Source of the DNA: Defluviitaleaceae bacterium
Lineage (GTDB): Bacteria > Bacillota > Clostridia > Lachnospirales > WRAX01
Reading direction: 5' to 3'
Assembly (NCBI GenBank): GCA_009780415.1
Contig: WRAC01000024.1
Coordinates: 1-38,909 of the forward strand
Length of the DNA: 38,909 nt
Shown here: positions 1 through 38,909 of the stretch, piece after piece
Layout: each line of letters opens with the position of its first letter
How positions within the stretch are numbered: the stretch's first letter is position 1
The notes under the pieces: model-generated
What the model was told of the DNA's origin: nothing
Database searches by the model: none
The model's input: the letters and a program-made list of their open reading frames with translations, nothing else
Translations under genes and position numbers: made by a program

Positions 1-69
1 ATAATTTTTGCTGCCTATGTTATAATTCTTTTGCTGTAGGTGCATTCTCATAACTCTATTTTACAGCAA

Positions 70-103
70 AAACGAGCCTTTTTCAACTTAGGCTCGTTTT
101 TTT
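70..103 (-). terminator. bidirectional terminator hairpin behind glgD
   Basis: A 10-bp perfect stem (AAACGAGCCT at 70-79 with AGGCTCGTTT at 90-99) encloses a 10-nt loop. On the plus strand it runs into seven T; on the minus strand, the direction of glgD, it is followed by TTTTTGCTGT. It can therefore stop transcripts in both directions and probably ends the glgCD mRNA. A weaker 9-bp pairing (TTTTGCTGT at 30-38 with ACAGCAAAA at 63-71) lies just beyond. Nothing coding is visible in 1-140. Confidence 0.75.
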
Positions 104-105
104 GT

Positions 106-133
106 AGGGGCTGTTTTGCAACAGCCCCTTTTG
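106..133 (+). terminator. terminator-like hairpin between glgD and the 70-103 hairpin
   Basis: A perfect 10-bp stem (AGGGGCTGTT at 106-115, AACAGCCCCT at 120-129) with a TTGC loop is followed by TTTTGTTT on the plus strand. No plus-strand gene ends here inside the window, so it probably serves a gene to the left of the window. In the glgD direction the hairpin is present but has no U tract. Confidence 0.6.
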
Positions 134-140
134 TTTAAGA

Positions 141-1256
141 TTACACCAACGCGCCTTTTTTAATCGTCACGGGCGAATCCGGCGTGCCGCGAATCTGCTT
201 GCCGTCAAAGATGATGACCTCTTTGTCCAGTATGGCGTGCTCAACGACGCAGTTATTGCCTATAAAACAACCTTCCATAAGTATAGAGCTGTTGATGAAG
301 GAGTTTTCGCCGGTAAAAACCTTGCGGAAGATAACGCTGTTCACGGCTTTGCCGTTCAGGATGCTGCCGCTGCCGATAAGGCAGTTCTTTGTCTCCGTAC
401 GGTAGTTGAACTTGGCGGGGGGCTCGTCCTTCGGTTTGGTTTCAATGTGAGGAAGCTGATGCACAAGCGCGTCGCGCACGTCCTTTCGCAGGAAGTCCAT
501 GTTCGCGCTGTAGTAGGAGCCTATGCTGTTTATACCCATCCAGTAATCGTTGAACATAAAGGCGTTCATGCGCAGTTTTTTGCGGTAGCGGATCAGGATG
601 TCCGTTACGAACTCATAACGGGCTTCGGATATAACGTTTTCCAGAAGCTTGATAAGCAGCACCCTGGACATGACATATATGCCCAGCGAAATAATAGTGC
701 TGTCCGCTTCAAAGGGCTTCTCCTCAAAGTCCGTAACGCCGCCGTTTTCGTCCAGCTTCAGCACGCCGTAATCCCGCGGGTCCATATCCGTCCCGGCCGT
801 ATCCTTCGCCGTGATTGTTATATCCGCTCCGCTTTCCACATGGTAGTTTATAAGCTTGGTAAAATCCATTTTATAGACGCAGTTGCCGCTGGCGATTACC
901 ACAAGCGGCTCGTTGGAACGCTTCAGGAACGCGATATTCTGGTAAATCGAATCGGCAGTTCCGCGGAACCAAAAGCTGTTGTCGCTTTGCAAAAAAGGCG
1001 TGAACACATACAGCCCGCCGTGTTTACGTCCCAAATCCCACCATTTCGACGAGTTAAGATGGTCATGCAGGGAACGTGAATTATACTGCGTTATAACCGC
1101 TATCTTGGTTATCCCGGAGTTGGACATATTACTAAGCGGAAAGTCTATAACCCTGTAGCAGCTCCCCACGGGCAGCGCGGACGCGGCGCGCACCGAGGTC
1201 AGGTCGCCCAGCCTTTCGCTTACGCCGCCTGCCAGAATGATACCTATGGCTTTCAT
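141..1256 (-). CDS. glgD: glucose-1-phosphate adenylyltransferase, regulatory-type subunit GlgD
   Basis: GlgD-type partner of the ADP-glucose pyrophosphorylase that makes ADP-glucose for glycogen. The 371-residue protein keeps the nucleotidyltransferase fold: [13 protein letters not shown] near residue 8, the RVIDFPLSN motif near 35, and a C-terminal left-handed beta-helix with hexapeptide-like repeats. Where GlgC has GGDH (catalytic Asp), this protein has SGNC at 123-126, so the subunit has probably lost catalysis and serves a structural or regulatory role, as known for GlgD in Firmicutes. Its ATG overlaps the glgC stop as ATGA (1253-1256), which implies translational coupling. The hairpin at 70-103 ends the operon. 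Confidence 0.93.
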
Positions 1257-2542
1257 ATTCCCGCCTGCCTTTCCTTAATGATGGACTTGCCGCTTGGCAG
1301 TTCCAGACTGTCGTAGTCTGCCTCTATCGTAACGCCGTCAATCACGCAGTTCCTGCCGACGGACACGCCGTCAGGCAGTATCGAAAACTCACCCACCACG
1401 GTGATCCCCGTATTATAGATATCCGGTTTCAATTCGTTCACCGCGTCCTCGCCTACCGCGGCGCCCAACCGCACGTTTTTGCCGATGACGCAGCGTTCGT
1501 CCAGTATGCAGCGGTCTACCGTGGAATTCTCGCCCACCACGCAGTACTCCATAATAATGGAATCCGCTACGCGCGCGCCTTCCTTGATGATAACGCCATG
1601 CCCCAGGATGGAATTCACAACCGTGCCGTAAACTTCGCAGCCTTCGGATAGGAAGGACGCGCGCACATCGGAGTTTTCGCCCGTGTATTGCGGCGGCTGA
1701 TGTGTGGCTGAGGTGTAGATTCGCCAGAAATCCTCATACAGGTTAAAATCCGGCACGGTTTTTATCAGCTCCATGTTAGACTCCCAATAACTGTCTATGG
1801 TGCCGACGTCTTTCCAGTAATCGTTGAATTTATAAGCGTAAAGTGTCCTGCCCTCGTTTATTAAGAACGGGATGATATGCTTGCCGAAGTCGGAGTCCTC
1901 AAACATCCTGTCGCATTTGGTCAGCGCCTCGCGCAGGCGCTTCCACGTAAAGATATAAATCCCCATCGAAGCCAGATTGCTTACGGGGTTTTTTGGCTTT
2001 TCGGCAAACTCGTATACTTTACCGTCATCGTGGGTATTCATAATACCATAGCGGCCGGCTTCCTCCAATGGCACTTCCAGCACGGCGATGGTGGCGTCCG
2101 CGTTGTTTTTCTTGTGGAAATCAAGCATCAGGGAATAGTCCATCTTATAGATATGGTCACCGCCCAGAACCAGTACATGCTCGGGGTTATATTCCTCAAT
2201 ATAGGACATGTTCTGGTATACGGCGTTCGCCGAGCCGGAATACCAGTCCCCGGTGTTGTCGTTTTTCTGATGGGGCTGCAAAATCGTAACGCCGCCGTTG
2301 TTACGGTCCAAATCCCATGGCACGCCGTTTGATATGTGGCGGTTCAACAAAAGCGGCTGGTACTGCGTAAGGACCCCAACGGTGTCTATGCCGGAATTGA
2401 TGCAGTTTGAAAGCGGGAAGTCTATCATCCTGAACTTGCCGCCATAGCTGACGGCGGGCTTGGCCTTGGTATTGGTAAGTATCCCAAGGCGGCTGCCTTG
2501 CCCCCCCGCCAGGAGCATCGCAATCATTTCCTTGCCGCGCAT
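1253..2542 (-). CDS. glgC: glucose-1-phosphate adenylyltransferase, catalytic subunit GlgC
   Basis: Catalytic ADP-glucose pyrophosphorylase: glucose-1-phosphate plus ATP gives ADP-glucose and pyrophosphate, the committed step of glycogen synthesis. The start at 2542 is preferred because AGGAGG lies eight bases upstream; the longer reading to 2602 would put this ribosome site inside the gene. In the 429-residue product, [10 protein letters not shown] (11-20) is the nucleotide loop, RMIDFPLSN (38-46) the following motif, and [10 protein letters not shown] (127-136) holds the catalytic Asp129 that GlgD lacks. A hexapeptide beta-helix forms the C-terminus. First gene of a two-gene operon with glgD. 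Confidence 0.95.
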
Positions 2543-2570
2543 GTGAATTCCTCCTTTTGGTATCACTATT

Positions 2571-2599
2571 AATTTATCCAATTTTAATACAAATGTCAA
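2571..2599 (-). promoter_or_regulatory. sigma-A-type promoter of glgCD
   Basis: Reading the minus strand: a perfect -35 TTGACA (2594-2599), a 17-nt spacer and a -10 TAAATT (2571-2576, four of six). The transcript would start near 2564, about 20 nt before the glgC start codon, and would contain the AGGAGG ribosome site. Confidence 0.6.
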
Positions 2600-2628
2600 C
2601 ACTAACCTAAAATTAGCCGATAATATGG

Positions 2629-2658
2629 TTGACTTTGCCTATCGTTTCAATATACAAT
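2629..2658 (+). promoter_or_regulatory. possible promoter of fliS
   Basis: TTGACT at 2629-2634 with TATACA 16 nt or TACAAT 18 nt downstream, about 40 nt before fliS. It faces away from the glgC promoter. Neither spacing is ideal, so the assignment is tentative; I see no sigma-D motility promoter here. Confidence 0.4.
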
Positions 2659-2696
2659 GAGGTAATGAGAAATATGTTTGAAAGAAGGCTTGCAAC

Positions 2697-3116
2697 ATGT
2701 CAGTAAACAAAAGTTCACCCTTGATGAAGAATTCGCTTGAGCTGCTGCGTGACAACGTCATGTCGGCATCCAAGGAGGACCTTGTGCTCATGCTTTTTGA
2801 CGGCTGTCTGAAGTTCATTAACCAATCAATACTCGCCATCGAAAATAAGGATTATTCAAAGGCAAACACACTCTGCATTAAGGCGCAGAACATTATACTC
2901 GAATTCCGCGCCACACTGGATATAAGAATTGGTTTGGCGGAACAGATGGACAGCATGTATGTTTATATCTATGAAATTCTGCTTGACGGCAACATGACGA
3001 AGGATACCGCGCTGCTGTCCGAAGCGCGAGATTTGGTGCGTTCCTTCCGCGATACATGGAAAGAAGCGATTGTCATAGCGCGTAAGGAAAACGCGGTTAA
3101 GAATAAACCGAAATAA
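2697..3116 (+). CDS. fliS: flagellar export chaperone FliS
   Basis: Small helical cytoplasmic chaperone that in known cases binds the C-terminus of flagellin and keeps it unpolymerised until export. The 139-residue length and the helical pattern fit the family, including the conserved LVLMLFDGCLKFI segment (about residues 28-40), the AxxIILEFRATLDI region and the final helix before a basic tail. The start has AGAAGG eight bases upstream. The stop codon overlaps the ispD start as TAATG (3114-3118), an odd pairing of a flagellar and an isoprenoid gene in one operon. No flagellin, fliD or fliT is present in the window. Confidence 0.88.
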   Translation: MSVNKSSPLMKNSLELLRDNVMSASKEDLVLMLFDGCLKFINQSILAIENKDYSKANTLCIKAQNIILEFRATLDIRIGLAEQMDSMYVYIYEILLDGNMTKDTALLSEARDLVRSFRDTWKEAIVIARKENAVKNKPK

Positions 3117-3823
3117 TGTTCAAAGATAAAATGGTGCTGGCGGTGGTGGCGGCCGGCGGCAGCGGCGCGCGCTTTAACGCCGGGCTGCCCAAGCAGTTCC
3201 TGCCGCTTCTGGATAAGACCGTAATAGCTTGGTCAGCCGGGCTGATCCAGCGCAGCCCATATACGGATTATGCTGTAATGTCCGTGCGCAGGGAATATAT
3301 TCCGCTGTGGAATGAAATAGCCGGACGGCATTCCTTAAGCAAATTCACGGAAACCGTTCCCGGCGGCAGTGACCGCCAGTCCTCCGTTTACGCCGGAGTA
3401 AGGCGGGCCGCGGAAATAGCGGACGGCAAGGCTTCGATAATCATAATCCATGACGCCGCAAGGCCGCTGGCGACACAGGAATCTCTAGACAAAGCCATTG
3501 AAGCGGCGGAAAAATACGGCGGAGCGGTGGTATCCGTCCCGGCCCGTGATACGATAAAAATGGCAAAAGGCCTGTTCATATCCGAAACGCCGGAGAGAAC
3601 AGCGCTTTACATAGCTCAGACACCGCAGGTTTTCCGCCTTGAGCTGCTGTTGAAGGCGCATGAAGCCGCGCTGAAAGACGGATTTACCGGATCCGACGAC
3701 GCGTCCCTGGTTGAGCGTATCGGCGGCGATGTGTGCCTTACTCCCGGTACGTACGGTAATATAAAGATTACGCATCCCGAGGATCTGGCTTTGGCGGAAA
3801 CCCTCGCCCGATTTGCGCAATAA
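3116..3823 (+). CDS. ispD: 2-C-methyl-D-erythritol 4-phosphate cytidylyltransferase IspD
   Basis: Third enzyme of the MEP isoprenoid pathway: MEP plus CTP gives CDP-methylerythritol. The 235-residue length is typical. Visible signatures are AAGGSGARF with the following LPKQFLPL (residues 11-31, CTP loop and conserved Lys), IIHDAARP (about 104-111), VPARDTIK and TPQVFR, all in the family order. The ATG overlaps the fliS TAA, so translation probably depends on reinitiation. A membrane chemotaxis receptor follows after 34 nt. The other MEP genes, including ispF which often sits beside ispD, are not in the window. Confidence 0.95.
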   Translation: MFKDKMVLAVVAAGGSGARFNAGLPKQFLPLLDKTVIAWSAGLIQRSPYTDYAVMSVRREYIPLWNEIAGRHSLSKFTETVPGGSDRQSSVYAGVRRAAEIADGKASIIIIHDAARPLATQESLDKAIEAAEKYGGAVVSVPARDTIKMAKGLFISETPERTALYIAQTPQVFRLELLLKAHEAALKDGFTGSDDASLVERIGGDVCLTPGTYGNIKITHPEDLALAETLARFAQ

Positions 3824-3857
3824 TGCATATATTAATTATTATAGGGGGTTATATTAA

Positions 3858-5819
3858 ATGGATAGAGAACCCAAGCGCCAGTGGGGCGGGCTAAGGCTTT
3901 CGTGGATGATTGTTTTAAACGCGGCCGCCGCTGTTATAATCGCCGCCGCTTACTTTTTGGATTGGTGGGCGCCGGTCATCATTCTTTGCGGCTCGTTCGT
4001 GATTATTTTCAATTTGGTCACCTGGCTCATTGTTTCGCGAAACGTTTCCGGGCCGGTAATAAAGCTGTTGAAAGGGATATTGGGCGAAACCGCCGAGCTG
4101 CCCGCCAATGACAGCGGCCTGATCGGTGAAGCGGCAAAAATATTTTACGAATTAAAACGCGATAACGAAGCGGTAAACGCGGATTTAAATAAAGCAAACG
4201 GTAATTTAAGCGCTTTGTCGGAGCGCCGCAAGGAGATGTCAAGGCTGCTGTCCGCTTGGGCGGCGGGTGATTATGAATCCCAGCCGGAATACGGGGTTCT
4301 TGGCGAGGAGCTTTTTGAACAGGTAAACCGTTTGCAAACGGTACTGGGCAATAATCTTAAAGAATTTTCAAGGCTCACCGGCGAACTTGCCGGAATAAAA
4401 TCCCAATCAGCCGGCGATGCCGCAAAAATCAACGCGCTAACCAACGATATAGCAAAACTCACCGGCCTGACCGGAGATACGTTTGACGCCATCGCTTCCG
4501 GTGATTTCAACCAACGTTACGGGCATGAATACCCCGACCTGGCCGTTAAAGCCGCCTCCGCCTGCACCCGCGCGAAAGAGCTTTCAGACAGCGCCGCCAA
4601 TATCAGAGGCGCGTTTACCAACCATGCGCGCCGTATAAGCGACATAAGCGCGCAACTGGCCTCCATTGCCAATAACGGCAGCTCAGCCGCCGAAGGCATC
4701 GGCGACAAGTCCCATAAAATCACGGAACAGATTTCAAAGAGCGCCGGCTTTGCGTCAAAAGCCGCAAGCATCGCGCAATCCACCAAGGATCAATTCCAGG
4801 AAGGTTACAACTTAGTCAGTGAAATGAACAATACCATGCGCGAAATTGATTCAATGTCCGGTAATATAATGAATATAATTAAATCCATAGACGATATCAG
4901 CTTCCAGACGCAGCTTCTCTCGCTGAACGCTTCCATCGAGGCCGCGCGCGCGGGGCAGTTTGGGAAAAGTTTTGCCGTTGTGGCTTCAAAGGTTGGCGAG
5001 CTGGCGGGCAAGAGTAAGGAATCCGCCGATGAAACGGGCACTTTGCTTGAAAACATGATAAACAAGTTTCATGAAGGCGTCACAATGTCTGAAAAAACGG
5101 CTAAAATCATGACCCAGTTCCTAGACGGACTGAATCAGGTCATTGATACCGTTGAGGAAACAAAGGAAGGCATCGCGATGCAGTCACAGACGGCGGAAGA
5201 AATGCTTAACGCGGCAAGGGCAATATCCGGCGATTCCGGCGGCAAATATATGGTTGAAGACCTGATGACCGCGGCGGCTGACCTTGAGGACAGCCTAAGA
5301 ACCGGGGCTTCGGTAAGCCGCGGATACAGCTCCCCCGCTCCAGCCATGGCCGCGCCGCCTAAACCGGCGTATCAGCCCGCACCCAGCTCCGCTCCAAAAC
5401 CGCAGGCTGTCCCGAAACCTATGACACCAGCGCCGGCTCCGGTTAAACCCGCTCCGGCGGCAGTTCCTCCTAAACCGGTGACTCCCCCGCCAAAGCCCTT
5501 TACCGCCGCGCCAAAACCCACGGCACCTTCGGTAATTCAAAAACCCGCTATTACAACGCCAAAACCCGCAGCTCCAGCCTTTGCGCCAAAACCAACGGCT
5601 CCGGCAGCCCAAGCGGCGCCTAAACCGCTTACACCGCCGCCCGCACCGGTAAAAGCGCCCGCGTTCGGCTTAAAAACGGCTGTACCGTCTGCTCCCGCGG
5701 CTGACGCGGCTCCGGCAAAACGTCCGCCGCCCTCCTCTAAAATGGTGGTAAGCTCTATAAAGCCGACGGGTTTTGACGGCAGCTCCGAATATAACAGGAA
5801 GGACTTCGGCAAGTATTAA
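3858..5819 (+). CDS. methyl-accepting chemotaxis-type receptor without outer sensor domain, Pro/Ala-rich tail
   Basis: Chemotaxis signalling protein. Two membrane helices (about residues 15-33 and 38-58) are joined by only four or five residues, so there is no extracellular ligand domain; sensing must be cytoplasmic or through a partner. A helical cytoplasmic part leads to the signalling tip near residue 350, recognisable by LLSLNASIEAARAGQFGKSF, a divergent version of the usual tip with EAARAG retained. After the second helix arm (about 480) comes roughly 150 residues rich in Pro, Ala and Lys with repeated KP units, probably disordered, and a different final segment ending KDFGKY. An AGGGGG ribosome site precedes the start. 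The small gene that follows begins 12 nt after the stop. Confidence 0.85.
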   Translation: MDREPKRQWGGLRLSWMIVLNAAAAVIIAAAYFLDWWAPVIILCGSFVIIFNLVTWLIVSRNVSGPVIKLLKGILGETAELPANDSGLIGEAAKIFYELKRDNEAVNADLNKANGNLSALSERRKEMSRLLSAWAAGDYESQPEYGVLGEELFEQVNRLQTVLGNNLKEFSRLTGELAGIKSQSAGDAAKINALTNDIAKLTGLTGDTFDAIASGDFNQRYGHEYPDLAVKAASACTRAKELSDSAANIRGAFTNHARRISDISAQLASIANNGSSAAEGIGDKSHKITEQISKSAGFASKAASIAQSTKDQFQEGYNLVSEMNNTMREIDSMSGNIMNIIKSIDDISFQTQLLSLNASIEAARAGQFGKSFAVVASKVGELAGKSKESADETGTLLENMINKFHEGVTMSEKTAKIMTQFLDGLNQVIDTVEETKEGIAMQSQTAEEMLNAARAISGDSGGKYMVEDLMTAAADLEDSLRTGASVSRGYSSPAPAMAAPPKPAYQPAPSSAPKPQAVPKPMTPAPAPVKPAPAAVPPKPVTPPPKPFTAAPKPTAPSVIQKPAITTPKPAAPAFAPKPTAPAAQAAPKPLTPPPAPVKAPAFGLKTAVPSAPAADAAPAKRPPPSSKMVVSSIKPTGFDGSSEYNRKDFGKY

Positions 5820-5831
5820 GGAGTGTTTTCT

Positions 5832-6410
5832 ATGAACGTTGGCAATGTAAGCAATGATTACGCAAATCCATACCAAGCGGGTATAAATCCGCTTACTCCT
5901 TCGTCAAACACGATACCTGAGAATTTAAGGCCCGATAGCGTCAATCCCGAAATCACGCGTCCGCGCGGGTTTGTAAGCCCTTCGGCCACGGAAGGCGACC
6001 TGCGCAAGGAAGGCTACAGCACTTCAGAAATTAAGGATTTAAAGCGCGCCGGGAAGATTCAGTGCGAAGCCTGCTCCAACCGGACATATCAGGATAAATC
6101 CAATGATTCCGGAGTAAGCTTCCAGGCCCCGACAAAGCTCTCCCCCGCGCAGGCGGCGATTGCGGTTCCGGCCCATGAGGGCGAACATGTCACCCGCAAC
6201 GCGGCAAAGGCTGAAAGCGAAGACCGCACCGCAGAAAGCGCGGTACGCATTTTTACGTCCGTATGCTCCGAATGCGGCATCAGCTACGTATCCGGCGGCG
6301 AAACGCGCACCGTTACAAGAAAAAAAGCCGAAACGCAAGACTTTGCGGATAAATTTGAGGATGATAAGATTACGCGCGGGGTCGGAAAGAATGTTGATGA
6401 AACTGCGTAA
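5832..6410 (+). CDS. small protein with HExxH and paired CxxC motifs (putative metalloprotease-like)
   Basis: 192 residues, function not known to me. The start at 5832 is chosen because AAGGAG (5818-5823) overlaps the receptor stop at good spacing; an in-frame GTG at 5823 lies on that site. There is no signal peptide. Motifs are CEAC (78-81), HEGEH (115-119, matching HExxH of zinc peptidases) and CSEC (145-148). This resembles small SprA-like putative metalloproteins, but the match is by memory of pattern only. The N-terminus is Pro/Asn-rich and the C-terminus is charged. Co-transcription with the chemotaxis receptor suggests a surface, motility or regulatory link, which is inference. A MITE-like element begins one base after its stop. 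Confidence 0.6.
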   Translation: MNVGNVSNDYANPYQAGINPLTPSSNTIPENLRPDSVNPEITRPRGFVSPSATEGDLRKEGYSTSEIKDLKRAGKIQCEACSNRTYQDKSNDSGVSFQAPTKLSPAQAAIAVPAHEGEHVTRNAAKAESEDRTAESAVRIFTSVCSECGISYVSGGETRTVTRKKAETQDFADKFEDDKITRGVGKNVDETA

Positions 6411-6572
6411 TACCATCTTGCAATCTTAGTGATAGTTAGTGAGTAATGTCGTACGCTGTAGCGAAGCGCGGTACGACTTGCCCATGGCGCGGTCTTTGCG
6501 CCGTCAGTAATCCATGGCGCGGTTTTTGCGCCGTCAGTAAAAGCTTACTGTCACTTAGATTGCAACATGGTA
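6411..6572. mobile_element. MITE-like element with about 28-bp terminal inverted repeats
   Basis: The left end (6411-6438, TACCATCTTGCAATCTTAG...) and the right end (6545-6572) are near-perfect inverted copies: the reverse complement of the right end reads TACCATGTTGCAATCTAAG and continues GTGACAGTAA against GTGATAGTTA. The ends can be read as TA-CCAT...ATGG-TA, compatible with insertion at a TA dinucleotide. Inside lie a 7-bp palindromic hairpin (GTCGTAC 6448-6454, GTACGAC 6471-6477) and two tandem 30-bp units. At 162 bp with no coding capacity it looks non-autonomous. No second copy is in the window, so mobility is inferred from structure alone. Confidence 0.6.
6482..6541. repeat. two tandem 30-bp repeats inside the MITE-like element
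   Basis: Units at 6482-6511 and 6512-6541 both begin CCATGGCGCGGT and end TTTGCGCCGTCAGTAA, differing by one C/T within the unit and at the last base. They are directly adjacent with no spacer and lie between the internal hairpin and the right inverted repeat of the element. Confidence 0.85.
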
Positions 6573-6600
6573 TAAGGGGGCACCTTCGGGCGTCCCTTCT
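6573..6600 (+). promoter_or_regulatory. hairpin in the hutU leader
   Basis: Between the MITE-like element and hutU the sequence AAGGGGGCACC - TTCG - GGCGTCCCTT can fold into a stem with a UUCG-type tetraloop, one mismatch and one bulge. No T run follows, so it is not a standard terminator. It ends six bases before the GGAGGG ribosome site of hutU and may affect mRNA stability or translation. Confidence 0.35.
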
Positions 6601-6616
6601 AAAATTGGAGGGATTT

Positions 6617-8632
6617 ATGAATACTGATATAAAAACCGCTATGAGCTGTTATCTTAACGAAGCGCCGCCGCCTTATCCCGAGTTTGCTCCGGGCATCAGG
6701 CGCGCGCCAAGCCGGGGGTTCCGCCTCACAAAGGCGCAGACGGAGATTGCGCTCAAAAACGCCCTGAGGTACGTCCCGAACGAATACCACAAGGAACTTG
6801 CCCCGGAATTTTTGGATGAATTGCTTAAATACGGCAGGATTTACGCTTACCGCTTCCGCCCTCCCGGCCGGCTCTTCGGCAAGCCCATCGACGAGTACAA
6901 AGGTCAATGCGTGGAAGGCCGCGCTTTTCAGGTTATGATTGACAATAACCTTGATTTCGAGACCGCGCTTTACCCTTATGAGCTGGTAACATACGGCGAA
7001 ACGGGTGCCGTATGCCAGAACTGGCTACAGTACAGGCTTATTATGAAATATTTGGAACGGCTGACGCGCAGCGAAACCCTTGTGATCGAGTCGGGGCATC
7101 CCTTAGGACTGTTCCCCTCGCCGGAATCCGCGCCCCGCGTCATAATCACAAACGCCCTGATGGTCGGTATGTTCGATACGCAGGAGCATTGGGAGATTGC
7201 CCAGCAGATGGGCGTCGCCAATTACGGGCAGATGACCGCCGGCGGCTGGATGTACATAGGGCCGCAGGGGATCGTCCACGGCACGTATAACGCGCTGCTG
7301 AACGCCGGGCGGCAGAGGCTGGATATCGGCGCGGCAAGCGATTTGCGGGGCAAGCTCTTTGTGACATCCGGGCTTGGCGGCATGAGCGGCGCGCAGGGTA
7401 AGGCGATGGAGATCGCGGGCGGCGCGGCGGTTATTGCCGAGGTGGATTTGTCCCGTATAACTACAAGGCTTGACCAGGGCTGGGTTCAGGAGTTTACCGA
7501 TTCGGCGGAAACGGCGTTTAAAAAAGCGCGTGAGGCGCAGGATTTTGGCAAACCCTATTCCGTGGCGTATCATGGGAATATTGTGGATTTACTACAGTAC
7601 GCGGTTGATCAAAACCTTCGCATAGAACTGCTTTCAGACCAGACATCCTGTCACGCGGTCTATGACGGCGGTTACTGCCCGCAGGGGATAACCTTCGAGC
7701 GGCGCACGGAACTGTTGGATAGTGACAGGGCTTTATTCCGCGAACTTGTGGATAAAAGCCTTCATATACATTTTAAGCTGGTTCGGACGCTTGTAGACAG
7801 GGGTTCTTATTTCTTTGATTACGGGAACTCTTTTTTAAAGGCAATTTATGACGCAGGTGTAAAGGAAGTTTCCAAAAACGGCACGGACGAGAAGGACGGG
7901 TTTATTTTCCCGTCATACGTTGAGGACATTATGGGGCCGGAGCTGTTTGATTACGGCTACGGGCCGTTCCGCTGGGTTTGCCTGTCCGGTAAGGATGAAG
8001 ACCTCGCCAAAACGGACGCGGCGGCCTTGTCGCTGATTGATCCCGACCGGCGCGGGCAGGACCGCGACAACTATATGTGGATTCGCGACGCGGGCAAGAA
8101 CAAAATGGTCGTAGGCACAAAGGCCCGTATACTGTATCAGGACGGCGAGGGGCGGCGCGATATCGCGTTAAAATTCAACGAAATGGTGCGCAATAACGAG
8201 GTTGGCCCCATCATGCTGGGACGCGACCACCATGACGTAAGCGGCACGGACTCCCCTTTCCGCGAGACGGCTAATATCAAAGACGGCAGCAACGTTATGG
8301 CGGATATGGCGGCCCAGTGCTTTGCCGGAAACGCCGCGCGGGGCATGAGTCTTGCCGCTCTGCATAACGGGGGCGGCGTGGGCATCGGCAAAGCGATAAA
8401 CGGCGGCTTCGGCCTTGTGCTGGACGGGAGCGCGCGCGTGGACGGGATCATAAAATCCGCCATGATGTGGGATGTTTACGGCGGCGTCGCCCGGCGAGGC
8501 TGGGCCAGGAACCCCAACTCCATCACGACCGGCGCGAAGTACAACCAAAGCGCCGCCGGCGGGCATATTACGCTGCCGTTTGTACCGGAGGACGGGCTGG
8601 TTGAGGAACTAGTACGGGGTGCCGGTTTATGA
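6617..8632 (+). CDS. hutU: urocanate hydratase (urocanase)
   Basis: Second step of histidine degradation: urocanate plus water gives imidazolonepropionate, using tightly bound NAD+. The start at 6617 follows GGAGGG by four bases; the longer reading from 6446 would run through the MITE-like element. The 671-residue length fits the longer urocanase branch rather than the roughly 555-residue Bacillus/Pseudomonas form. Recognisable segments are TSGLGGMSGAQGKA (about 256-269, nucleotide-binding loop), YCPQG, and SLAALHNGGGVGIGKA near the C-terminus. First gene of a six-gene operon; its TGA overlaps the next ATG (8629-8632). Confidence 0.95.
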   Translation: MNTDIKTAMSCYLNEAPPPYPEFAPGIRRAPSRGFRLTKAQTEIALKNALRYVPNEYHKELAPEFLDELLKYGRIYAYRFRPPGRLFGKPIDEYKGQCVEGRAFQVMIDNNLDFETALYPYELVTYGETGAVCQNWLQYRLIMKYLERLTRSETLVIESGHPLGLFPSPESAPRVIITNALMVGMFDTQEHWEIAQQMGVANYGQMTAGGWMYIGPQGIVHGTYNALLNAGRQRLDIGAASDLRGKLFVTSGLGGMSGAQGKAMEIAGGAAVIAEVDLSRITTRLDQGWVQEFTDSAETAFKKAREAQDFGKPYSVAYHGNIVDLLQYAVDQNLRIELLSDQTSCHAVYDGGYCPQGITFERRTELLDSDRALFRELVDKSLHIHFKLVRTLVDRGSYFFDYGNSFLKAIYDAGVKEVSKNGTDEKDGFIFPSYVEDIMGPELFDYGYGPFRWVCLSGKDEDLAKTDAAALSLIDPDRRGQDRDNYMWIRDAGKNKMVVGTKARILYQDGEGRRDIALKFNEMVRNNEVGPIMLGRDHHDVSGTDSPFRETANIKDGSNVMADMAAQCFAGNAARGMSLAALHNGGGVGIGKAINGGFGLVLDGSARVDGIIKSAMMWDVYGGVARRGWARNPNSITTGAKYNQSAAGGHITLPFVPEDGLVEELVRGAGL

Positions 8633-9390
8633 GCGGGTCTAAACCGATGGAGAATGTAAATGATTACATTGAGCATGTAAAATCGCCTTGGGGCAGGATG
8701 TTTTATGATTTGCTTTTTATTCAGCTTGACATTCCGGAGACACCAAGGTTAAAAATCCTCGACTTCGGCTCGGGCCTTGGCGTTACGGCGGATTATTACG
8801 CCGCTTGGCATGATGTGACCGCGGTTGAGTATAACGCGGAAATGATTGTAAACAGGTTTAGGGAAAATTCGTATACGCAGATTCATGGCGCCGTTGAGCA
8901 TATAGCAGCTTTTTCCAGTAATACTTTTGATGTGGTTATTTGTCATAATGTTTTGGAATATATCAAGGATCAGGAGCCTGTTTTCGCGGAACTTCTAAGG
9001 GTGCTGAAACCGGGCGGGACTCTGTCTGTTGTGAAGCATAACCAGTACGGGAAGGTTTTTCACAGCGCGGTTTTTTGGAATGATCCCGGAAAAGCCTTGT
9101 CACTTCTTAAAAACAGTACCAGCGGGAATATTAATTTTATAGGGACGCAATACATTTATTCTTATAAGGACGCGGCGGCGTGGTCTGAAAAATATGGCGG
9201 GACAATCAAAAGGGTCTTTGGCATGAGGGCGTTTTGGGCGCTTGGACAGAATAGTGACGTAAAATATAACGATGATTGGTACCGGAATATGCTTGAGCTG
9301 GAACGCCAGGCGGCTGATATTGATGAGTATAAAAATGCTGCGTATCATAATCACATATTGATTGAAAAAAGGAGTTGGACCGATGAGTAA
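8629..9390 (+). CDS. class I SAM-dependent methyltransferase inside the hut operon
   Basis: 253 residues with a Rossmann-type methyltransferase core: motif I LDFGSGLGVTADYY (about 41-54), an acidic residue ending strand two (VEYN), then VVICHNVLEYI and LRVLKPGGTLSVVKH (motifs typical of the methyltransferase-11 family). The substrate is unknown. It overlaps hutU by ATGA and ftcD by eight bases, so it is translated as part of the histidine operon although no histidine degradation step needs a methyl transfer. It could modify a small metabolite or simply have been captured by the operon. Confidence 0.8.
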   Translation: MSGSKPMENVNDYIEHVKSPWGRMFYDLLFIQLDIPETPRLKILDFGSGLGVTADYYAAWHDVTAVEYNAEMIVNRFRENSYTQIHGAVEHIAAFSSNTFDVVICHNVLEYIKDQEPVFAELLRVLKPGGTLSVVKHNQYGKVFHSAVFWNDPGKALSLLKNSTSGNINFIGTQYIYSYKDAAAWSEKYGGTIKRVFGMRAFWALGQNSDVKYNDDWYRNMLELERQAADIDEYKNAAYHNHILIEKRSWTDE

Positions 9391-10276
9391 ACTTGTTGAA
9401 TGCGTACCTAATTTCAGCGAGGGCAGGAATTTGGACATAGTTGAGAAAATTGCAAGTGAGTTTCGGGGCAAGGAAGGCGTGAAGCTGCTGGATTATTCAA
9501 GCGATAAGGACCATAACCGCTCCGTGGTGACCGTGATTGGCGCGCCCGATGCGGTTTCCGCGGCTATGGTTAATGCGGCGGGGGTTGCGGTGGAGCTTAT
9601 CGACTTGACAAAGCATAAGGGCGAGCATCCCCGCATGGGCGCTGTTGATGTGATCCCGTTTATTCCCGTGCGCGGGATGAAGATGCAGGAATGCGTTGCG
9701 CTGTCAAAAACCGTGGCGAAGGAGATTTATGATAAATACGGTTTGCCAAGCTATTTATATGAAAACTCCGCGTCTTCGGAAATGCGCAGGAACCTTGCCG
9801 ATGTGCGCAGGGGTGAATTCGAGGGGCTTGCGGCAAAGATGCAAAAACCCGGCTGGAAGCCCGATTTCGGTGATGCGCCGCACCCGACGGCAGGGGCAGC
9901 CGCTGTAAGCGCGCGTGAATTTTTGATCGCGTTTAATGTAAATCTGGGAACCTCCGATTTAGCAATTGCCGTAAAGATATCAAATGTAATCCGGCATTCC
10001 GGCGGCGGGCTTCGCTTTGTGAAGGCTATGGGCGTTGACCTCGCCGAGCGTAATATCGCGCAAGTTTCAATGAACCTGACTGACTACAGAAGAACTTCGA
10101 TCTACCGCGTTTTTGAACTTATTAAAATCGAAGCAGCGCGATATGGCGTGCCGGTTATCGGCAGCGAGGTTATCGGGCTTTTGCCCATGCAGGCGCTGGT
10201 TGATACGGCGGAATATTATTTGCAAATAGAGGGCTTCAAAAGCAGCCAGATAATTGAGGCGGGCCTTTTGGAATGA
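9383..10276 (+). CDS. ftcD: glutamate formimidoyltransferase
   Basis: Transfers the formimino group of N-formimino-L-glutamate to tetrahydrofolate, giving glutamate and 5-formimino-THF. The start at 9383 follows AAAAAGGAG; an upstream in-frame ATG at 9362 lies inside the methyltransferase gene and leaves no ribosome site. The 297-residue protein has the CVPNFSEGRN signature (residues 7-16) and His82 in HKGEHPRMGAVDVIPF, the position of the catalytic His in the mammalian enzyme. It corresponds to the N-terminal half of the mammalian bifunctional protein; the cyclodeaminase half is the separate gene at 11508. It overlaps hutI by ATGA. Confidence 0.95.
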   Translation: MSKLVECVPNFSEGRNLDIVEKIASEFRGKEGVKLLDYSSDKDHNRSVVTVIGAPDAVSAAMVNAAGVAVELIDLTKHKGEHPRMGAVDVIPFIPVRGMKMQECVALSKTVAKEIYDKYGLPSYLYENSASSEMRRNLADVRRGEFEGLAAKMQKPGWKPDFGDAPHPTAGAAAVSAREFLIAFNVNLGTSDLAIAVKISNVIRHSGGGLRFVKAMGVDLAERNIAQVSMNLTDYRRTSIYRVFELIKIEAARYGVPVIGSEVIGLLPMQALVDTAEYYLQIEGFKSSQIIEAGLLE

Positions 10277-11514
10277 ACAGATACACCGTAAAATCCAGAA
10301 ATATATGTTCGTTTGACGATAATGGGAAAATGCGCGTTATTGACGGTTTTATAGTTATTGGCGACGATAAAATAGAGGATGTTACGGCGCGTGTGCCGGA
10401 CGGGCTTGATATATTGGACGCGTCGGATATGACCGTAACTCCGGGGCTTATCGACGCGCACACGCATCTCGTTCACGCCGGGTCGCGCGAAAACGAGATG
10501 AGCATGAAGCAAAACGGCGTATCGTACTTGGAAATACTTAAAAACGGCGGCGGGATATTAAGCACCGTAAATAAAACCCGCGCCGCCTCAAAAGATGAAC
10601 TGAAGGCAAAGGCTTTGAAGAGCTTGGACATCATGCTGTCTCACGGCACTACCACAGTTGAGGCCAAGAGCGGCTACGGGCTGGATTTTGAAACCGAAAT
10701 CAAGCAGCTTGAAATTGCGCGTGAATTGAACGATTGCCATCCCGTCAGCATTGTTTCAACATATATGGGCGCGCATGCCATACCCGCAGAGTATAGGGAA
10801 AACCGGCGGGGGTATGTGGATTTGATGATTAATAAAGTAATGCCTTATACGGCGGAAAACGGACTGGCTGAGTTTTTCGATGTTTTTTGCGAGGACGGCG
10901 CGTTTACGCTTGACGAGACGGTTGAGTTGTTTGAAGCGGCGCAAAAACTGGGTTTTGGGTTGAAGCTGCACGCAGACGAAATTGTACCGATGGGCGGCGC
11001 GGAGCTTGCGGCGCGGTTTGCGGCTGCGTCGGCGGAGCATCTGCTGGCCGCGTCCGACGCCGGGATTGCTGTCCTTGCGGAAGCCGGCGTTACGGCGGTG
11101 CTTTTGCCCGCCACCGCATTTTATCTGATGAAGGGGCATTACGCCAGGGCACGGGAGATGATAAAAGCGGGAATGCGCGTGGCTCTGGCGACGGATTATA
11201 ACCCGGGGAGCTGTCCAACGGAGAACATGCAGGCTGTAATGACTTTCGCCGCGTTTGGTATGGGGCTGACAACCGAGGAAATTTTAAGGGGAATGACATT
11301 AAACGCGGCTTACGCGATTAACAGGCAGAAATCCATCGGCAACATCAAAGCCGGAATGAACGCGGATTTGGTAATTTTTGACGCGCCTAACCCGGATTAT
11401 ATAATTTATCATTTTGGTATAAACCATGTTGATATGGTAATTAAAAATGGAAAGACCGTTTTTAACCACAAAAATCACAAAAAAACACAAAAAAAGGATG
11501 GCAAGTTATGTTAA
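10273..11514 (+). CDS. hutI: imidazolonepropionase
   Basis: Third step of histidine degradation: hydrolyses 4-imidazolone-5-propanoate to N-formiminoglutamate. It is an amidohydrolase-fold metal enzyme of 413 residues. DAHTHLVHAG (61-70) holds metal ligands His63 and His65; EAKSGYGLD, the LHADE segment and ATDYNPGS carry further ligand and substrate residues. The ATG overlaps the ftcD stop. The C-terminus has an unusual Lys/His-rich tail (NHKNHKKTQKK) encoded by an A-rich repeat also seen near 23951; family members I recall end close to the preceding VIKNGKTVF. Confidence 0.95.
   Translation: MNRYTVKSRNICSFDDNGKMRVIDGFIVIGDDKIEDVTARVPDGLDILDASDMTVTPGLIDAHTHLVHAGSRENEMSMKQNGVSYLEILKNGGGILSTVNKTRAASKDELKAKALKSLDIMLSHGTTTVEAKSGYGLDFETEIKQLEIARELNDCHPVSIVSTYMGAHAIPAEYRENRRGYVDLMINKVMPYTAENGLAEFFDVFCEDGAFTLDETVELFEAAQKLGFGLKLHADEIVPMGGAELAARFAAASAEHLLAASDAGIAVLAEAGVTAVLLPATAFYLMKGHYARAREMIKAGMRVALATDYNPGSCPTENMQAVMTFAAFGMGLTTEEILRGMTLNAAYAINRQKSIGNIKAGMNADLVIFDAPNPDYIIYHFGINHVDMVIKNGKTVFNHKNHKKTQKKDGKLC
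11471..11497. repeat. dispersed A-rich short repeat, copy 1
   Basis: AAAATCACAAAAAAACAC followed by an A run. It matches 23951-23975 at about 24 of 25 positions. It codes for the extra C-terminal tail of hutI and ends at the ribosome site of fchA. Low complexity makes chance similarity possible. Confidence 0.4.
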
Positions 11515-12140
11515 TGGATATGAGCCTGCGTGATTTTTGCGCGCTGCTGGCTTCGAAGGAACCCGCGCCGGGTGGCGGCAGCGTTTCCGCGTTTGCCGGG
11601 GTTTTGGCGGCTTCGCTTGGGCAGATGGCTGTGAATTTGACCGTTGGGAAGAAGGTTTTTGAGTCCGCCGATGATATTGTTAAGGAAGCGGTTAATGAGG
11701 CGGGCGCGGAGCTTGCCGGGCTGGGAGAACGGCTGACAAAGCTTGTGGACGATGACACCGAGGCTTTTAACGCTTATATGACGTCATTTAAGATGCCAAA
11801 AGCCTCGGATGAGGAAAAAAATGCGCGGAAAAAGGCTTTATCCGCGGCTGAGGAAGTGATTGTAAGCGTCCCGCTCGCCACATTTACGGCTTGTTCGGAG
11901 ATTTTTCCGCATTTGGCAACACTTGCCGTTTATGGGAACAAAAATTGCATATCGGATGTCGCCGTTGCCGCGAATATGGCTCTTTCCGGCATGGAAGGCG
12001 GTATGTACAATGTTCTTACTAATAAAATGCATGATGGAAAACGCACTGAGTATACGGAAAAAATGACGCGGATGCTGAATGAGGCCGCCGTCTGCCGAGA
12101 TAAAATAATTAACACCGCCAAGGAGATTTTTAATGAGTGA
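11508..12140 (+). CDS. fchA: formiminotetrahydrofolate cyclodeaminase
   Basis: Converts 5-formimino-THF to 5,10-methenyl-THF and ammonia, releasing the one-carbon unit from the ftcD product into folate metabolism. The all-helical 210-residue protein shows the family start LRDFCALLASKEPAPGGGSVSAF (seen in pieces, residues 7-29) with the PAPGGGS loop. The start at 11508 follows AAAAAGGATG and overlaps the hutI stop by seven bases; the downstream in-frame ATGs (MLMDM) are alternatives. Its 3' end overlaps hutH by eight bases. Confidence 0.93.
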   Translation: MLMDMSLRDFCALLASKEPAPGGGSVSAFAGVLAASLGQMAVNLTVGKKVFESADDIVKEAVNEAGAELAGLGERLTKLVDDDTEAFNAYMTSFKMPKASDEEKNARKKALSAAEEVIVSVPLATFTACSEIFPHLATLAVYGNKNCISDVAVAANMALSGMEGGMYNVLTNKMHDGKRTEYTEKMTRMLNEAAVCRDKIINTAKEIFNE

Positions 12141-13647
12141 ATTGGTTTTGACCGGGCACAGCCTGCGAATTGCCGATGTTATAAACGTTTCATTCCACCG
12201 CCGGCCCGTGGCGGTATCAGATGAGGCAAGCGCCGCCGTCGCGGCTTCCCATAATATAGTGCGCGATAAAATAAACAAGCGCGAAGTTGTTTACGGTATT
12301 ACAACCGGGTTCGGCAACCTTGCAAATGTCGTTATCGACCCCGGACAATCCGCCCTTTTACAGAAAAACCTTATCGTAAGCCATGCCTGCGGAGTTGGTG
12401 AACCCTTCCCGACGGAGGTTGTACGCGGTATAATGCTGCTTCGCGCAAACGCGCTGGCAAACGGTTTTTCCGGCGTTTCCCCCCGATGTGTGAGTATTCT
12501 TACTGACATGCTTAACGCGGGCGTACATCCCATTGTGCCTATGAAAGGTTCCCTTGGCGCAAGCGGCGACCTCTGCCATTTGGCACATGTGGCGCTGGTT
12601 ATGATGGGCATGGGCGAAGCGGAATTGAACGGGATGCGCATAAGCGGCGCGGATGCCATGGAAAAGGCCGGGATAACAGTCCTTGAGCCAACGGGCAAAG
12701 ACGGGCTGGGGCTGATAAATGGCACGCAAGCCATGTCGGCGATAGGTGTTTTTTGCGTTTACGATGCCATTATGCTGCTTGAGCTGGCGAATGCCTGCGC
12801 CGCGCTCACGCTGGAAGCCCTGGGCGGGAGGATAGACGCTTTTGACGAAAAACTTCACAAGGCGCGCCCTCATCCCGGGCAAATCATTTGTGCCGGGGAA
12901 CTGCGCCGCCTGCTAAACGGCAGCAAAAATACCGGCAGCGCGCGCCGTGTACAGGACGCCTACACCCTGCGCTGTGTGCCGCAAGTCCACGGAGCGTCGT
13001 GGGACGCGATAAATTACGCTAAAAATGTGCTGACCATCGAGATCAATTCCGTTACCGACAATCCCATTGTTTTCCCGGATAGCGGTGAGGGTCAGATTAT
13101 ATCCGGCGGGAACTTCCATGGACAGCCGCTTGCGCTGGCCCTCGATTTCCTTGCCATTGCCGTTGCCGAGCTTGCCAGCATTTCCGAGCGCCGCACGGAA
13201 CGGCTTGTAAATCCGCAGCTTAGCGGCTTGCCGGGATTTTTAACGCAGAACCCCGGCGTAAATTCCGGCATGATGATACCGCAGTATACGGCAGCATGTC
13301 TTGTTTCGGAAAATAAAGTGCTGGCGCATCCGGCAAGCGTGGACTCCATCCCGTCCTCCGCGAATCAGGAGGACCATGTGTCGATGGGCGCCATCTCAGC
13401 GCGTAAATGCAGCGAAATTATCAACAACGTTAAATATGTGCTTGCCATAGAGCTGATGGCCGCCGCCCAGGCCGTTGATATCGGCGGTTCGGTTAACGGG
13501 CTTGGCGATTATACATCCAAGCTTTACCGCGAGATACGCAAAGCCGTGCCGCGGCTTGACGACGACCGCGTTCTGTCACCCGATATCGAAAAGATTGCGG
13601 CGTTGATTGACGACGGGGCATTGAACAGGGTTATTGAGGAGGATTAG
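12133..13647 (+). CDS. hutH: histidine ammonia-lyase
   Basis: First step of histidine degradation: non-oxidative deamination to urocanate. The 504 residues carry the Ala-Ser-Gly triad (143-145, in GSLGASGDLCHL) that cyclises into the MIO electrophile, the catalytic Tyr54 in YGITTGFG, and SVTDNPIVF. Although it acts first, it is the last gene of the operon. AAGGAG inside the end of fchA is its ribosome site. The stop lies five bases from the convergent spoVAE stop and no terminator hairpin fits between them. Confidence 0.96.
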   Translation: MSELVLTGHSLRIADVINVSFHRRPVAVSDEASAAVAASHNIVRDKINKREVVYGITTGFGNLANVVIDPGQSALLQKNLIVSHACGVGEPFPTEVVRGIMLLRANALANGFSGVSPRCVSILTDMLNAGVHPIVPMKGSLGASGDLCHLAHVALVMMGMGEAELNGMRISGADAMEKAGITVLEPTGKDGLGLINGTQAMSAIGVFCVYDAIMLLELANACAALTLEALGGRIDAFDEKLHKARPHPGQIICAGELRRLLNGSKNTGSARRVQDAYTLRCVPQVHGASWDAINYAKNVLTIEINSVTDNPIVFPDSGEGQIISGGNFHGQPLALALDFLAIAVAELASISERRTERLVNPQLSGLPGFLTQNPGVNSGMMIPQYTAACLVSENKVLAHPASVDSIPSSANQEDHVSMGAISARKCSEIINNVKYVLAIELMAAAQAVDIGGSVNGLGDYTSKLYREIRKAVPRLDDDRVLSPDIEKIAALIDDGALNRVIEED

Positions 13648-13652
13648 CGATT

Positions 13653-14009
13653 TTACTCTTTTGCCTTGGGATTAAAAGCCACCGCGGCCAAAAGCCCGAA
13701 CAGCACCGCAGCCGAGATACCGGCGGCCGTCATTTTCAATCCGCCGGTGAGGACGCCCAGCAGCCCGGATCTATTTACCTCTTCTTTTACTCCCCTTGCC
13801 AGTAGGTAACCGAAGCCCGGCAGCGGTATTGTCGCGCCCGCGCCCGCGAACTCCGCAAACCGCCCGTAAACACCGATACCCCCGAGCAGGCAGCCGATTA
13901 CGACGAACATAACCAAAATCCGTGCGGGTGTGAGTTTTGTTTTATCAATTAATATCTGGCCGATGACGCAAATCAACCCGCCGATAAGAAACGCTTTTAA
14001 AAAAATCAT
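13653..14009 (-). CDS. spoVAE: stage V sporulation protein AE
   Basis: 118-residue integral membrane protein with about four hydrophobic segments, part of the SpoVA complex that moves Ca-dipicolinic acid across the inner forespore membrane. It resembles the SpoVAE (AEb) type by size, position and the segments GGLICVIGQ and GAGATIPLPGFG. These two segments recur in SpoVAC (GGLICVFAQ, GAGAIVPITGF), indicating the two are paralogues. AGGAGG overlaps its upstream neighbour's stop region. Last gene of the operon, convergent with hutH. Confidence 0.9.
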   Translation of the reverse strand: MIFLKAFLIGGLICVIGQILIDKTKLTPARILVMFVVIGCLLGGIGVYGRFAEFAGAGATIPLPGFGYLLARGVKEEVNRSGLLGVLTGGLKMTAAGISAAVLFGLLAAVAFNPKAKE

Positions 14010-14019
14010 TTTTACCCTC

Positions 14020-15039
14020 CTAGCTAATATTCTCTATGGCAACGGCGTGACAGATACCCGGAATTGATTCGCCCTGCTGGGCCGATGTGGTTGACAGAAG
14101 CGCTCCGGTAGGCAGCAGCAGCAGCTTACCGATTGCGCTGTTTTGCATCTGGTTATACAAATATCCCGCGAAGGTTACGGCGGAACAGGCGCAGCCGCTT
14201 CCGCCGCTGTGCGTATCCTGTGTTTCGCGGTCGAATATCTTAATGCCGCAGTCCGTGTAGTTGGATGATATATGATATCCCTGCTCCTGCGTTATCTTTA
14301 ACACCAGCTCATGCCCAATGTATCCCAAATCGCCTGTAATAATCAAATCATAATAGTCCGGATTTCTGCCCGTGTCCTTAAAATGCGTGATTAATGTATC
14401 CGCGGCAGATGGAGCCATTGCCGCTCCCATATTATTAATATCCGTAATACCCATATCCACAACCTTCCCCGCCGTATAGGCCGTTACGCAAATACCCTTT
14501 CCGCCGGTTTTGTTGGATAGGACAGCCGCGCCGTTGCCGGTTACTGTCCATGTGGAGGATGGCGGGCGCTGGCTGCCGAATTCGAGGGGGAAGCGGAATT
14601 GCTTTTCCGCGGCGCAGAAATGGCTGGACGCGGAGGCTATGACATTGTTGTAGAATCCGCCGTCTACCAGCATTGAGCCCACGCCCATTGCCAGGCCGAA
14701 GGTGGAACATGCCCCGAACATGCCGATGAACGGGCGGTTTAAATCGCGTACGCCGAAAGATGTGCCTATTATTTGATTTAATAGGTCGCCTGCCAGAATG
14801 CAGTCGATTTCCGTATCTAAAAGTCCCGACTTCTGGATGGCGAGTTTTATTGCGTCCGAAACAAATTTGCTTTCCGCCTGCTCCCATGACTTGCAATCCC
14901 ATAAAACATCTTCAACAACCCGGTCAAAATATTTACCGATAGGCCCCTGCCCTTCCTTCGGCCCGACAATGGAGGCCGCCGCGATAATTGACACGGGCTG
15001 CTGAAAGAAAACGGTTTGGTTTCCATGTTTTTTAGACAT
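14020..15039 (-). CDS. spoVAD: stage V sporulation protein AD
   Basis: Thiolase-fold protein of 339 residues; in Bacillus it binds dipicolinic acid and lies on the inner membrane of the forespore as part of the SpoVA channel. Recognisable segments are GPKEGQGPIG near the N-terminus, FGACSTFGLAMGVGSMLVDGG in the middle (seen in pieces; the Cys sits at the thiolase active-site position), DTHSGGSGCACSA and LLLPTGALLSTTS. AGGGGG precedes the start. Ten bases separate it from spoVAE and three from spoVAC. Confidence 0.95.
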   Translation of the reverse strand: MSKKHGNQTVFFQQPVSIIAAASIVGPKEGQGPIGKYFDRVVEDVLWDCKSWEQAESKFVSDAIKLAIQKSGLLDTEIDCILAGDLLNQIIGTSFGVRDLNRPFIGMFGACSTFGLAMGVGSMLVDGGFYNNVIASASSHFCAAEKQFRFPLEFGSQRPPSSTWTVTGNGAAVLSNKTGGKGICVTAYTAGKVVDMGITDINNMGAAMAPSAADTLITHFKDTGRNPDYYDLIITGDLGYIGHELVLKITQEQGYHISSNYTDCGIKIFDRETQDTHSGGSGCACSAVTFAGYLYNQMQNSAIGKLLLLPTGALLSTTSAQQGESIPGICHAVAIENIS

Positions 15040-15042
15040 TTC

Positions 15043-15501
15043 TTATCCCCCTATTCTGTTAAAAAGCCAATAGATTATGCCTATAACCCATGATGTGGCA
15101 AGCCCATAGACAATAACAGGCCCGGCGATTACAAACATTTTCGCGCCGACTCCGAAAATGAAGCCCTCTTTCTTAAACTCCACAGCCGGTGCCGCGACGG
15201 CGTTCGCGAAGCCCGTTATGGGAACAATCGCCCCCGCGCCGCCAAACTTCGCCAGATTGTCGAACACGCCGATGCCTGTCAGCAACGATGCCAAAAATAT
15301 AAGGCTTACGGACGAAAGGGTGGAGGCAATGTCTTTTTCTACGCCCATACGCAAGAGCCATTGGATTATCGCCTGCGCGAAAACGCAGATAAGCCCGCCG
15401 ATTGCAAAGGCCTTGCAGCAATTGGTAAAAATATTACTGTTTGGCGATGATTTGTCTACCATTTGTGAGAAGCGTTCCTTGGTGATATTTGAGTTGTCCA
15501 T
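15043..15501 (-). CDS. spoVAC: stage V sporulation protein AC
   Basis: 152-residue membrane protein, known in Bacillus as a mechanosensitive channel component needed for dipicolinic acid uptake and release. A hydrophilic N-terminus of about 25 residues precedes a conserved CCKAFAIGGLICV start and four or five hydrophobic segments, with GGAGAIVPITGFANAV as the family signature. AAGGAG lies before the ATG. It shares repeated motifs with spoVAE. Confidence 0.95.
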   Translation of the reverse strand: MDNSNITKERFSQMVDKSSPNSNIFTNCCKAFAIGGLICVFAQAIIQWLLRMGVEKDIASTLSSVSLIFLASLLTGIGVFDNLAKFGGAGAIVPITGFANAVAAPAVEFKKEGFIFGVGAKMFVIAGPVIVYGLATSWVIGIIYWLFNRIGG

Positions 15502-15511
15502 TTTAATCTCC

Positions 15512-15949
15512 TTAGTTTGTTTTTATAAAACCCGGAACAATAAAATATATCAAAGCCCCCGCGGCTTTTCCGGCGGCTAAAGCAATAATAAAGAATCCAA
15601 GGCCTTTTTGCAAACCGGCGCGGCGGCCCAGTACGGGCAGTACGTTCAGAATTTCGGCAAGGCATACGGCAAGGCATCCGAGAAAAACGCCGTATGTAAG
15701 GCCTGTTATGATGTTGCCGAGCATCCCAATGGGAATTTTATAATTAAACGCAAGGCTTCCCGCGCCGAATATCCCGCCCGCTATGATGCATTCCTCATAA
15801 AACTTAATATATCTCTGCGTTCCGGATTTACGCGCAAGCCTTGGGATTATGCCCACAACGGCGATAAAGGCGAACACCGCGCCTGAAACGACAAGCCCCG
15901 CGCATAGGCCCGTAATTATTAAAGCGCCTGTTTTAAGAACTTCCATCAT
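15512..15949 (-). CDS. spoVAB: stage V sporulation protein AB
   Basis: 145-residue membrane protein with about four hydrophobic helices, matching SpoVAB in position and in segments such as GLCAGLVVSGAVFAFIAVVGIIPR (in part), KFYEECIIAGGIFG and LAEILNVLPVLGRR. Its start overlaps the end of spoVAA by 17 bases, with GGGGGAGA before a double ATG; the second ATG (15946) is an equally good start. Confidence 0.9.
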   Translation of the reverse strand: MMEVLKTGALIITGLCAGLVVSGAVFAFIAVVGIIPRLARKSGTQRYIKFYEECIIAGGIFGAGSLAFNYKIPIGMLGNIITGLTYGVFLGCLAVCLAEILNVLPVLGRRAGLQKGLGFFIIALAAGKAAGALIYFIVPGFIKTN

Positions 15950-16571
15950 TCTCTCCCCCGTATTTGTTTTTTCTTGCGGCTAAAAAGTCTACAAGTGTCT
16001 CCGTTACGGTCTTGTCATAATCGGACATTTCGATCTCGATAGGCGACGGGTCCTCCTTAATCTTCCTTCCTCCCAAATGGTTGAAAAAGACAATAATACC
16101 GCCGGCTATCCCGATGACATATGAAATTTGGATTGCGCGCGGTTTGTCGGTATCCTGGCCTGTGAACATTTTGTGATAGGCCTTGAAAACCTTGGGTATC
16201 TCGGCGTCGTTGTGGAAACTCATAATTGCCGTAGCCGCGCCTATTGCGAACACAAGGCCGATCAATGTGATTTTCAACCATTTCCAAAACGGTATATCTT
16301 TCTGCTCATGGGCGTGGTATAAAACGATGGTATCCATTTCGCCCACATTATTTACGGTATGTCCGGGAAGGCTCTGGTCTATGGCTTTTATTACATCAAT
16401 AACGGATACCAGGTGCATTTTTTTCTTGTCACCTTCCGTTGCGAAAAGCTTCACCCTTTCAACGCGTTCCTTAATCTCAGGCGGTGCTTGTACCTCGCAG
16501 ACATGACCGACGGTGATGTGGCTTTCACCGGACACGGCTGCTTTTTTTGCGGGTTTTACATATATATCCAT
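15933..16571 (-). CDS. spoVAA: stage V sporulation protein AA
   Basis: First gene of the dipicolinic acid transport operon. An N-terminal soluble part of about 100 residues (starting MDIYVKP and containing VSVIDVIKAID) is followed by two membrane segments (about 107-125 and 150-168) and a short charged tail, as in SpoVAA. The start at 16571 is chosen because GGAGG sits seven bases upstream; an ATG at 16589 overlaps that ribosome site. A sigma-G-like promoter lies 25-55 nt upstream. Confidence 0.9.
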   Translation of the reverse strand: MDIYVKPAKKAAVSGESHITVGHVCEVQAPPEIKERVERVKLFATEGDKKKMHLVSVIDVIKAIDQSLPGHTVNNVGEMDTIVLYHAHEQKDIPFWKWLKITLIGLVFAIGAATAIMSFHNDAEIPKVFKAYHKMFTGQDTDKPRAIQISYVIGIAGGIIVFFNHLGGRKIKEDPSPIEIEMSDYDKTVTETLVDFLAARKNKYGGENDGSS

Positions 16572-16595
16572 TGGATAGCCTCCATTCAATAGCTT

Positions 16596-16625
16596 TAGTA
16601 TGGCGTGGGCATAAATAATTATTCA
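16596..16625 (-). promoter_or_regulatory. sigma-G-type promoter of the spoVA operon
   Basis: Reading the minus strand: TGAATA (16620-16625), a 17-nt spacer and CATACTA (16596-16602). This fits the known forespore sigma-G consensus (about GHATR with CATNHTA at -10). In Bacillus spoVA is controlled by sigma-G, so sequence and gene agree. The transcript would start about 18 nt before the spoVAA ATG. Confidence 0.75.
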
Positions 16626-16644
16626 AATGCAGAAAGAGCATAAA

Positions 16645-16680
16645 TAAAAAAAACGCCCTGCATGAGGTTATGCAGAGCGC
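16645..16680 (-). terminator. intrinsic terminator of the receiver gene
   Basis: Minus-strand hairpin of ten pairs (CGCTCTGCAT with ATGCAGGGCG, one G-U) and a six-base loop at 16654-16679, followed by eight T. It lies just after the stop of the receiver gene at 16690 and before the spoVA promoter. Confidence 0.9.
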
Positions 16681-16689
16681 GGATATTTG

Positions 16690-17328
16690 TTATTTATTTG
16701 TTCGGTTTGCTGTTGCCAGAGCCGCCAGCTCAAATACTTCCTTTTGCGTCATTTGGTCGGTAAGCTCGCCGCTCCCCTTGCCCATTTCTGCGAGCCGCTC
16801 GGCTACCGTGTCATATGCATCGGGTGTAAAATATGTCTCCGAGCACATAACGGATAATAACGCGCCGTAATCGAAGGGGCGGTACAGGACATTGTGCGCG
16901 CCGTTTTTAACAGACTCCAGCACCAGCACCGGAAGCCTTGTGGACGTAACCATTATTATCTTGCTTCCGCGGTCCTTTTTCAAATCGGTCAGCGCTTCAA
17001 TGCCGTCCAGTTCAGGCATCGTTACGTTTAAAAAAACATAATCAAAATGCTCGTCACCATTAAATATCTTAACGGCTTCGTAACCGTTCTCCGCGCGCGC
17101 GCTTACGTTAATCCCGGCCCTTGCCAGCCATTCCTCCATCATCAGGCGCATCATGACCGAATCGTCAACAACCATGGCAGTCCGCCCGACAAGGAGTTTT
17201 CTCTTTTTATTATACTTAGCATGTAAATCTGTCATCGCCTCTGAAAGCAGCTCAACCTCGGCGGTTCCCCAATCCCGCGCAAGCTGTGACATAATTTCCT
17301 GCCATGCTCCCGTTGTATGCGCCGACAT
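16690..17328 (-). CDS. degenerate response-regulator receiver protein (Asn at phosphoacceptor site)
   Basis: 212-residue protein: about 48 N-terminal helical residues, then a CheY-like receiver (about 50-165), then a short helical tail with no DNA-binding domain that I recognise. The acidic pair VVDDS (Asp55, Asp56) and Thr128 are kept. The position of the phosphorylated Asp, before xxMPELDG, is Asn101 (codon AAC), and the conserved Lys before PF is Arg150. Phosphorylation in the usual way is therefore unlikely; it may work as a constitutive or protein-protein switch. The start at 17328 has GGGAGGGG four bases upstream. It is monocistronic, with its own promoter and terminator. Confidence 0.85.
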   Translation of the reverse strand: MSAHTTGAWQEIMSQLARDWGTAEVELLSEAMTDLHAKYNKKRKLLVGRTAMVVDDSVMMRLMMEEWLARAGINVSARAENGYEAVKIFNGDEHFDYVFLNVTMPELDGIEALTDLKKDRGSKIIMVTSTRLPVLVLESVKNGAHNVLYRPFDYGALLSVMCSETYFTPDAYDTVAERLAEMGKGSGELTDQMTQKEVFELAALATANRTNK

Positions 17329-17367
17329 ATTACCCCTCCCTGTCAATGTATCATAATCTCTGTATAC

Positions 17368-17396
17368 ATTCTAATATAAATAATAATCAACGTCAA
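17368..17396 (-). promoter_or_regulatory. sigma-A-type promoter of the receiver gene
   Basis: Minus strand TTGACG (17391-17396), 17-nt spacer, TAGAAT (17368-17373); each element matches five of six. It begins four bases after the stop of the upstream amidohydrolase gene, so that operon may also read through into the receiver gene. Confidence 0.6.
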
Positions 17397-17399
17397 TGG

Positions 17400-18236
17400 C
17401 TAAAAACGATAAATCCCGGCGGCGTTGCCCCAAAAAACATCGGGCCAGACATTCTGCGGAATAATGGCCTTGCACATCTCTGTATACGGGCCAACCGGCG
17501 CAAGGGGCCAATCCGTACCGAAGATGACTTTTTTGTAGTTGTTAAGGAAAAGGAAGCCTTGTCTGAAGTAACCGTTTATCAGCGGTTCGCTTACCATCCT
17601 TTCGCATTCCGAAGCGCCGCCCACCGCAAGCCCCGAGATATCCACATAAACATTGGCGTGTTTATAAGCTATCTCACAGGCTTCCATAACCCAGGGGAAA
17701 CCCACATGGCAGATAATTATCTTCATTTCCGGATACATATGCGCCAGTTTATCCACATGCAGCGGGCGTGAATATTCGATCAGGCCTCCCTTGAAATATG
17801 TGTCGCCGCTGTGGATCGCAACGGGTAAGCCATATTCCGCGGCAATCCTATATACAGGCTCATAAACCTTGGCGTAGATATGCTTATGATAATATCCGGC
17901 GTAAATTTTAAACCCCGCAATGTCACTTCGGGTTTTAACGGCCTTTTCGATTTCCGCGATGCTTTGTCCGCCCATTTTATGCGGGTTTATCCCCATACAG
18001 ACCCGCATATTGTGCATTGGCGTATCCAGCTCGGCGAACATAGGCGTTTGCGCCATTTTATCCGGCGTTTTACCCGGCGCGGTTTCGGTAATCCCCATAC
18101 ATACGCTGCCGGTAACACCGGCTTCGGCGTACTCCTTCGCAAGCCCGGCGGAGGAATAATCAACGCCGGAATCCGCGGCCCCCTGGCGAAACGCCTGTAT
18201 ATTTGAGAAATGCATATGCGCGTCGATTATATTCAT
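17400..18236 (-). CDS. amidohydrolase-2 family metal-dependent hydrolase/decarboxylase
   Basis: 278-residue TIM-barrel protein of the amidohydrolase superfamily, closest by pattern to the ACMSD-like amidohydrolase-2 group. Metal and active-site residues appear in the expected order: DAHMH (5-9), FKIYAGYYHK (109-118), AIHSGD with His142, ICHVG with His177, and FGTDWP with Asp242. Substrate unknown; the family includes hydrolases and decarboxylases. AGGAG precedes the ATG by seven bases. Fourth and last gene of the HD/lipoprotein/GNAT operon, ten bases after the fusion gene. No terminator is visible after it. Confidence 0.82.
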   Translation of the reverse strand: MNIIDAHMHFSNIQAFRQGAADSGVDYSSAGLAKEYAEAGVTGSVCMGITETAPGKTPDKMAQTPMFAELDTPMHNMRVCMGINPHKMGGQSIAEIEKAVKTRSDIAGFKIYAGYYHKHIYAKVYEPVYRIAAEYGLPVAIHSGDTYFKGGLIEYSRPLHVDKLAHMYPEMKIIICHVGFPWVMEACEIAYKHANVYVDISGLAVGGASECERMVSEPLINGYFRQGFLFLNNYKKVIFGTDWPLAPVGPYTEMCKAIIPQNVWPDVFWGNAAGIYRF

Positions 18237-18246
18237 ATACAGTCTC

Positions 18247-21200
18247 CTAGAATGTTATACGTTCCAAAGCGGCTAACTCCGGCGCGGATAAATCCTTGTC
18301 AGTCAGGATATGGAACATCGGCGCGGTAAGCAGTTCGCCGCCGTTTTCAAGGCGCAGGCTAATATCACGCGTAAACTCGGACGAGTTGATACTATTCCCG
18401 GAATAGCACCATGTCCTCCTGTCCGCAAGGTTCGGCACGTAATGCAGCTTGCTGTTTTCCGCGGATAGCTTAATAAATTGGACGTCATTGGTACGGAAAT
18501 CATTTCCCCCCAGCATAAAACGCCGCTGTTTTCCCTTATGTTTAATTTCCGCCTCACGTTCGCCAAATCCGCTTCCGAAGGCAGGGAAAAACACCTCATA
18601 CGCTTCCAATTTCAGATATCCTCCGGTGCTGTTAGCAAACCGCGTAAACGCGCATAAAACAGGCACACCCGGCAATGTCAGGTAAAACTGTTCATAAACA
18701 AGCCCCTTGTATTCCTTGTGGTTAACTACGTCAACGCGGGTTTTTATCCCCTGCCAGTTATTACCGAAGCAATCCGTCACGGCGGTGAATTCCGCCGACA
18801 TCTTTTCCTTTAAAGCCGCCATGCAATTCATTTTATTAAAAACGACATACATGCCGCCCACAAAGGGGTTCCACCACGAGTAAGGCTCCAGTTTCGGATA
18901 TTTGCTCATCAGCCACTCTGTTCCGTAACTGTCTTGCAACGAAAATAAACCAGCGTAATGATTCGGGTCGGATTTAAAAGTCAGCAAGCCATTGGATACG
19001 CTGAGTACGCCATCATTTTTTATTGTTTTTATACCGCCGCCAGGGAAGAAAACCGCTTGTCTCCTTTCAGAAAGGTATGAAGGGAAGGACATCCGCGCAT
19101 TCACCACGCCGATGCCGCCATTCAAACGGGTTTTATCGGGTCTAACCGTAAAATTATTCTCCGCAACCCGTTCATCTTTCGGGTTTATTTGAACACACGG
19201 CTCGAAAAACCCGTCATGCGCCGGAACTATTTCAACCTTGCCTTCATATGACATATTGCGGTTGTTTAACAGTGCGGCCGTAAACTCATCGCCGCAGATA
19301 AACGGATTACGCCCGTTTACGTTTAACTCTAGTAAATCTTCCGCGGGTTCCGTGCGCGCGCTGTAAACGCCGCGCGCGAAATCCCGGAACGACATATAAT
19401 CCCTGAAACCGCCGATTGAGCAGATAACAGGCGGTGTCTCAAATACTTTTCCGGGTTGAATATCACCGAATTTATGCTCTAACTCCACAACGTCATTCCA
19501 TTTGAAAACGGGCTTCAGCTCCGGCGACCAGCATGTGCCGACGGGTAAAGCGGGGTCATTTTCAAACAGCCAGTTTTCTTCAAACAAGCCGGGATCTGCG
19601 GCTGCGATACCTTGATCGCCCGCGTCGGACGACATCACGGTCCGCCCTCCGTAGCGGTAGACGGCGTTGTGATCGACGCCGGCACACACTATTTCACTGA
19701 GGAATACGGCTTTCGGCGCGTTTCCCTCGTTTTCAAGGCGGTTTACGCGCGTAACAACACCCCCGGCCGACAAGGTATAAATCATGGTCATCATAATACC
19801 GGCCTGTTTTTCGGAACGGTAAGAAAGCTCCATTGCGATATCCGCGCCGGTTTCGTATGTCTTAACGTCTATAGGCACGGCCAGATTGAACTCGTCGTCA
19901 TAAGGCTTGCCCAGTTTACAGGGCAGGAATTCAATTTGTGTCATGCTTTCATTACCTAGAAGATATTTTACCTCGGTGCGGTTGCTGTCTTTAAGCGTAT
20001 AAAGCTCAAAAAGCCCGTTTACCAATCCGTAAGCGTCCTCATTATCATAAGCGAAACGCCCCGAAAGGCCTTTGCTTATGATATCCGTCGGCATGGTGAA
20101 CTGCGCCGCTTGACCGTTTTCAAGGGTTATGGCGCAAGGTATCCCAAGCGTTACATGCCCTGTTTTCAAGACCTCCGCCGTTAATTTAACGCTTGCTTTA
20201 CCCAACGCGCACGTTTCAACCGTTTTATCGGAATAATCAAATCTGATATAATCATTTTGTGGCAATGTAAATTGAATGCCAGCCGCGGACAACAGCGCGC
20301 TTTTAACTGTAATAAACGCGTCAAAACGCTTCCCGGGGATGGCAAGGCCGCACTCCGCGTCGAATGCCGCCGTAAGGGGCGCCTTAGCCTCAATGCCCGC
20401 GCCCATTTCCAACTCCAAGCCATTTACCGTGACATTGGCTAATAAACACGGATGCTTGCGGAAGGGGTCTTGTTTATGCGCGGGCTTGTTTACGCGGAAT
20501 GCCGATATGTACTCCGCCTCATCTTTAACCGTATCCGCGCATTCAAAATCCCATTCAATAACGCCGTCGTTTATGCTTCTTATTTTCACGCCAAGAGGCT
20601 TACCGCTCTTGTTTTTAACAATCAGCTTCGCTTTATAATCAAAACCATAGGCAAGCTGATGGTTTTCCGCGCCCAGCTCAACGGTATAATCATCTGTTTC
20701 AACACGGCAAATCCGCCTGCCGGATTTTTCAAATGTTACCTCAAGCCATTCGCCTTCTTTAGCCCATTTATATGTGAAAAACTCAAAATCAGCGTCAAAC
20801 ATGCCGTCGGGAATAATCTCCAGGCTTCTGGCGGAGTCGGCGTACCAGTCCGCTTTTGCGAAGAAGGGCTTTAACAAATCCTGCGCCAGTACCGTAGGGA
20901 TGAAATTCGACAGATGCGTGGTCTCCGAGTTGTCCTCCCACATAAAGCCGCATTTTTTATACAGCGGCACGGCCTTCACGTTTCCGGGCCAGGTGTGCAG
21001 CTCAAGGCGCGGGAACCCCACCTCCATTGTGCGCTCCACACACAGCAGCACAAGGGCTTTCCCCAGCTTTTTAGATTGATAGTCGGGCCGGACGTTTAAC
21101 ACATGGATATAAAGCGCGTCCGCGTCCTTATAATACCGGGCCAGGCTGCAAAGCCCGGCGACCTCGTTTCCGTCCAACGCCACGTAAACATTGTAATATG

Positions 21201-21363
21201 AGCCTGTGCGGAAAAAGTCTATTTGAGCCTGCTCTGTAGCCAAATCACTGCCGCCGCCCCAAAATTCCGCGCTTCTGTTCCACATCTCCGCAAGCCCGGC
21301 GGCGTAACATTCTTCATATTCAACGATTTTGATACCGTTTTCAAGAGTTTTATATACTTTCAT
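18247..21363 (-). CDS. 1038-residue fusion: N-terminal GNAT acetyltransferase and large beta-rich C-terminal region
   Basis: Residues 1-165 are a GNAT acyltransferase: LYIHVLNVRPDYQSKKLGKAL (in part, about 84-104) is motif A with the acetyl-CoA loop, and AVPLYKKCGFMWE is motif B. The remaining 870 residues have no membrane segment or signal peptide. They alternate short beta-type stretches with Gly/Asn turns, repeatedly resembling beta-sandwich and carbohydrate-processing folds (for example GGMYVVFNK, LPGVPVLCAFTRF), but I recognise no catalytic motif. AGGAGG precedes the start. It is co-transcribed with a sugar-binding-type lipoprotein and an amidohydrolase. A role in modifying an amino sugar or glycan-derived substrate is a guess from context. 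Confidence 0.7.
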   Translation of the reverse strand: MKVYKTLENGIKIVEYEECYAAGLAEMWNRSAEFWGGGSDLATEQAQIDFFRTGSYYNVYVALDGNEVAGLCSLARYYKDADALYIHVLNVRPDYQSKKLGKALVLLCVERTMEVGFPRLELHTWPGNVKAVPLYKKCGFMWEDNSETTHLSNFIPTVLAQDLLKPFFAKADWYADSARSLEIIPDGMFDADFEFFTYKWAKEGEWLEVTFEKSGRRICRVETDDYTVELGAENHQLAYGFDYKAKLIVKNKSGKPLGVKIRSINDGVIEWDFECADTVKDEAEYISAFRVNKPAHKQDPFRKHPCLLANVTVNGLELEMGAGIEAKAPLTAAFDAECGLAIPGKRFDAFITVKSALLSAAGIQFTLPQNDYIRFDYSDKTVETCALGKASVKLTAEVLKTGHVTLGIPCAITLENGQAAQFTMPTDIISKGLSGRFAYDNEDAYGLVNGLFELYTLKDSNRTEVKYLLGNESMTQIEFLPCKLGKPYDDEFNLAVPIDVKTYETGADIAMELSYRSEKQAGIMMTMIYTLSAGGVVTRVNRLENEGNAPKAVFLSEIVCAGVDHNAVYRYGGRTVMSSDAGDQGIAAADPGLFEENWLFENDPALPVGTCWSPELKPVFKWNDVVELEHKFGDIQPGKVFETPPVICSIGGFRDYMSFRDFARGVYSARTEPAEDLLELNVNGRNPFICGDEFTAALLNNRNMSYEGKVEIVPAHDGFFEPCVQINPKDERVAENNFTVRPDKTRLNGGIGVVNARMSFPSYLSERRQAVFFPGGGIKTIKNDGVLSVSNGLLTFKSDPNHYAGLFSLQDSYGTEWLMSKYPKLEPYSWWNPFVGGMYVVFNKMNCMAALKEKMSAEFTAVTDCFGNNWQGIKTRVDVVNHKEYKGLVYEQFYLTLPGVPVLCAFTRFANSTGGYLKLEAYEVFFPAFGSGFGEREAEIKHKGKQRRFMLGGNDFRTNDVQFIKLSAENSKLHYVPNLADRRTWCYSGNSINSSEFTRDISLRLENGGELLTAPMFHILTDKDLSAPELAALERITF

Positions 21364-21377
21364 TGCTCCTCCTATTG

Positions 21378-22703
21378 TTAATTCGCATTAATCATTGCAG
21401 GGCGGCTGTACAGCCATTCCAGGCGTTTAAAATCATCGGGCGCAAGCAAATCCTCAAAGGCCGCGGCGCGGCTTGAAAGCGGCGGCAAGCCCAGCCGCTC
21501 GCGCTCCCTTTCCTCTTCCAGTCTATCCGCAAGGCCATAATATGTAATTATAAGCTTAATATAATCACTTGCGTCCGCTTTTGCCAGAGCGCCCTGTTCA
21601 CCCGCTGCCAGAGCGAAAACCCGCGCGTCGGAAGCGGTTGCCCTATAATTGCTTGTCAGCATGTTTTCAAGGGCCGCGAATCCCGTGTTTATTTTAATAT
21701 TCGGGCCCCAGGGGTAAGGAACGATGCCAATTTCCATGCCCGCTTCCAGCATAACCGCCAAGTCATCCGCGTTTCCCGCCGTAATCACCGCCGTGCCGGG
21801 ACCATCGGGGGAGTGCAAAATATTATATACTTCCAATCTGTTGATAAATTCCTTTGTTTGCAAAATCGAAGGCGTATTTTGCACGGACTGTCCGGTTTCA
21901 GGGTGATAAAGGAAGCCGCCGTTCGAATAAACCATATTTTCCCATAAATCCGCCGATTCCACCGAAATCGCGTAATATCCCGGCAGAAGGAGATTGTTAA
22001 GAATCAGGCAATAATCGTAAAAATCGTTCCAGTCCCATTCCCCGCGGTCAAAAAGGTTTCCCGGCATTTCACCAATCCCGGCGCCGCGGATCAAGGCTTT
22101 GTCGTAAATTAGGAATGAATCCGCAACCAGCGGCGTTACGGAGAAACCATACAACCTGCCATCCGTCCAACCCGCTGCGTAATATGCCTCGGGCAGGCCG
22201 GAATTAAGCACCGCGTCCGTTATATCCTCGACCAGCCCGGCGCGCGCAAGCTGTTCCATGCCAGCCCTGTCCACCAAAATAATATCGGCCGCCGGCTCAC
22301 CCTCGAACATGCGTTCCGCCAGTTCTTCCGCCAGAGTTACGATGCTTCTGCCGCCGATAGCGTCGAACGCCATGGTTATGTTAAAAAGCATTTCAATCTC
22401 ATAATGGCGTCTTTGCCATATTTCCGCGTATTCACCATATAACACGGCGGCGGCTTGCGGATTTGGGACGCCGCCAAAACCGATAACCGCACCGCCAAGG
22501 TCAACCACCGGGGTGATTTCAGGGGGTTCGGGGGGTTCGGGCGGCAATGGGGGTTGCGTTGGGGTTGGGGTTGGGCTGGGGATTGGTTCTTCGGTATGGA
22601 TTAGGGTAATAATGGGAGCAGGTTCGTCGGGCCTTCTGCAAGACGACACAAAAAGACAAGCAAAAATCGCCGCGGCATAAAAAAGGAACATCCTTTTTCC
22701 CAT
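21378..22703 (-). CDS. ABC-type extracellular solute-binding lipoprotein (sugar family)
   Basis: 441-residue secreted lipoprotein. The signal peptide MGKRMFLFYAAAIFACLFV ends in a lipobox VSSC with Cys22. A Pro/Thr-rich linker (about 35-65) tethers the binding domain, which has features of family-1 solute-binding proteins: DIILVDRAGMEQLARAGLVEDIT, then WTDGRLYGFSVTPLVADSFLIYDK and WDWNDFYDYC. The start at 22703 follows AGAGGGG; an ATG at 22721 overlaps that site. No permease or ATPase gene is adjacent, so it is an orphan binding protein here, or shares a transporter encoded elsewhere. Confidence 0.85.
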   Translation of the reverse strand: MGKRMFLFYAAAIFACLFVSSCRRPDEPAPIITLIHTEEPIPSPTPTPTQPPLPPEPPEPPEITPVVDLGGAVIGFGGVPNPQAAAVLYGEYAEIWQRRHYEIEMLFNITMAFDAIGGRSIVTLAEELAERMFEGEPAADIILVDRAGMEQLARAGLVEDITDAVLNSGLPEAYYAAGWTDGRLYGFSVTPLVADSFLIYDKALIRGAGIGEMPGNLFDRGEWDWNDFYDYCLILNNLLLPGYYAISVESADLWENMVYSNGGFLYHPETGQSVQNTPSILQTKEFINRLEVYNILHSPDGPGTAVITAGNADDLAVMLEAGMEIGIVPYPWGPNIKINTGFAALENMLTSNYRATASDARVFALAAGEQGALAKADASDYIKLIITYYGLADRLEEERERERLGLPPLSSRAAAFEDLLAPDDFKRLEWLYSRPAMINAN

Positions 22704-22721
22704 GTTTACCCCTCTTTTCAA

Positions 22722-23339
22722 TTACCATTCAAACGTATTATTCACAATATTATCCAACAATGTGTAAACATTACAATTTGACAGAATATCAAAATACTGT
22801 TTCAAATCAAAATACATTTTCCATTTATTAATTATTTTCTCGCAAAGCCCATACCGCATAACCACATTAACCAGTCTTTTTTCCATCAAAACCGCCCCTT
22901 GCGCGTATGACAGAGCGTCACAAAGCTGTATCAATTTATCATAATCAGTATAAGATTTTGATTTAAGGAAATTATCAATAAATTCAAAATCATCTTGCGA
23001 ACAGTCTATATCCCCGACGTATTCGGCTATATCCTGCGTAGGAAATGAATGCGTCAAGCAAATCTCAGCCGCATCGGGATACCCTTCTTTCATTAAATAA
23101 TTATAACCGTCCAAAACATGCCTGATATGTGAATAACCTTCACGCCGCCCGATGTCATGGAGCAGCCCGAGTACATAGGCGGCATCCGCATCCATCTCCG
23201 GGCAACGCTCCGCGATGGCCTTGGCTATTCCGGCAGCGACTTTTGAATGCTCAATCCAAGGTCCCGGATTCATTTTTCCGGAGCTTTCCATCATTGAAAC
23301 AGCTATCTGTATCGAAGGGATATTTACGAACCTCACCAT
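22722..23339 (-). CDS. HD-domain phosphohydrolase-type protein
   Basis: 205 residues with an HD metal-binding domain: His31 in EHSK, the doublet His61-Asp62 in LLHDIGR, His97 and Asp141, the usual order for HD hydrolases acting on nucleotides or phosphate esters. The C-terminal 60 residues are helical and unassigned. The ribosome site (AAAAGG) is very close to the ATG, so a start at an internal Met (residue 16 or 17) is possible. It is the first gene of the operon, only 12 bases after the rnpB terminator; I see no clear promoter of its own. Confidence 0.8.
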   Translation of the reverse strand: MVRFVNIPSIQIAVSMMESSGKMNPGPWIEHSKVAAGIAKAIAERCPEMDADAAYVLGLLHDIGRREGYSHIRHVLDGYNYLMKEGYPDAAEICLTHSFPTQDIAEYVGDIDCSQDDFEFIDNFLKSKSYTDYDKLIQLCDALSYAQGAVLMEKRLVNVVMRYGLCEKIINKWKMYFDLKQYFDILSNCNVYTLLDNIVNNTFEW

Positions 23340-23350
23340 CCTTTTACCAT

Positions 23351-23392
23351 AAAACCTTTAACCCGTAACAATCGTTGCGGATTAAAGGTTTT
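23351..23392 (-). terminator. terminator-type hairpin after rnpB
   Basis: Arms 23351-23365 and 23378-23392 pair over 11 bp plus 3 bp with one C-A mismatch and a 12-nt loop. In the rnpB direction the U tract is the TTTT at the stem base, then ATGG; on the plus strand a longer TTTTATTTT follows. It probably ends rnpB but may leak into the HD-domain gene. Confidence 0.65.
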
Positions 23393-23398
23393 ATTTTC

Positions 23399-23814
23399 GC
23401 GCGAGCTACCTGTAAGCCGAGTTCTGTCCGCCATTATCAATATGGCGTAACGGGCATCTATCTGGGCTTTCCGTCGCCGGAAAGCTCTAGCGGCCTAACC
23501 CGAAGCAATTCACCGGCAATACCGAATAATGCAGTGAACGGGCGGGCAGCCCTGTTGCTTCTGCTTGGCCTTGCGCCGGATGGGGTTTACAGAGCGCCCT
23601 CCGTCGCCGGAGAGCCGGTGAGCTCTTACCTCACCTTTCCACCCTTGCCTTTAAAATCGGGGTAGCGTCCCAACTTTACGGCGGTTTATTTCTGTTGCAC
23701 TGTCCTTGGGGTTACCCCCACCGGCCGTTAGCCGGCATCCTGCCCTTTGGCGCTCGGACTTTCCTAATCAAGAACAATACGGCTTCTTGATTCGCCCGTC
23801 CGGTTTACTCGCCT
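23399..23814 (-). ncRNA. rnpB: RNase P RNA, bacterial class A-like
   Basis: Catalytic RNA that removes tRNA 5' leaders. On the minus strand the RNA begins GGCGAGTAAACCGGACGGGC, contains the universal GAGGAAAGTCCG-like segment (AGGAAAGTCCGAGCGC), the GCCGGCTAACGGCCGG helix and GGGGGTAACCCCAAGGACAG, and ends ACAGAACTCGGCTTACAG, the P4 partner strand. The 5' GCGAG pairs with CTCGC near 23401-23405 to close helix P1, giving about 416 nt. A full-consensus promoter sits at the 5' end. Short reading frames in this region are not genes. Confidence 0.95.
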
Positions 23815-23818
23815 ATGT

Positions 23819-23847
23819 ATTATACATGAAAACTTTTTTTGTGTCAA
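23819..23847 (-). promoter_or_regulatory. full-consensus sigma-A promoter of rnpB
   Basis: Minus strand TTGACA (23842-23847), exactly 17 nt, TATAAT (23819-23824): a perfect match at both elements. The start would be near 23812, coinciding with the 5' strand of helix P1. Confidence 0.9.
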
Positions 23848-23850
23848 ATG

Positions 23851-23879
23851 TTGCAAAAATCATGGATTTAGGATAGAAT
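23851..23879 (+). promoter_or_regulatory. sigma-A-type promoter of the DUF1385-prmC-prfA operon
   Basis: TTGCAA (23851-23856), 17-nt spacer, TAGAAT (23874-23879), about 32 nt before the DUF1385 start. Back to back with the rnpB promoter, four bases apart. Confidence 0.6.
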
Positions 23880-23917
23880 TAAAGGAATTGAAGAATATCG
23901 TTTACGAAAGGTATTTT

Positions 23918-25078
23918 ATGTCAACCACAGATGAGGCGCGTGCGCCGCTCAAAATCACAAAAAAGCACAAAAAAGAGAGTCCTGCGTTTTATGGAGGGCA
24001 GGCCGTTATGGAAGGCGTGATGATGCGCGGCAAGAAATCGTATTCATTAGCCGTCCGCGCGCCGGATAAAAGCATAAAGACGATGAAACGAAGCGTGAAA
24101 GCCAGCGCTCAGCGGCATCCGGTACTTAGATTGCCCGTGCTGCGCGGTATTATAAATTTTGGGTCGTCGCTTGTAATGGGCATCCGAGTAATTTATGATT
24201 CGGCGGATATGGCGGGGTTAAGCGATTTAAAGGAAGAAAACCCGTCGCGTTTTGAAAAGTGGCTGGAAGACCGTTTCGGCGACAAGCTCTTTGATGTCAT
24301 TATGTACTTCAGCGTGGTGCTGTCCCTGTGCCTTTCCATCGGGTTGTTTATGCTTCTGCCGGTATGGGTGTCGAGTTTTTTGAACAACATAATCGGTGAC
24401 CGGAAATGGATACTCAGCATATCCGAGGGCTTGCTGCGCATGGCGATTTTTATCGGGTATTTATACCTGATGACAAAGATGAAGGAGATACGCCGCGTAT
24501 TTGAGTTCCACGGCGCTGAGCACAAGACAATCAATTGCTATGAAAGCGGCGGGGAGCTTACCGTCGCCGATGTACGCAAGCACCCGCGGCAGCATACGCG
24601 CTGCGGCACAAGCTTTTTATTGATCGTAATGCTTGTCAGTATGGTGGTATTTTTCTTTGTCAGGGTAGAGAATATAGGACTTAGGCTTTTGTCACGGCTT
24701 CTGCTGGTGCCTGTAATAGCGGGTATTTCTTATGAGCTGATCATGTGGGCCGGGCGGTCAAAATCCCCGTTTGTGCGGGTTTTCAGCGCGCCGGGGATCT
24801 GGCTGCAAAAATTAACGACGGGCGAACCGGATGATGAACAGATTGAAGTCGCGATTGAGGCGTTGTACGGGGTGCTTGAGGATGACGGGGTTGTCAAACG
24901 TCGCAGAGAACCTGAATCTGGGGAAAACGAAGCTTCAGGAAACGGGGATAGAGACGGCGGGGCTGGATGCGGCGCTGCTGATGATGAAAGCGGCGGGATT
25001 ATCGCGGACGGAGCTGGCGACGAAGCGCGGGAATCTGCTGAACCCGGAACAGAGGTTGTCTTTTTGGAGGATGATTAA
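23918..25078 (+). CDS. DUF1385 (YqhQ-like) membrane protein with overprinted C-terminal tail
   Basis: Conserved Firmicutes membrane protein, role unknown. The start at 23918 follows GAAAGG; an in-frame TTG at 23888 lacks a good site. The 386 residues show YGGQAVMEGVMMRG near residue 25, the EFHGAEHKTINCYE block (about 203-216), a CGTSFLLIV membrane stretch and at least three to four transmembrane helices. The DUF1385 homology I recognise ends around [21 protein letters not shown] (about 325). The last 60 or so residues are Gly/Asp/Glu-rich, low in complexity, and overlap prmC by 197 nt in another frame, suggesting readthrough past a lost stop. Confidence 0.88.
   Translation: MSTTDEARAPLKITKKHKKESPAFYGGQAVMEGVMMRGKKSYSLAVRAPDKSIKTMKRSVKASAQRHPVLRLPVLRGIINFGSSLVMGIRVIYDSADMAGLSDLKEENPSRFEKWLEDRFGDKLFDVIMYFSVVLSLCLSIGLFMLLPVWVSSFLNNIIGDRKWILSISEGLLRMAIFIGYLYLMTKMKEIRRVFEFHGAEHKTINCYESGGELTVADVRKHPRQHTRCGTSFLLIVMLVSMVVFFFVRVENIGLRLLSRLLLVPVIAGISYELIMWAGRSKSPFVRVFSAPGIWLQKLTTGEPDDEQIEVAIEALYGVLEDDGVVKRRREPESGENEASGNGDRDGGAGCGAADDESGGIIADGAGDEARESAEPGTEVVFLEDD
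23951..23978. repeat. dispersed A-rich short repeat, copy 2
   Basis: AAAATCACAAAAAAGCAC plus an A run, nearly identical to 11471-11497. Here it codes for the KITKKHKKE stretch just inside the N-terminus of the DUF1385 protein, before the conserved domain. Low complexity limits confidence that the two copies are related by descent. Confidence 0.4.
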
Positions 25079-25763
25079 CGAACGCGCCGCGCATAAACCC
25101 GTACAGTATATATTAAACACATGCGAGTTTATGGGGCTGGAATTTTACGTTGACGAGAGGGTTTTAATTCCCCGGCCTGATACGGAGATTTTAGCGGAGG
25201 CGGTTATTTCACATACCAGGCATTCTGCCGGATTGGTTAACCGACTTGATATAGGTACCGGTTCGGGAGCTTTGGCTGTGTCTGCGGCGGTTTATTCGCC
25301 GGAATCTGTGGTTACGGCGGTAGATATTTGCCCGGACGCGCTGGAGGTTGCCGTTGTAAACGCGGAGAAGCACGGGGTTACTGACCGCGTTAAATTCCTG
25401 TGCGGCGATTTGTTTGAACCCCTTAAAACCGGACAGGAAGCCGGGCAAAAGTTTGATATAATTATGTCAAATCCGCCATATATACGGGAAAACGAGCTTT
25501 TGCCGCCTTCCGTGGCGCGATATGAACCGCGGAAGGCGTTGTTCGGCGGTAAGGACGGTTTGGATTTTTACAGGCGTATAATTCGGGACGCGAAGAAATA
25601 TATGAATCCCGGCGCGATGATTTTTTTAGAGATTGGGTATGATCAGCGCGAACTCGTTTGTCAAATGCTTGAGGACTGCGGGTTTACGTATATAAATACT
25701 TTACGTGACCTGTCAGGTAAAGACAGGGTAATCCAAGGAGGCTTTAATGTTTGCAAAACTTGA
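24882..25763 (+). CDS. prmC: peptide chain release factor N5-glutamine methyltransferase PrmC
   Basis: Methylates the Gln of the GGQ motif of release factors, here encoded next door as prfA. From the chosen ATG at 24882 (TTGAGG immediately upstream) the 293 residues begin with the helical N-domain ([15 protein letters not shown]), followed by VLIPRPDTE (94-102), SAM motif [11 protein letters not shown] (122-132) and the catalytic NPPY (197-200). Other in-frame starts upstream would add residues unlike the family. The first 197 nt overlap the DUF1385 gene and the last 17 overlap prfA. Confidence 0.92.
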
Positions 25764-26811
25764 CGACATAGAGGTTAAGTACGACGATATAAGCAATAAA
25801 ATAAACGACCCCGATATTATCGCCAACCAGAAGGAATGGCGCGGGTTGATGAAAGAACACAGCTATCTTACCCCGCTGATTGAAAAATACAGGGAATATA
25901 AAAAGCTGTCAGCCGATATTGAGGAAAACCGTGAGATGCTTGAGGAAACTAATGATGAGGAATTCCGTGACCTGATAAAAGAGGAGTTCGCTTCGAACAA
26001 AGCGAAATTTGAAGTCGTCATTGAGGAGTTGAAGGTGCTTCTCCTTCCGCGCGACCCTAACGACGAGAAAAACGTTATAGTTGAAATACGCGGCGGTGCG
26101 GGGGGTGACGAGGCCGCGCTGTTTGCCTACGATTTGTACAGGATGTATTGCCGCTATGCCGAGCGGCGGCGGTTTAAGACAGAGCTGATGAGTTGCAACG
26201 AAAACGGCCTGGGCGGCTTTAAAGAGGTGGTTTTTCAAATTACCGGCAAAGGGGCTTACTCCCGCTTGAAATACGAAAGCGGCGTCCACCGCGTCCAGCG
26301 CATACCTACAACCGAATCTCAGGGCCGCATCCACACCTCCACCGTTACCGTCGCCGTTTTGCCGGAAGCGGAGGAGGTTGACGTTGAGCTTGACATGAAC
26401 GACTGCACCGTGGATGTGTACCGTTCCAGCGGCAACGGCGGGCAGAGCGTTAACACCACTGATTCCGCCGTGCGCATAACGCATCATAAAAGCGGCATCG
26501 TCGTTACATGCCAGGACGAAAAATCGCAGTTGAAAAATAGAGACAAAGCAATGAAGATACTGCGTTCCAAGCTTTATGAATTAGAATTGCAACGGCAAAA
26601 GGATGAAATATCCAAGGAACGCCGCTCCCAAGTCGGCACAGGCGACCGCTCCGAGCGCATCCGAACCTATAATTATCCGCAGGGGCGCGTTACCGACCAC
26701 CGTATAAACCTTACATTATACAAGCTTGATTATTTTCTTGACGGCGATCTGGACGAGATGTCCGACAGCCTGATAACGGCGGAGCAATCCGAGAAATTAA
26801 AGGGCGCGTAA
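25747..26811 (+). CDS. prfA: peptide chain release factor 1
   Basis: Recognises UAA and UAG stop codons and triggers peptide release. The 354-residue length is standard. GGQ sits at 231-233 inside [15 protein letters not shown], and the codon-reading PxT motif at 187-189 reads PTT, which identifies RF1 rather than RF2 (SPF). [13 protein letters not shown] (115-127) is the family signature. CAAGGAGG lies inside the end of prmC six to eight bases before the ATG. Last gene of the operon; an imperfect GC-rich hairpin (about 26811-26836) follows it without a U tract. Confidence 0.97.
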
Positions 26812-26856
26812 GGGAAGAGCCAAGCTCCTCCCCTACGTATTTATGCCTCGATTTAA

Positions 26857-28035
26857 TTATTTTACCAATTTATATATTTCAAGCACATCCTGCCAGTACA
26901 GTTTTTTCAGGCCGCCCAGAGGTTTTTCATTACCGAACGCAAAGTGCGTCGCTTTCTTCGCCATCTCCTCCAACCTGTCCTCCCCAATGCCCAGCCCCGA
27001 CAGCGTGGCCGGAAGGCCCAGCTTGCCGAAAAATTCGCGCAAACGGGCGATTCCCTCCAGAATGATGGACTCAGGGTCGCGGTAACTGCCCTCTACGCCC
27101 ATCACATTTACCGCAAACTGAACGAACATATTCATATTTTCTTTATAAACATATTTCATCCAGCCCGGCGTTAAGACGGCAAGCCCCGCACCGTGGGCCA
27201 CGTCATAAATGGCGGAAAGCTCGTGCTCCATTTCGTGGCATGCCCAGTCCTGTTCGCGTCCCATACCCAAAAGGCCGTTATGGGCAACCGTTCCGGAAAA
27301 CCCCAATTCGCTCCAAGCATTATAATCGTCCATGTCTTTGTTGGCAATGAGGGCGTTTTTAATCAACGTTTTTAACGTAACCTCGCATAAACCGTCCGTC
27401 AGATCCGTGTTTTTTGTATTGGTAAAATAACGTTCAAAGACGTGGCTGATCATGTCGGCGACGCCGTAAGCCAGCTGTTCTTTGGGAAGTGTAAAGAACA
27501 GCTCCGGGTTCATGATACTAAGCACGGGGCGGAGATGCGGGCTGCCGTAACCGTATTTAAGCAGCTTTTCCTCATTTGTGATTACCGTGTCGCCGCTTGA
27601 TTCGCTTCCCGCCGCCGGGATGGTTAAAATCGTGGCTACCGGGAGCGCCTTGTCAACGGGGCTTTTTTGCTCGTAAACATCCCAGATATCGCCGTCATAA
27701 TAAACACCCATAGCGATGGCCTTTGCGGAATCAATGGTACTGCCGCCGCCAACCGCCAGAATAAGATCGACATTTTCCTTTTTACAAAGCGCGATCCCTT
27801 CATGCACAAGCGAAAGACGCGGGTTTGGCTTAACCCCGCCAAGCTCTGTAAATTCTACTCCGTTTTTCTTTAATGACGCGGTTACGGTGTCGTAAAGACC
27901 GTTCTTTTTAATGCTGCCGCCGCCATAATGCAGCAACACCTTTTTCGCCAGAGGCTTCATCAGTTCGCCGATCTGCGCTTCGCTGCCCCTTCCAAATACA
28001 AGGCGCACGGGCGAATAAAAATCAAAATTAAGCAT
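26857..28035 (-). CDS. iron-containing alcohol dehydrogenase (butanol dehydrogenase / YqhD-like)
   Basis: NAD(P)H-dependent reductase of aldehydes, group III alcohol dehydrogenase family. The 392 residues show the nucleotide motif VGGGSTIDSAKAI (about 93-105), GVADMISHVFERYF with the Asp and His metal ligands, and EMEHELSAIYDVAHGAGLA with two further His. This matches the YqhD/BdhA branch more than the AdhE branch. The start at 28035 has GAAAGGA at eight bases; the ATG at 28041 is too close to that site. Monocistronic, convergent with prfA. Confidence 0.93.
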   Translation of the reverse strand: MLNFDFYSPVRLVFGRGSEAQIGELMKPLAKKVLLHYGGGSIKKNGLYDTVTASLKKNGVEFTELGGVKPNPRLSLVHEGIALCKKENVDLILAVGGGSTIDSAKAIAMGVYYDGDIWDVYEQKSPVDKALPVATILTIPAAGSESSGDTVITNEEKLLKYGYGSPHLRPVLSIMNPELFFTLPKEQLAYGVADMISHVFERYFTNTKNTDLTDGLCEVTLKTLIKNALIANKDMDDYNAWSELGFSGTVAHNGLLGMGREQDWACHEMEHELSAIYDVAHGAGLAVLTPGWMKYVYKENMNMFVQFAVNVMGVEGSYRDPESIILEGIARLREFFGKLGLPATLSGLGIGEDRLEEMAKKATHFAFGNEKPLGGLKKLYWQDVLEIYKLVK

Positions 28036-28115
28036 AACCATATTCCTTTCTTATCATTACCTTATTTTAACAAATAATAACATAAGAAACCCGGCGGCAC
28101 AAGCATGAATTGGTC

Positions 28116-28144
28116 TTGCCACTATGGAAAATCTATGCTACACT
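28116..28144 (+). promoter_or_regulatory. candidate promoter of the Mrp antiporter operon
   Basis: TTGCCA (28116-28121), 17-nt spacer, TACACT (28139-28144), about 40 nt before the first gene. Five of six and four of six matches. The divergent alcohol dehydrogenase promoter is not clear. Confidence 0.45.
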
Positions 28145-28185
28145 GTGATAATAGCAAGCTCCGGAAAAGGGGGAATTTCCGCGTC

Positions 28186-28677
28186 ATGATAAATAACATA
28201 TTCATGATATTTATTGTTATTGCGCTGGCACTTATATGGGCGGTTTTAAGGGTGGATTTTTCGCTTATGTCCTTAGCGACGGGCCTTGTCATAAGTGCGG
28301 GCTGCCTGTATTATGCGCGCAAATACCTTCCTTTAAATAAAATAACCGATATCAACTTTTTCAGGTTGGTTACCTACCCTTTTTACTTGATTGGGCAAGT
28401 CTACCTGTCCGGTTTTTATGTTATTAAAATAATACTGTCTAACGCCAGGGTGGATGTTGTTAAGGTCGATACGGAGCTTAAAAGTGAAACCTTACGTATT
28501 ATTCTTGCAGATTCAATAACCCTTACGCCAGGTTCGATCTTTTTGGATATGGAGGACGGGGAGCTTGTATTAATTTGGCTTAGGAACGCGGACGATGCCG
28601 AGATACCGGCTAACGCGGGCGCGCTGTTGAAATCGGGGCTTGAAAAAAGGCTGTTGAAAGCGCAGAAACGAGGGTAA
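28186..28677 (+). CDS. mnhE: Mrp-type Na+/H+ antiporter subunit E
   Basis: 163 residues from the ATG at 28186, beginning with membrane helices (FMIFIVIALALIWAVLR) and continuing to a cytoplasmic domain. The segment ILADSITLTPGSIFLDMEDGELVLIWL, seen in pieces near residue 110, is the family hallmark. The subunit is part of a multi-protein membrane antiporter that exchanges Na+ (or another cation) for protons. An in-frame reading from 28105 has no ribosome site. First gene of the operon E-F-G-B-C-D. Confidence 0.88.
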   Translation: MINNIFMIFIVIALALIWAVLRVDFSLMSLATGLVISAGCLYYARKYLPLNKITDINFFRLVTYPFYLIGQVYLSGFYVIKIILSNARVDVVKVDTELKSETLRIILADSITLTPGSIFLDMEDGELVLIWLRNADDAEIPANAGALLKSGLEKRLLKAQKRG

Positions 28678-28682
28678 CGCAC

Positions 28683-28940
28683 ATGTACGCAATTTGGGTG
28701 CTGCTTGTATATTTCTTCCTCTATGTCTTCAGGCTTGTAATCGGGCCCTCTGTTTGGGACAGGCTTCTCGCGATGAACATTATGGGGACAAAAATCATAA
28801 TGATAATCGTGGTTTATGCTTCTGTCATAAACGCTGGCTTCTATTTGGACTTTGCCATTATCTACGCCCTGTCCGCGTTTGTGGGCACTATTTTTATTGC
28901 GCTTTTCTTAGCCAAAATAGGGAAAAAGGGGGAGCGATAA
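28683..28940 (+). CDS. mnhF: Mrp-type antiporter subunit F
   Basis: 85-residue protein of three membrane helices with RLVIGPSVWDRLLAMN (about 17-32), the conserved loop of MrpF/MnhF, and DFAIIYALSAFVGT. GAGGG lies upstream of the ATG, within the end of subunit E. Its TAA directly abuts the GTG of subunit G. Confidence 0.9.
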   Translation: MYAIWVLLVYFFLYVFRLVIGPSVWDRLLAMNIMGTKIIMIIVVYASVINAGFYLDFAIIYALSAFVGTIFIALFLAKIGKKGER

Positions 28941-29267
28941 GTGCAAACCGCTCTAAAGGTAATTAGCAATACCGTCATCATAGCGGGATTGATATACATG
29001 TTTTTCGGCGTCGTCGGCATGTACAAGTTTAAGAATTTCTATCCCCGCATCTTAACGACTTCAAAAGCCGATACGGTGGGCGCGCTTACCGTTATGATAG
29101 GCATAATAATCGGGCACGGCATAAGCTATTTCTCCGGCAGGGTGCTTTTGATTATAATAATAATAGTGATACTTAACCCGCTGATGGCTCATATTATAGC
29201 CCGAGCGGCCCATTTGGGCGGGCATAAAATAGTTAACCCTGAACCAAAGAGCAGGGATAAGCTGTAA
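28941..29267 (+). CDS. mnhG: Mrp-type antiporter subunit G
   Basis: 108-residue three-helix protein with FFGVVGMYKFKNFYPRIL and KADTVGALTVMIG, the MrpG/MnhG signatures. It uses a GTG start with AAAGGGGGAG upstream. A short basic tail follows the last helix. Confidence 0.9.
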   Translation: MQTALKVISNTVIIAGLIYMFFGVVGMYKFKNFYPRILTTSKADTVGALTVMIGIIIGHGISYFSGRVLLIIIIIVILNPLMAHIIARAAHLGGHKIVNPEPKSRDKL

Positions 29268-29279
29268 GGAGAGCGCTGT

Positions 29280-29999
29280 ATGCTGGAAGCTCTGCTTGTT
29301 ATCTGGATATTCCTCGCGCTTTTGATAGTGTGGGAACAAAGAATTATCAGGATAGTAATTTATCTTGGTGTTTTTTCGCTTATTTCAGCCGCGTGTTATT
29401 TGCTGCTGGGTTCGCCTGATGTGGCAATGGCCGAAGCCGCCGCCACAGCCTTCGTAACGGTATTCTTTATCGTTTGCCTTGAGAAGCATTTTGGCCTTAA
29501 TTATATCCGCAAAGACAGAAGGAGCGCGGACAAAGCCCCGAACCCCGTCAGAAACAGGTTTAAGTTTAAGCAGCACGGGCTCCCTTTGATTCTAGCGGTT
29601 TCTATGCTTTTTTTGTTTATATACTATATACCCGACTGCAACGCCAATTCCTTCCTTAAAAACCAATATATAACAAGGTTTATGAGTGACGTGGAAGGTA
29701 AAAACGTAGTAACGGCGATATATTTGGGATATCGTGTGTATGACACGCTTTTTGAGGCGCTGGTGCTGATAATAAGCGTTACGGCCGTTACGCATTTGTC
29801 GGCCTTCGATGACTCGGACGTTAAGGAAAGGAAACGCGTCGAACTTGAAAAGTCCGGCATGGCCGTTTATACAATGCGCATCATATCCCCAATACTGCTT
29901 CTGTTCGGCGTTTATATTATCGCAAACGGGCATATTTCCCCCGGCGGAGGGTTTCAGGGCGGCTGGCCATATCCTCTTTTTACATATGCAGATATATGA
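29280..29999 (+). CDS. DUF4040 / MbhE-like / MnhB N-terminal fusion subunit, ends at an apparent frameshift
   Basis: 239 residues in three parts. Residues 1-75 are three helices with LGSPDVAMAEAAATAFV, the DUF4040 (MbhD, MrpA C-terminal) signature. Residues about 100-180 hold a hydrophobic segment plus GKNVVTAIYLGYRVYDTLFEALVL, as in MbhE/MrpA ends. From about 198, MRIISPILLLFGVYIIANGHISPGGGFQGG (seen in pieces) is the start of an MnhB domain. After GGFQGG the frame yields only WPYPLFTYADI and stops. The rest of MnhB continues in the -1 frame. The break lies between about 29954 and 29966; it is a one-base deletion, a sequence error or recoding. Confidence 0.8.
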   Translation: MLEALLVIWIFLALLIVWEQRIIRIVIYLGVFSLISAACYLLLGSPDVAMAEAAATAFVTVFFIVCLEKHFGLNYIRKDRRSADKAPNPVRNRFKFKQHGLPLILAVSMLFLFIYYIPDCNANSFLKNQYITRFMSDVEGKNVVTAIYLGYRVYDTLFEALVLIISVTAVTHLSAFDDSDVKERKRVELEKSGMAVYTMRIISPILLLFGVYIIANGHISPGGGFQGGWPYPLFTYADI

Positions 30000-30229
30000 T
30001 TTACAGTATCCACGACCTGTCCGTCGCCAAGCTTAACAGGCTGGAGGATCTGGTCTTTACGGGGATAACCTTAATCGCGGTATCTGTCATATTTCTGGGA
30101 GATGTCGTCGATTTTATGAAAACCAACGGCGTCCTTTACCTCACCGTAATGAACGCGTTTATCGGCCTTAAAGTTGCTTGCGGCTTCACTATTTTATTTT
30201 ACAGATACGTAGCCGTTGAAAGGGAATAG
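29996..30229 (+). CDS. C-terminal part of MnhB-type antiporter subunit (after frameshift)
   Basis: 77 residues with two membrane helices. It contains IHDLSVAKLNRLEDLVFTGITLIAV (in part) and a final helix typical of the MnhB C-terminus. Reading upstream in the same frame gives LAISSFYICRYM, which continues the MnhB domain whose N-terminal half is in the preceding gene, so the two are probably one gene. The ATG at 29996 happens to overlap the upstream TGA as ATGA, so separate translation is conceivable, although no ribosome site is evident. Confidence 0.7.
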   Translation: MIYSIHDLSVAKLNRLEDLVFTGITLIAVSVIFLGDVVDFMKTNGVLYLTVMNAFIGLKVACGFTILFYRYVAVERE

Positions 30230-30232
30230 CGT

Positions 30233-30589
30233 ATGAGGTACGAATTAGTAGAGATTTTTTCGGTAATTATGTTTTTTATCAGCTTTTACGGGCTGCTTGT
30301 AAGCAAGAGCATTATTAAGTCTATTGTTTTTATGGTTATTATGGAATCCGCCGTTATTATGTTTTTCCTTAGCCTGGGTTACCGCAGGGGCATATATCCG
30401 CCGATAGACGGCTACGATTATCTGCAGGATTTGGAAAGGGTCGCAGACCCGCTGCCCCAGGCGCTGATGATAACCGCCATCGTTATAGGGCTTTCCGTTA
30501 CGGCGGTAAAAATAGTTATGCTTATTACAATGTTTCGGAAATACGGCACAACCGACTGGGAAACGGCCAGAAAAAAGAGTTTGGAGTAG
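30233..30589 (+). CDS. mnhC: Mrp-type antiporter subunit C (NuoK-like)
   Basis: 118 residues, three membrane helices, homologous to complex I NuoK. VFMVIMESAVIMFFLSLGY and DPLPQALMITAIVIGLSVTA (in part) are the MnhC marks; the latter is the most conserved part of the family. An extra loop of about 20 residues (IYPPIDGYDYLQD) sits between helices two and three, longer than in typical MnhC. Four bases after the MnhB part. Confidence 0.88.
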   Translation: MRYELVEIFSVIMFFISFYGLLVSKSIIKSIVFMVIMESAVIMFFLSLGYRRGIYPPIDGYDYLQDLERVADPLPQALMITAIVIGLSVTAVKIVMLITMFRKYGTTDWETARKKSLE

Positions 30590-30595
30590 TCGCCG

Positions 30596-32173
30596 ATGCT
30601 TGCGTATTACGTAATTGTCCCGATTTTAACGGCTATCTTATTATATACCGTGCGTATTGAAAAAGTGGCGCGGATAATCGCCATTATCGCGCAAACCGGC
30701 ATGTTTGGGTTTGCCGTCTATCTGTTTGCCTTGACCCAGGACGGCGAAATTATCAACGCGATAGGCAATTACGCCAATGTTATGGGGATTGTGCTTAGGG
30801 CGGACGCGCTTTCGGCGGTGTTTGTCCTGCTTACCGCGTTTGTTTTCCTTATTGCGGCGTTCTACAGCTTCAATAAGCAAACTTCTAAGCTGTTCTGGTT
30901 CCTCTTATTTGTCTGGCAGGCCACGTTAATTGGTATTTTCCTGACGGGCGATCTGTTCAACGTTTTTGTTTTGCTGGAAATTGCCACCGTTACGGTAACC
31001 GTCCTCATTATGTTTGACCGCAACAACCGCTCGTTGTACGACGGGATGATTTACATGATGGTTAACATCGTTATCATGCAGTTTTATTTGTTTGGGTTGG
31101 GGTACATATACAAGCTTACCGGCGTTATGGATATGTACACAAGCGCCGCCTTGCTGAACGAAACGGCGGTGGAGCAACTTTACCTTCCCTATGCGCTTCT
31201 TATGACATTTGTGGCTTTGAAATGCGCCCTTATACCCCTGTTCAGCTGGCTTCCCAAGGCGCACGGAACGCCCGGCGCGCCCAGCGTTGTTTCGGCGGTG
31301 CTGTCGGGCCTGCATATAAAAAGCGGCGTATATCTCTTTCTGCGCTTCCAAGCCGTTTTCCAGCAAGTGGACGGCTCCGCGTTTTTTCTGACTGTCGGGA
31401 CGGTTACTTGTATCGCCGGCTTTTTAATGGCAATGTCGCAGAAGGATATTAAACTTATCCTTGCCTACCATACAATATCGCAGGTCGGCCTTATAATGAT
31501 AGGGCTGAACCTTGGCGGCCCCTACTCCCACATAGGCGGCTTATACCATGTTATCAACCACGCCGCCTTCAAAGCCGCGCTGTTTTTAACCGCGGGGATT
31601 ATCGAAAAGGCCTATGGGACACGGAATGTATATGAAATCAAGGGCGTATTAAAAGGGATGCCCGTTGTTGGGGCTGTAACGGTTATGGCGGTTTTAGGCA
31701 TAACCGGCGCGCCTTTTTTCAATGGCAGCATTTCTAAATATTTCATTGGCTCGGGCGTGGGTATGCCGATGAGCGGCATAATGATGTTTATCAACTTAGG
31801 TACTATCATATCATTTATTAAATACTCCGGGATACTCGGGGGTAAAACAGACCGCGGCGTAACAAAACCCGGCAAAATACAGCAGGGTTCCGTTTTAGTT
31901 CTGGGTCTGTTATGCCTTTCCCTGGGCTTATGGGGTGAATGGTTCATCGCGCTTCTGTTTAACAACACGGTTCATGTGGACAGAATGGGCTACCTTGAGA
32001 AATCAATCATTTTTGCCGTCACTGTAGCAGCCGGGTATTTCATTTTCAAATACTTTGTAAAAGGCAGCCCATTATTTGAACGCATACGCAAAATAGATTT
32101 AAGCTTCAAGGCGATATGCGCCGCTATGGGGATATTCTTTATAACCGTCCTATTGTCCGTCAGCCTGTTATAG
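30596..32173 (+). CDS. mnhD: Mrp-type antiporter subunit D (NuoN/NuoM-like proton-translocating subunit)
   Basis: 525-residue polytopic membrane protein with about 14 helices, related to complex I antiporter subunits. The conserved region contains FVLLEIATVTVTVLI, CALIPLFSWLPKAHGTPGAPSVVSAVLSGLHIKSGVY (in pieces) with the channel Lys and His residues, and ILAYHTISQVGLIMIGL. GGAG lies nine bases before the ATG. Last gene of the operon, with its stop two bases from the stop of the convergent methyltransferase gene. MrpA, the other large antiporter-like subunit, is missing from the cluster. Confidence 0.92.
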   Translation: MLAYYVIVPILTAILLYTVRIEKVARIIAIIAQTGMFGFAVYLFALTQDGEIINAIGNYANVMGIVLRADALSAVFVLLTAFVFLIAAFYSFNKQTSKLFWFLLFVWQATLIGIFLTGDLFNVFVLLEIATVTVTVLIMFDRNNRSLYDGMIYMMVNIVIMQFYLFGLGYIYKLTGVMDMYTSAALLNETAVEQLYLPYALLMTFVALKCALIPLFSWLPKAHGTPGAPSVVSAVLSGLHIKSGVYLFLRFQAVFQQVDGSAFFLTVGTVTCIAGFLMAMSQKDIKLILAYHTISQVGLIMIGLNLGGPYSHIGGLYHVINHAAFKAALFLTAGIIEKAYGTRNVYEIKGVLKGMPVVGAVTVMAVLGITGAPFFNGSISKYFIGSGVGMPMSGIMMFINLGTIISFIKYSGILGGKTDRGVTKPGKIQQGSVLVLGLLCLSLGLWGEWFIALLFNNTVHVDRMGYLEKSIIFAVTVAAGYFIFKYFVKGSPLFERIRKIDLSFKAICAAMGIFFITVLLSVSLL

Positions 32174-32175
32174 GC

Positions 32176-33009
32176 TTAAATCCTTCTCCCCATGTATAAC
32201 TGGAAAACATAATCCACCGTAAAGCGTCCGCCATGTTTCGTTATGGCTTCCTCAACCCCCGCGTACAGAGCTACCCTATTTTCCTCCGGCAAGCTCCGGT
32301 GGTCGGAGTTTGTATCAAGGTAAGTTATGTATTCATCCGCGCCGAACGTCCGCGTTTCTTCATACAGCTTCATCTTTACATCCTGAAACCCGTATATCCG
32401 TAAATCTTCGAACCCAAATCCTCTTTTAACTTCACCTGCCTTATAGAATTCCCCAATCGGGATCCTGACCGGTCTTGTTTGCGTTTTATAATAAGTATAA
32501 TAATGTTTTTCATAAACAGCTTGAACCGCCTCATAAAGCTCCTCGCCGTTAGCCGGCAAAGCACTATGGCGAAAGAGCGCAAACACCCCATTGTTTTTAA
32601 GAAGATTAAATACTTTGGGGCAGCCAATTTCCGCGTCCACCCAATGAAAGGCGCAGGCGGCGTATACCAGGTCATAACCGCCCTTTTCCAGCGACGCATC
32701 CTCAAATGCGGCATTTATTACATCAAAATTCTTGTATTCCTTAAACCTCTCCCGCAAGAACTCCGTCATGTTCACGCCTATCTCCACAGCAGATACATCG
32801 TACCCCGCAGTCAGGAACGGAGCGGTAGCCTTCCCTGTCCCCGCTCCTATTTCAAGGGCTTTTCTGCCGTTTCCCGGCGCGTTGTATTTAAAGATATCCT
32901 CAAACAGCGCGGCAGGGAACCCCGGGCGCACTTTGTCATATTTTTCAACTATTTCGTCAAAATGCACCCTTTTGCGGCGTTCCCAACCCGTTTTTACAGG
33001 TTCTGTCAC
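32176..33009 (-). CDS. class I SAM-dependent methyltransferase
   Basis: 277 residues from the GTG at 33009, chosen because GGAGGG sits eight bases upstream and because it makes a GTGA overlap with the preceding gene's stop; a TTG at 33036 is less likely. Motif I is ALEIGAGTGKATAPFL, followed by VSAVEIG, VYAACAFHWVD and a LLKNNGVFALF strand, matching methyltransferase-11/25 type enzymes of the Tam/ubiE-like kind. Substrate unknown. Co-transcribed with the pyridoxamine-phosphate-oxidase-like gene. Confidence 0.82.
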   Translation of the reverse strand: MTEPVKTGWERRKRVHFDEIVEKYDKVRPGFPAALFEDIFKYNAPGNGRKALEIGAGTGKATAPFLTAGYDVSAVEIGVNMTEFLRERFKEYKNFDVINAAFEDASLEKGGYDLVYAACAFHWVDAEIGCPKVFNLLKNNGVFALFRHSALPANGEELYEAVQAVYEKHYYTYYKTQTRPVRIPIGEFYKAGEVKRGFGFEDLRIYGFQDVKMKLYEETRTFGADEYITYLDTNSDHRSLPEENRVALYAGVEEAITKHGGRFTVDYVFQLYMGRRI

Positions 33010-33431
33010 AGCCTTCCCTCCACTTCCGGCTGCCAATCCACAAATAGTTTATACCGCTCCGTCTTGAAGCGCAGCACGCAGAAATTCGGGTCTTCCGGCC
33101 CGGTGAAATGCTCTTCCAGGCCGCTGTACCACATTTCTTTTTTACAGGTTTCATCCGTTACAATTTCAATTACGCCTACAAGGGTGATGTTAAAATTGCC
33201 TCCCGTATTAAAGCATACGGCGGCGCGCCCGCACTTTTTAATGCGGTTTGCTTTGCGGCCGCCCAACCCTGTGCAGAATGTTACCCAATTTATACCGTCC
33301 GATTTTGCCGCCGTGATAGTGGACGCCGTCGGGTATCCGTCCGTGTCAATCAGCGCCAGCGTGCAGTATGTGCCGCTGCCTGTGTTTTCAGCGATAATTT
33401 CATTCGCTCTTTTGATGATTTCATTGCTCAT
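33006..33431 (-). CDS. pyridoxamine 5'-phosphate oxidase family flavoprotein
   Basis: 141 residues with the split beta-barrel FMN-binding pattern: YCTLALIDTDGYPTASTI, then INWVTFCTGLGGRKANRIKKCGRAAVCF (in pieces), and a final beta strand region. Such small proteins bind FMN, F420 or haem; the sequence does not tell which. It is a general-stress or redox candidate, not true PdxH (too short). AGAGG lies before the ATG. First gene of a two-gene unit with the methyltransferase. Confidence 0.82.
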   Translation of the reverse strand: MSNEIIKRANEIIAENTGSGTYCTLALIDTDGYPTASTITAAKSDGINWVTFCTGLGGRKANRIKKCGRAAVCFNTGGNFNITLVGVIEIVTDETCKKEMWYSGLEEHFTGPEDPNFCVLRFKTERYKLFVDWQPEVEGRL

Positions 33432-33522
33432 TGTTCAACCTCTTTTCTTGTATTATAGATACATATTCTACCACAGATAACAAGACAATGGTATGCCTTA
33501 TTTTGTCGAATATTGCAAAATT

Positions 33523-33572
33523 AAATAAAATAACTGCCGCATGAATCAATGCCTGCGGCAATTATTTTATTT
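33523..33572 (-). terminator. bidirectional terminator hairpin after the flavin-reductase pseudogene
   Basis: Arms AAATAAAATAA-C-TGCCGCA (33523-33541) and TGCGGCA-A-TTATTTTATTT (33554-33572) form an 18-bp stem with one mismatch and a 12-nt loop. The AT-rich lower stem provides the U tract in either direction. It lies 17 bases after the minus-strand reading frame that ends at 33590. Confidence 0.85.
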
Positions 33573-33589
33573 GGGCTCGCTATGTGGCA

Positions 33590-34153
33590 TTACCTAATTT
33601 CCTTCATCGGTTCGCCCCATATACCGATTGCGTCACCATTCCAAGCAAAATATGTACCGCCAACAGTTTGAACCGGTTTTATTGTTTTTATTTTCTCCTC
33701 ATGGCTTAAATTTTCATTACACAAGAGTTCATCAGCAAGAACATTTCTAATGCTGCAAAGAAACACTTCACCATCTTTTAATTTAACGGATTGATTTACT
33801 TCCAACTCAAAAACCCACGGGCTTTTTGTTAAAATCGGAACATTAAGAACGCTGCCTTTTTCCACTTCTGATGTAACATTCGCCTTGTTGTGTTTGTCTG
33901 CGCTACCCCAATAATCCGCAAGCGGCAGTAGTTCCTCCGTAACGAGATTAGCGGAAAAAACTTTAGCAGCATGTATTCGGTCTTTTGTTAGCTTTTCTCC
34001 CCCGATGCAAGCCATGACACCCAATTCAGAATCCCAATAATAACTTAATTAACAAAACAGTCCGAAATTTGGGCTGCCGTCCTCTTTATATGTTCCATAA
34101 AGAAACAATGTCTGAGGGCAAAAATTATTAGAAACTGGTATTGATTTTTTCAT
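33590..34153 (-). pseudogene. flavin reductase-like gene interrupted by an in-frame TAA
   Basis: Reading the minus strand from the ATG at 34153 gives KKSIPVSNNF...YGTYKEDGSPNFGLFC, then TAA at 34049-34051, then, in the same frame, LSYYWDSELGVMACIGGEKLTKDRI and the rest of a flavin reductase-like (FMN-binding split barrel) domain to 33590. Without the stop it would be about 187 residues, a complete family length. As I remember the family, a Trp normally follows FGLFC. The downstream part could only be made from a TTG or internal ATG without a clear ribosome site. It overlaps the marR stop by ATGA, so the pair was once coupled. Confidence 0.8.
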
Positions 34154-34596
34154 ATAATATTCTCACTTTCGTTTAGGTTTGATAATATTCGCCGTAAAGT
34201 ATTTTCAAACGTGACTATCTCATCATCAGAAAATCCAGCGTAATAAATTTCATTCATTTTACGAGAAACTTTGTTGTATTCATCTCTTAATTTATGCGCT
34301 TCTGCTGTGAGGCTTATGCGGATTTGCCGTCTATCGGATTTATCGAAAACACGCTTGATAAGATTAATGTTCTCCATTCGGTCAAGCATACTTGTCAATG
34401 TCGTTTTCGCCAAACCTGTTTTTCTGGCAAGTTCCGCAATCGGAATGCCGTCCTCCTGCCATAAGACGTATAAGATTCTTCCTTGCGCCCCATTAAATTC
34501 TTCCACACCGGCACCCACAAGTAATTTTTCAAATATCCTCCCGCCTATTTGCTTAATTTGTGAATTTAAAAAGCCGCCTTGTGTCTCATGTTTCAA
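34150..34596 (-). CDS. MarR-family transcriptional regulator
   Basis: Winged-helix DNA-binding protein of about 149 residues. QGRILYVLWQEDGIPIAELARKTGLAKTTLTSMLDRMENINLIKRVFDKSDRRQIRISLT, read in pieces, is the typical recognition helix and wing with the conserved DxRR. A TTG start at 34596 gives GAGG a six-base spacing; a GTG at 34602 touches the site. The promoter is full-consensus and its spacer is a palindrome, so it probably represses itself and the coupled flavin-reductase gene. Members often sense phenolics or oxidants. Confidence 0.9.
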   Translation of the reverse strand: MKHETQGGFLNSQIKQIGGRIFEKLLVGAGVEEFNGAQGRILYVLWQEDGIPIAELARKTGLAKTTLTSMLDRMENINLIKRVFDKSDRRQIRISLTAEAHKLRDEYNKVSRKMNEIYYAGFSDDEIVTFENTLRRILSNLNESENII

Positions 34597-34622
34597 CGAC
34601 ACACCTCATTTCTTTATATGGG

Positions 34623-34651
34623 ATTATACTATATAGTACTATATCTGTCAA
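34623..34651 (-). promoter_or_regulatory. consensus promoter of marR with operator palindrome in the spacer
   Basis: Minus strand TTGACA (34646-34651), 17-nt spacer, TATAAT (34623-34628), perfect at both elements. The spacer contains the perfect 14-bp palindrome ATATAGTACTATAT (34631-34644), overlapped by a second one, ACTATATAGT. A MarR dimer bound here would block RNA polymerase, the usual autoregulation layout. Confidence 0.8.
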
Positions 34652-34719
34652 GCTGTTTTCAATTTATCTATCGCGATTATTACATGCGTAAAGTCTTTAT
34701 TTTAAATACCGCGGCGCTA

Positions 34720-34759
34720 TGATTGCATAGGCACCCGGGTTCGGCTGCCTATGCAATCA
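34720..34759. terminator. perfect 14-bp inverted repeat between two minus-strand genes
   Basis: TGATTGCATAGGCA (34720-34733) and TGCCTATGCAATCA (34746-34759) pair perfectly around a 12-nt loop. It lies 20 bases after the stop of the methyltransferase at 34780. Neither side has a U tract, so it may be a terminator needing a factor, an mRNA-end stabiliser or a protein site. Confidence 0.5.
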
Positions 34760-34779
34760 CTTGTTATAAAAGATAATGT

Positions 34780-35604
34780 TTATCGCCGCTTGCTTGCGAA
34801 AACGGCTAATTGAATGTCATTACCGTCATAAGGAATCCCTTCAAGGCTGTTCATAATCCCGTCAACGGCAAACCCTGCCGATTCAAGTTCGCTTGTGATT
34901 CGTTCCGGCGTAAAATAAGTGTCCCAAGTGATGTATCGCGTTATTTTATCATCAATGACAACGCTTACATCGCACGAAGCCTTATCATCCTGATACACCC
35001 AAGTTTTATTAATAACAGTATGAGGGTGCGGGCGTAAGAAACCGTTTTTACTGGTGTACCAATCTTGTTTTTCCTTGAGATTTCCCCATGTTTTGTCAGA
35101 ATGAACATCGAGCGCAAACTTTCCGCCGATTCGGAGCGATGAATTGACGTTTTTAAGAAACGTTATCCTGTCTGTATAAGACATAACTCCATAATCTTTG
35201 TAAATGATTACAGCGGCGTCAAACTCAACTGCTCCTAATGGCTCACGATAATCGGATAAAATGTAGGTTATATCAAGCCCGGCTTTCTCTGCTTGTTCTC
35301 TTGCATAGCTCAAGGAGTATCCGGATATGTCTATTCCCGTTACCGAAATGCCTTCCTGAGCGAAACGCCGCGAATAAAGCCCCGGGCCGCAGCCTAAGTC
35401 AAGCAGCTTTTTTCCTGGTGATAAATTTAATTTATCTATTAAATTTATACAGACTTTTTCCCTGCGTTCGGGACAAAAACTTGCCGCGTCATGGGAAGGG
35501 TCAAGGTGGGCTTCGTGCATTTCAGGATTTATGAATTTATCAGTCCATATTGAGGTATCAGCTTCGTATGGCTGAGGTTTCTGTAATAAATAAAAAAGGT
35601 TCAC
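34780..35604 (-). CDS. class I SAM-dependent methyltransferase
   Basis: 274 residues from a GTG start with GGAGGAAG upstream. Motif I is LLDLGCGPGLYSRRFA (about 67-82), then VTGIDISGYSLSYAREQA and FDAAVIIYKDYGVMS; the central part fits the methyltransferase-25 type. The target is unknown. The leader carries a short coding stretch and hairpins (35623-35685) that could control translation. Not an Erm or Cfr type by its motifs. Confidence 0.82.
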   Translation of the reverse strand: MNLFYLLQKPQPYEADTSIWTDKFINPEMHEAHLDPSHDAASFCPERREKVCINLIDKLNLSPGKKLLDLGCGPGLYSRRFAQEGISVTGIDISGYSLSYAREQAEKAGLDITYILSDYREPLGAVEFDAAVIIYKDYGVMSYTDRITFLKNVNSSLRIGGKFALDVHSDKTWGNLKEKQDWYTSKNGFLRPHPHTVINKTWVYQDDKASCDVSVVIDDKITRYITWDTYFTPERITSELESAGFAVDGIMNSLEGIPYDGNDIQLAVFASKRR

Positions 35605-35622
35605 ACCTTCCTCCGTTTTTAT

Positions 35623-35648
35623 GGAGGGTTATATAAAATACACCCTCC
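35623..35648 (-). promoter_or_regulatory. hairpin in the methyltransferase leader that can compete for its ribosome site
   Basis: On the transcript GGAGGGU (35648-35642) pairs with ACCCUCC (35629-35623). The CCUCC of the second arm can instead pair with the GGAGG of the ribosome site lying eight bases further on. The two foldings are mutually exclusive, a possible translational switch. Confidence 0.4.
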
Positions 35649-35685
35649 TTATTCGTGTTCTTTTTAATTTAATTATTTTCTTCAT
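35629..35685 (-). CDS. possible 18-residue leader peptide
   Basis: ATG at 35685, preceded by AAAGGGTG at seven bases, codes MKKIIKLKRTRIRRVYFI and stops with TAA at 35629-35631. It is Lys/Arg-rich. The last codons form the first arm of the leader hairpin and the stop touches the second arm, so a ribosome here would change folding near the downstream methyltransferase start. Coding is unproven for so short a stretch; it may be chance. Confidence 0.35.
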   Translation of the reverse strand: MKKIIKLKRTRIRRVYFI

Positions 35686-35734
35686 AAGACATCACCCTTT
35701 CGTATTTTAATACATATTTATTCAAACGTATGCT

Positions 35735-36238
35735 TCATTCAATATATGATATCTTACCCTCTTCAAAAAATCCTCTTGATGCGGGGGTTTCGTCGGAAAC
35801 ACCAACGGCTATGACGCAAAACGGGATTTTGGGTTTTAAAATATTAAACCGTTCGGCAACAGAAGCCATTAAATCTTCCTTAGGATATACCCCGCACCAG
35901 CATGAACCCAATCCCATGGAAGCGGCTTCCAGCAGGATGTTCTGCGTCGCCGCCCCGCAGCATTGTGGAAAATATCCCGCCGGCATGTCGGATTGCGGTA
36001 AGGCTATAATAATTATAACAGCCGTTGCGGTTTCACACATTTTCGCGTATTGGTGCATTTGCGCGATTTCGTTAAGCACTTCACGTTTTGTGATTGCTAT
36101 AAACTCCCATGGCCGTGTATTGCACGCCGACGGGGCAAGCATGGCCGCGTGGATCAACTGGTTCAACTGCTCCTTCGTTACGGGTTTATCCGGCTTATAT
36201 CTCCTGATGCTGCGCCGCGTTTCGATTTCCTTGATCAT
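35735..36238 (-). CDS. nitroreductase family protein
   Basis: 167-residue FMN-dependent oxidoreductase. The N-terminus IETRRSIRRYKPDKPV with the Arg residues that hold FMN phosphate, LAPSACNTRPWEF (35-47), and ASMGLGSCWCGVY are the standard motifs. Small size puts it among the short nitroreductases that act on quinones, nitro compounds or flavins. AGGAGG precedes the ATG. It lies 32 bases after the ProC-like gene, probably in one operon. Confidence 0.92.
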   Translation of the reverse strand: MIKEIETRRSIRRYKPDKPVTKEQLNQLIHAAMLAPSACNTRPWEFIAITKREVLNEIAQMHQYAKMCETATAVIIIIALPQSDMPAGYFPQCCGAATQNILLEAASMGLGSCWCGVYPKEDLMASVAERFNILKPKIPFCVIAVGVSDETPASRGFFEEGKISYIE

Positions 36239-36270
36239 TGTACGATTCCTCCTGAATATATAAAATGATT

Positions 36271-37035
36271 CTACTCCGGCTTGATTTTCATCATAACACT
36301 GGGCAGGATATCAGCCCAGGCTTTGATAACCCGTGATTCCGTCAATGTCTTTAAACAATACTCATTCAAACCGCCCGGGGTCATTTCCAAAGCCAACGTA
36401 TGCAAGTCCCCTCCGCGGAAGCTTTCCGCCCGCTGGCACAGCGCCCCGAAGAAGGTTGATGTAAATGAAATAGCCGCTTCGCGGCCTAACCCCTCGGTTT
36501 CCGCAAAAACAGTCAGATGGTGCAGCATTTCGTAAAATGAACTCATCAACGCGGTTATGGCCTGCATGATCCTAATTTCTTCCATGTTTCCGGCAAACAC
36601 CACGGTCCCCATCGGTTCAAGCAGCTTCCGCAGCTCCGCGCTTTCGGGATAAGCCGCTATCGGGCCTACACGCCGGCTGATGAAGGGAAGCGGGACGACA
36701 TGGTAAAAACTCCTTACTGGGCCGATTGCCGCGCGTATATCCTCCGGCGGGATTGTGGCTACAAGGTTTATAACCATCTCCCCGCCGGTAAAACGCAATT
36801 CATTAAGGGCTTCCGGGCATGACGCGGCATTCATGGATATAAAAACGATTTCAGATTCGTCAACAACACCCTGATTAGAACCGCAGACATTAACATTCGC
36901 ATACTTATTGGCAAGCATTGCCGACTTCACTTCATTCCTTGGCGAAAGAAAAAACTCATGCCGGTCATCAAGACCGCAAAAACCCTCTATCATATGCGAC
37001 GCTATCGCCCCAACACCCAAATACCCTATCTTCAT
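36271..37035 (-). CDS. pyrroline-5-carboxylate reductase-like NAD(P)-dependent oxidoreductase
   Basis: 254 residues from the ATG at 37035 (GAGG six bases upstream; an upstream TTG overlaps that site). IGYLGVGAIASHMIEGF is an N-terminal Rossmann motif, followed by SEIVFISM and a VNLVATIP strand, then a helical C-terminal dimer domain with MTPGGLNE, the ProC-type active-site segment. The overall pattern is ProC-like but divergent, so the substrate may differ from pyrroline carboxylate. Followed by the nitroreductase. Confidence 0.8.
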   Translation of the reverse strand: MKIGYLGVGAIASHMIEGFCGLDDRHEFFLSPRNEVKSAMLANKYANVNVCGSNQGVVDESEIVFISMNAASCPEALNELRFTGGEMVINLVATIPPEDIRAAIGPVRSFYHVVPLPFISRRVGPIAAYPESAELRKLLEPMGTVVFAGNMEEIRIMQAITALMSSFYEMLHHLTVFAETEGLGREAAISFTSTFFGALCQRAESFRGGDLHTLALEMTPGGLNEYCLKTLTESRVIKAWADILPSVMMKIKPE

Positions 37036-37069
37036 TTGTGACCTCAACCATCTTTCACTGTTTTATCCA

Positions 37070-37098
37070 TTTATATCATATTTAAGTAAAATGGTCAA
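37070..37098 (-). promoter_or_regulatory. sigma-A-type promoter of the ProC-like / nitroreductase operon
   Basis: Minus strand TTGACC (37093-37098), 17-nt spacer, TATAAA (37070-37075), five of six at each element, about 28 nt before the start codon's ribosome site region. Confidence 0.65.
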
Positions 37099-37144
37099 TT
37101 TTTTTGTGTATTTCATGGCGAATAAAACCGCTGACAACACTTAA

Positions 37145-38332
37145 TTATATCGCATTCACCTCTATATCGCCGCTGACAGTCTCGCATTTCACCATATAAC
37201 GCGCATTGTCGCGGTTCGTATAATGCACCCCTCTTTGCGGGTCATAAGCGGCTATTTCATCAAACGCGTTAGTTACGCTCCCGCCGCGTCCAACTCTAGT
37301 AAGCTTGAACTTAACATCACTCTCAGCCCCAAGCCCAAGCTCGATACTGCCCGAGGCGGTTTTTGCGCTGATATCGCCATGCACCTCACGGGCCTGGAAA
37401 TTAATGTCGCCTGACCCGCTGGACATGCGGATATTTCCGCTAAGCCTTTCGCAGCTAACCTCAATCTCGCCGGAGCCCGTTGAATAACTGATATCACCGG
37501 TTATCTCGTCCGTACTGACCTCAATACAGCCCGATCCGGCACTGGCTCGCACAGTACCTCTATGCCCCTCCACACTTATGTCACCGGAGCCCGTGCTGAC
37601 ATTGAAATTCCCCTCACCCTCTTCCGACACTACATCTCCGGAACCGGTTGAAACGTTGAACCCCTCCAGGGCCACACAGGACGTAAGCTCTATATCCCCG
37701 GAACCCGTCGAGAGTGAAATCCCGCCGCTGCCAATGTTATGAGCGCCAAGGTCGCCGGAACCTGTTTTTATATTCATGCTCCTTAAATTTTCAAGCCCAT
37801 CTACATCGACATCACCGCTTGAGGTTCCTATTTCGAGCGTCCCTTCATAGCTTACGGGTAACGTAAGCGTTAAATGAGTCGAACGCCTGCGTGTCTCCTT
37901 GATAATAAAAACACCGCCGGGCGCAACTGTCGCAGTAAAGTATCGCGCGTCATCATCATCTATTTCCACATTAATTATATCAGTGTCTTCACCGTGAACT
38001 TCAATATCGCTATTTATATTAATAACCTGTACTTTTATAATACCATTTGCATTAAGCCGCTGGATAAACGTACCGCTGCTATGTTCCTCATGATGACCAT
38101 AATCTCTCCGCTCTTTCATTTGTAAATGCGGTGCGCCGCCGGTATCATGGGTAAAATCCACCGCAATCTCACGCGGATCACCAAGGATACGGCAAATCTC
38201 CTCCTCACTTTTGCCGGCTCTTTCCGCCACTTCAAAATGCTCACGGAAATCATTTAAGATTTCTGTTTTAGTATTCCCGTCCATATTGCCAAGTTCATAA
38301 TTAAGTTTTTCAAAAAAATCGTGTTTAGTCAT
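37145..38332 (-). CDS. HAAS (DUF1700-like) domain plus DUF4097 beta-repeat protein
   Basis: 395 residues. The first 60 are the helical HAAS/DUF1700 domain (FFEKLNYELGNMD...ILGDPREIAVDF). After a charged linker comes a DUF4097 region of about 270 residues built from roughly 21-residue units, each centred on TGSGDI or a variant (SGSGDI, TGSGEI, TASGSI), at least nine copies, predicted to stack as beta strands. No membrane helix or signal peptide is visible, unlike many HAAS proteins. It overlaps padR by eight bases. PadR-HAAS pairs are common in Firmicutes; the role is thought to be envelope-linked but is not established. Confidence 0.85.
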   Translation of the reverse strand: MTKHDFFEKLNYELGNMDGNTKTEILNDFREHFEVAERAGKSEEEICRILGDPREIAVDFTHDTGGAPHLQMKERRDYGHHEEHSSGTFIQRLNANGIIKVQVININSDIEVHGEDTDIINVEIDDDDARYFTATVAPGGVFIIKETRRRSTHLTLTLPVSYEGTLEIGTSSGDVDVDGLENLRSMNIKTGSGDLGAHNIGSGGISLSTGSGDIELTSCVALEGFNVSTGSGDVVSEEGEGNFNVSTGSGDISVEGHRGTVRASAGSGCIEVSTDEITGDISYSTGSGEIEVSCERLSGNIRMSSGSGDINFQAREVHGDISAKTASGSIELGLGAESDVKFKLTRVGRGGSVTNAFDEIAAYDPQRGVHYTNRDNARYMVKCETVSGDIEVNAI

Positions 38333-38666
38333 TTTCCTTTCCTCCTTCTTCTGCGTTTACGCCGTTTAATATAGCCATCATGCCATTAACAAACATATAC
38401 CATTCGCGTACCAATTCATCTTTCCTTCTAATTCCTTCAGCCGTTATGCAGTAATATTTACGCGGCGGCCCTTCTTGCGATTCCTTCAGGTATGTTGTTA
38501 CATAACCCTCATCCCTAATGCGTTTAAGCAACGGATAGATTGTGCCCTCCGATATCTCCACCGCCTGTGAGATACGATTAACAAGTTCATACCCGTACAT
38601 ATCGTTCCTGCATAACAATGCAAGAACACATAAATCCAAGTTACCCTTTTTTTGCTGCGGGTTCAT
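38325..38666 (-). CDS. PadR-family transcriptional regulator
   Basis: 113-residue winged-helix repressor. LDLCVLALLCRNDMYGYELVNRI (in pieces), then EGTIYPLLKRIRDEGYV and a wing with GPPRKYYCITAEG, are all canonical. GAGGTGA lies before the ATG. The promoter contains a perfect 19-bp palindrome, so autoregulation and control of the coupled HAAS/DUF4097 gene are likely. Confidence 0.94.
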   Translation of the reverse strand: MNPQQKKGNLDLCVLALLCRNDMYGYELVNRISQAVEISEGTIYPLLKRIRDEGYVTTYLKESQEGPPRKYYCITAEGIRRKDELVREWYMFVNGMMAILNGVNAEEGGKEND

Positions 38667-38704
38667 TATTTCACCTCATTTCAGTATAATTTGTTGTTTT
38701 ATAT

Positions 38705-38737
38705 ATTGTATCACTTCGTACCTTGCATTGCAAGGTA
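38705..38737 (-). promoter_or_regulatory. padR promoter with overlapping 19-bp operator palindrome
   Basis: TACCTTGCATTGCAAGGTA (38719-38737) is a perfect inverted repeat about a central T. On the minus strand its TTGCAA (38728-38733) can be the -35 element, 17 nt from TACAAT (38705-38710). PadR binding would cover the -35, the expected repression geometry. Confidence 0.7.
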
Positions 38738-38751
38738 TATTTTAAAAATAA

Positions 38752-38771
38752 AACTCACTAAAAAGTGAGTT
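38752..38771 (-). terminator. intrinsic terminator after the rRNA gene
   Basis: AACTCACT (38752-38759) and AGTGAGTT (38764-38771) form an 8-bp stem with a four-base loop. On the minus strand, the direction of the rRNA, it is followed by TTATTTTT. A second small stem, GGTGT (38777-38781) with ACACC (38790-38794), lies before it. Confidence 0.8.
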
Positions 38772-38825
38772 GTTTAGGTGTAAAAAATCACACCCTAAGA
38801 ACTGAACACGGGGGGAGGAAGGATG

Positions 38826-38909
38826 GTGAGGACAAGCCCTCGATCAATTAGTATGAGTCAGCTTAACACGTTACCGTGCTTACACCTCTCACCTATCAAC
38901 CTTGTGGTC
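38826..38909 (-). rRNA. 23S ribosomal RNA, 3' end (partial, cut by the window edge)
   Basis: Read on the minus strand the sequence begins GACCACAAGGTTGATAGGTG and continues through AGGTGTAAGCACGGTAACGTG, then TACTAATTGATCGAGGGCTTG, the conserved last 80 or so bases of bacterial 23S rRNA. The exact 3' end is estimated. No 5S rRNA is found between it and the terminator at 38752, where it often lies. Confidence 0.92.

Follow-up and report, generated by a model that had tools for sequence, protein, structure and literature searches.

A conserved two-gene module, found in many Bacillota, is formed by the genes for a large GNAT acetyltransferase fusion protein (FUS) and an amidohydrolase (AH). The pair was located in a window of 38,909 nt, the whole stretch of DNA analysed, which represents one entire contig. 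FUS is a large conserved bacterial protein present in about 5% of the sampled genomes of the phylum, and its dedicated neighbour AH provides a handle on its substrate. A search of the literature for the domain architecture of FUS or for the FUS-AH gene pair found nothing relevant, and the module apparently comprises known domain types in a new combination with an undescribed partner gene. An earlier note, made from the sequence of the window alone, had knowledge of no described system composed of FUS, AH and the two genes preceding them; this appears to hold for the FUS-AH pair, while the four-gene composition does not constitute a system.

Gene organisation and transcription

Four ORFs were found on the minus strand in the order HD-SBP-FUS-AH, separated by 18, 14 and 10 bases as the earlier note had described, and Pfam agrees with the families to which that note assigned them. 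The first encodes an HD-domain hydrolase (HD; 22722-23339, minus strand; Pfam HD, PF01966, 3.4e-10) and the second, from an ATG start, a solute-binding lipoprotein of the family-1 type (SBP; 21378-22703, minus strand; Pfam SBP_bac_1, 3.4e-9). Both are neighbours specific to this window and lie outside the conserved module. FUS (18247-21363, minus strand; 1038 amino acids), the first gene of the conserved pair, is supported by Pfam, by its occurrence as a single ORF in relatives and by an AlphaFold2 model. AH (17400-18236, minus strand), the second gene of the pair, encodes a metal-dependent hydrolase of the Amidohydro_2 type. A good Shine-Dalgarno sequence precedes each of SBP, FUS and AH. None of the four products matched an anti-phage profile of PADLOC with E up to 0.01.

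Directly upstream of HD lies the gene for RNase P RNA (rnpB; 23398-23811, minus strand; Rfam RF00010, 292 bits), the 3' end of which is approximately 60 bases ahead of the HD start codon. A sigma-70-type promoter agreeing with the consensus at 12 of 12 positions (TTGACA-17-TATAAT; 23819-23847, minus strand) was placed for rnpB, the match to which begins 8 bases downstream. The hairpin between rnpB and HD (23349-23394, minus strand; -23.7 kcal/mol, z -6.1) is probably the rnpB terminator. Since this hairpin stops approximately 10 bases short of the HD ATG, there is scant space for a separate HD promoter, and transcription of the cluster probably begins upstream, either by read-through from rnpB or from a promoter inside rnpB. 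When rnpB was looked for next to HD relatives in other genomes, none was found.

A response-regulator gene (16690-17328, minus strand) is situated 71 bases behind AH on the same strand; a promoter of its own may lie at 17396-17368 (10/12), and behind the gene, at 16680-16653, is a terminator-like site. Downstream of it, again on the same strand, are spoVAC, spoVAD and spoVAE (13653-15501, minus strand). Two ORFs upstream of these (15512-15949 and 15933-16589) occupy the position of spoVAB and spoVAA, with no NCBIfam match for either. Given the spoVA genes in the window, the bacterium probably forms spores. At the contig edge (38828-38909, minus strand) lies the 3' terminal part of a 23S rRNA gene.

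Conservation of FUS

Relatives of FUS were gathered from the family of the window, from named genome contigs, from the class and from the phylum. They were present in 6 of 391 genomes of the class sample (E up to 1e-20) and 25 of 398 genomes of the phylum sample; the named contigs were mainly metagenome-assembled genomes labelled Defluviitaleaceae and Oscillospiraceae, together with one of Cloacimonadota. No FUS was found in viral contigs and a single case was carried by a plasmid, a 690-kb replicon of Cytobacillus. FUS is nearly always one ORF of approximately 1,040 residues, and because this ORF recurs in dozens of genomes it is real and not an artefact. The middle region was never found apart from the ~1,040-residue ORF in 249 genomes. 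Thirteen full-length relatives could be aligned over their entire length, and four distant relatives (L082-L085) have kept the length with strongly diverged sequence.

The GNAT acetyltransferase domain (residues 1-176; 20836-21363, minus strand) is the most conserved part of the protein, with a mean column identity of 72% compared with 57% for the middle region and 52% for the C-terminal domain. Pfam Acetyltransf_1 (PF00583, 1.9e-16) matches residues 41-140 only, and is matched by all 13 members. Each of the GNAT core residues W125, N128, A131 and Y135 is present in 42-43 of 45 homologues; among the positions of the superfamily core, N128, A131 and Y135 (motif B) are retained in 43 and G101 (CoA loop) in 42, and the first glycine of the CoA loop is often lysine. 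The PDB sequences nearest to this domain are of mixed or unknown function.

Sequence searches of Pfam, NCBIfam and the PDB yielded no match for the C-terminal part, these libraries detecting the GNAT domain only. Nor did FUS match any epimerase family in Pfam or NCBIfam at E up to 1, and the window protein matched no glycoside hydrolase (GH) profile. Residues conserved in the C-terminal part include W598, W612, W830, W870, D864, N868, E491 and E596, whereas no histidine is conserved in at least 38 of the 45 homologues over residues 434-1038. As no signal peptide is visible, FUS is inferred to be cytoplasmic.

Pairing of FUS and AH

Neighbourhoods were read at 44 non-duplicate FUS loci, L021 being left out as a near-duplicate of L017. 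AH lies immediately 3' of FUS on the same strand at 21 of these, and FUS and AH were the only two of the four genes to recur together; the conservation of at least three genes across genera, by which the earlier note had proposed to recognise a system, was not observed. In 20 of the 21 linked loci the gap between FUS and AH is -46 to +60 bases, and in the remaining locus (L018) it is 909 bases with one gene inserted. Linked loci come from at least nine families, counted by code or name, and occur in each of the two main clades of the FUS tree. No other gene of glycan metabolism was found repeatedly around the pair.

Among 397 phylum genomes (the window excluded), FUS was present in 20 as full-length matches and AH in 31 (E up to 1e-50). 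Both occurred together in 12 genomes against 1.6 expected (Fisher p 4.5e-10, a value that ignores kinship), with family f109 supplying 6 of the 12. A quick tree of FUS contains at least six changes of AH-linkage state forced by well-supported branches. An old FUS-AH pairing followed by repeated losses fits this tree, with repeated gains as the alternative. The proposition that FUS-linked AH proteins comprise one clade was rejected (p-AU 0.0005).

The adjacency of FUS and AH might have arisen from genome economy alone, the two proteins serving separate pathways. Approximately half of the FUS loci, whole clades included, lack AH next to FUS, and members of the AH subfamily are also encountered alone in other families, as this explanation would predict. 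However, the order, strand and overlapping or near-zero spacing of the linked genes are constant across the family codes or names represented and their co-occurrence is strong, which makes this explanation distinctly improbable.

Several variant arrangements were recorded. Locus L073 has two full-length copies of FUS in tandem ahead of a single AH gene (5969-12537). An in-frame TAG splits FUS at L031 (7030-10149), where the downstream AH is intact. In family f96 (L070, L072, L079 and L080), FUS occurs without AH and is followed by a conserved group of genes, among them one resembling PhzF, identified by eye from the N-terminal sequence, and an uncharacterised gene of approximately 200 residues.

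HD and SBP do not belong to this module. The earlier note had read all four genes as a system that captures, acetylates and hydrolyses a compound, a reading consistent with how closely they are packed on a single strand here. At the 43 other FUS loci, however, no relative of the HD or SBP of the window was found beside FUS, with or without AH, so that only the two-gene core of the proposed neighbourhood stands. HD relatives occur in eight other genomes with unrelated neighbours, none of them beside FUS where the neighbourhood was read. SBP has one close relative among the family genomes (42%, G003; locus L154), also with unrelated neighbours; it adjoins another lipoprotein, with no permease seen there. 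Neither the four cluster genes nor the neighbours examined include a permease for SBP, the absence of which from the cluster had been recorded correctly by the earlier note; SBP thus lacks the partner expected of a CUT1-type ABC sugar importer. A four-gene system is accordingly a very remote prospect, although co-regulation of HD, SBP, FUS and AH could exist within the source lineage.

Predicted structure of FUS

The C-terminal 870 residues, for which the earlier note had recommended structure prediction and comparison, were resolved by this route into beta-sandwich regions and two galactose-mutarotase-like supersandwich domains; the sequence libraries contributed nothing to their identification. 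Mean pLDDT of the AlphaFold2 model was 80 for the whole of FUS and 85 for residues 176-690 modelled alone. Residues ~133-153 of the GNAT domain have a pLDDT under 50 and the acceptor-side details of this domain are consequently uncertain.

Following the GNAT domain, the models predict a beta-sandwich region belonging to no sequence family (residues ~186-430; 20074-20808, minus strand). The first supersandwich domain (residues ~434-673; 19345-20064, minus strand) was assigned using VIA-align, with matches to 8x1b (Z 16.6, 3.8 A, 223 residues) and 3mwx (Z 16.5, 2.9 A, 211 residues). A beta-sandwich linker domain, predicted from the secondary structure of the model (residues ~677-776; 19036-19335, minus strand), separates it from the second supersandwich domain (residues ~777-1038; 18250-19035, minus strand), for which VIA-align gave 5cd6 (Z 19.5, 3.2 A, 247 residues) and 3mwx (Z 19.0). 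Profile-profile comparison aligned the two supersandwiches end to end with an E of 0.0006 and a probability of 12%, which is too little to call a duplication. The top full-length matches in Foldseek (ciliary proteins, complement and LacZ) were disregarded, as TM-scores for these whole-chain matches were under 0.2.

For both supersandwich domains, sugar enzymes predominate among the closest structural matches, with a galactosaminidase at the top of the list for the first. These predicted folds support a carbohydrate link for FUS, and to this extent the glycan-related pathway suggested by the earlier note is retained. Its route of capture through the lipoprotein is unsupported, since SBP does not belong to the module and no permease gene adjoins it.

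The fold is also found in non-sugar proteins such as the periplasmic domain of YidC (Z about 13). It may be, then, that FUS acetylates a non-sugar amine (a peptide, polyamine, antibiotic or protein), its beta-rich C-terminal part providing a scaffold or a module for protein binding while AH removes a related toxic or waste compound. The mixed or unknown functions of the nearest GNAT structures and the faster evolution of the C-terminal part would be in keeping with such a role. The predominance of sugar enzymes among the structural matches and the conservation of aromatic and polar residues (W598, W830, D864, N868 and W870) argue against it, and we consider it somewhat unlikely.

Alternatively, the supersandwich region might itself be catalytic, acting as an epimerase, lyase or hydrolase whose product is modified by the GNAT domain; FUS would then be bifunctional and AH would provide a third activity. 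Enzymes with a supersandwich fold are known in the PL26 lyases and GH174 fucanases, and the conserved E596-N597-W598 and D864, N868 and W870 could represent active sites. Against this, the lack of a conserved histidine over residues 434-1038 makes GalM-type histidine catalysis unlikely, a judgement based on conservation rather than on residue-level superposition, and the FUS model shows neither a TIM-barrel nor an (alpha/alpha)6 catalytic domain. Catalysis by this region is therefore improbable.

The amidohydrolase

The Pfam match to PF04909 (6.8e-27) spans the whole of AH (residues 4-278). H7, H9, H142, H177 and D242, the metal ligands, and K110 are invariant wherever aligned among 37 relatives, corresponding to the HxH motif, two further histidines and an aspartate at the metal site that are expected of Amidohydro_2. 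AH is thus predicted to be a metal-dependent hydrolase or lyase of this group.

Proposed function

The reading of the module that we favour, tentatively and at somewhat less than an even chance, is that the supersandwiches of FUS hold a compound containing an amino sugar, the GNAT domain N-acetylates it and AH performs a related step. In the predicted cytoplasmic protein, the supersandwich part would bind a carbohydrate or glycoconjugate in a role other than that of a mutarotase and position a free amine of the ligand for the GNAT domain, which would N-acetylate it from acetyl-CoA. AH would probably work on this compound too, either ahead of its acetylation or following it, as part of salvage or detoxification. 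The carbohydrate ligand, the N-acetylation reaction, the order of the steps and a pathway shared by FUS and AH are all inferred. The gene pairing and co-occurrence, the predicted folds, the conserved GNAT core, the AH ligands, the restriction of the middle region to the full-length ORF and the precedent of RmNag (below) speak for this amino-sugar reading; the occurrence of the same fold in YidC, the FUS loci without AH, the lone AH genes and the absence of other recurring glycan-metabolism genes near the pair speak against it.

A broader formulation would have a widespread and so far undescribed pathway of Bacillota for a glycan-derived amine, in which FUS, bearing a double supersandwich and no classical glycosidase domain, presents an oligosaccharide to the GNAT domain of the same chain and the dedicated AH completes the conversion. 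This is rather unlikely. Should the amino-sugar reading be true, the module would add a new step to salvage or detoxification, together with a novel way of linking an acetyltransferase with folds that bind sugars.

Comparison with known systems

The closest solved relatives of AH are 3irs (BB4693; 1.7e-14) and 3cjp (5.8e-4), both of which are uncharacterised members of Amidohydro_2; no report was found of either beside a GNAT fusion. The GalM-like proteins 3mwx and 4bze share the galactose mutarotase fold with residues 434-673 and 777-1038 of FUS (Z 16.5 and 19.0, respectively). FUS differs from them in its low identity (10-12%), the absence of a conserved catalytic histidine and the presence of two copies of the fold per chain.

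A full-length homologue of FUS with 28% identity over 93% is present in Cytobacillus spongiae (WP_233811912.1) but, unlike the gene in the window, has no AH gene beside it. Its RefSeq name, 'GNAT family N-acetyltransferase', covers the GNAT part only, the first sixth of the protein. The acetylation of de-N-acetylated sugars by a Bacillota species, proposed to serve glycan salvage, may be likened to FUS as far as its description alone allows.

RmNag of Rhizomucor miehei is a GH3 beta-N-acetylglucosaminidase with a GNAT region and acetylates GlcN and chitosan oligomers (PMC4680927). Like FUS, it combines a GNAT acetyltransferase with domains of carbohydrate-enzyme type in one polypeptide, an amino-sugar acceptor being the working hypothesis for FUS. 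The two differ in arrangement: the GNAT region of RmNag is C-terminal and accompanies a GH3 catalytic domain, whereas that of FUS is N-terminal and accompanies two supersandwiches with no recognisable GH domain. RmNag serves as a precedent for FUS but is not a homologue.

What the first reader, a model, noticed from the sequence alone, without database searches (positions are those of the whole stretch)
18247..21363. GNAT acetyltransferase fused to about 870 residues of beta-rich protein of unknown fold
GNAT enzymes are usually 150-200 residues. Here a clear acetyl-CoA motif A and motif B are followed by a very long beta-type region without signal peptide, membrane helix or catalytic motif that I can name. 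The fusion suggests a multi-step or scaffolded enzyme acting on the same substrate.
Basis: partly seen in the sequence, partly recalled or inferred. Interest (0 to 1): 0.6.

Follow-up and report, generated by a model that had tools for sequence, protein, structure and literature searches.

The report
Acetyltransferase welded to sugar-enzyme-like scaffold
A conserved but uncharacterised bacterial protein joins an acetyl-transferring enzyme to a long chain of folds known from sugar-processing enzymes and often sits next to a metal-dependent hydrolase gene, which points to a two-gene pathway whose substrate is still unknown.

Summary
In detail: one 1038-aa frame (18247-21363, minus strand) with a GNAT domain (residues 41-140) and about 870 beta-rich residues that match no Pfam, NCBIfam or PDB sequence profile. 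"Unknown fold" does not hold. AlphaFold models place two galactose-mutarotase-like super-sandwiches in the tail (residues 777-1038, Z 18.9; 433-676, Z 16.1), separated by Ig-like sandwiches. This is the layout of the non-catalytic beta part of LacZ and GH38 glycosidases. The mutarotase catalytic His is not conserved, so the tail is probably a binding or scaffold region.

The fusion is obligate. In 398 Bacillota genomes, all 26 strong matches to this GNAT subtype lie in 1012-1155-aa fused frames; the only two other matches are weak, unfused GNATs. An Amidohydro_2 metal-hydrolase gene with an invariant metal site follows directly in 22 of 47 family genes. The two co-occur in 13 of 398 genomes against 1.9 expected.

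Best reading: a dedicated acetyltransferase that holds a bulky, perhaps sugar-bearing amine on its beta scaffold and passes product to the hydrolase. The architecture is outside the five published bacterial GNAT types. The substrate is unknown.

The parts
18247..21363 (-). The fused protein (1038 aa): N-terminal GNAT plus about 870 residues of Ig-like and mutarotase-like domains
20884..21363 (-). GNAT domain, residues 1-160, the slowest-evolving part; near-invariant MWNxSxxxWGG, relaxed P-loop QSKKLG, Tyr135 in 45 of 46 rows (gap in the other)
20068..20814 (-). Two Ig-like beta-sandwiches, residues about 184-432 (boundaries from the model, approximate)
   Evidence: (profile similarity between the two)
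19336..20067 (-). First galactose-mutarotase-like super-sandwich, residues about 433-676
   Evidence: (3mwx Z 16.1, rmsd 3.0, 213 aligned)
19036..19335 (-). Third Ig-like sandwich, residues about 677-776 (least conserved)
   Evidence: (PL26 rows aligned from model residue 682/683)
18250..19035 (-). Second galactose-mutarotase-like super-sandwich, residues about 777-1038
   Evidence: 3mwx Z 18.9, rmsd 3.0, 232 aligned
17400..18236 (-). Partner gene: Amidohydro_2 metal-dependent hydrolase, 278 aa; its Shine-Dalgarno (AGGAGA, 18248-18243) overlaps the TAG stop of the fused gene
21378..22721 (-). Upstream gene in the same apparent unit: SBP_bac_1 solute-binding lipoprotein-like protein (not a conserved neighbour in the other loci)
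22722..23339 (-). Upstream HD-domain protein in the same apparent unit
16690..17346 (-). Downstream receiver-domain (response regulator) protein, last gene before a terminator-like site at 16680-16653

Best explanation
The gene encodes a cytosolic, single-purpose N-acetyltransferase of a conserved Bacillota family. The N-terminal GNAT takes acetyl from acetyl-CoA and transfers it to one particular amine acceptor, the same across the family. The long tail (Ig-Ig-mutarotase-like-Ig-mutarotase-like) is a non-catalytic binding and assembly platform of the kind that large glycosidases carry. It presents a bulky, probably sugar-bearing acceptor to the GNAT or holds the complex together. The acetylated product, or a companion of it, is then processed by the Amidohydro_2 metal-hydrolase encoded directly downstream. 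Shown here: domain make-up, obligate fusion, operon-type linkage, co-occurrence, intact hydrolase metal site. Inferred: acetylation activity, a common acceptor, a sugar in the acceptor, order of steps.
For: GNAT above the Pfam cut-off in the window and hit in 45 of 46 members; the other lacks its N-terminal part because of an in-frame TAG. The GNAT is the most conserved domain: mean pairwise identity 0.54, against 0.19-0.38 for the beta domains. The acceptor-side segment MWNxSxxxWGG and the motif-B block GNxxAxPxYKKxG are nearly invariant, as expected for one shared acceptor. Obligate fusion: 26 of 26 GNAT-subtype matches above 70 bits lie in 1012-1155-aa frames, and the next two matches (43 and 40 bits) are unfused; the most divergent, G341, is homologous through the tail too. 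Two mutarotase-like super-sandwiches by fold, supported by profile similarity between them (prob 50.6, P 1.6e-4; 13 of 15 domain pairs at 4.0 or less in local mode). Hydrolase directly downstream on the same strand in 22 of 47 family genes, gaps -47 to +59 nt, scattered over both large branches of the tree with at least 9 forced changes. Co-occurrence 13 of 398 genomes, 1.9 expected. In G743 (L112) the flanking genes are kept but the fused gene is a 160-aa remnant and the hydrolase is gone. In G494 (L102) the downstream neighbour is a different amidohydrolase (Amidohydro_3), overlapping by 1 nt.
Against: No activity or ligand is known. The P-loop deviates: the first glycine of R/Q-x-x-G-x-G/A is Lys in 35 of 46 rows, including the window. 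25 of 47 family genes do not have the hydrolase directly next to them, and 11 of 24 fused-gene genomes have no match to it at E 1e-30; conversely 19 of 32 hydrolase genomes lack the fused gene. So neither strictly needs the other. The sugar part rests on fold alone, and a shared fold shows no function. The models are of middling confidence (mean pLDDT 76.9 and 80.3; 13 and 12 sequences).
Confidence: 0.4

Rival explanations
1. The beta tail is an allosteric ligand sensor: binding of a sugar or other metabolite switches the GNAT on, and the GNAT acetylates a protein (perhaps the amidohydrolase or a metabolic enzyme) rather than a small molecule.
For: Ligand-sensing domains fused to GNATs are established: type III bacterial GNATs (cAMP, NADP, ACT domains) in PMC8556138 (passages read), and fungal Ngs1, where a catalytically dead GH3 domain binds GlcNAc and controls a GNAT (PMC5063960, passages read). 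The tail lacks conserved mutarotase His and evolves faster than the GNAT.
Against: The tail is C-terminal and about 870 residues, far larger than the 300-400-residue type III sensors; the near-invariant acceptor segment suggests one acceptor rather than several proteins.
Confidence: 0.25
2. A resistance or detoxification enzyme: the GNAT inactivates an amine antibiotic (streptothricin- or aminoglycoside-like) held by the beta tail.
For: The best PDB profile match is an entry named putative streptothricin acetyltransferase (3pp9, E 6.8e-9); weak sat4 matches in 13 of 46 members.
Against: The window's NCBIfam matches are generic GNAT similarities far below the curated cut-offs. Single copy in the window genome; found in 1 of 72,556 plasmid records and no phage record, unlike mobile resistance genes.
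Confidence: 0.12
3. A true two-activity enzyme: one super-sandwich is itself a catalyst (epimerase, lyase or hydrolase) acting on the same substrate as the GNAT.
For: Acidic and aromatic positions are conserved in the tail (E491 in 44, E596 in 41, D864 in 43, W870 in 45 of 46); some PL26 and GH enzymes with related domains are active (fold rows).
Against: No column with His in half or more of the rows after residue 304; the tail is the fastest-evolving part.
Confidence: 0.13
4. The tail is only an oligomerisation scaffold and the linkage to the amidohydrolase is a regulatory convenience without a shared pathway.
For: The LacZ and GH38 beta domains with the same fold act largely in assembly (general knowledge); linkage is not universal.
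Against: Recurring immediate adjacency, short gaps or overlaps, co-occurrence far above chance and co-loss in G743.
Confidence: 0.1

Closest known systems
[quoted passage not shown] PMC8556138, passages read)
   Same: N-terminal GNAT with a very large, presumably regulatory C-terminal part of similar size
   Different: Tail here is all-beta (Ig and mutarotase-like), no acyl-CoA synthetase profile match among the families shown
Galactose mutarotase / aldose 1-epimerase fold (B. subtilis 3mwx, 4bze)
   Same: Fold of both large beta domains (Z 18.9 and 16.1)
   Different: About 11-12% identity; catalytic His not conserved; embedded in a multi-domain chain
LacZ beta-galactosidase, GH38 alpha-mannosidase and PL26 lyase beta parts
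   Same: Ig-like sandwiches followed by a mutarotase-like super-sandwich
   Different: No TIM-barrel or other glycosidase catalytic domain in this chain; a GNAT stands at the N-terminus
Fungal Ngs1 (GH3-like GlcNAc-binding domain plus GNAT; PMC5063960, passages read)
   Same: Sugar-enzyme-like domain joined to a GNAT in one ~1000-aa protein
   Different: Different fold, opposite order, fungal, carries a putative nuclear localisation signal
Uncharacterised Amidohydro_2 protein BB4693 (3irs), for the partner gene
   Same: Nearest solved relative (phmmer E 3.4e-12)
   Different: Function of BB4693 not stated in its entry; only distant similarity

Membership tests
GNAT superfamily (residues 1-160) | Pfam profile above curated cut-off | tested here: met
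   PF00583 60.8 bits against 20.7; also PF13508 and PF13673 above cut-off; PF00583 hit in 45 of 46 members at E up to 0.1
GNAT superfamily (residues 1-160) | P-loop R/Q-x-x-G-x-G/A (as given in PMC8556138) | tested here: inconclusive
   Window reads QSKKLG: Q and last G kept, middle G is K; K in 35, G in 10, gap in 1 of 46 rows
GNAT superfamily (residues 1-160) | Conserved motif-B Tyr as general acid (role recalled, not from a call) | tested here: met
   Tyr135 in 45 of 46 rows, gap in the one truncated row
Published bacterial GNAT types I-V | Acyl-CoA synthetase domain (I, II), N-terminal sensor domain (III), GNAT only (IV), tandem GNAT (V) | tested here: not met
   GNAT starts the chain, one GNAT only, tail matches none of these families among the 25 of 28 shown (types)
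Galactose mutarotase / aldose 1-epimerase enzymes | Super-sandwich fold | tested here: met
   VIA Z 18.9 (232 aligned, 3.0 A) and Z 16.1 (213 aligned, 3.0 A) to 3mwx_A
Galactose mutarotase / aldose 1-epimerase enzymes | Conserved catalytic His (recalled) | tested here: not met
   No column with His in 50% or more of 46 rows after residue 304
GH2/LacZ or GH38 glycosidases | Catalytic TIM-barrel or alpha/beta domain in the chain | tested here: not met
   Secondary structure of residues 170-1038 is nearly all strand with only short helices
Amidohydro_2 (partner gene 17400-18236) | PF04909 above cut-off over the full length | tested here: met
   95.4 bits against 26.4, residues 4-278
Amidohydro_2 (partner gene 17400-18236) | Metal ligands HxH, H, H, D (roles recalled) | tested here: met
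   H7, H9, H142, H177, D242 (and K110) identical in 23 of 23

The most novel reading that the evidence does not exclude
A sixth architecture of bacterial GNAT: a cytosolic acetyltransferase whose activity or substrate delivery is governed by a tandem mutarotase-like sugar-binding chain, working with a dedicated amidohydrolase in a hitherto unknown acetylation-hydrolysis pathway for an amino-sugar conjugate in Bacillota.
Probability: 0.25. Interest if true: 0.7.

Novelty: new variant of a known kind. Interest (0 to 1): 0.5.

Why it matters
About 6% of sampled Bacillota genomes (25 of 398) carry this roughly 1000-residue protein, which is annotated in the one named record seen only as 'GNAT family N-acetyltransferase'. 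That name hides most of its length and its partner. Naming the family, its domains and its operon partner makes its substrate searchable, and it adds an architecture that the five-type scheme of bacterial GNATs does not include.

Tried and rejected
Sequence profiles for the tail: Pfam, NCBIfam and PDB profile searches gave nothing convincing. Weak hits (FixG_C in 6 of 46 members, best 0.002; GH38 C-terminal and CBM families in one member each) only agree with Ig-like and glycosidase-type sandwiches. Foldseek on the whole chain ranked a ciliary protein first and then LacZ, at TM 0.07-0.18, so it was not used as evidence of homology over the whole length. The viral structure library gave only low-TM hits, many of them Ig-rich phage proteins. 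No relative in IMG/VR contigs or phage records.

Substrate by context: relatives of the hydrolase away from the fused gene (20 further regions fetched; 19 of them showed the hydrolase in the neighbour table) share no informative operon; in three genomes of one genus it follows a gene that looks like purine-nucleoside phosphorylase (name recalled from sequence, not searched). Distant plasmid relatives of the hydrolase lie in a phosphonate cluster (Rhizobium) and beside a fructoselysine cluster (Enterococcus faecium). The five plasmid relatives share only 28-32% identity over half to two thirds of the query, too distant to use. Sugar-transport or glycosidase neighbours occur in some loci (window solute-binding protein; L107 transporter genes; L002 alpha-L-fucosidase; L110 sulfatase), but no control was run, so I do not count them as evidence.

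Literature: searches found no paper in the listings whose title or abstract describes this fusion or this gene pair. Only open-licence PMC full text was searched. Papers PMC8556138 and PMC5063960 were read in passages only; the others only as listings.

Not tested: presence outside Bacillota beyond the plasmid and phage collections; signal peptide by a predictor; Ig domains folded alone.

Full report
OBSERVATION. The window holds a single open frame of 1038 aa at 18247-21363 on the minus strand. Its start is preceded by AGGAGGAG. Pfam finds only GNAT families, at residues 41-140 in M1 numbering (repeated). The rest matches no Pfam family even at E 10. The window genome has one copy.

RELATIVES. 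A first scan of species genomes gave 12 loci, all matched over the full length at 35-39% and without stops; all 12 records are titled as Defluviitaleaceae or Oscillospiraceae MAGs. L006 and L010 come from one genome and are identical in the tree. With the tail alone (872 aa) as query, 24 of 398 genomes of the phylum and 16 of 196 of the order match at E 1e-3. In a class sample searched with the full-length protein, 87 of 291 matched, but only four genomes had long matches; the rest were ordinary GNATs. With the GNAT domain alone in 398 phylum genomes at E 1e-9, 28 matches appear. 26 of them score 72 bits or more and every one lies in an open frame of 1012-1155 aa; the two others score 43 and 40 bits and are unfused GNATs of 155-157 aa. 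One of the 26, G341, was missed by the tail query, but a profile of the tail finds it (E 3.4e-40). So in these samples this GNAT subtype was not found without the tail, and the tail not without the GNAT, except for pieces at contig ends (L016, L071), one frame split by TAG (L014/L080) and one remnant (L077/L112). Plasmids: 1 of 72,556 records, in Cytobacillus spongiae, annotated only as GNAT family N-acetyltransferase. Phage records: none. IMG/VR: none.

FOLD. AlphaFold2 on 13 sequences gave mean pLDDT 76.9, pTM 0.62: an alpha/beta GNAT followed by almost only strands. Structural alignment of the chains that Foldseek ranks highest matches residues 777-1023 to B. subtilis galactose mutarotase-like 3mwx (Z 18.9, 3.0 A, 232 aligned), then to the super-sandwiches of GH36, GH97, GH38 and PL26 enzymes. 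A second model of residues 297-677 (pLDDT 80.3, pTM 0.79; 12 sequences) matches 3mwx again at 435-654 (Z 16.1, 3.0 A, 213 aligned), followed by FpGalactosaminidase and Man38B. Profile-profile comparison inside the protein supports duplication: first against second super-sandwich prob 50.6, P 1.6e-4; first against second Ig domain prob 44.1, P 2.3e-4; the other 13 of 15 pairs at 4.0 or less in local mode. The Ig-like assignment of 184-432 and 677-776 rests on strand pattern, this duplication and the multi-domain rows, and is less certain than the super-sandwiches.

CONSERVATION. Over 46 sequences (46 of 47 family genes; L010, a duplicate of L006, was left out; alignment A2) the GNAT has mean pairwise identity 0.54 and 24% of columns at 90% or more. 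Ig1 has 0.38, Ig2 0.27, super-sandwich 1 0.26, Ig3 0.19, super-sandwich 2 0.29. The conserved segment MWNxSxxxWGG lies where GNATs usually contact the acceptor (recalled), so I infer a common acceptor. Tyr135 is present in 45 of 46. Against a textbook GNAT, the middle glycine of the P-loop is Lys in 35 of 46. In the tail, the only column with His in half or more of the rows is 304 (43 of 46), between the Ig domains; none lies in the super-sandwiches. A mutarotase-type active site is therefore not kept, though conserved acidic residues leave room for other chemistry.

PARTNER. In 47 loci examined (window, L001-L012, L079, L080-L112), 47 family genes of 880 aa or more were compared with their neighbours. 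One neighbour family stands out: a ~285-aa amidohydrolase, present in 23 loci and directly downstream on the same strand in 22, with gaps from -47 to +59 nt by longest-frame start calls. (An ABC-transporter ATPase group, a large and unspecific family, recurs in 15 loci at varying places.) In L007 one DUF2785 gene lies between. Two of the 22 are the identical copies L006 and L010. The hydrolase is Amidohydro_2 (PF04909, 6.8e-27), and H7, H9, K110, H142, H177 and D242 are identical in 23 of 23. In the window its Shine-Dalgarno AGGAGA overlaps the TAG stop of the fused gene, which suggests translational coupling. In the phylum draw, 32 of 398 genomes carry it at E 1e-30 (profile built from 21 of the 23 sequences); 13 of these are among the 24 genomes with the fused gene, 1.9 expected, Fisher P 6e-10. 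The genomes are related, so this P overstates the case. In 10 of the 13 the two are adjacent; in G437 they lie about 22 kb apart; in G345 and G383 they are far apart. Results against a strict pair: 11 of 24 fused-gene genomes have no such hydrolase, and 19 of 32 hydrolase genomes lack the fused gene. On a quick tree of 48 rows the adjacency label needs 12 changes (at least 9 forced; 500 shuffles average 16.1, 16 of 500 as low) and occurs in both large branches. It is old or repeatedly formed, and often lost. In G743 the flanking genes of the G823 and G837 loci are kept, but the fused gene is a 160-aa remnant and the hydrolase is absent. In G494 an amidohydrolase of another subfamily (Amidohydro_3, 2.7e-62) overlaps the end of the fused gene by one base.

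WINDOW CONTEXT. On the minus strand an HD-domain protein (22722-23339), a SBP_bac_1 solute-binding protein (21378-22721), the fused gene, the hydrolase and a receiver-domain protein (16690-17346) form a close row, ended by the strongest terminator-like site of the scan (16680-16653, 11 pairs) and followed by spoVA genes. Terminator-like sites as a class were not above shuffled expectation (12 against 14.3), so the unit is plausible rather than shown. A perfect sigma-70-like site lies at 23847-23819.

MECHANISM. Shown: the domains, the obligate fusion in the samples searched, the recurring gene pair, the intact hydrolase metal site. Inferred: acetyl transfer to a single amine acceptor; the tail as a binding or assembly platform, possibly for sugars, because the same fold series forms the non-catalytic part of large glycosidases; hand-over to the hydrolase. 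The main rival is a ligand-sensing tail that controls protein acetylation, for which type III GNATs and fungal Ngs1 are precedents. I give 0.4 to the first and 0.25 to the second.

NOVELTY. GNATs, mutarotase-like folds and amidohydrolases are all known. [quoted passage not shown] I rate it a new variant of a known kind.

Noticed in passing
L112 (G743) 8423-8905 with flanks: Same gene order as in G823 and G837, but the fused gene is a 160-aa remnant and the hydrolase is gone; looks like a joint loss.
   Followed up: partly
L080 (G211) 8118-11237: The fused gene is interrupted by one in-frame TAG within the GNAT domain; recent decay or an assembly error cannot be told apart.
   Followed up: no
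L102 (G494) 7967-12486: Fused gene overlaps by one base a 485-aa Amidohydro_3 gene, an amidohydrolase of another subfamily, with a DUF1028 gene upstream.
   Followed up: partly
L088 (G592) 6465-13033: Two different copies of the fused gene in a row before the hydrolase.
   Followed up: no
L107 12502-17490, L108 and L111 equivalents: A bacterial alpha-2-macroglobulin-like protein (A2M and MG2 domains, checked by Pfam in L107 only) lies two genes after the hydrolase in three genomes of one family.
   Followed up: partly
L159, L160, L161: In three genomes of one genus a solo relative of the hydrolase follows a gene that looks like purine-nucleoside phosphorylase; substrate link untested.
   Followed up: no
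window 13653-16589: A spoVA cluster (AA, AB, AC, AD and an AE-like gene) lies directly behind the unit on the same strand.
   Followed up: no
window 23819-23847: A perfect 12-of-12 sigma-70-like promoter on the minus strand, about 480 bases before the HD-domain gene.
   Followed up: no
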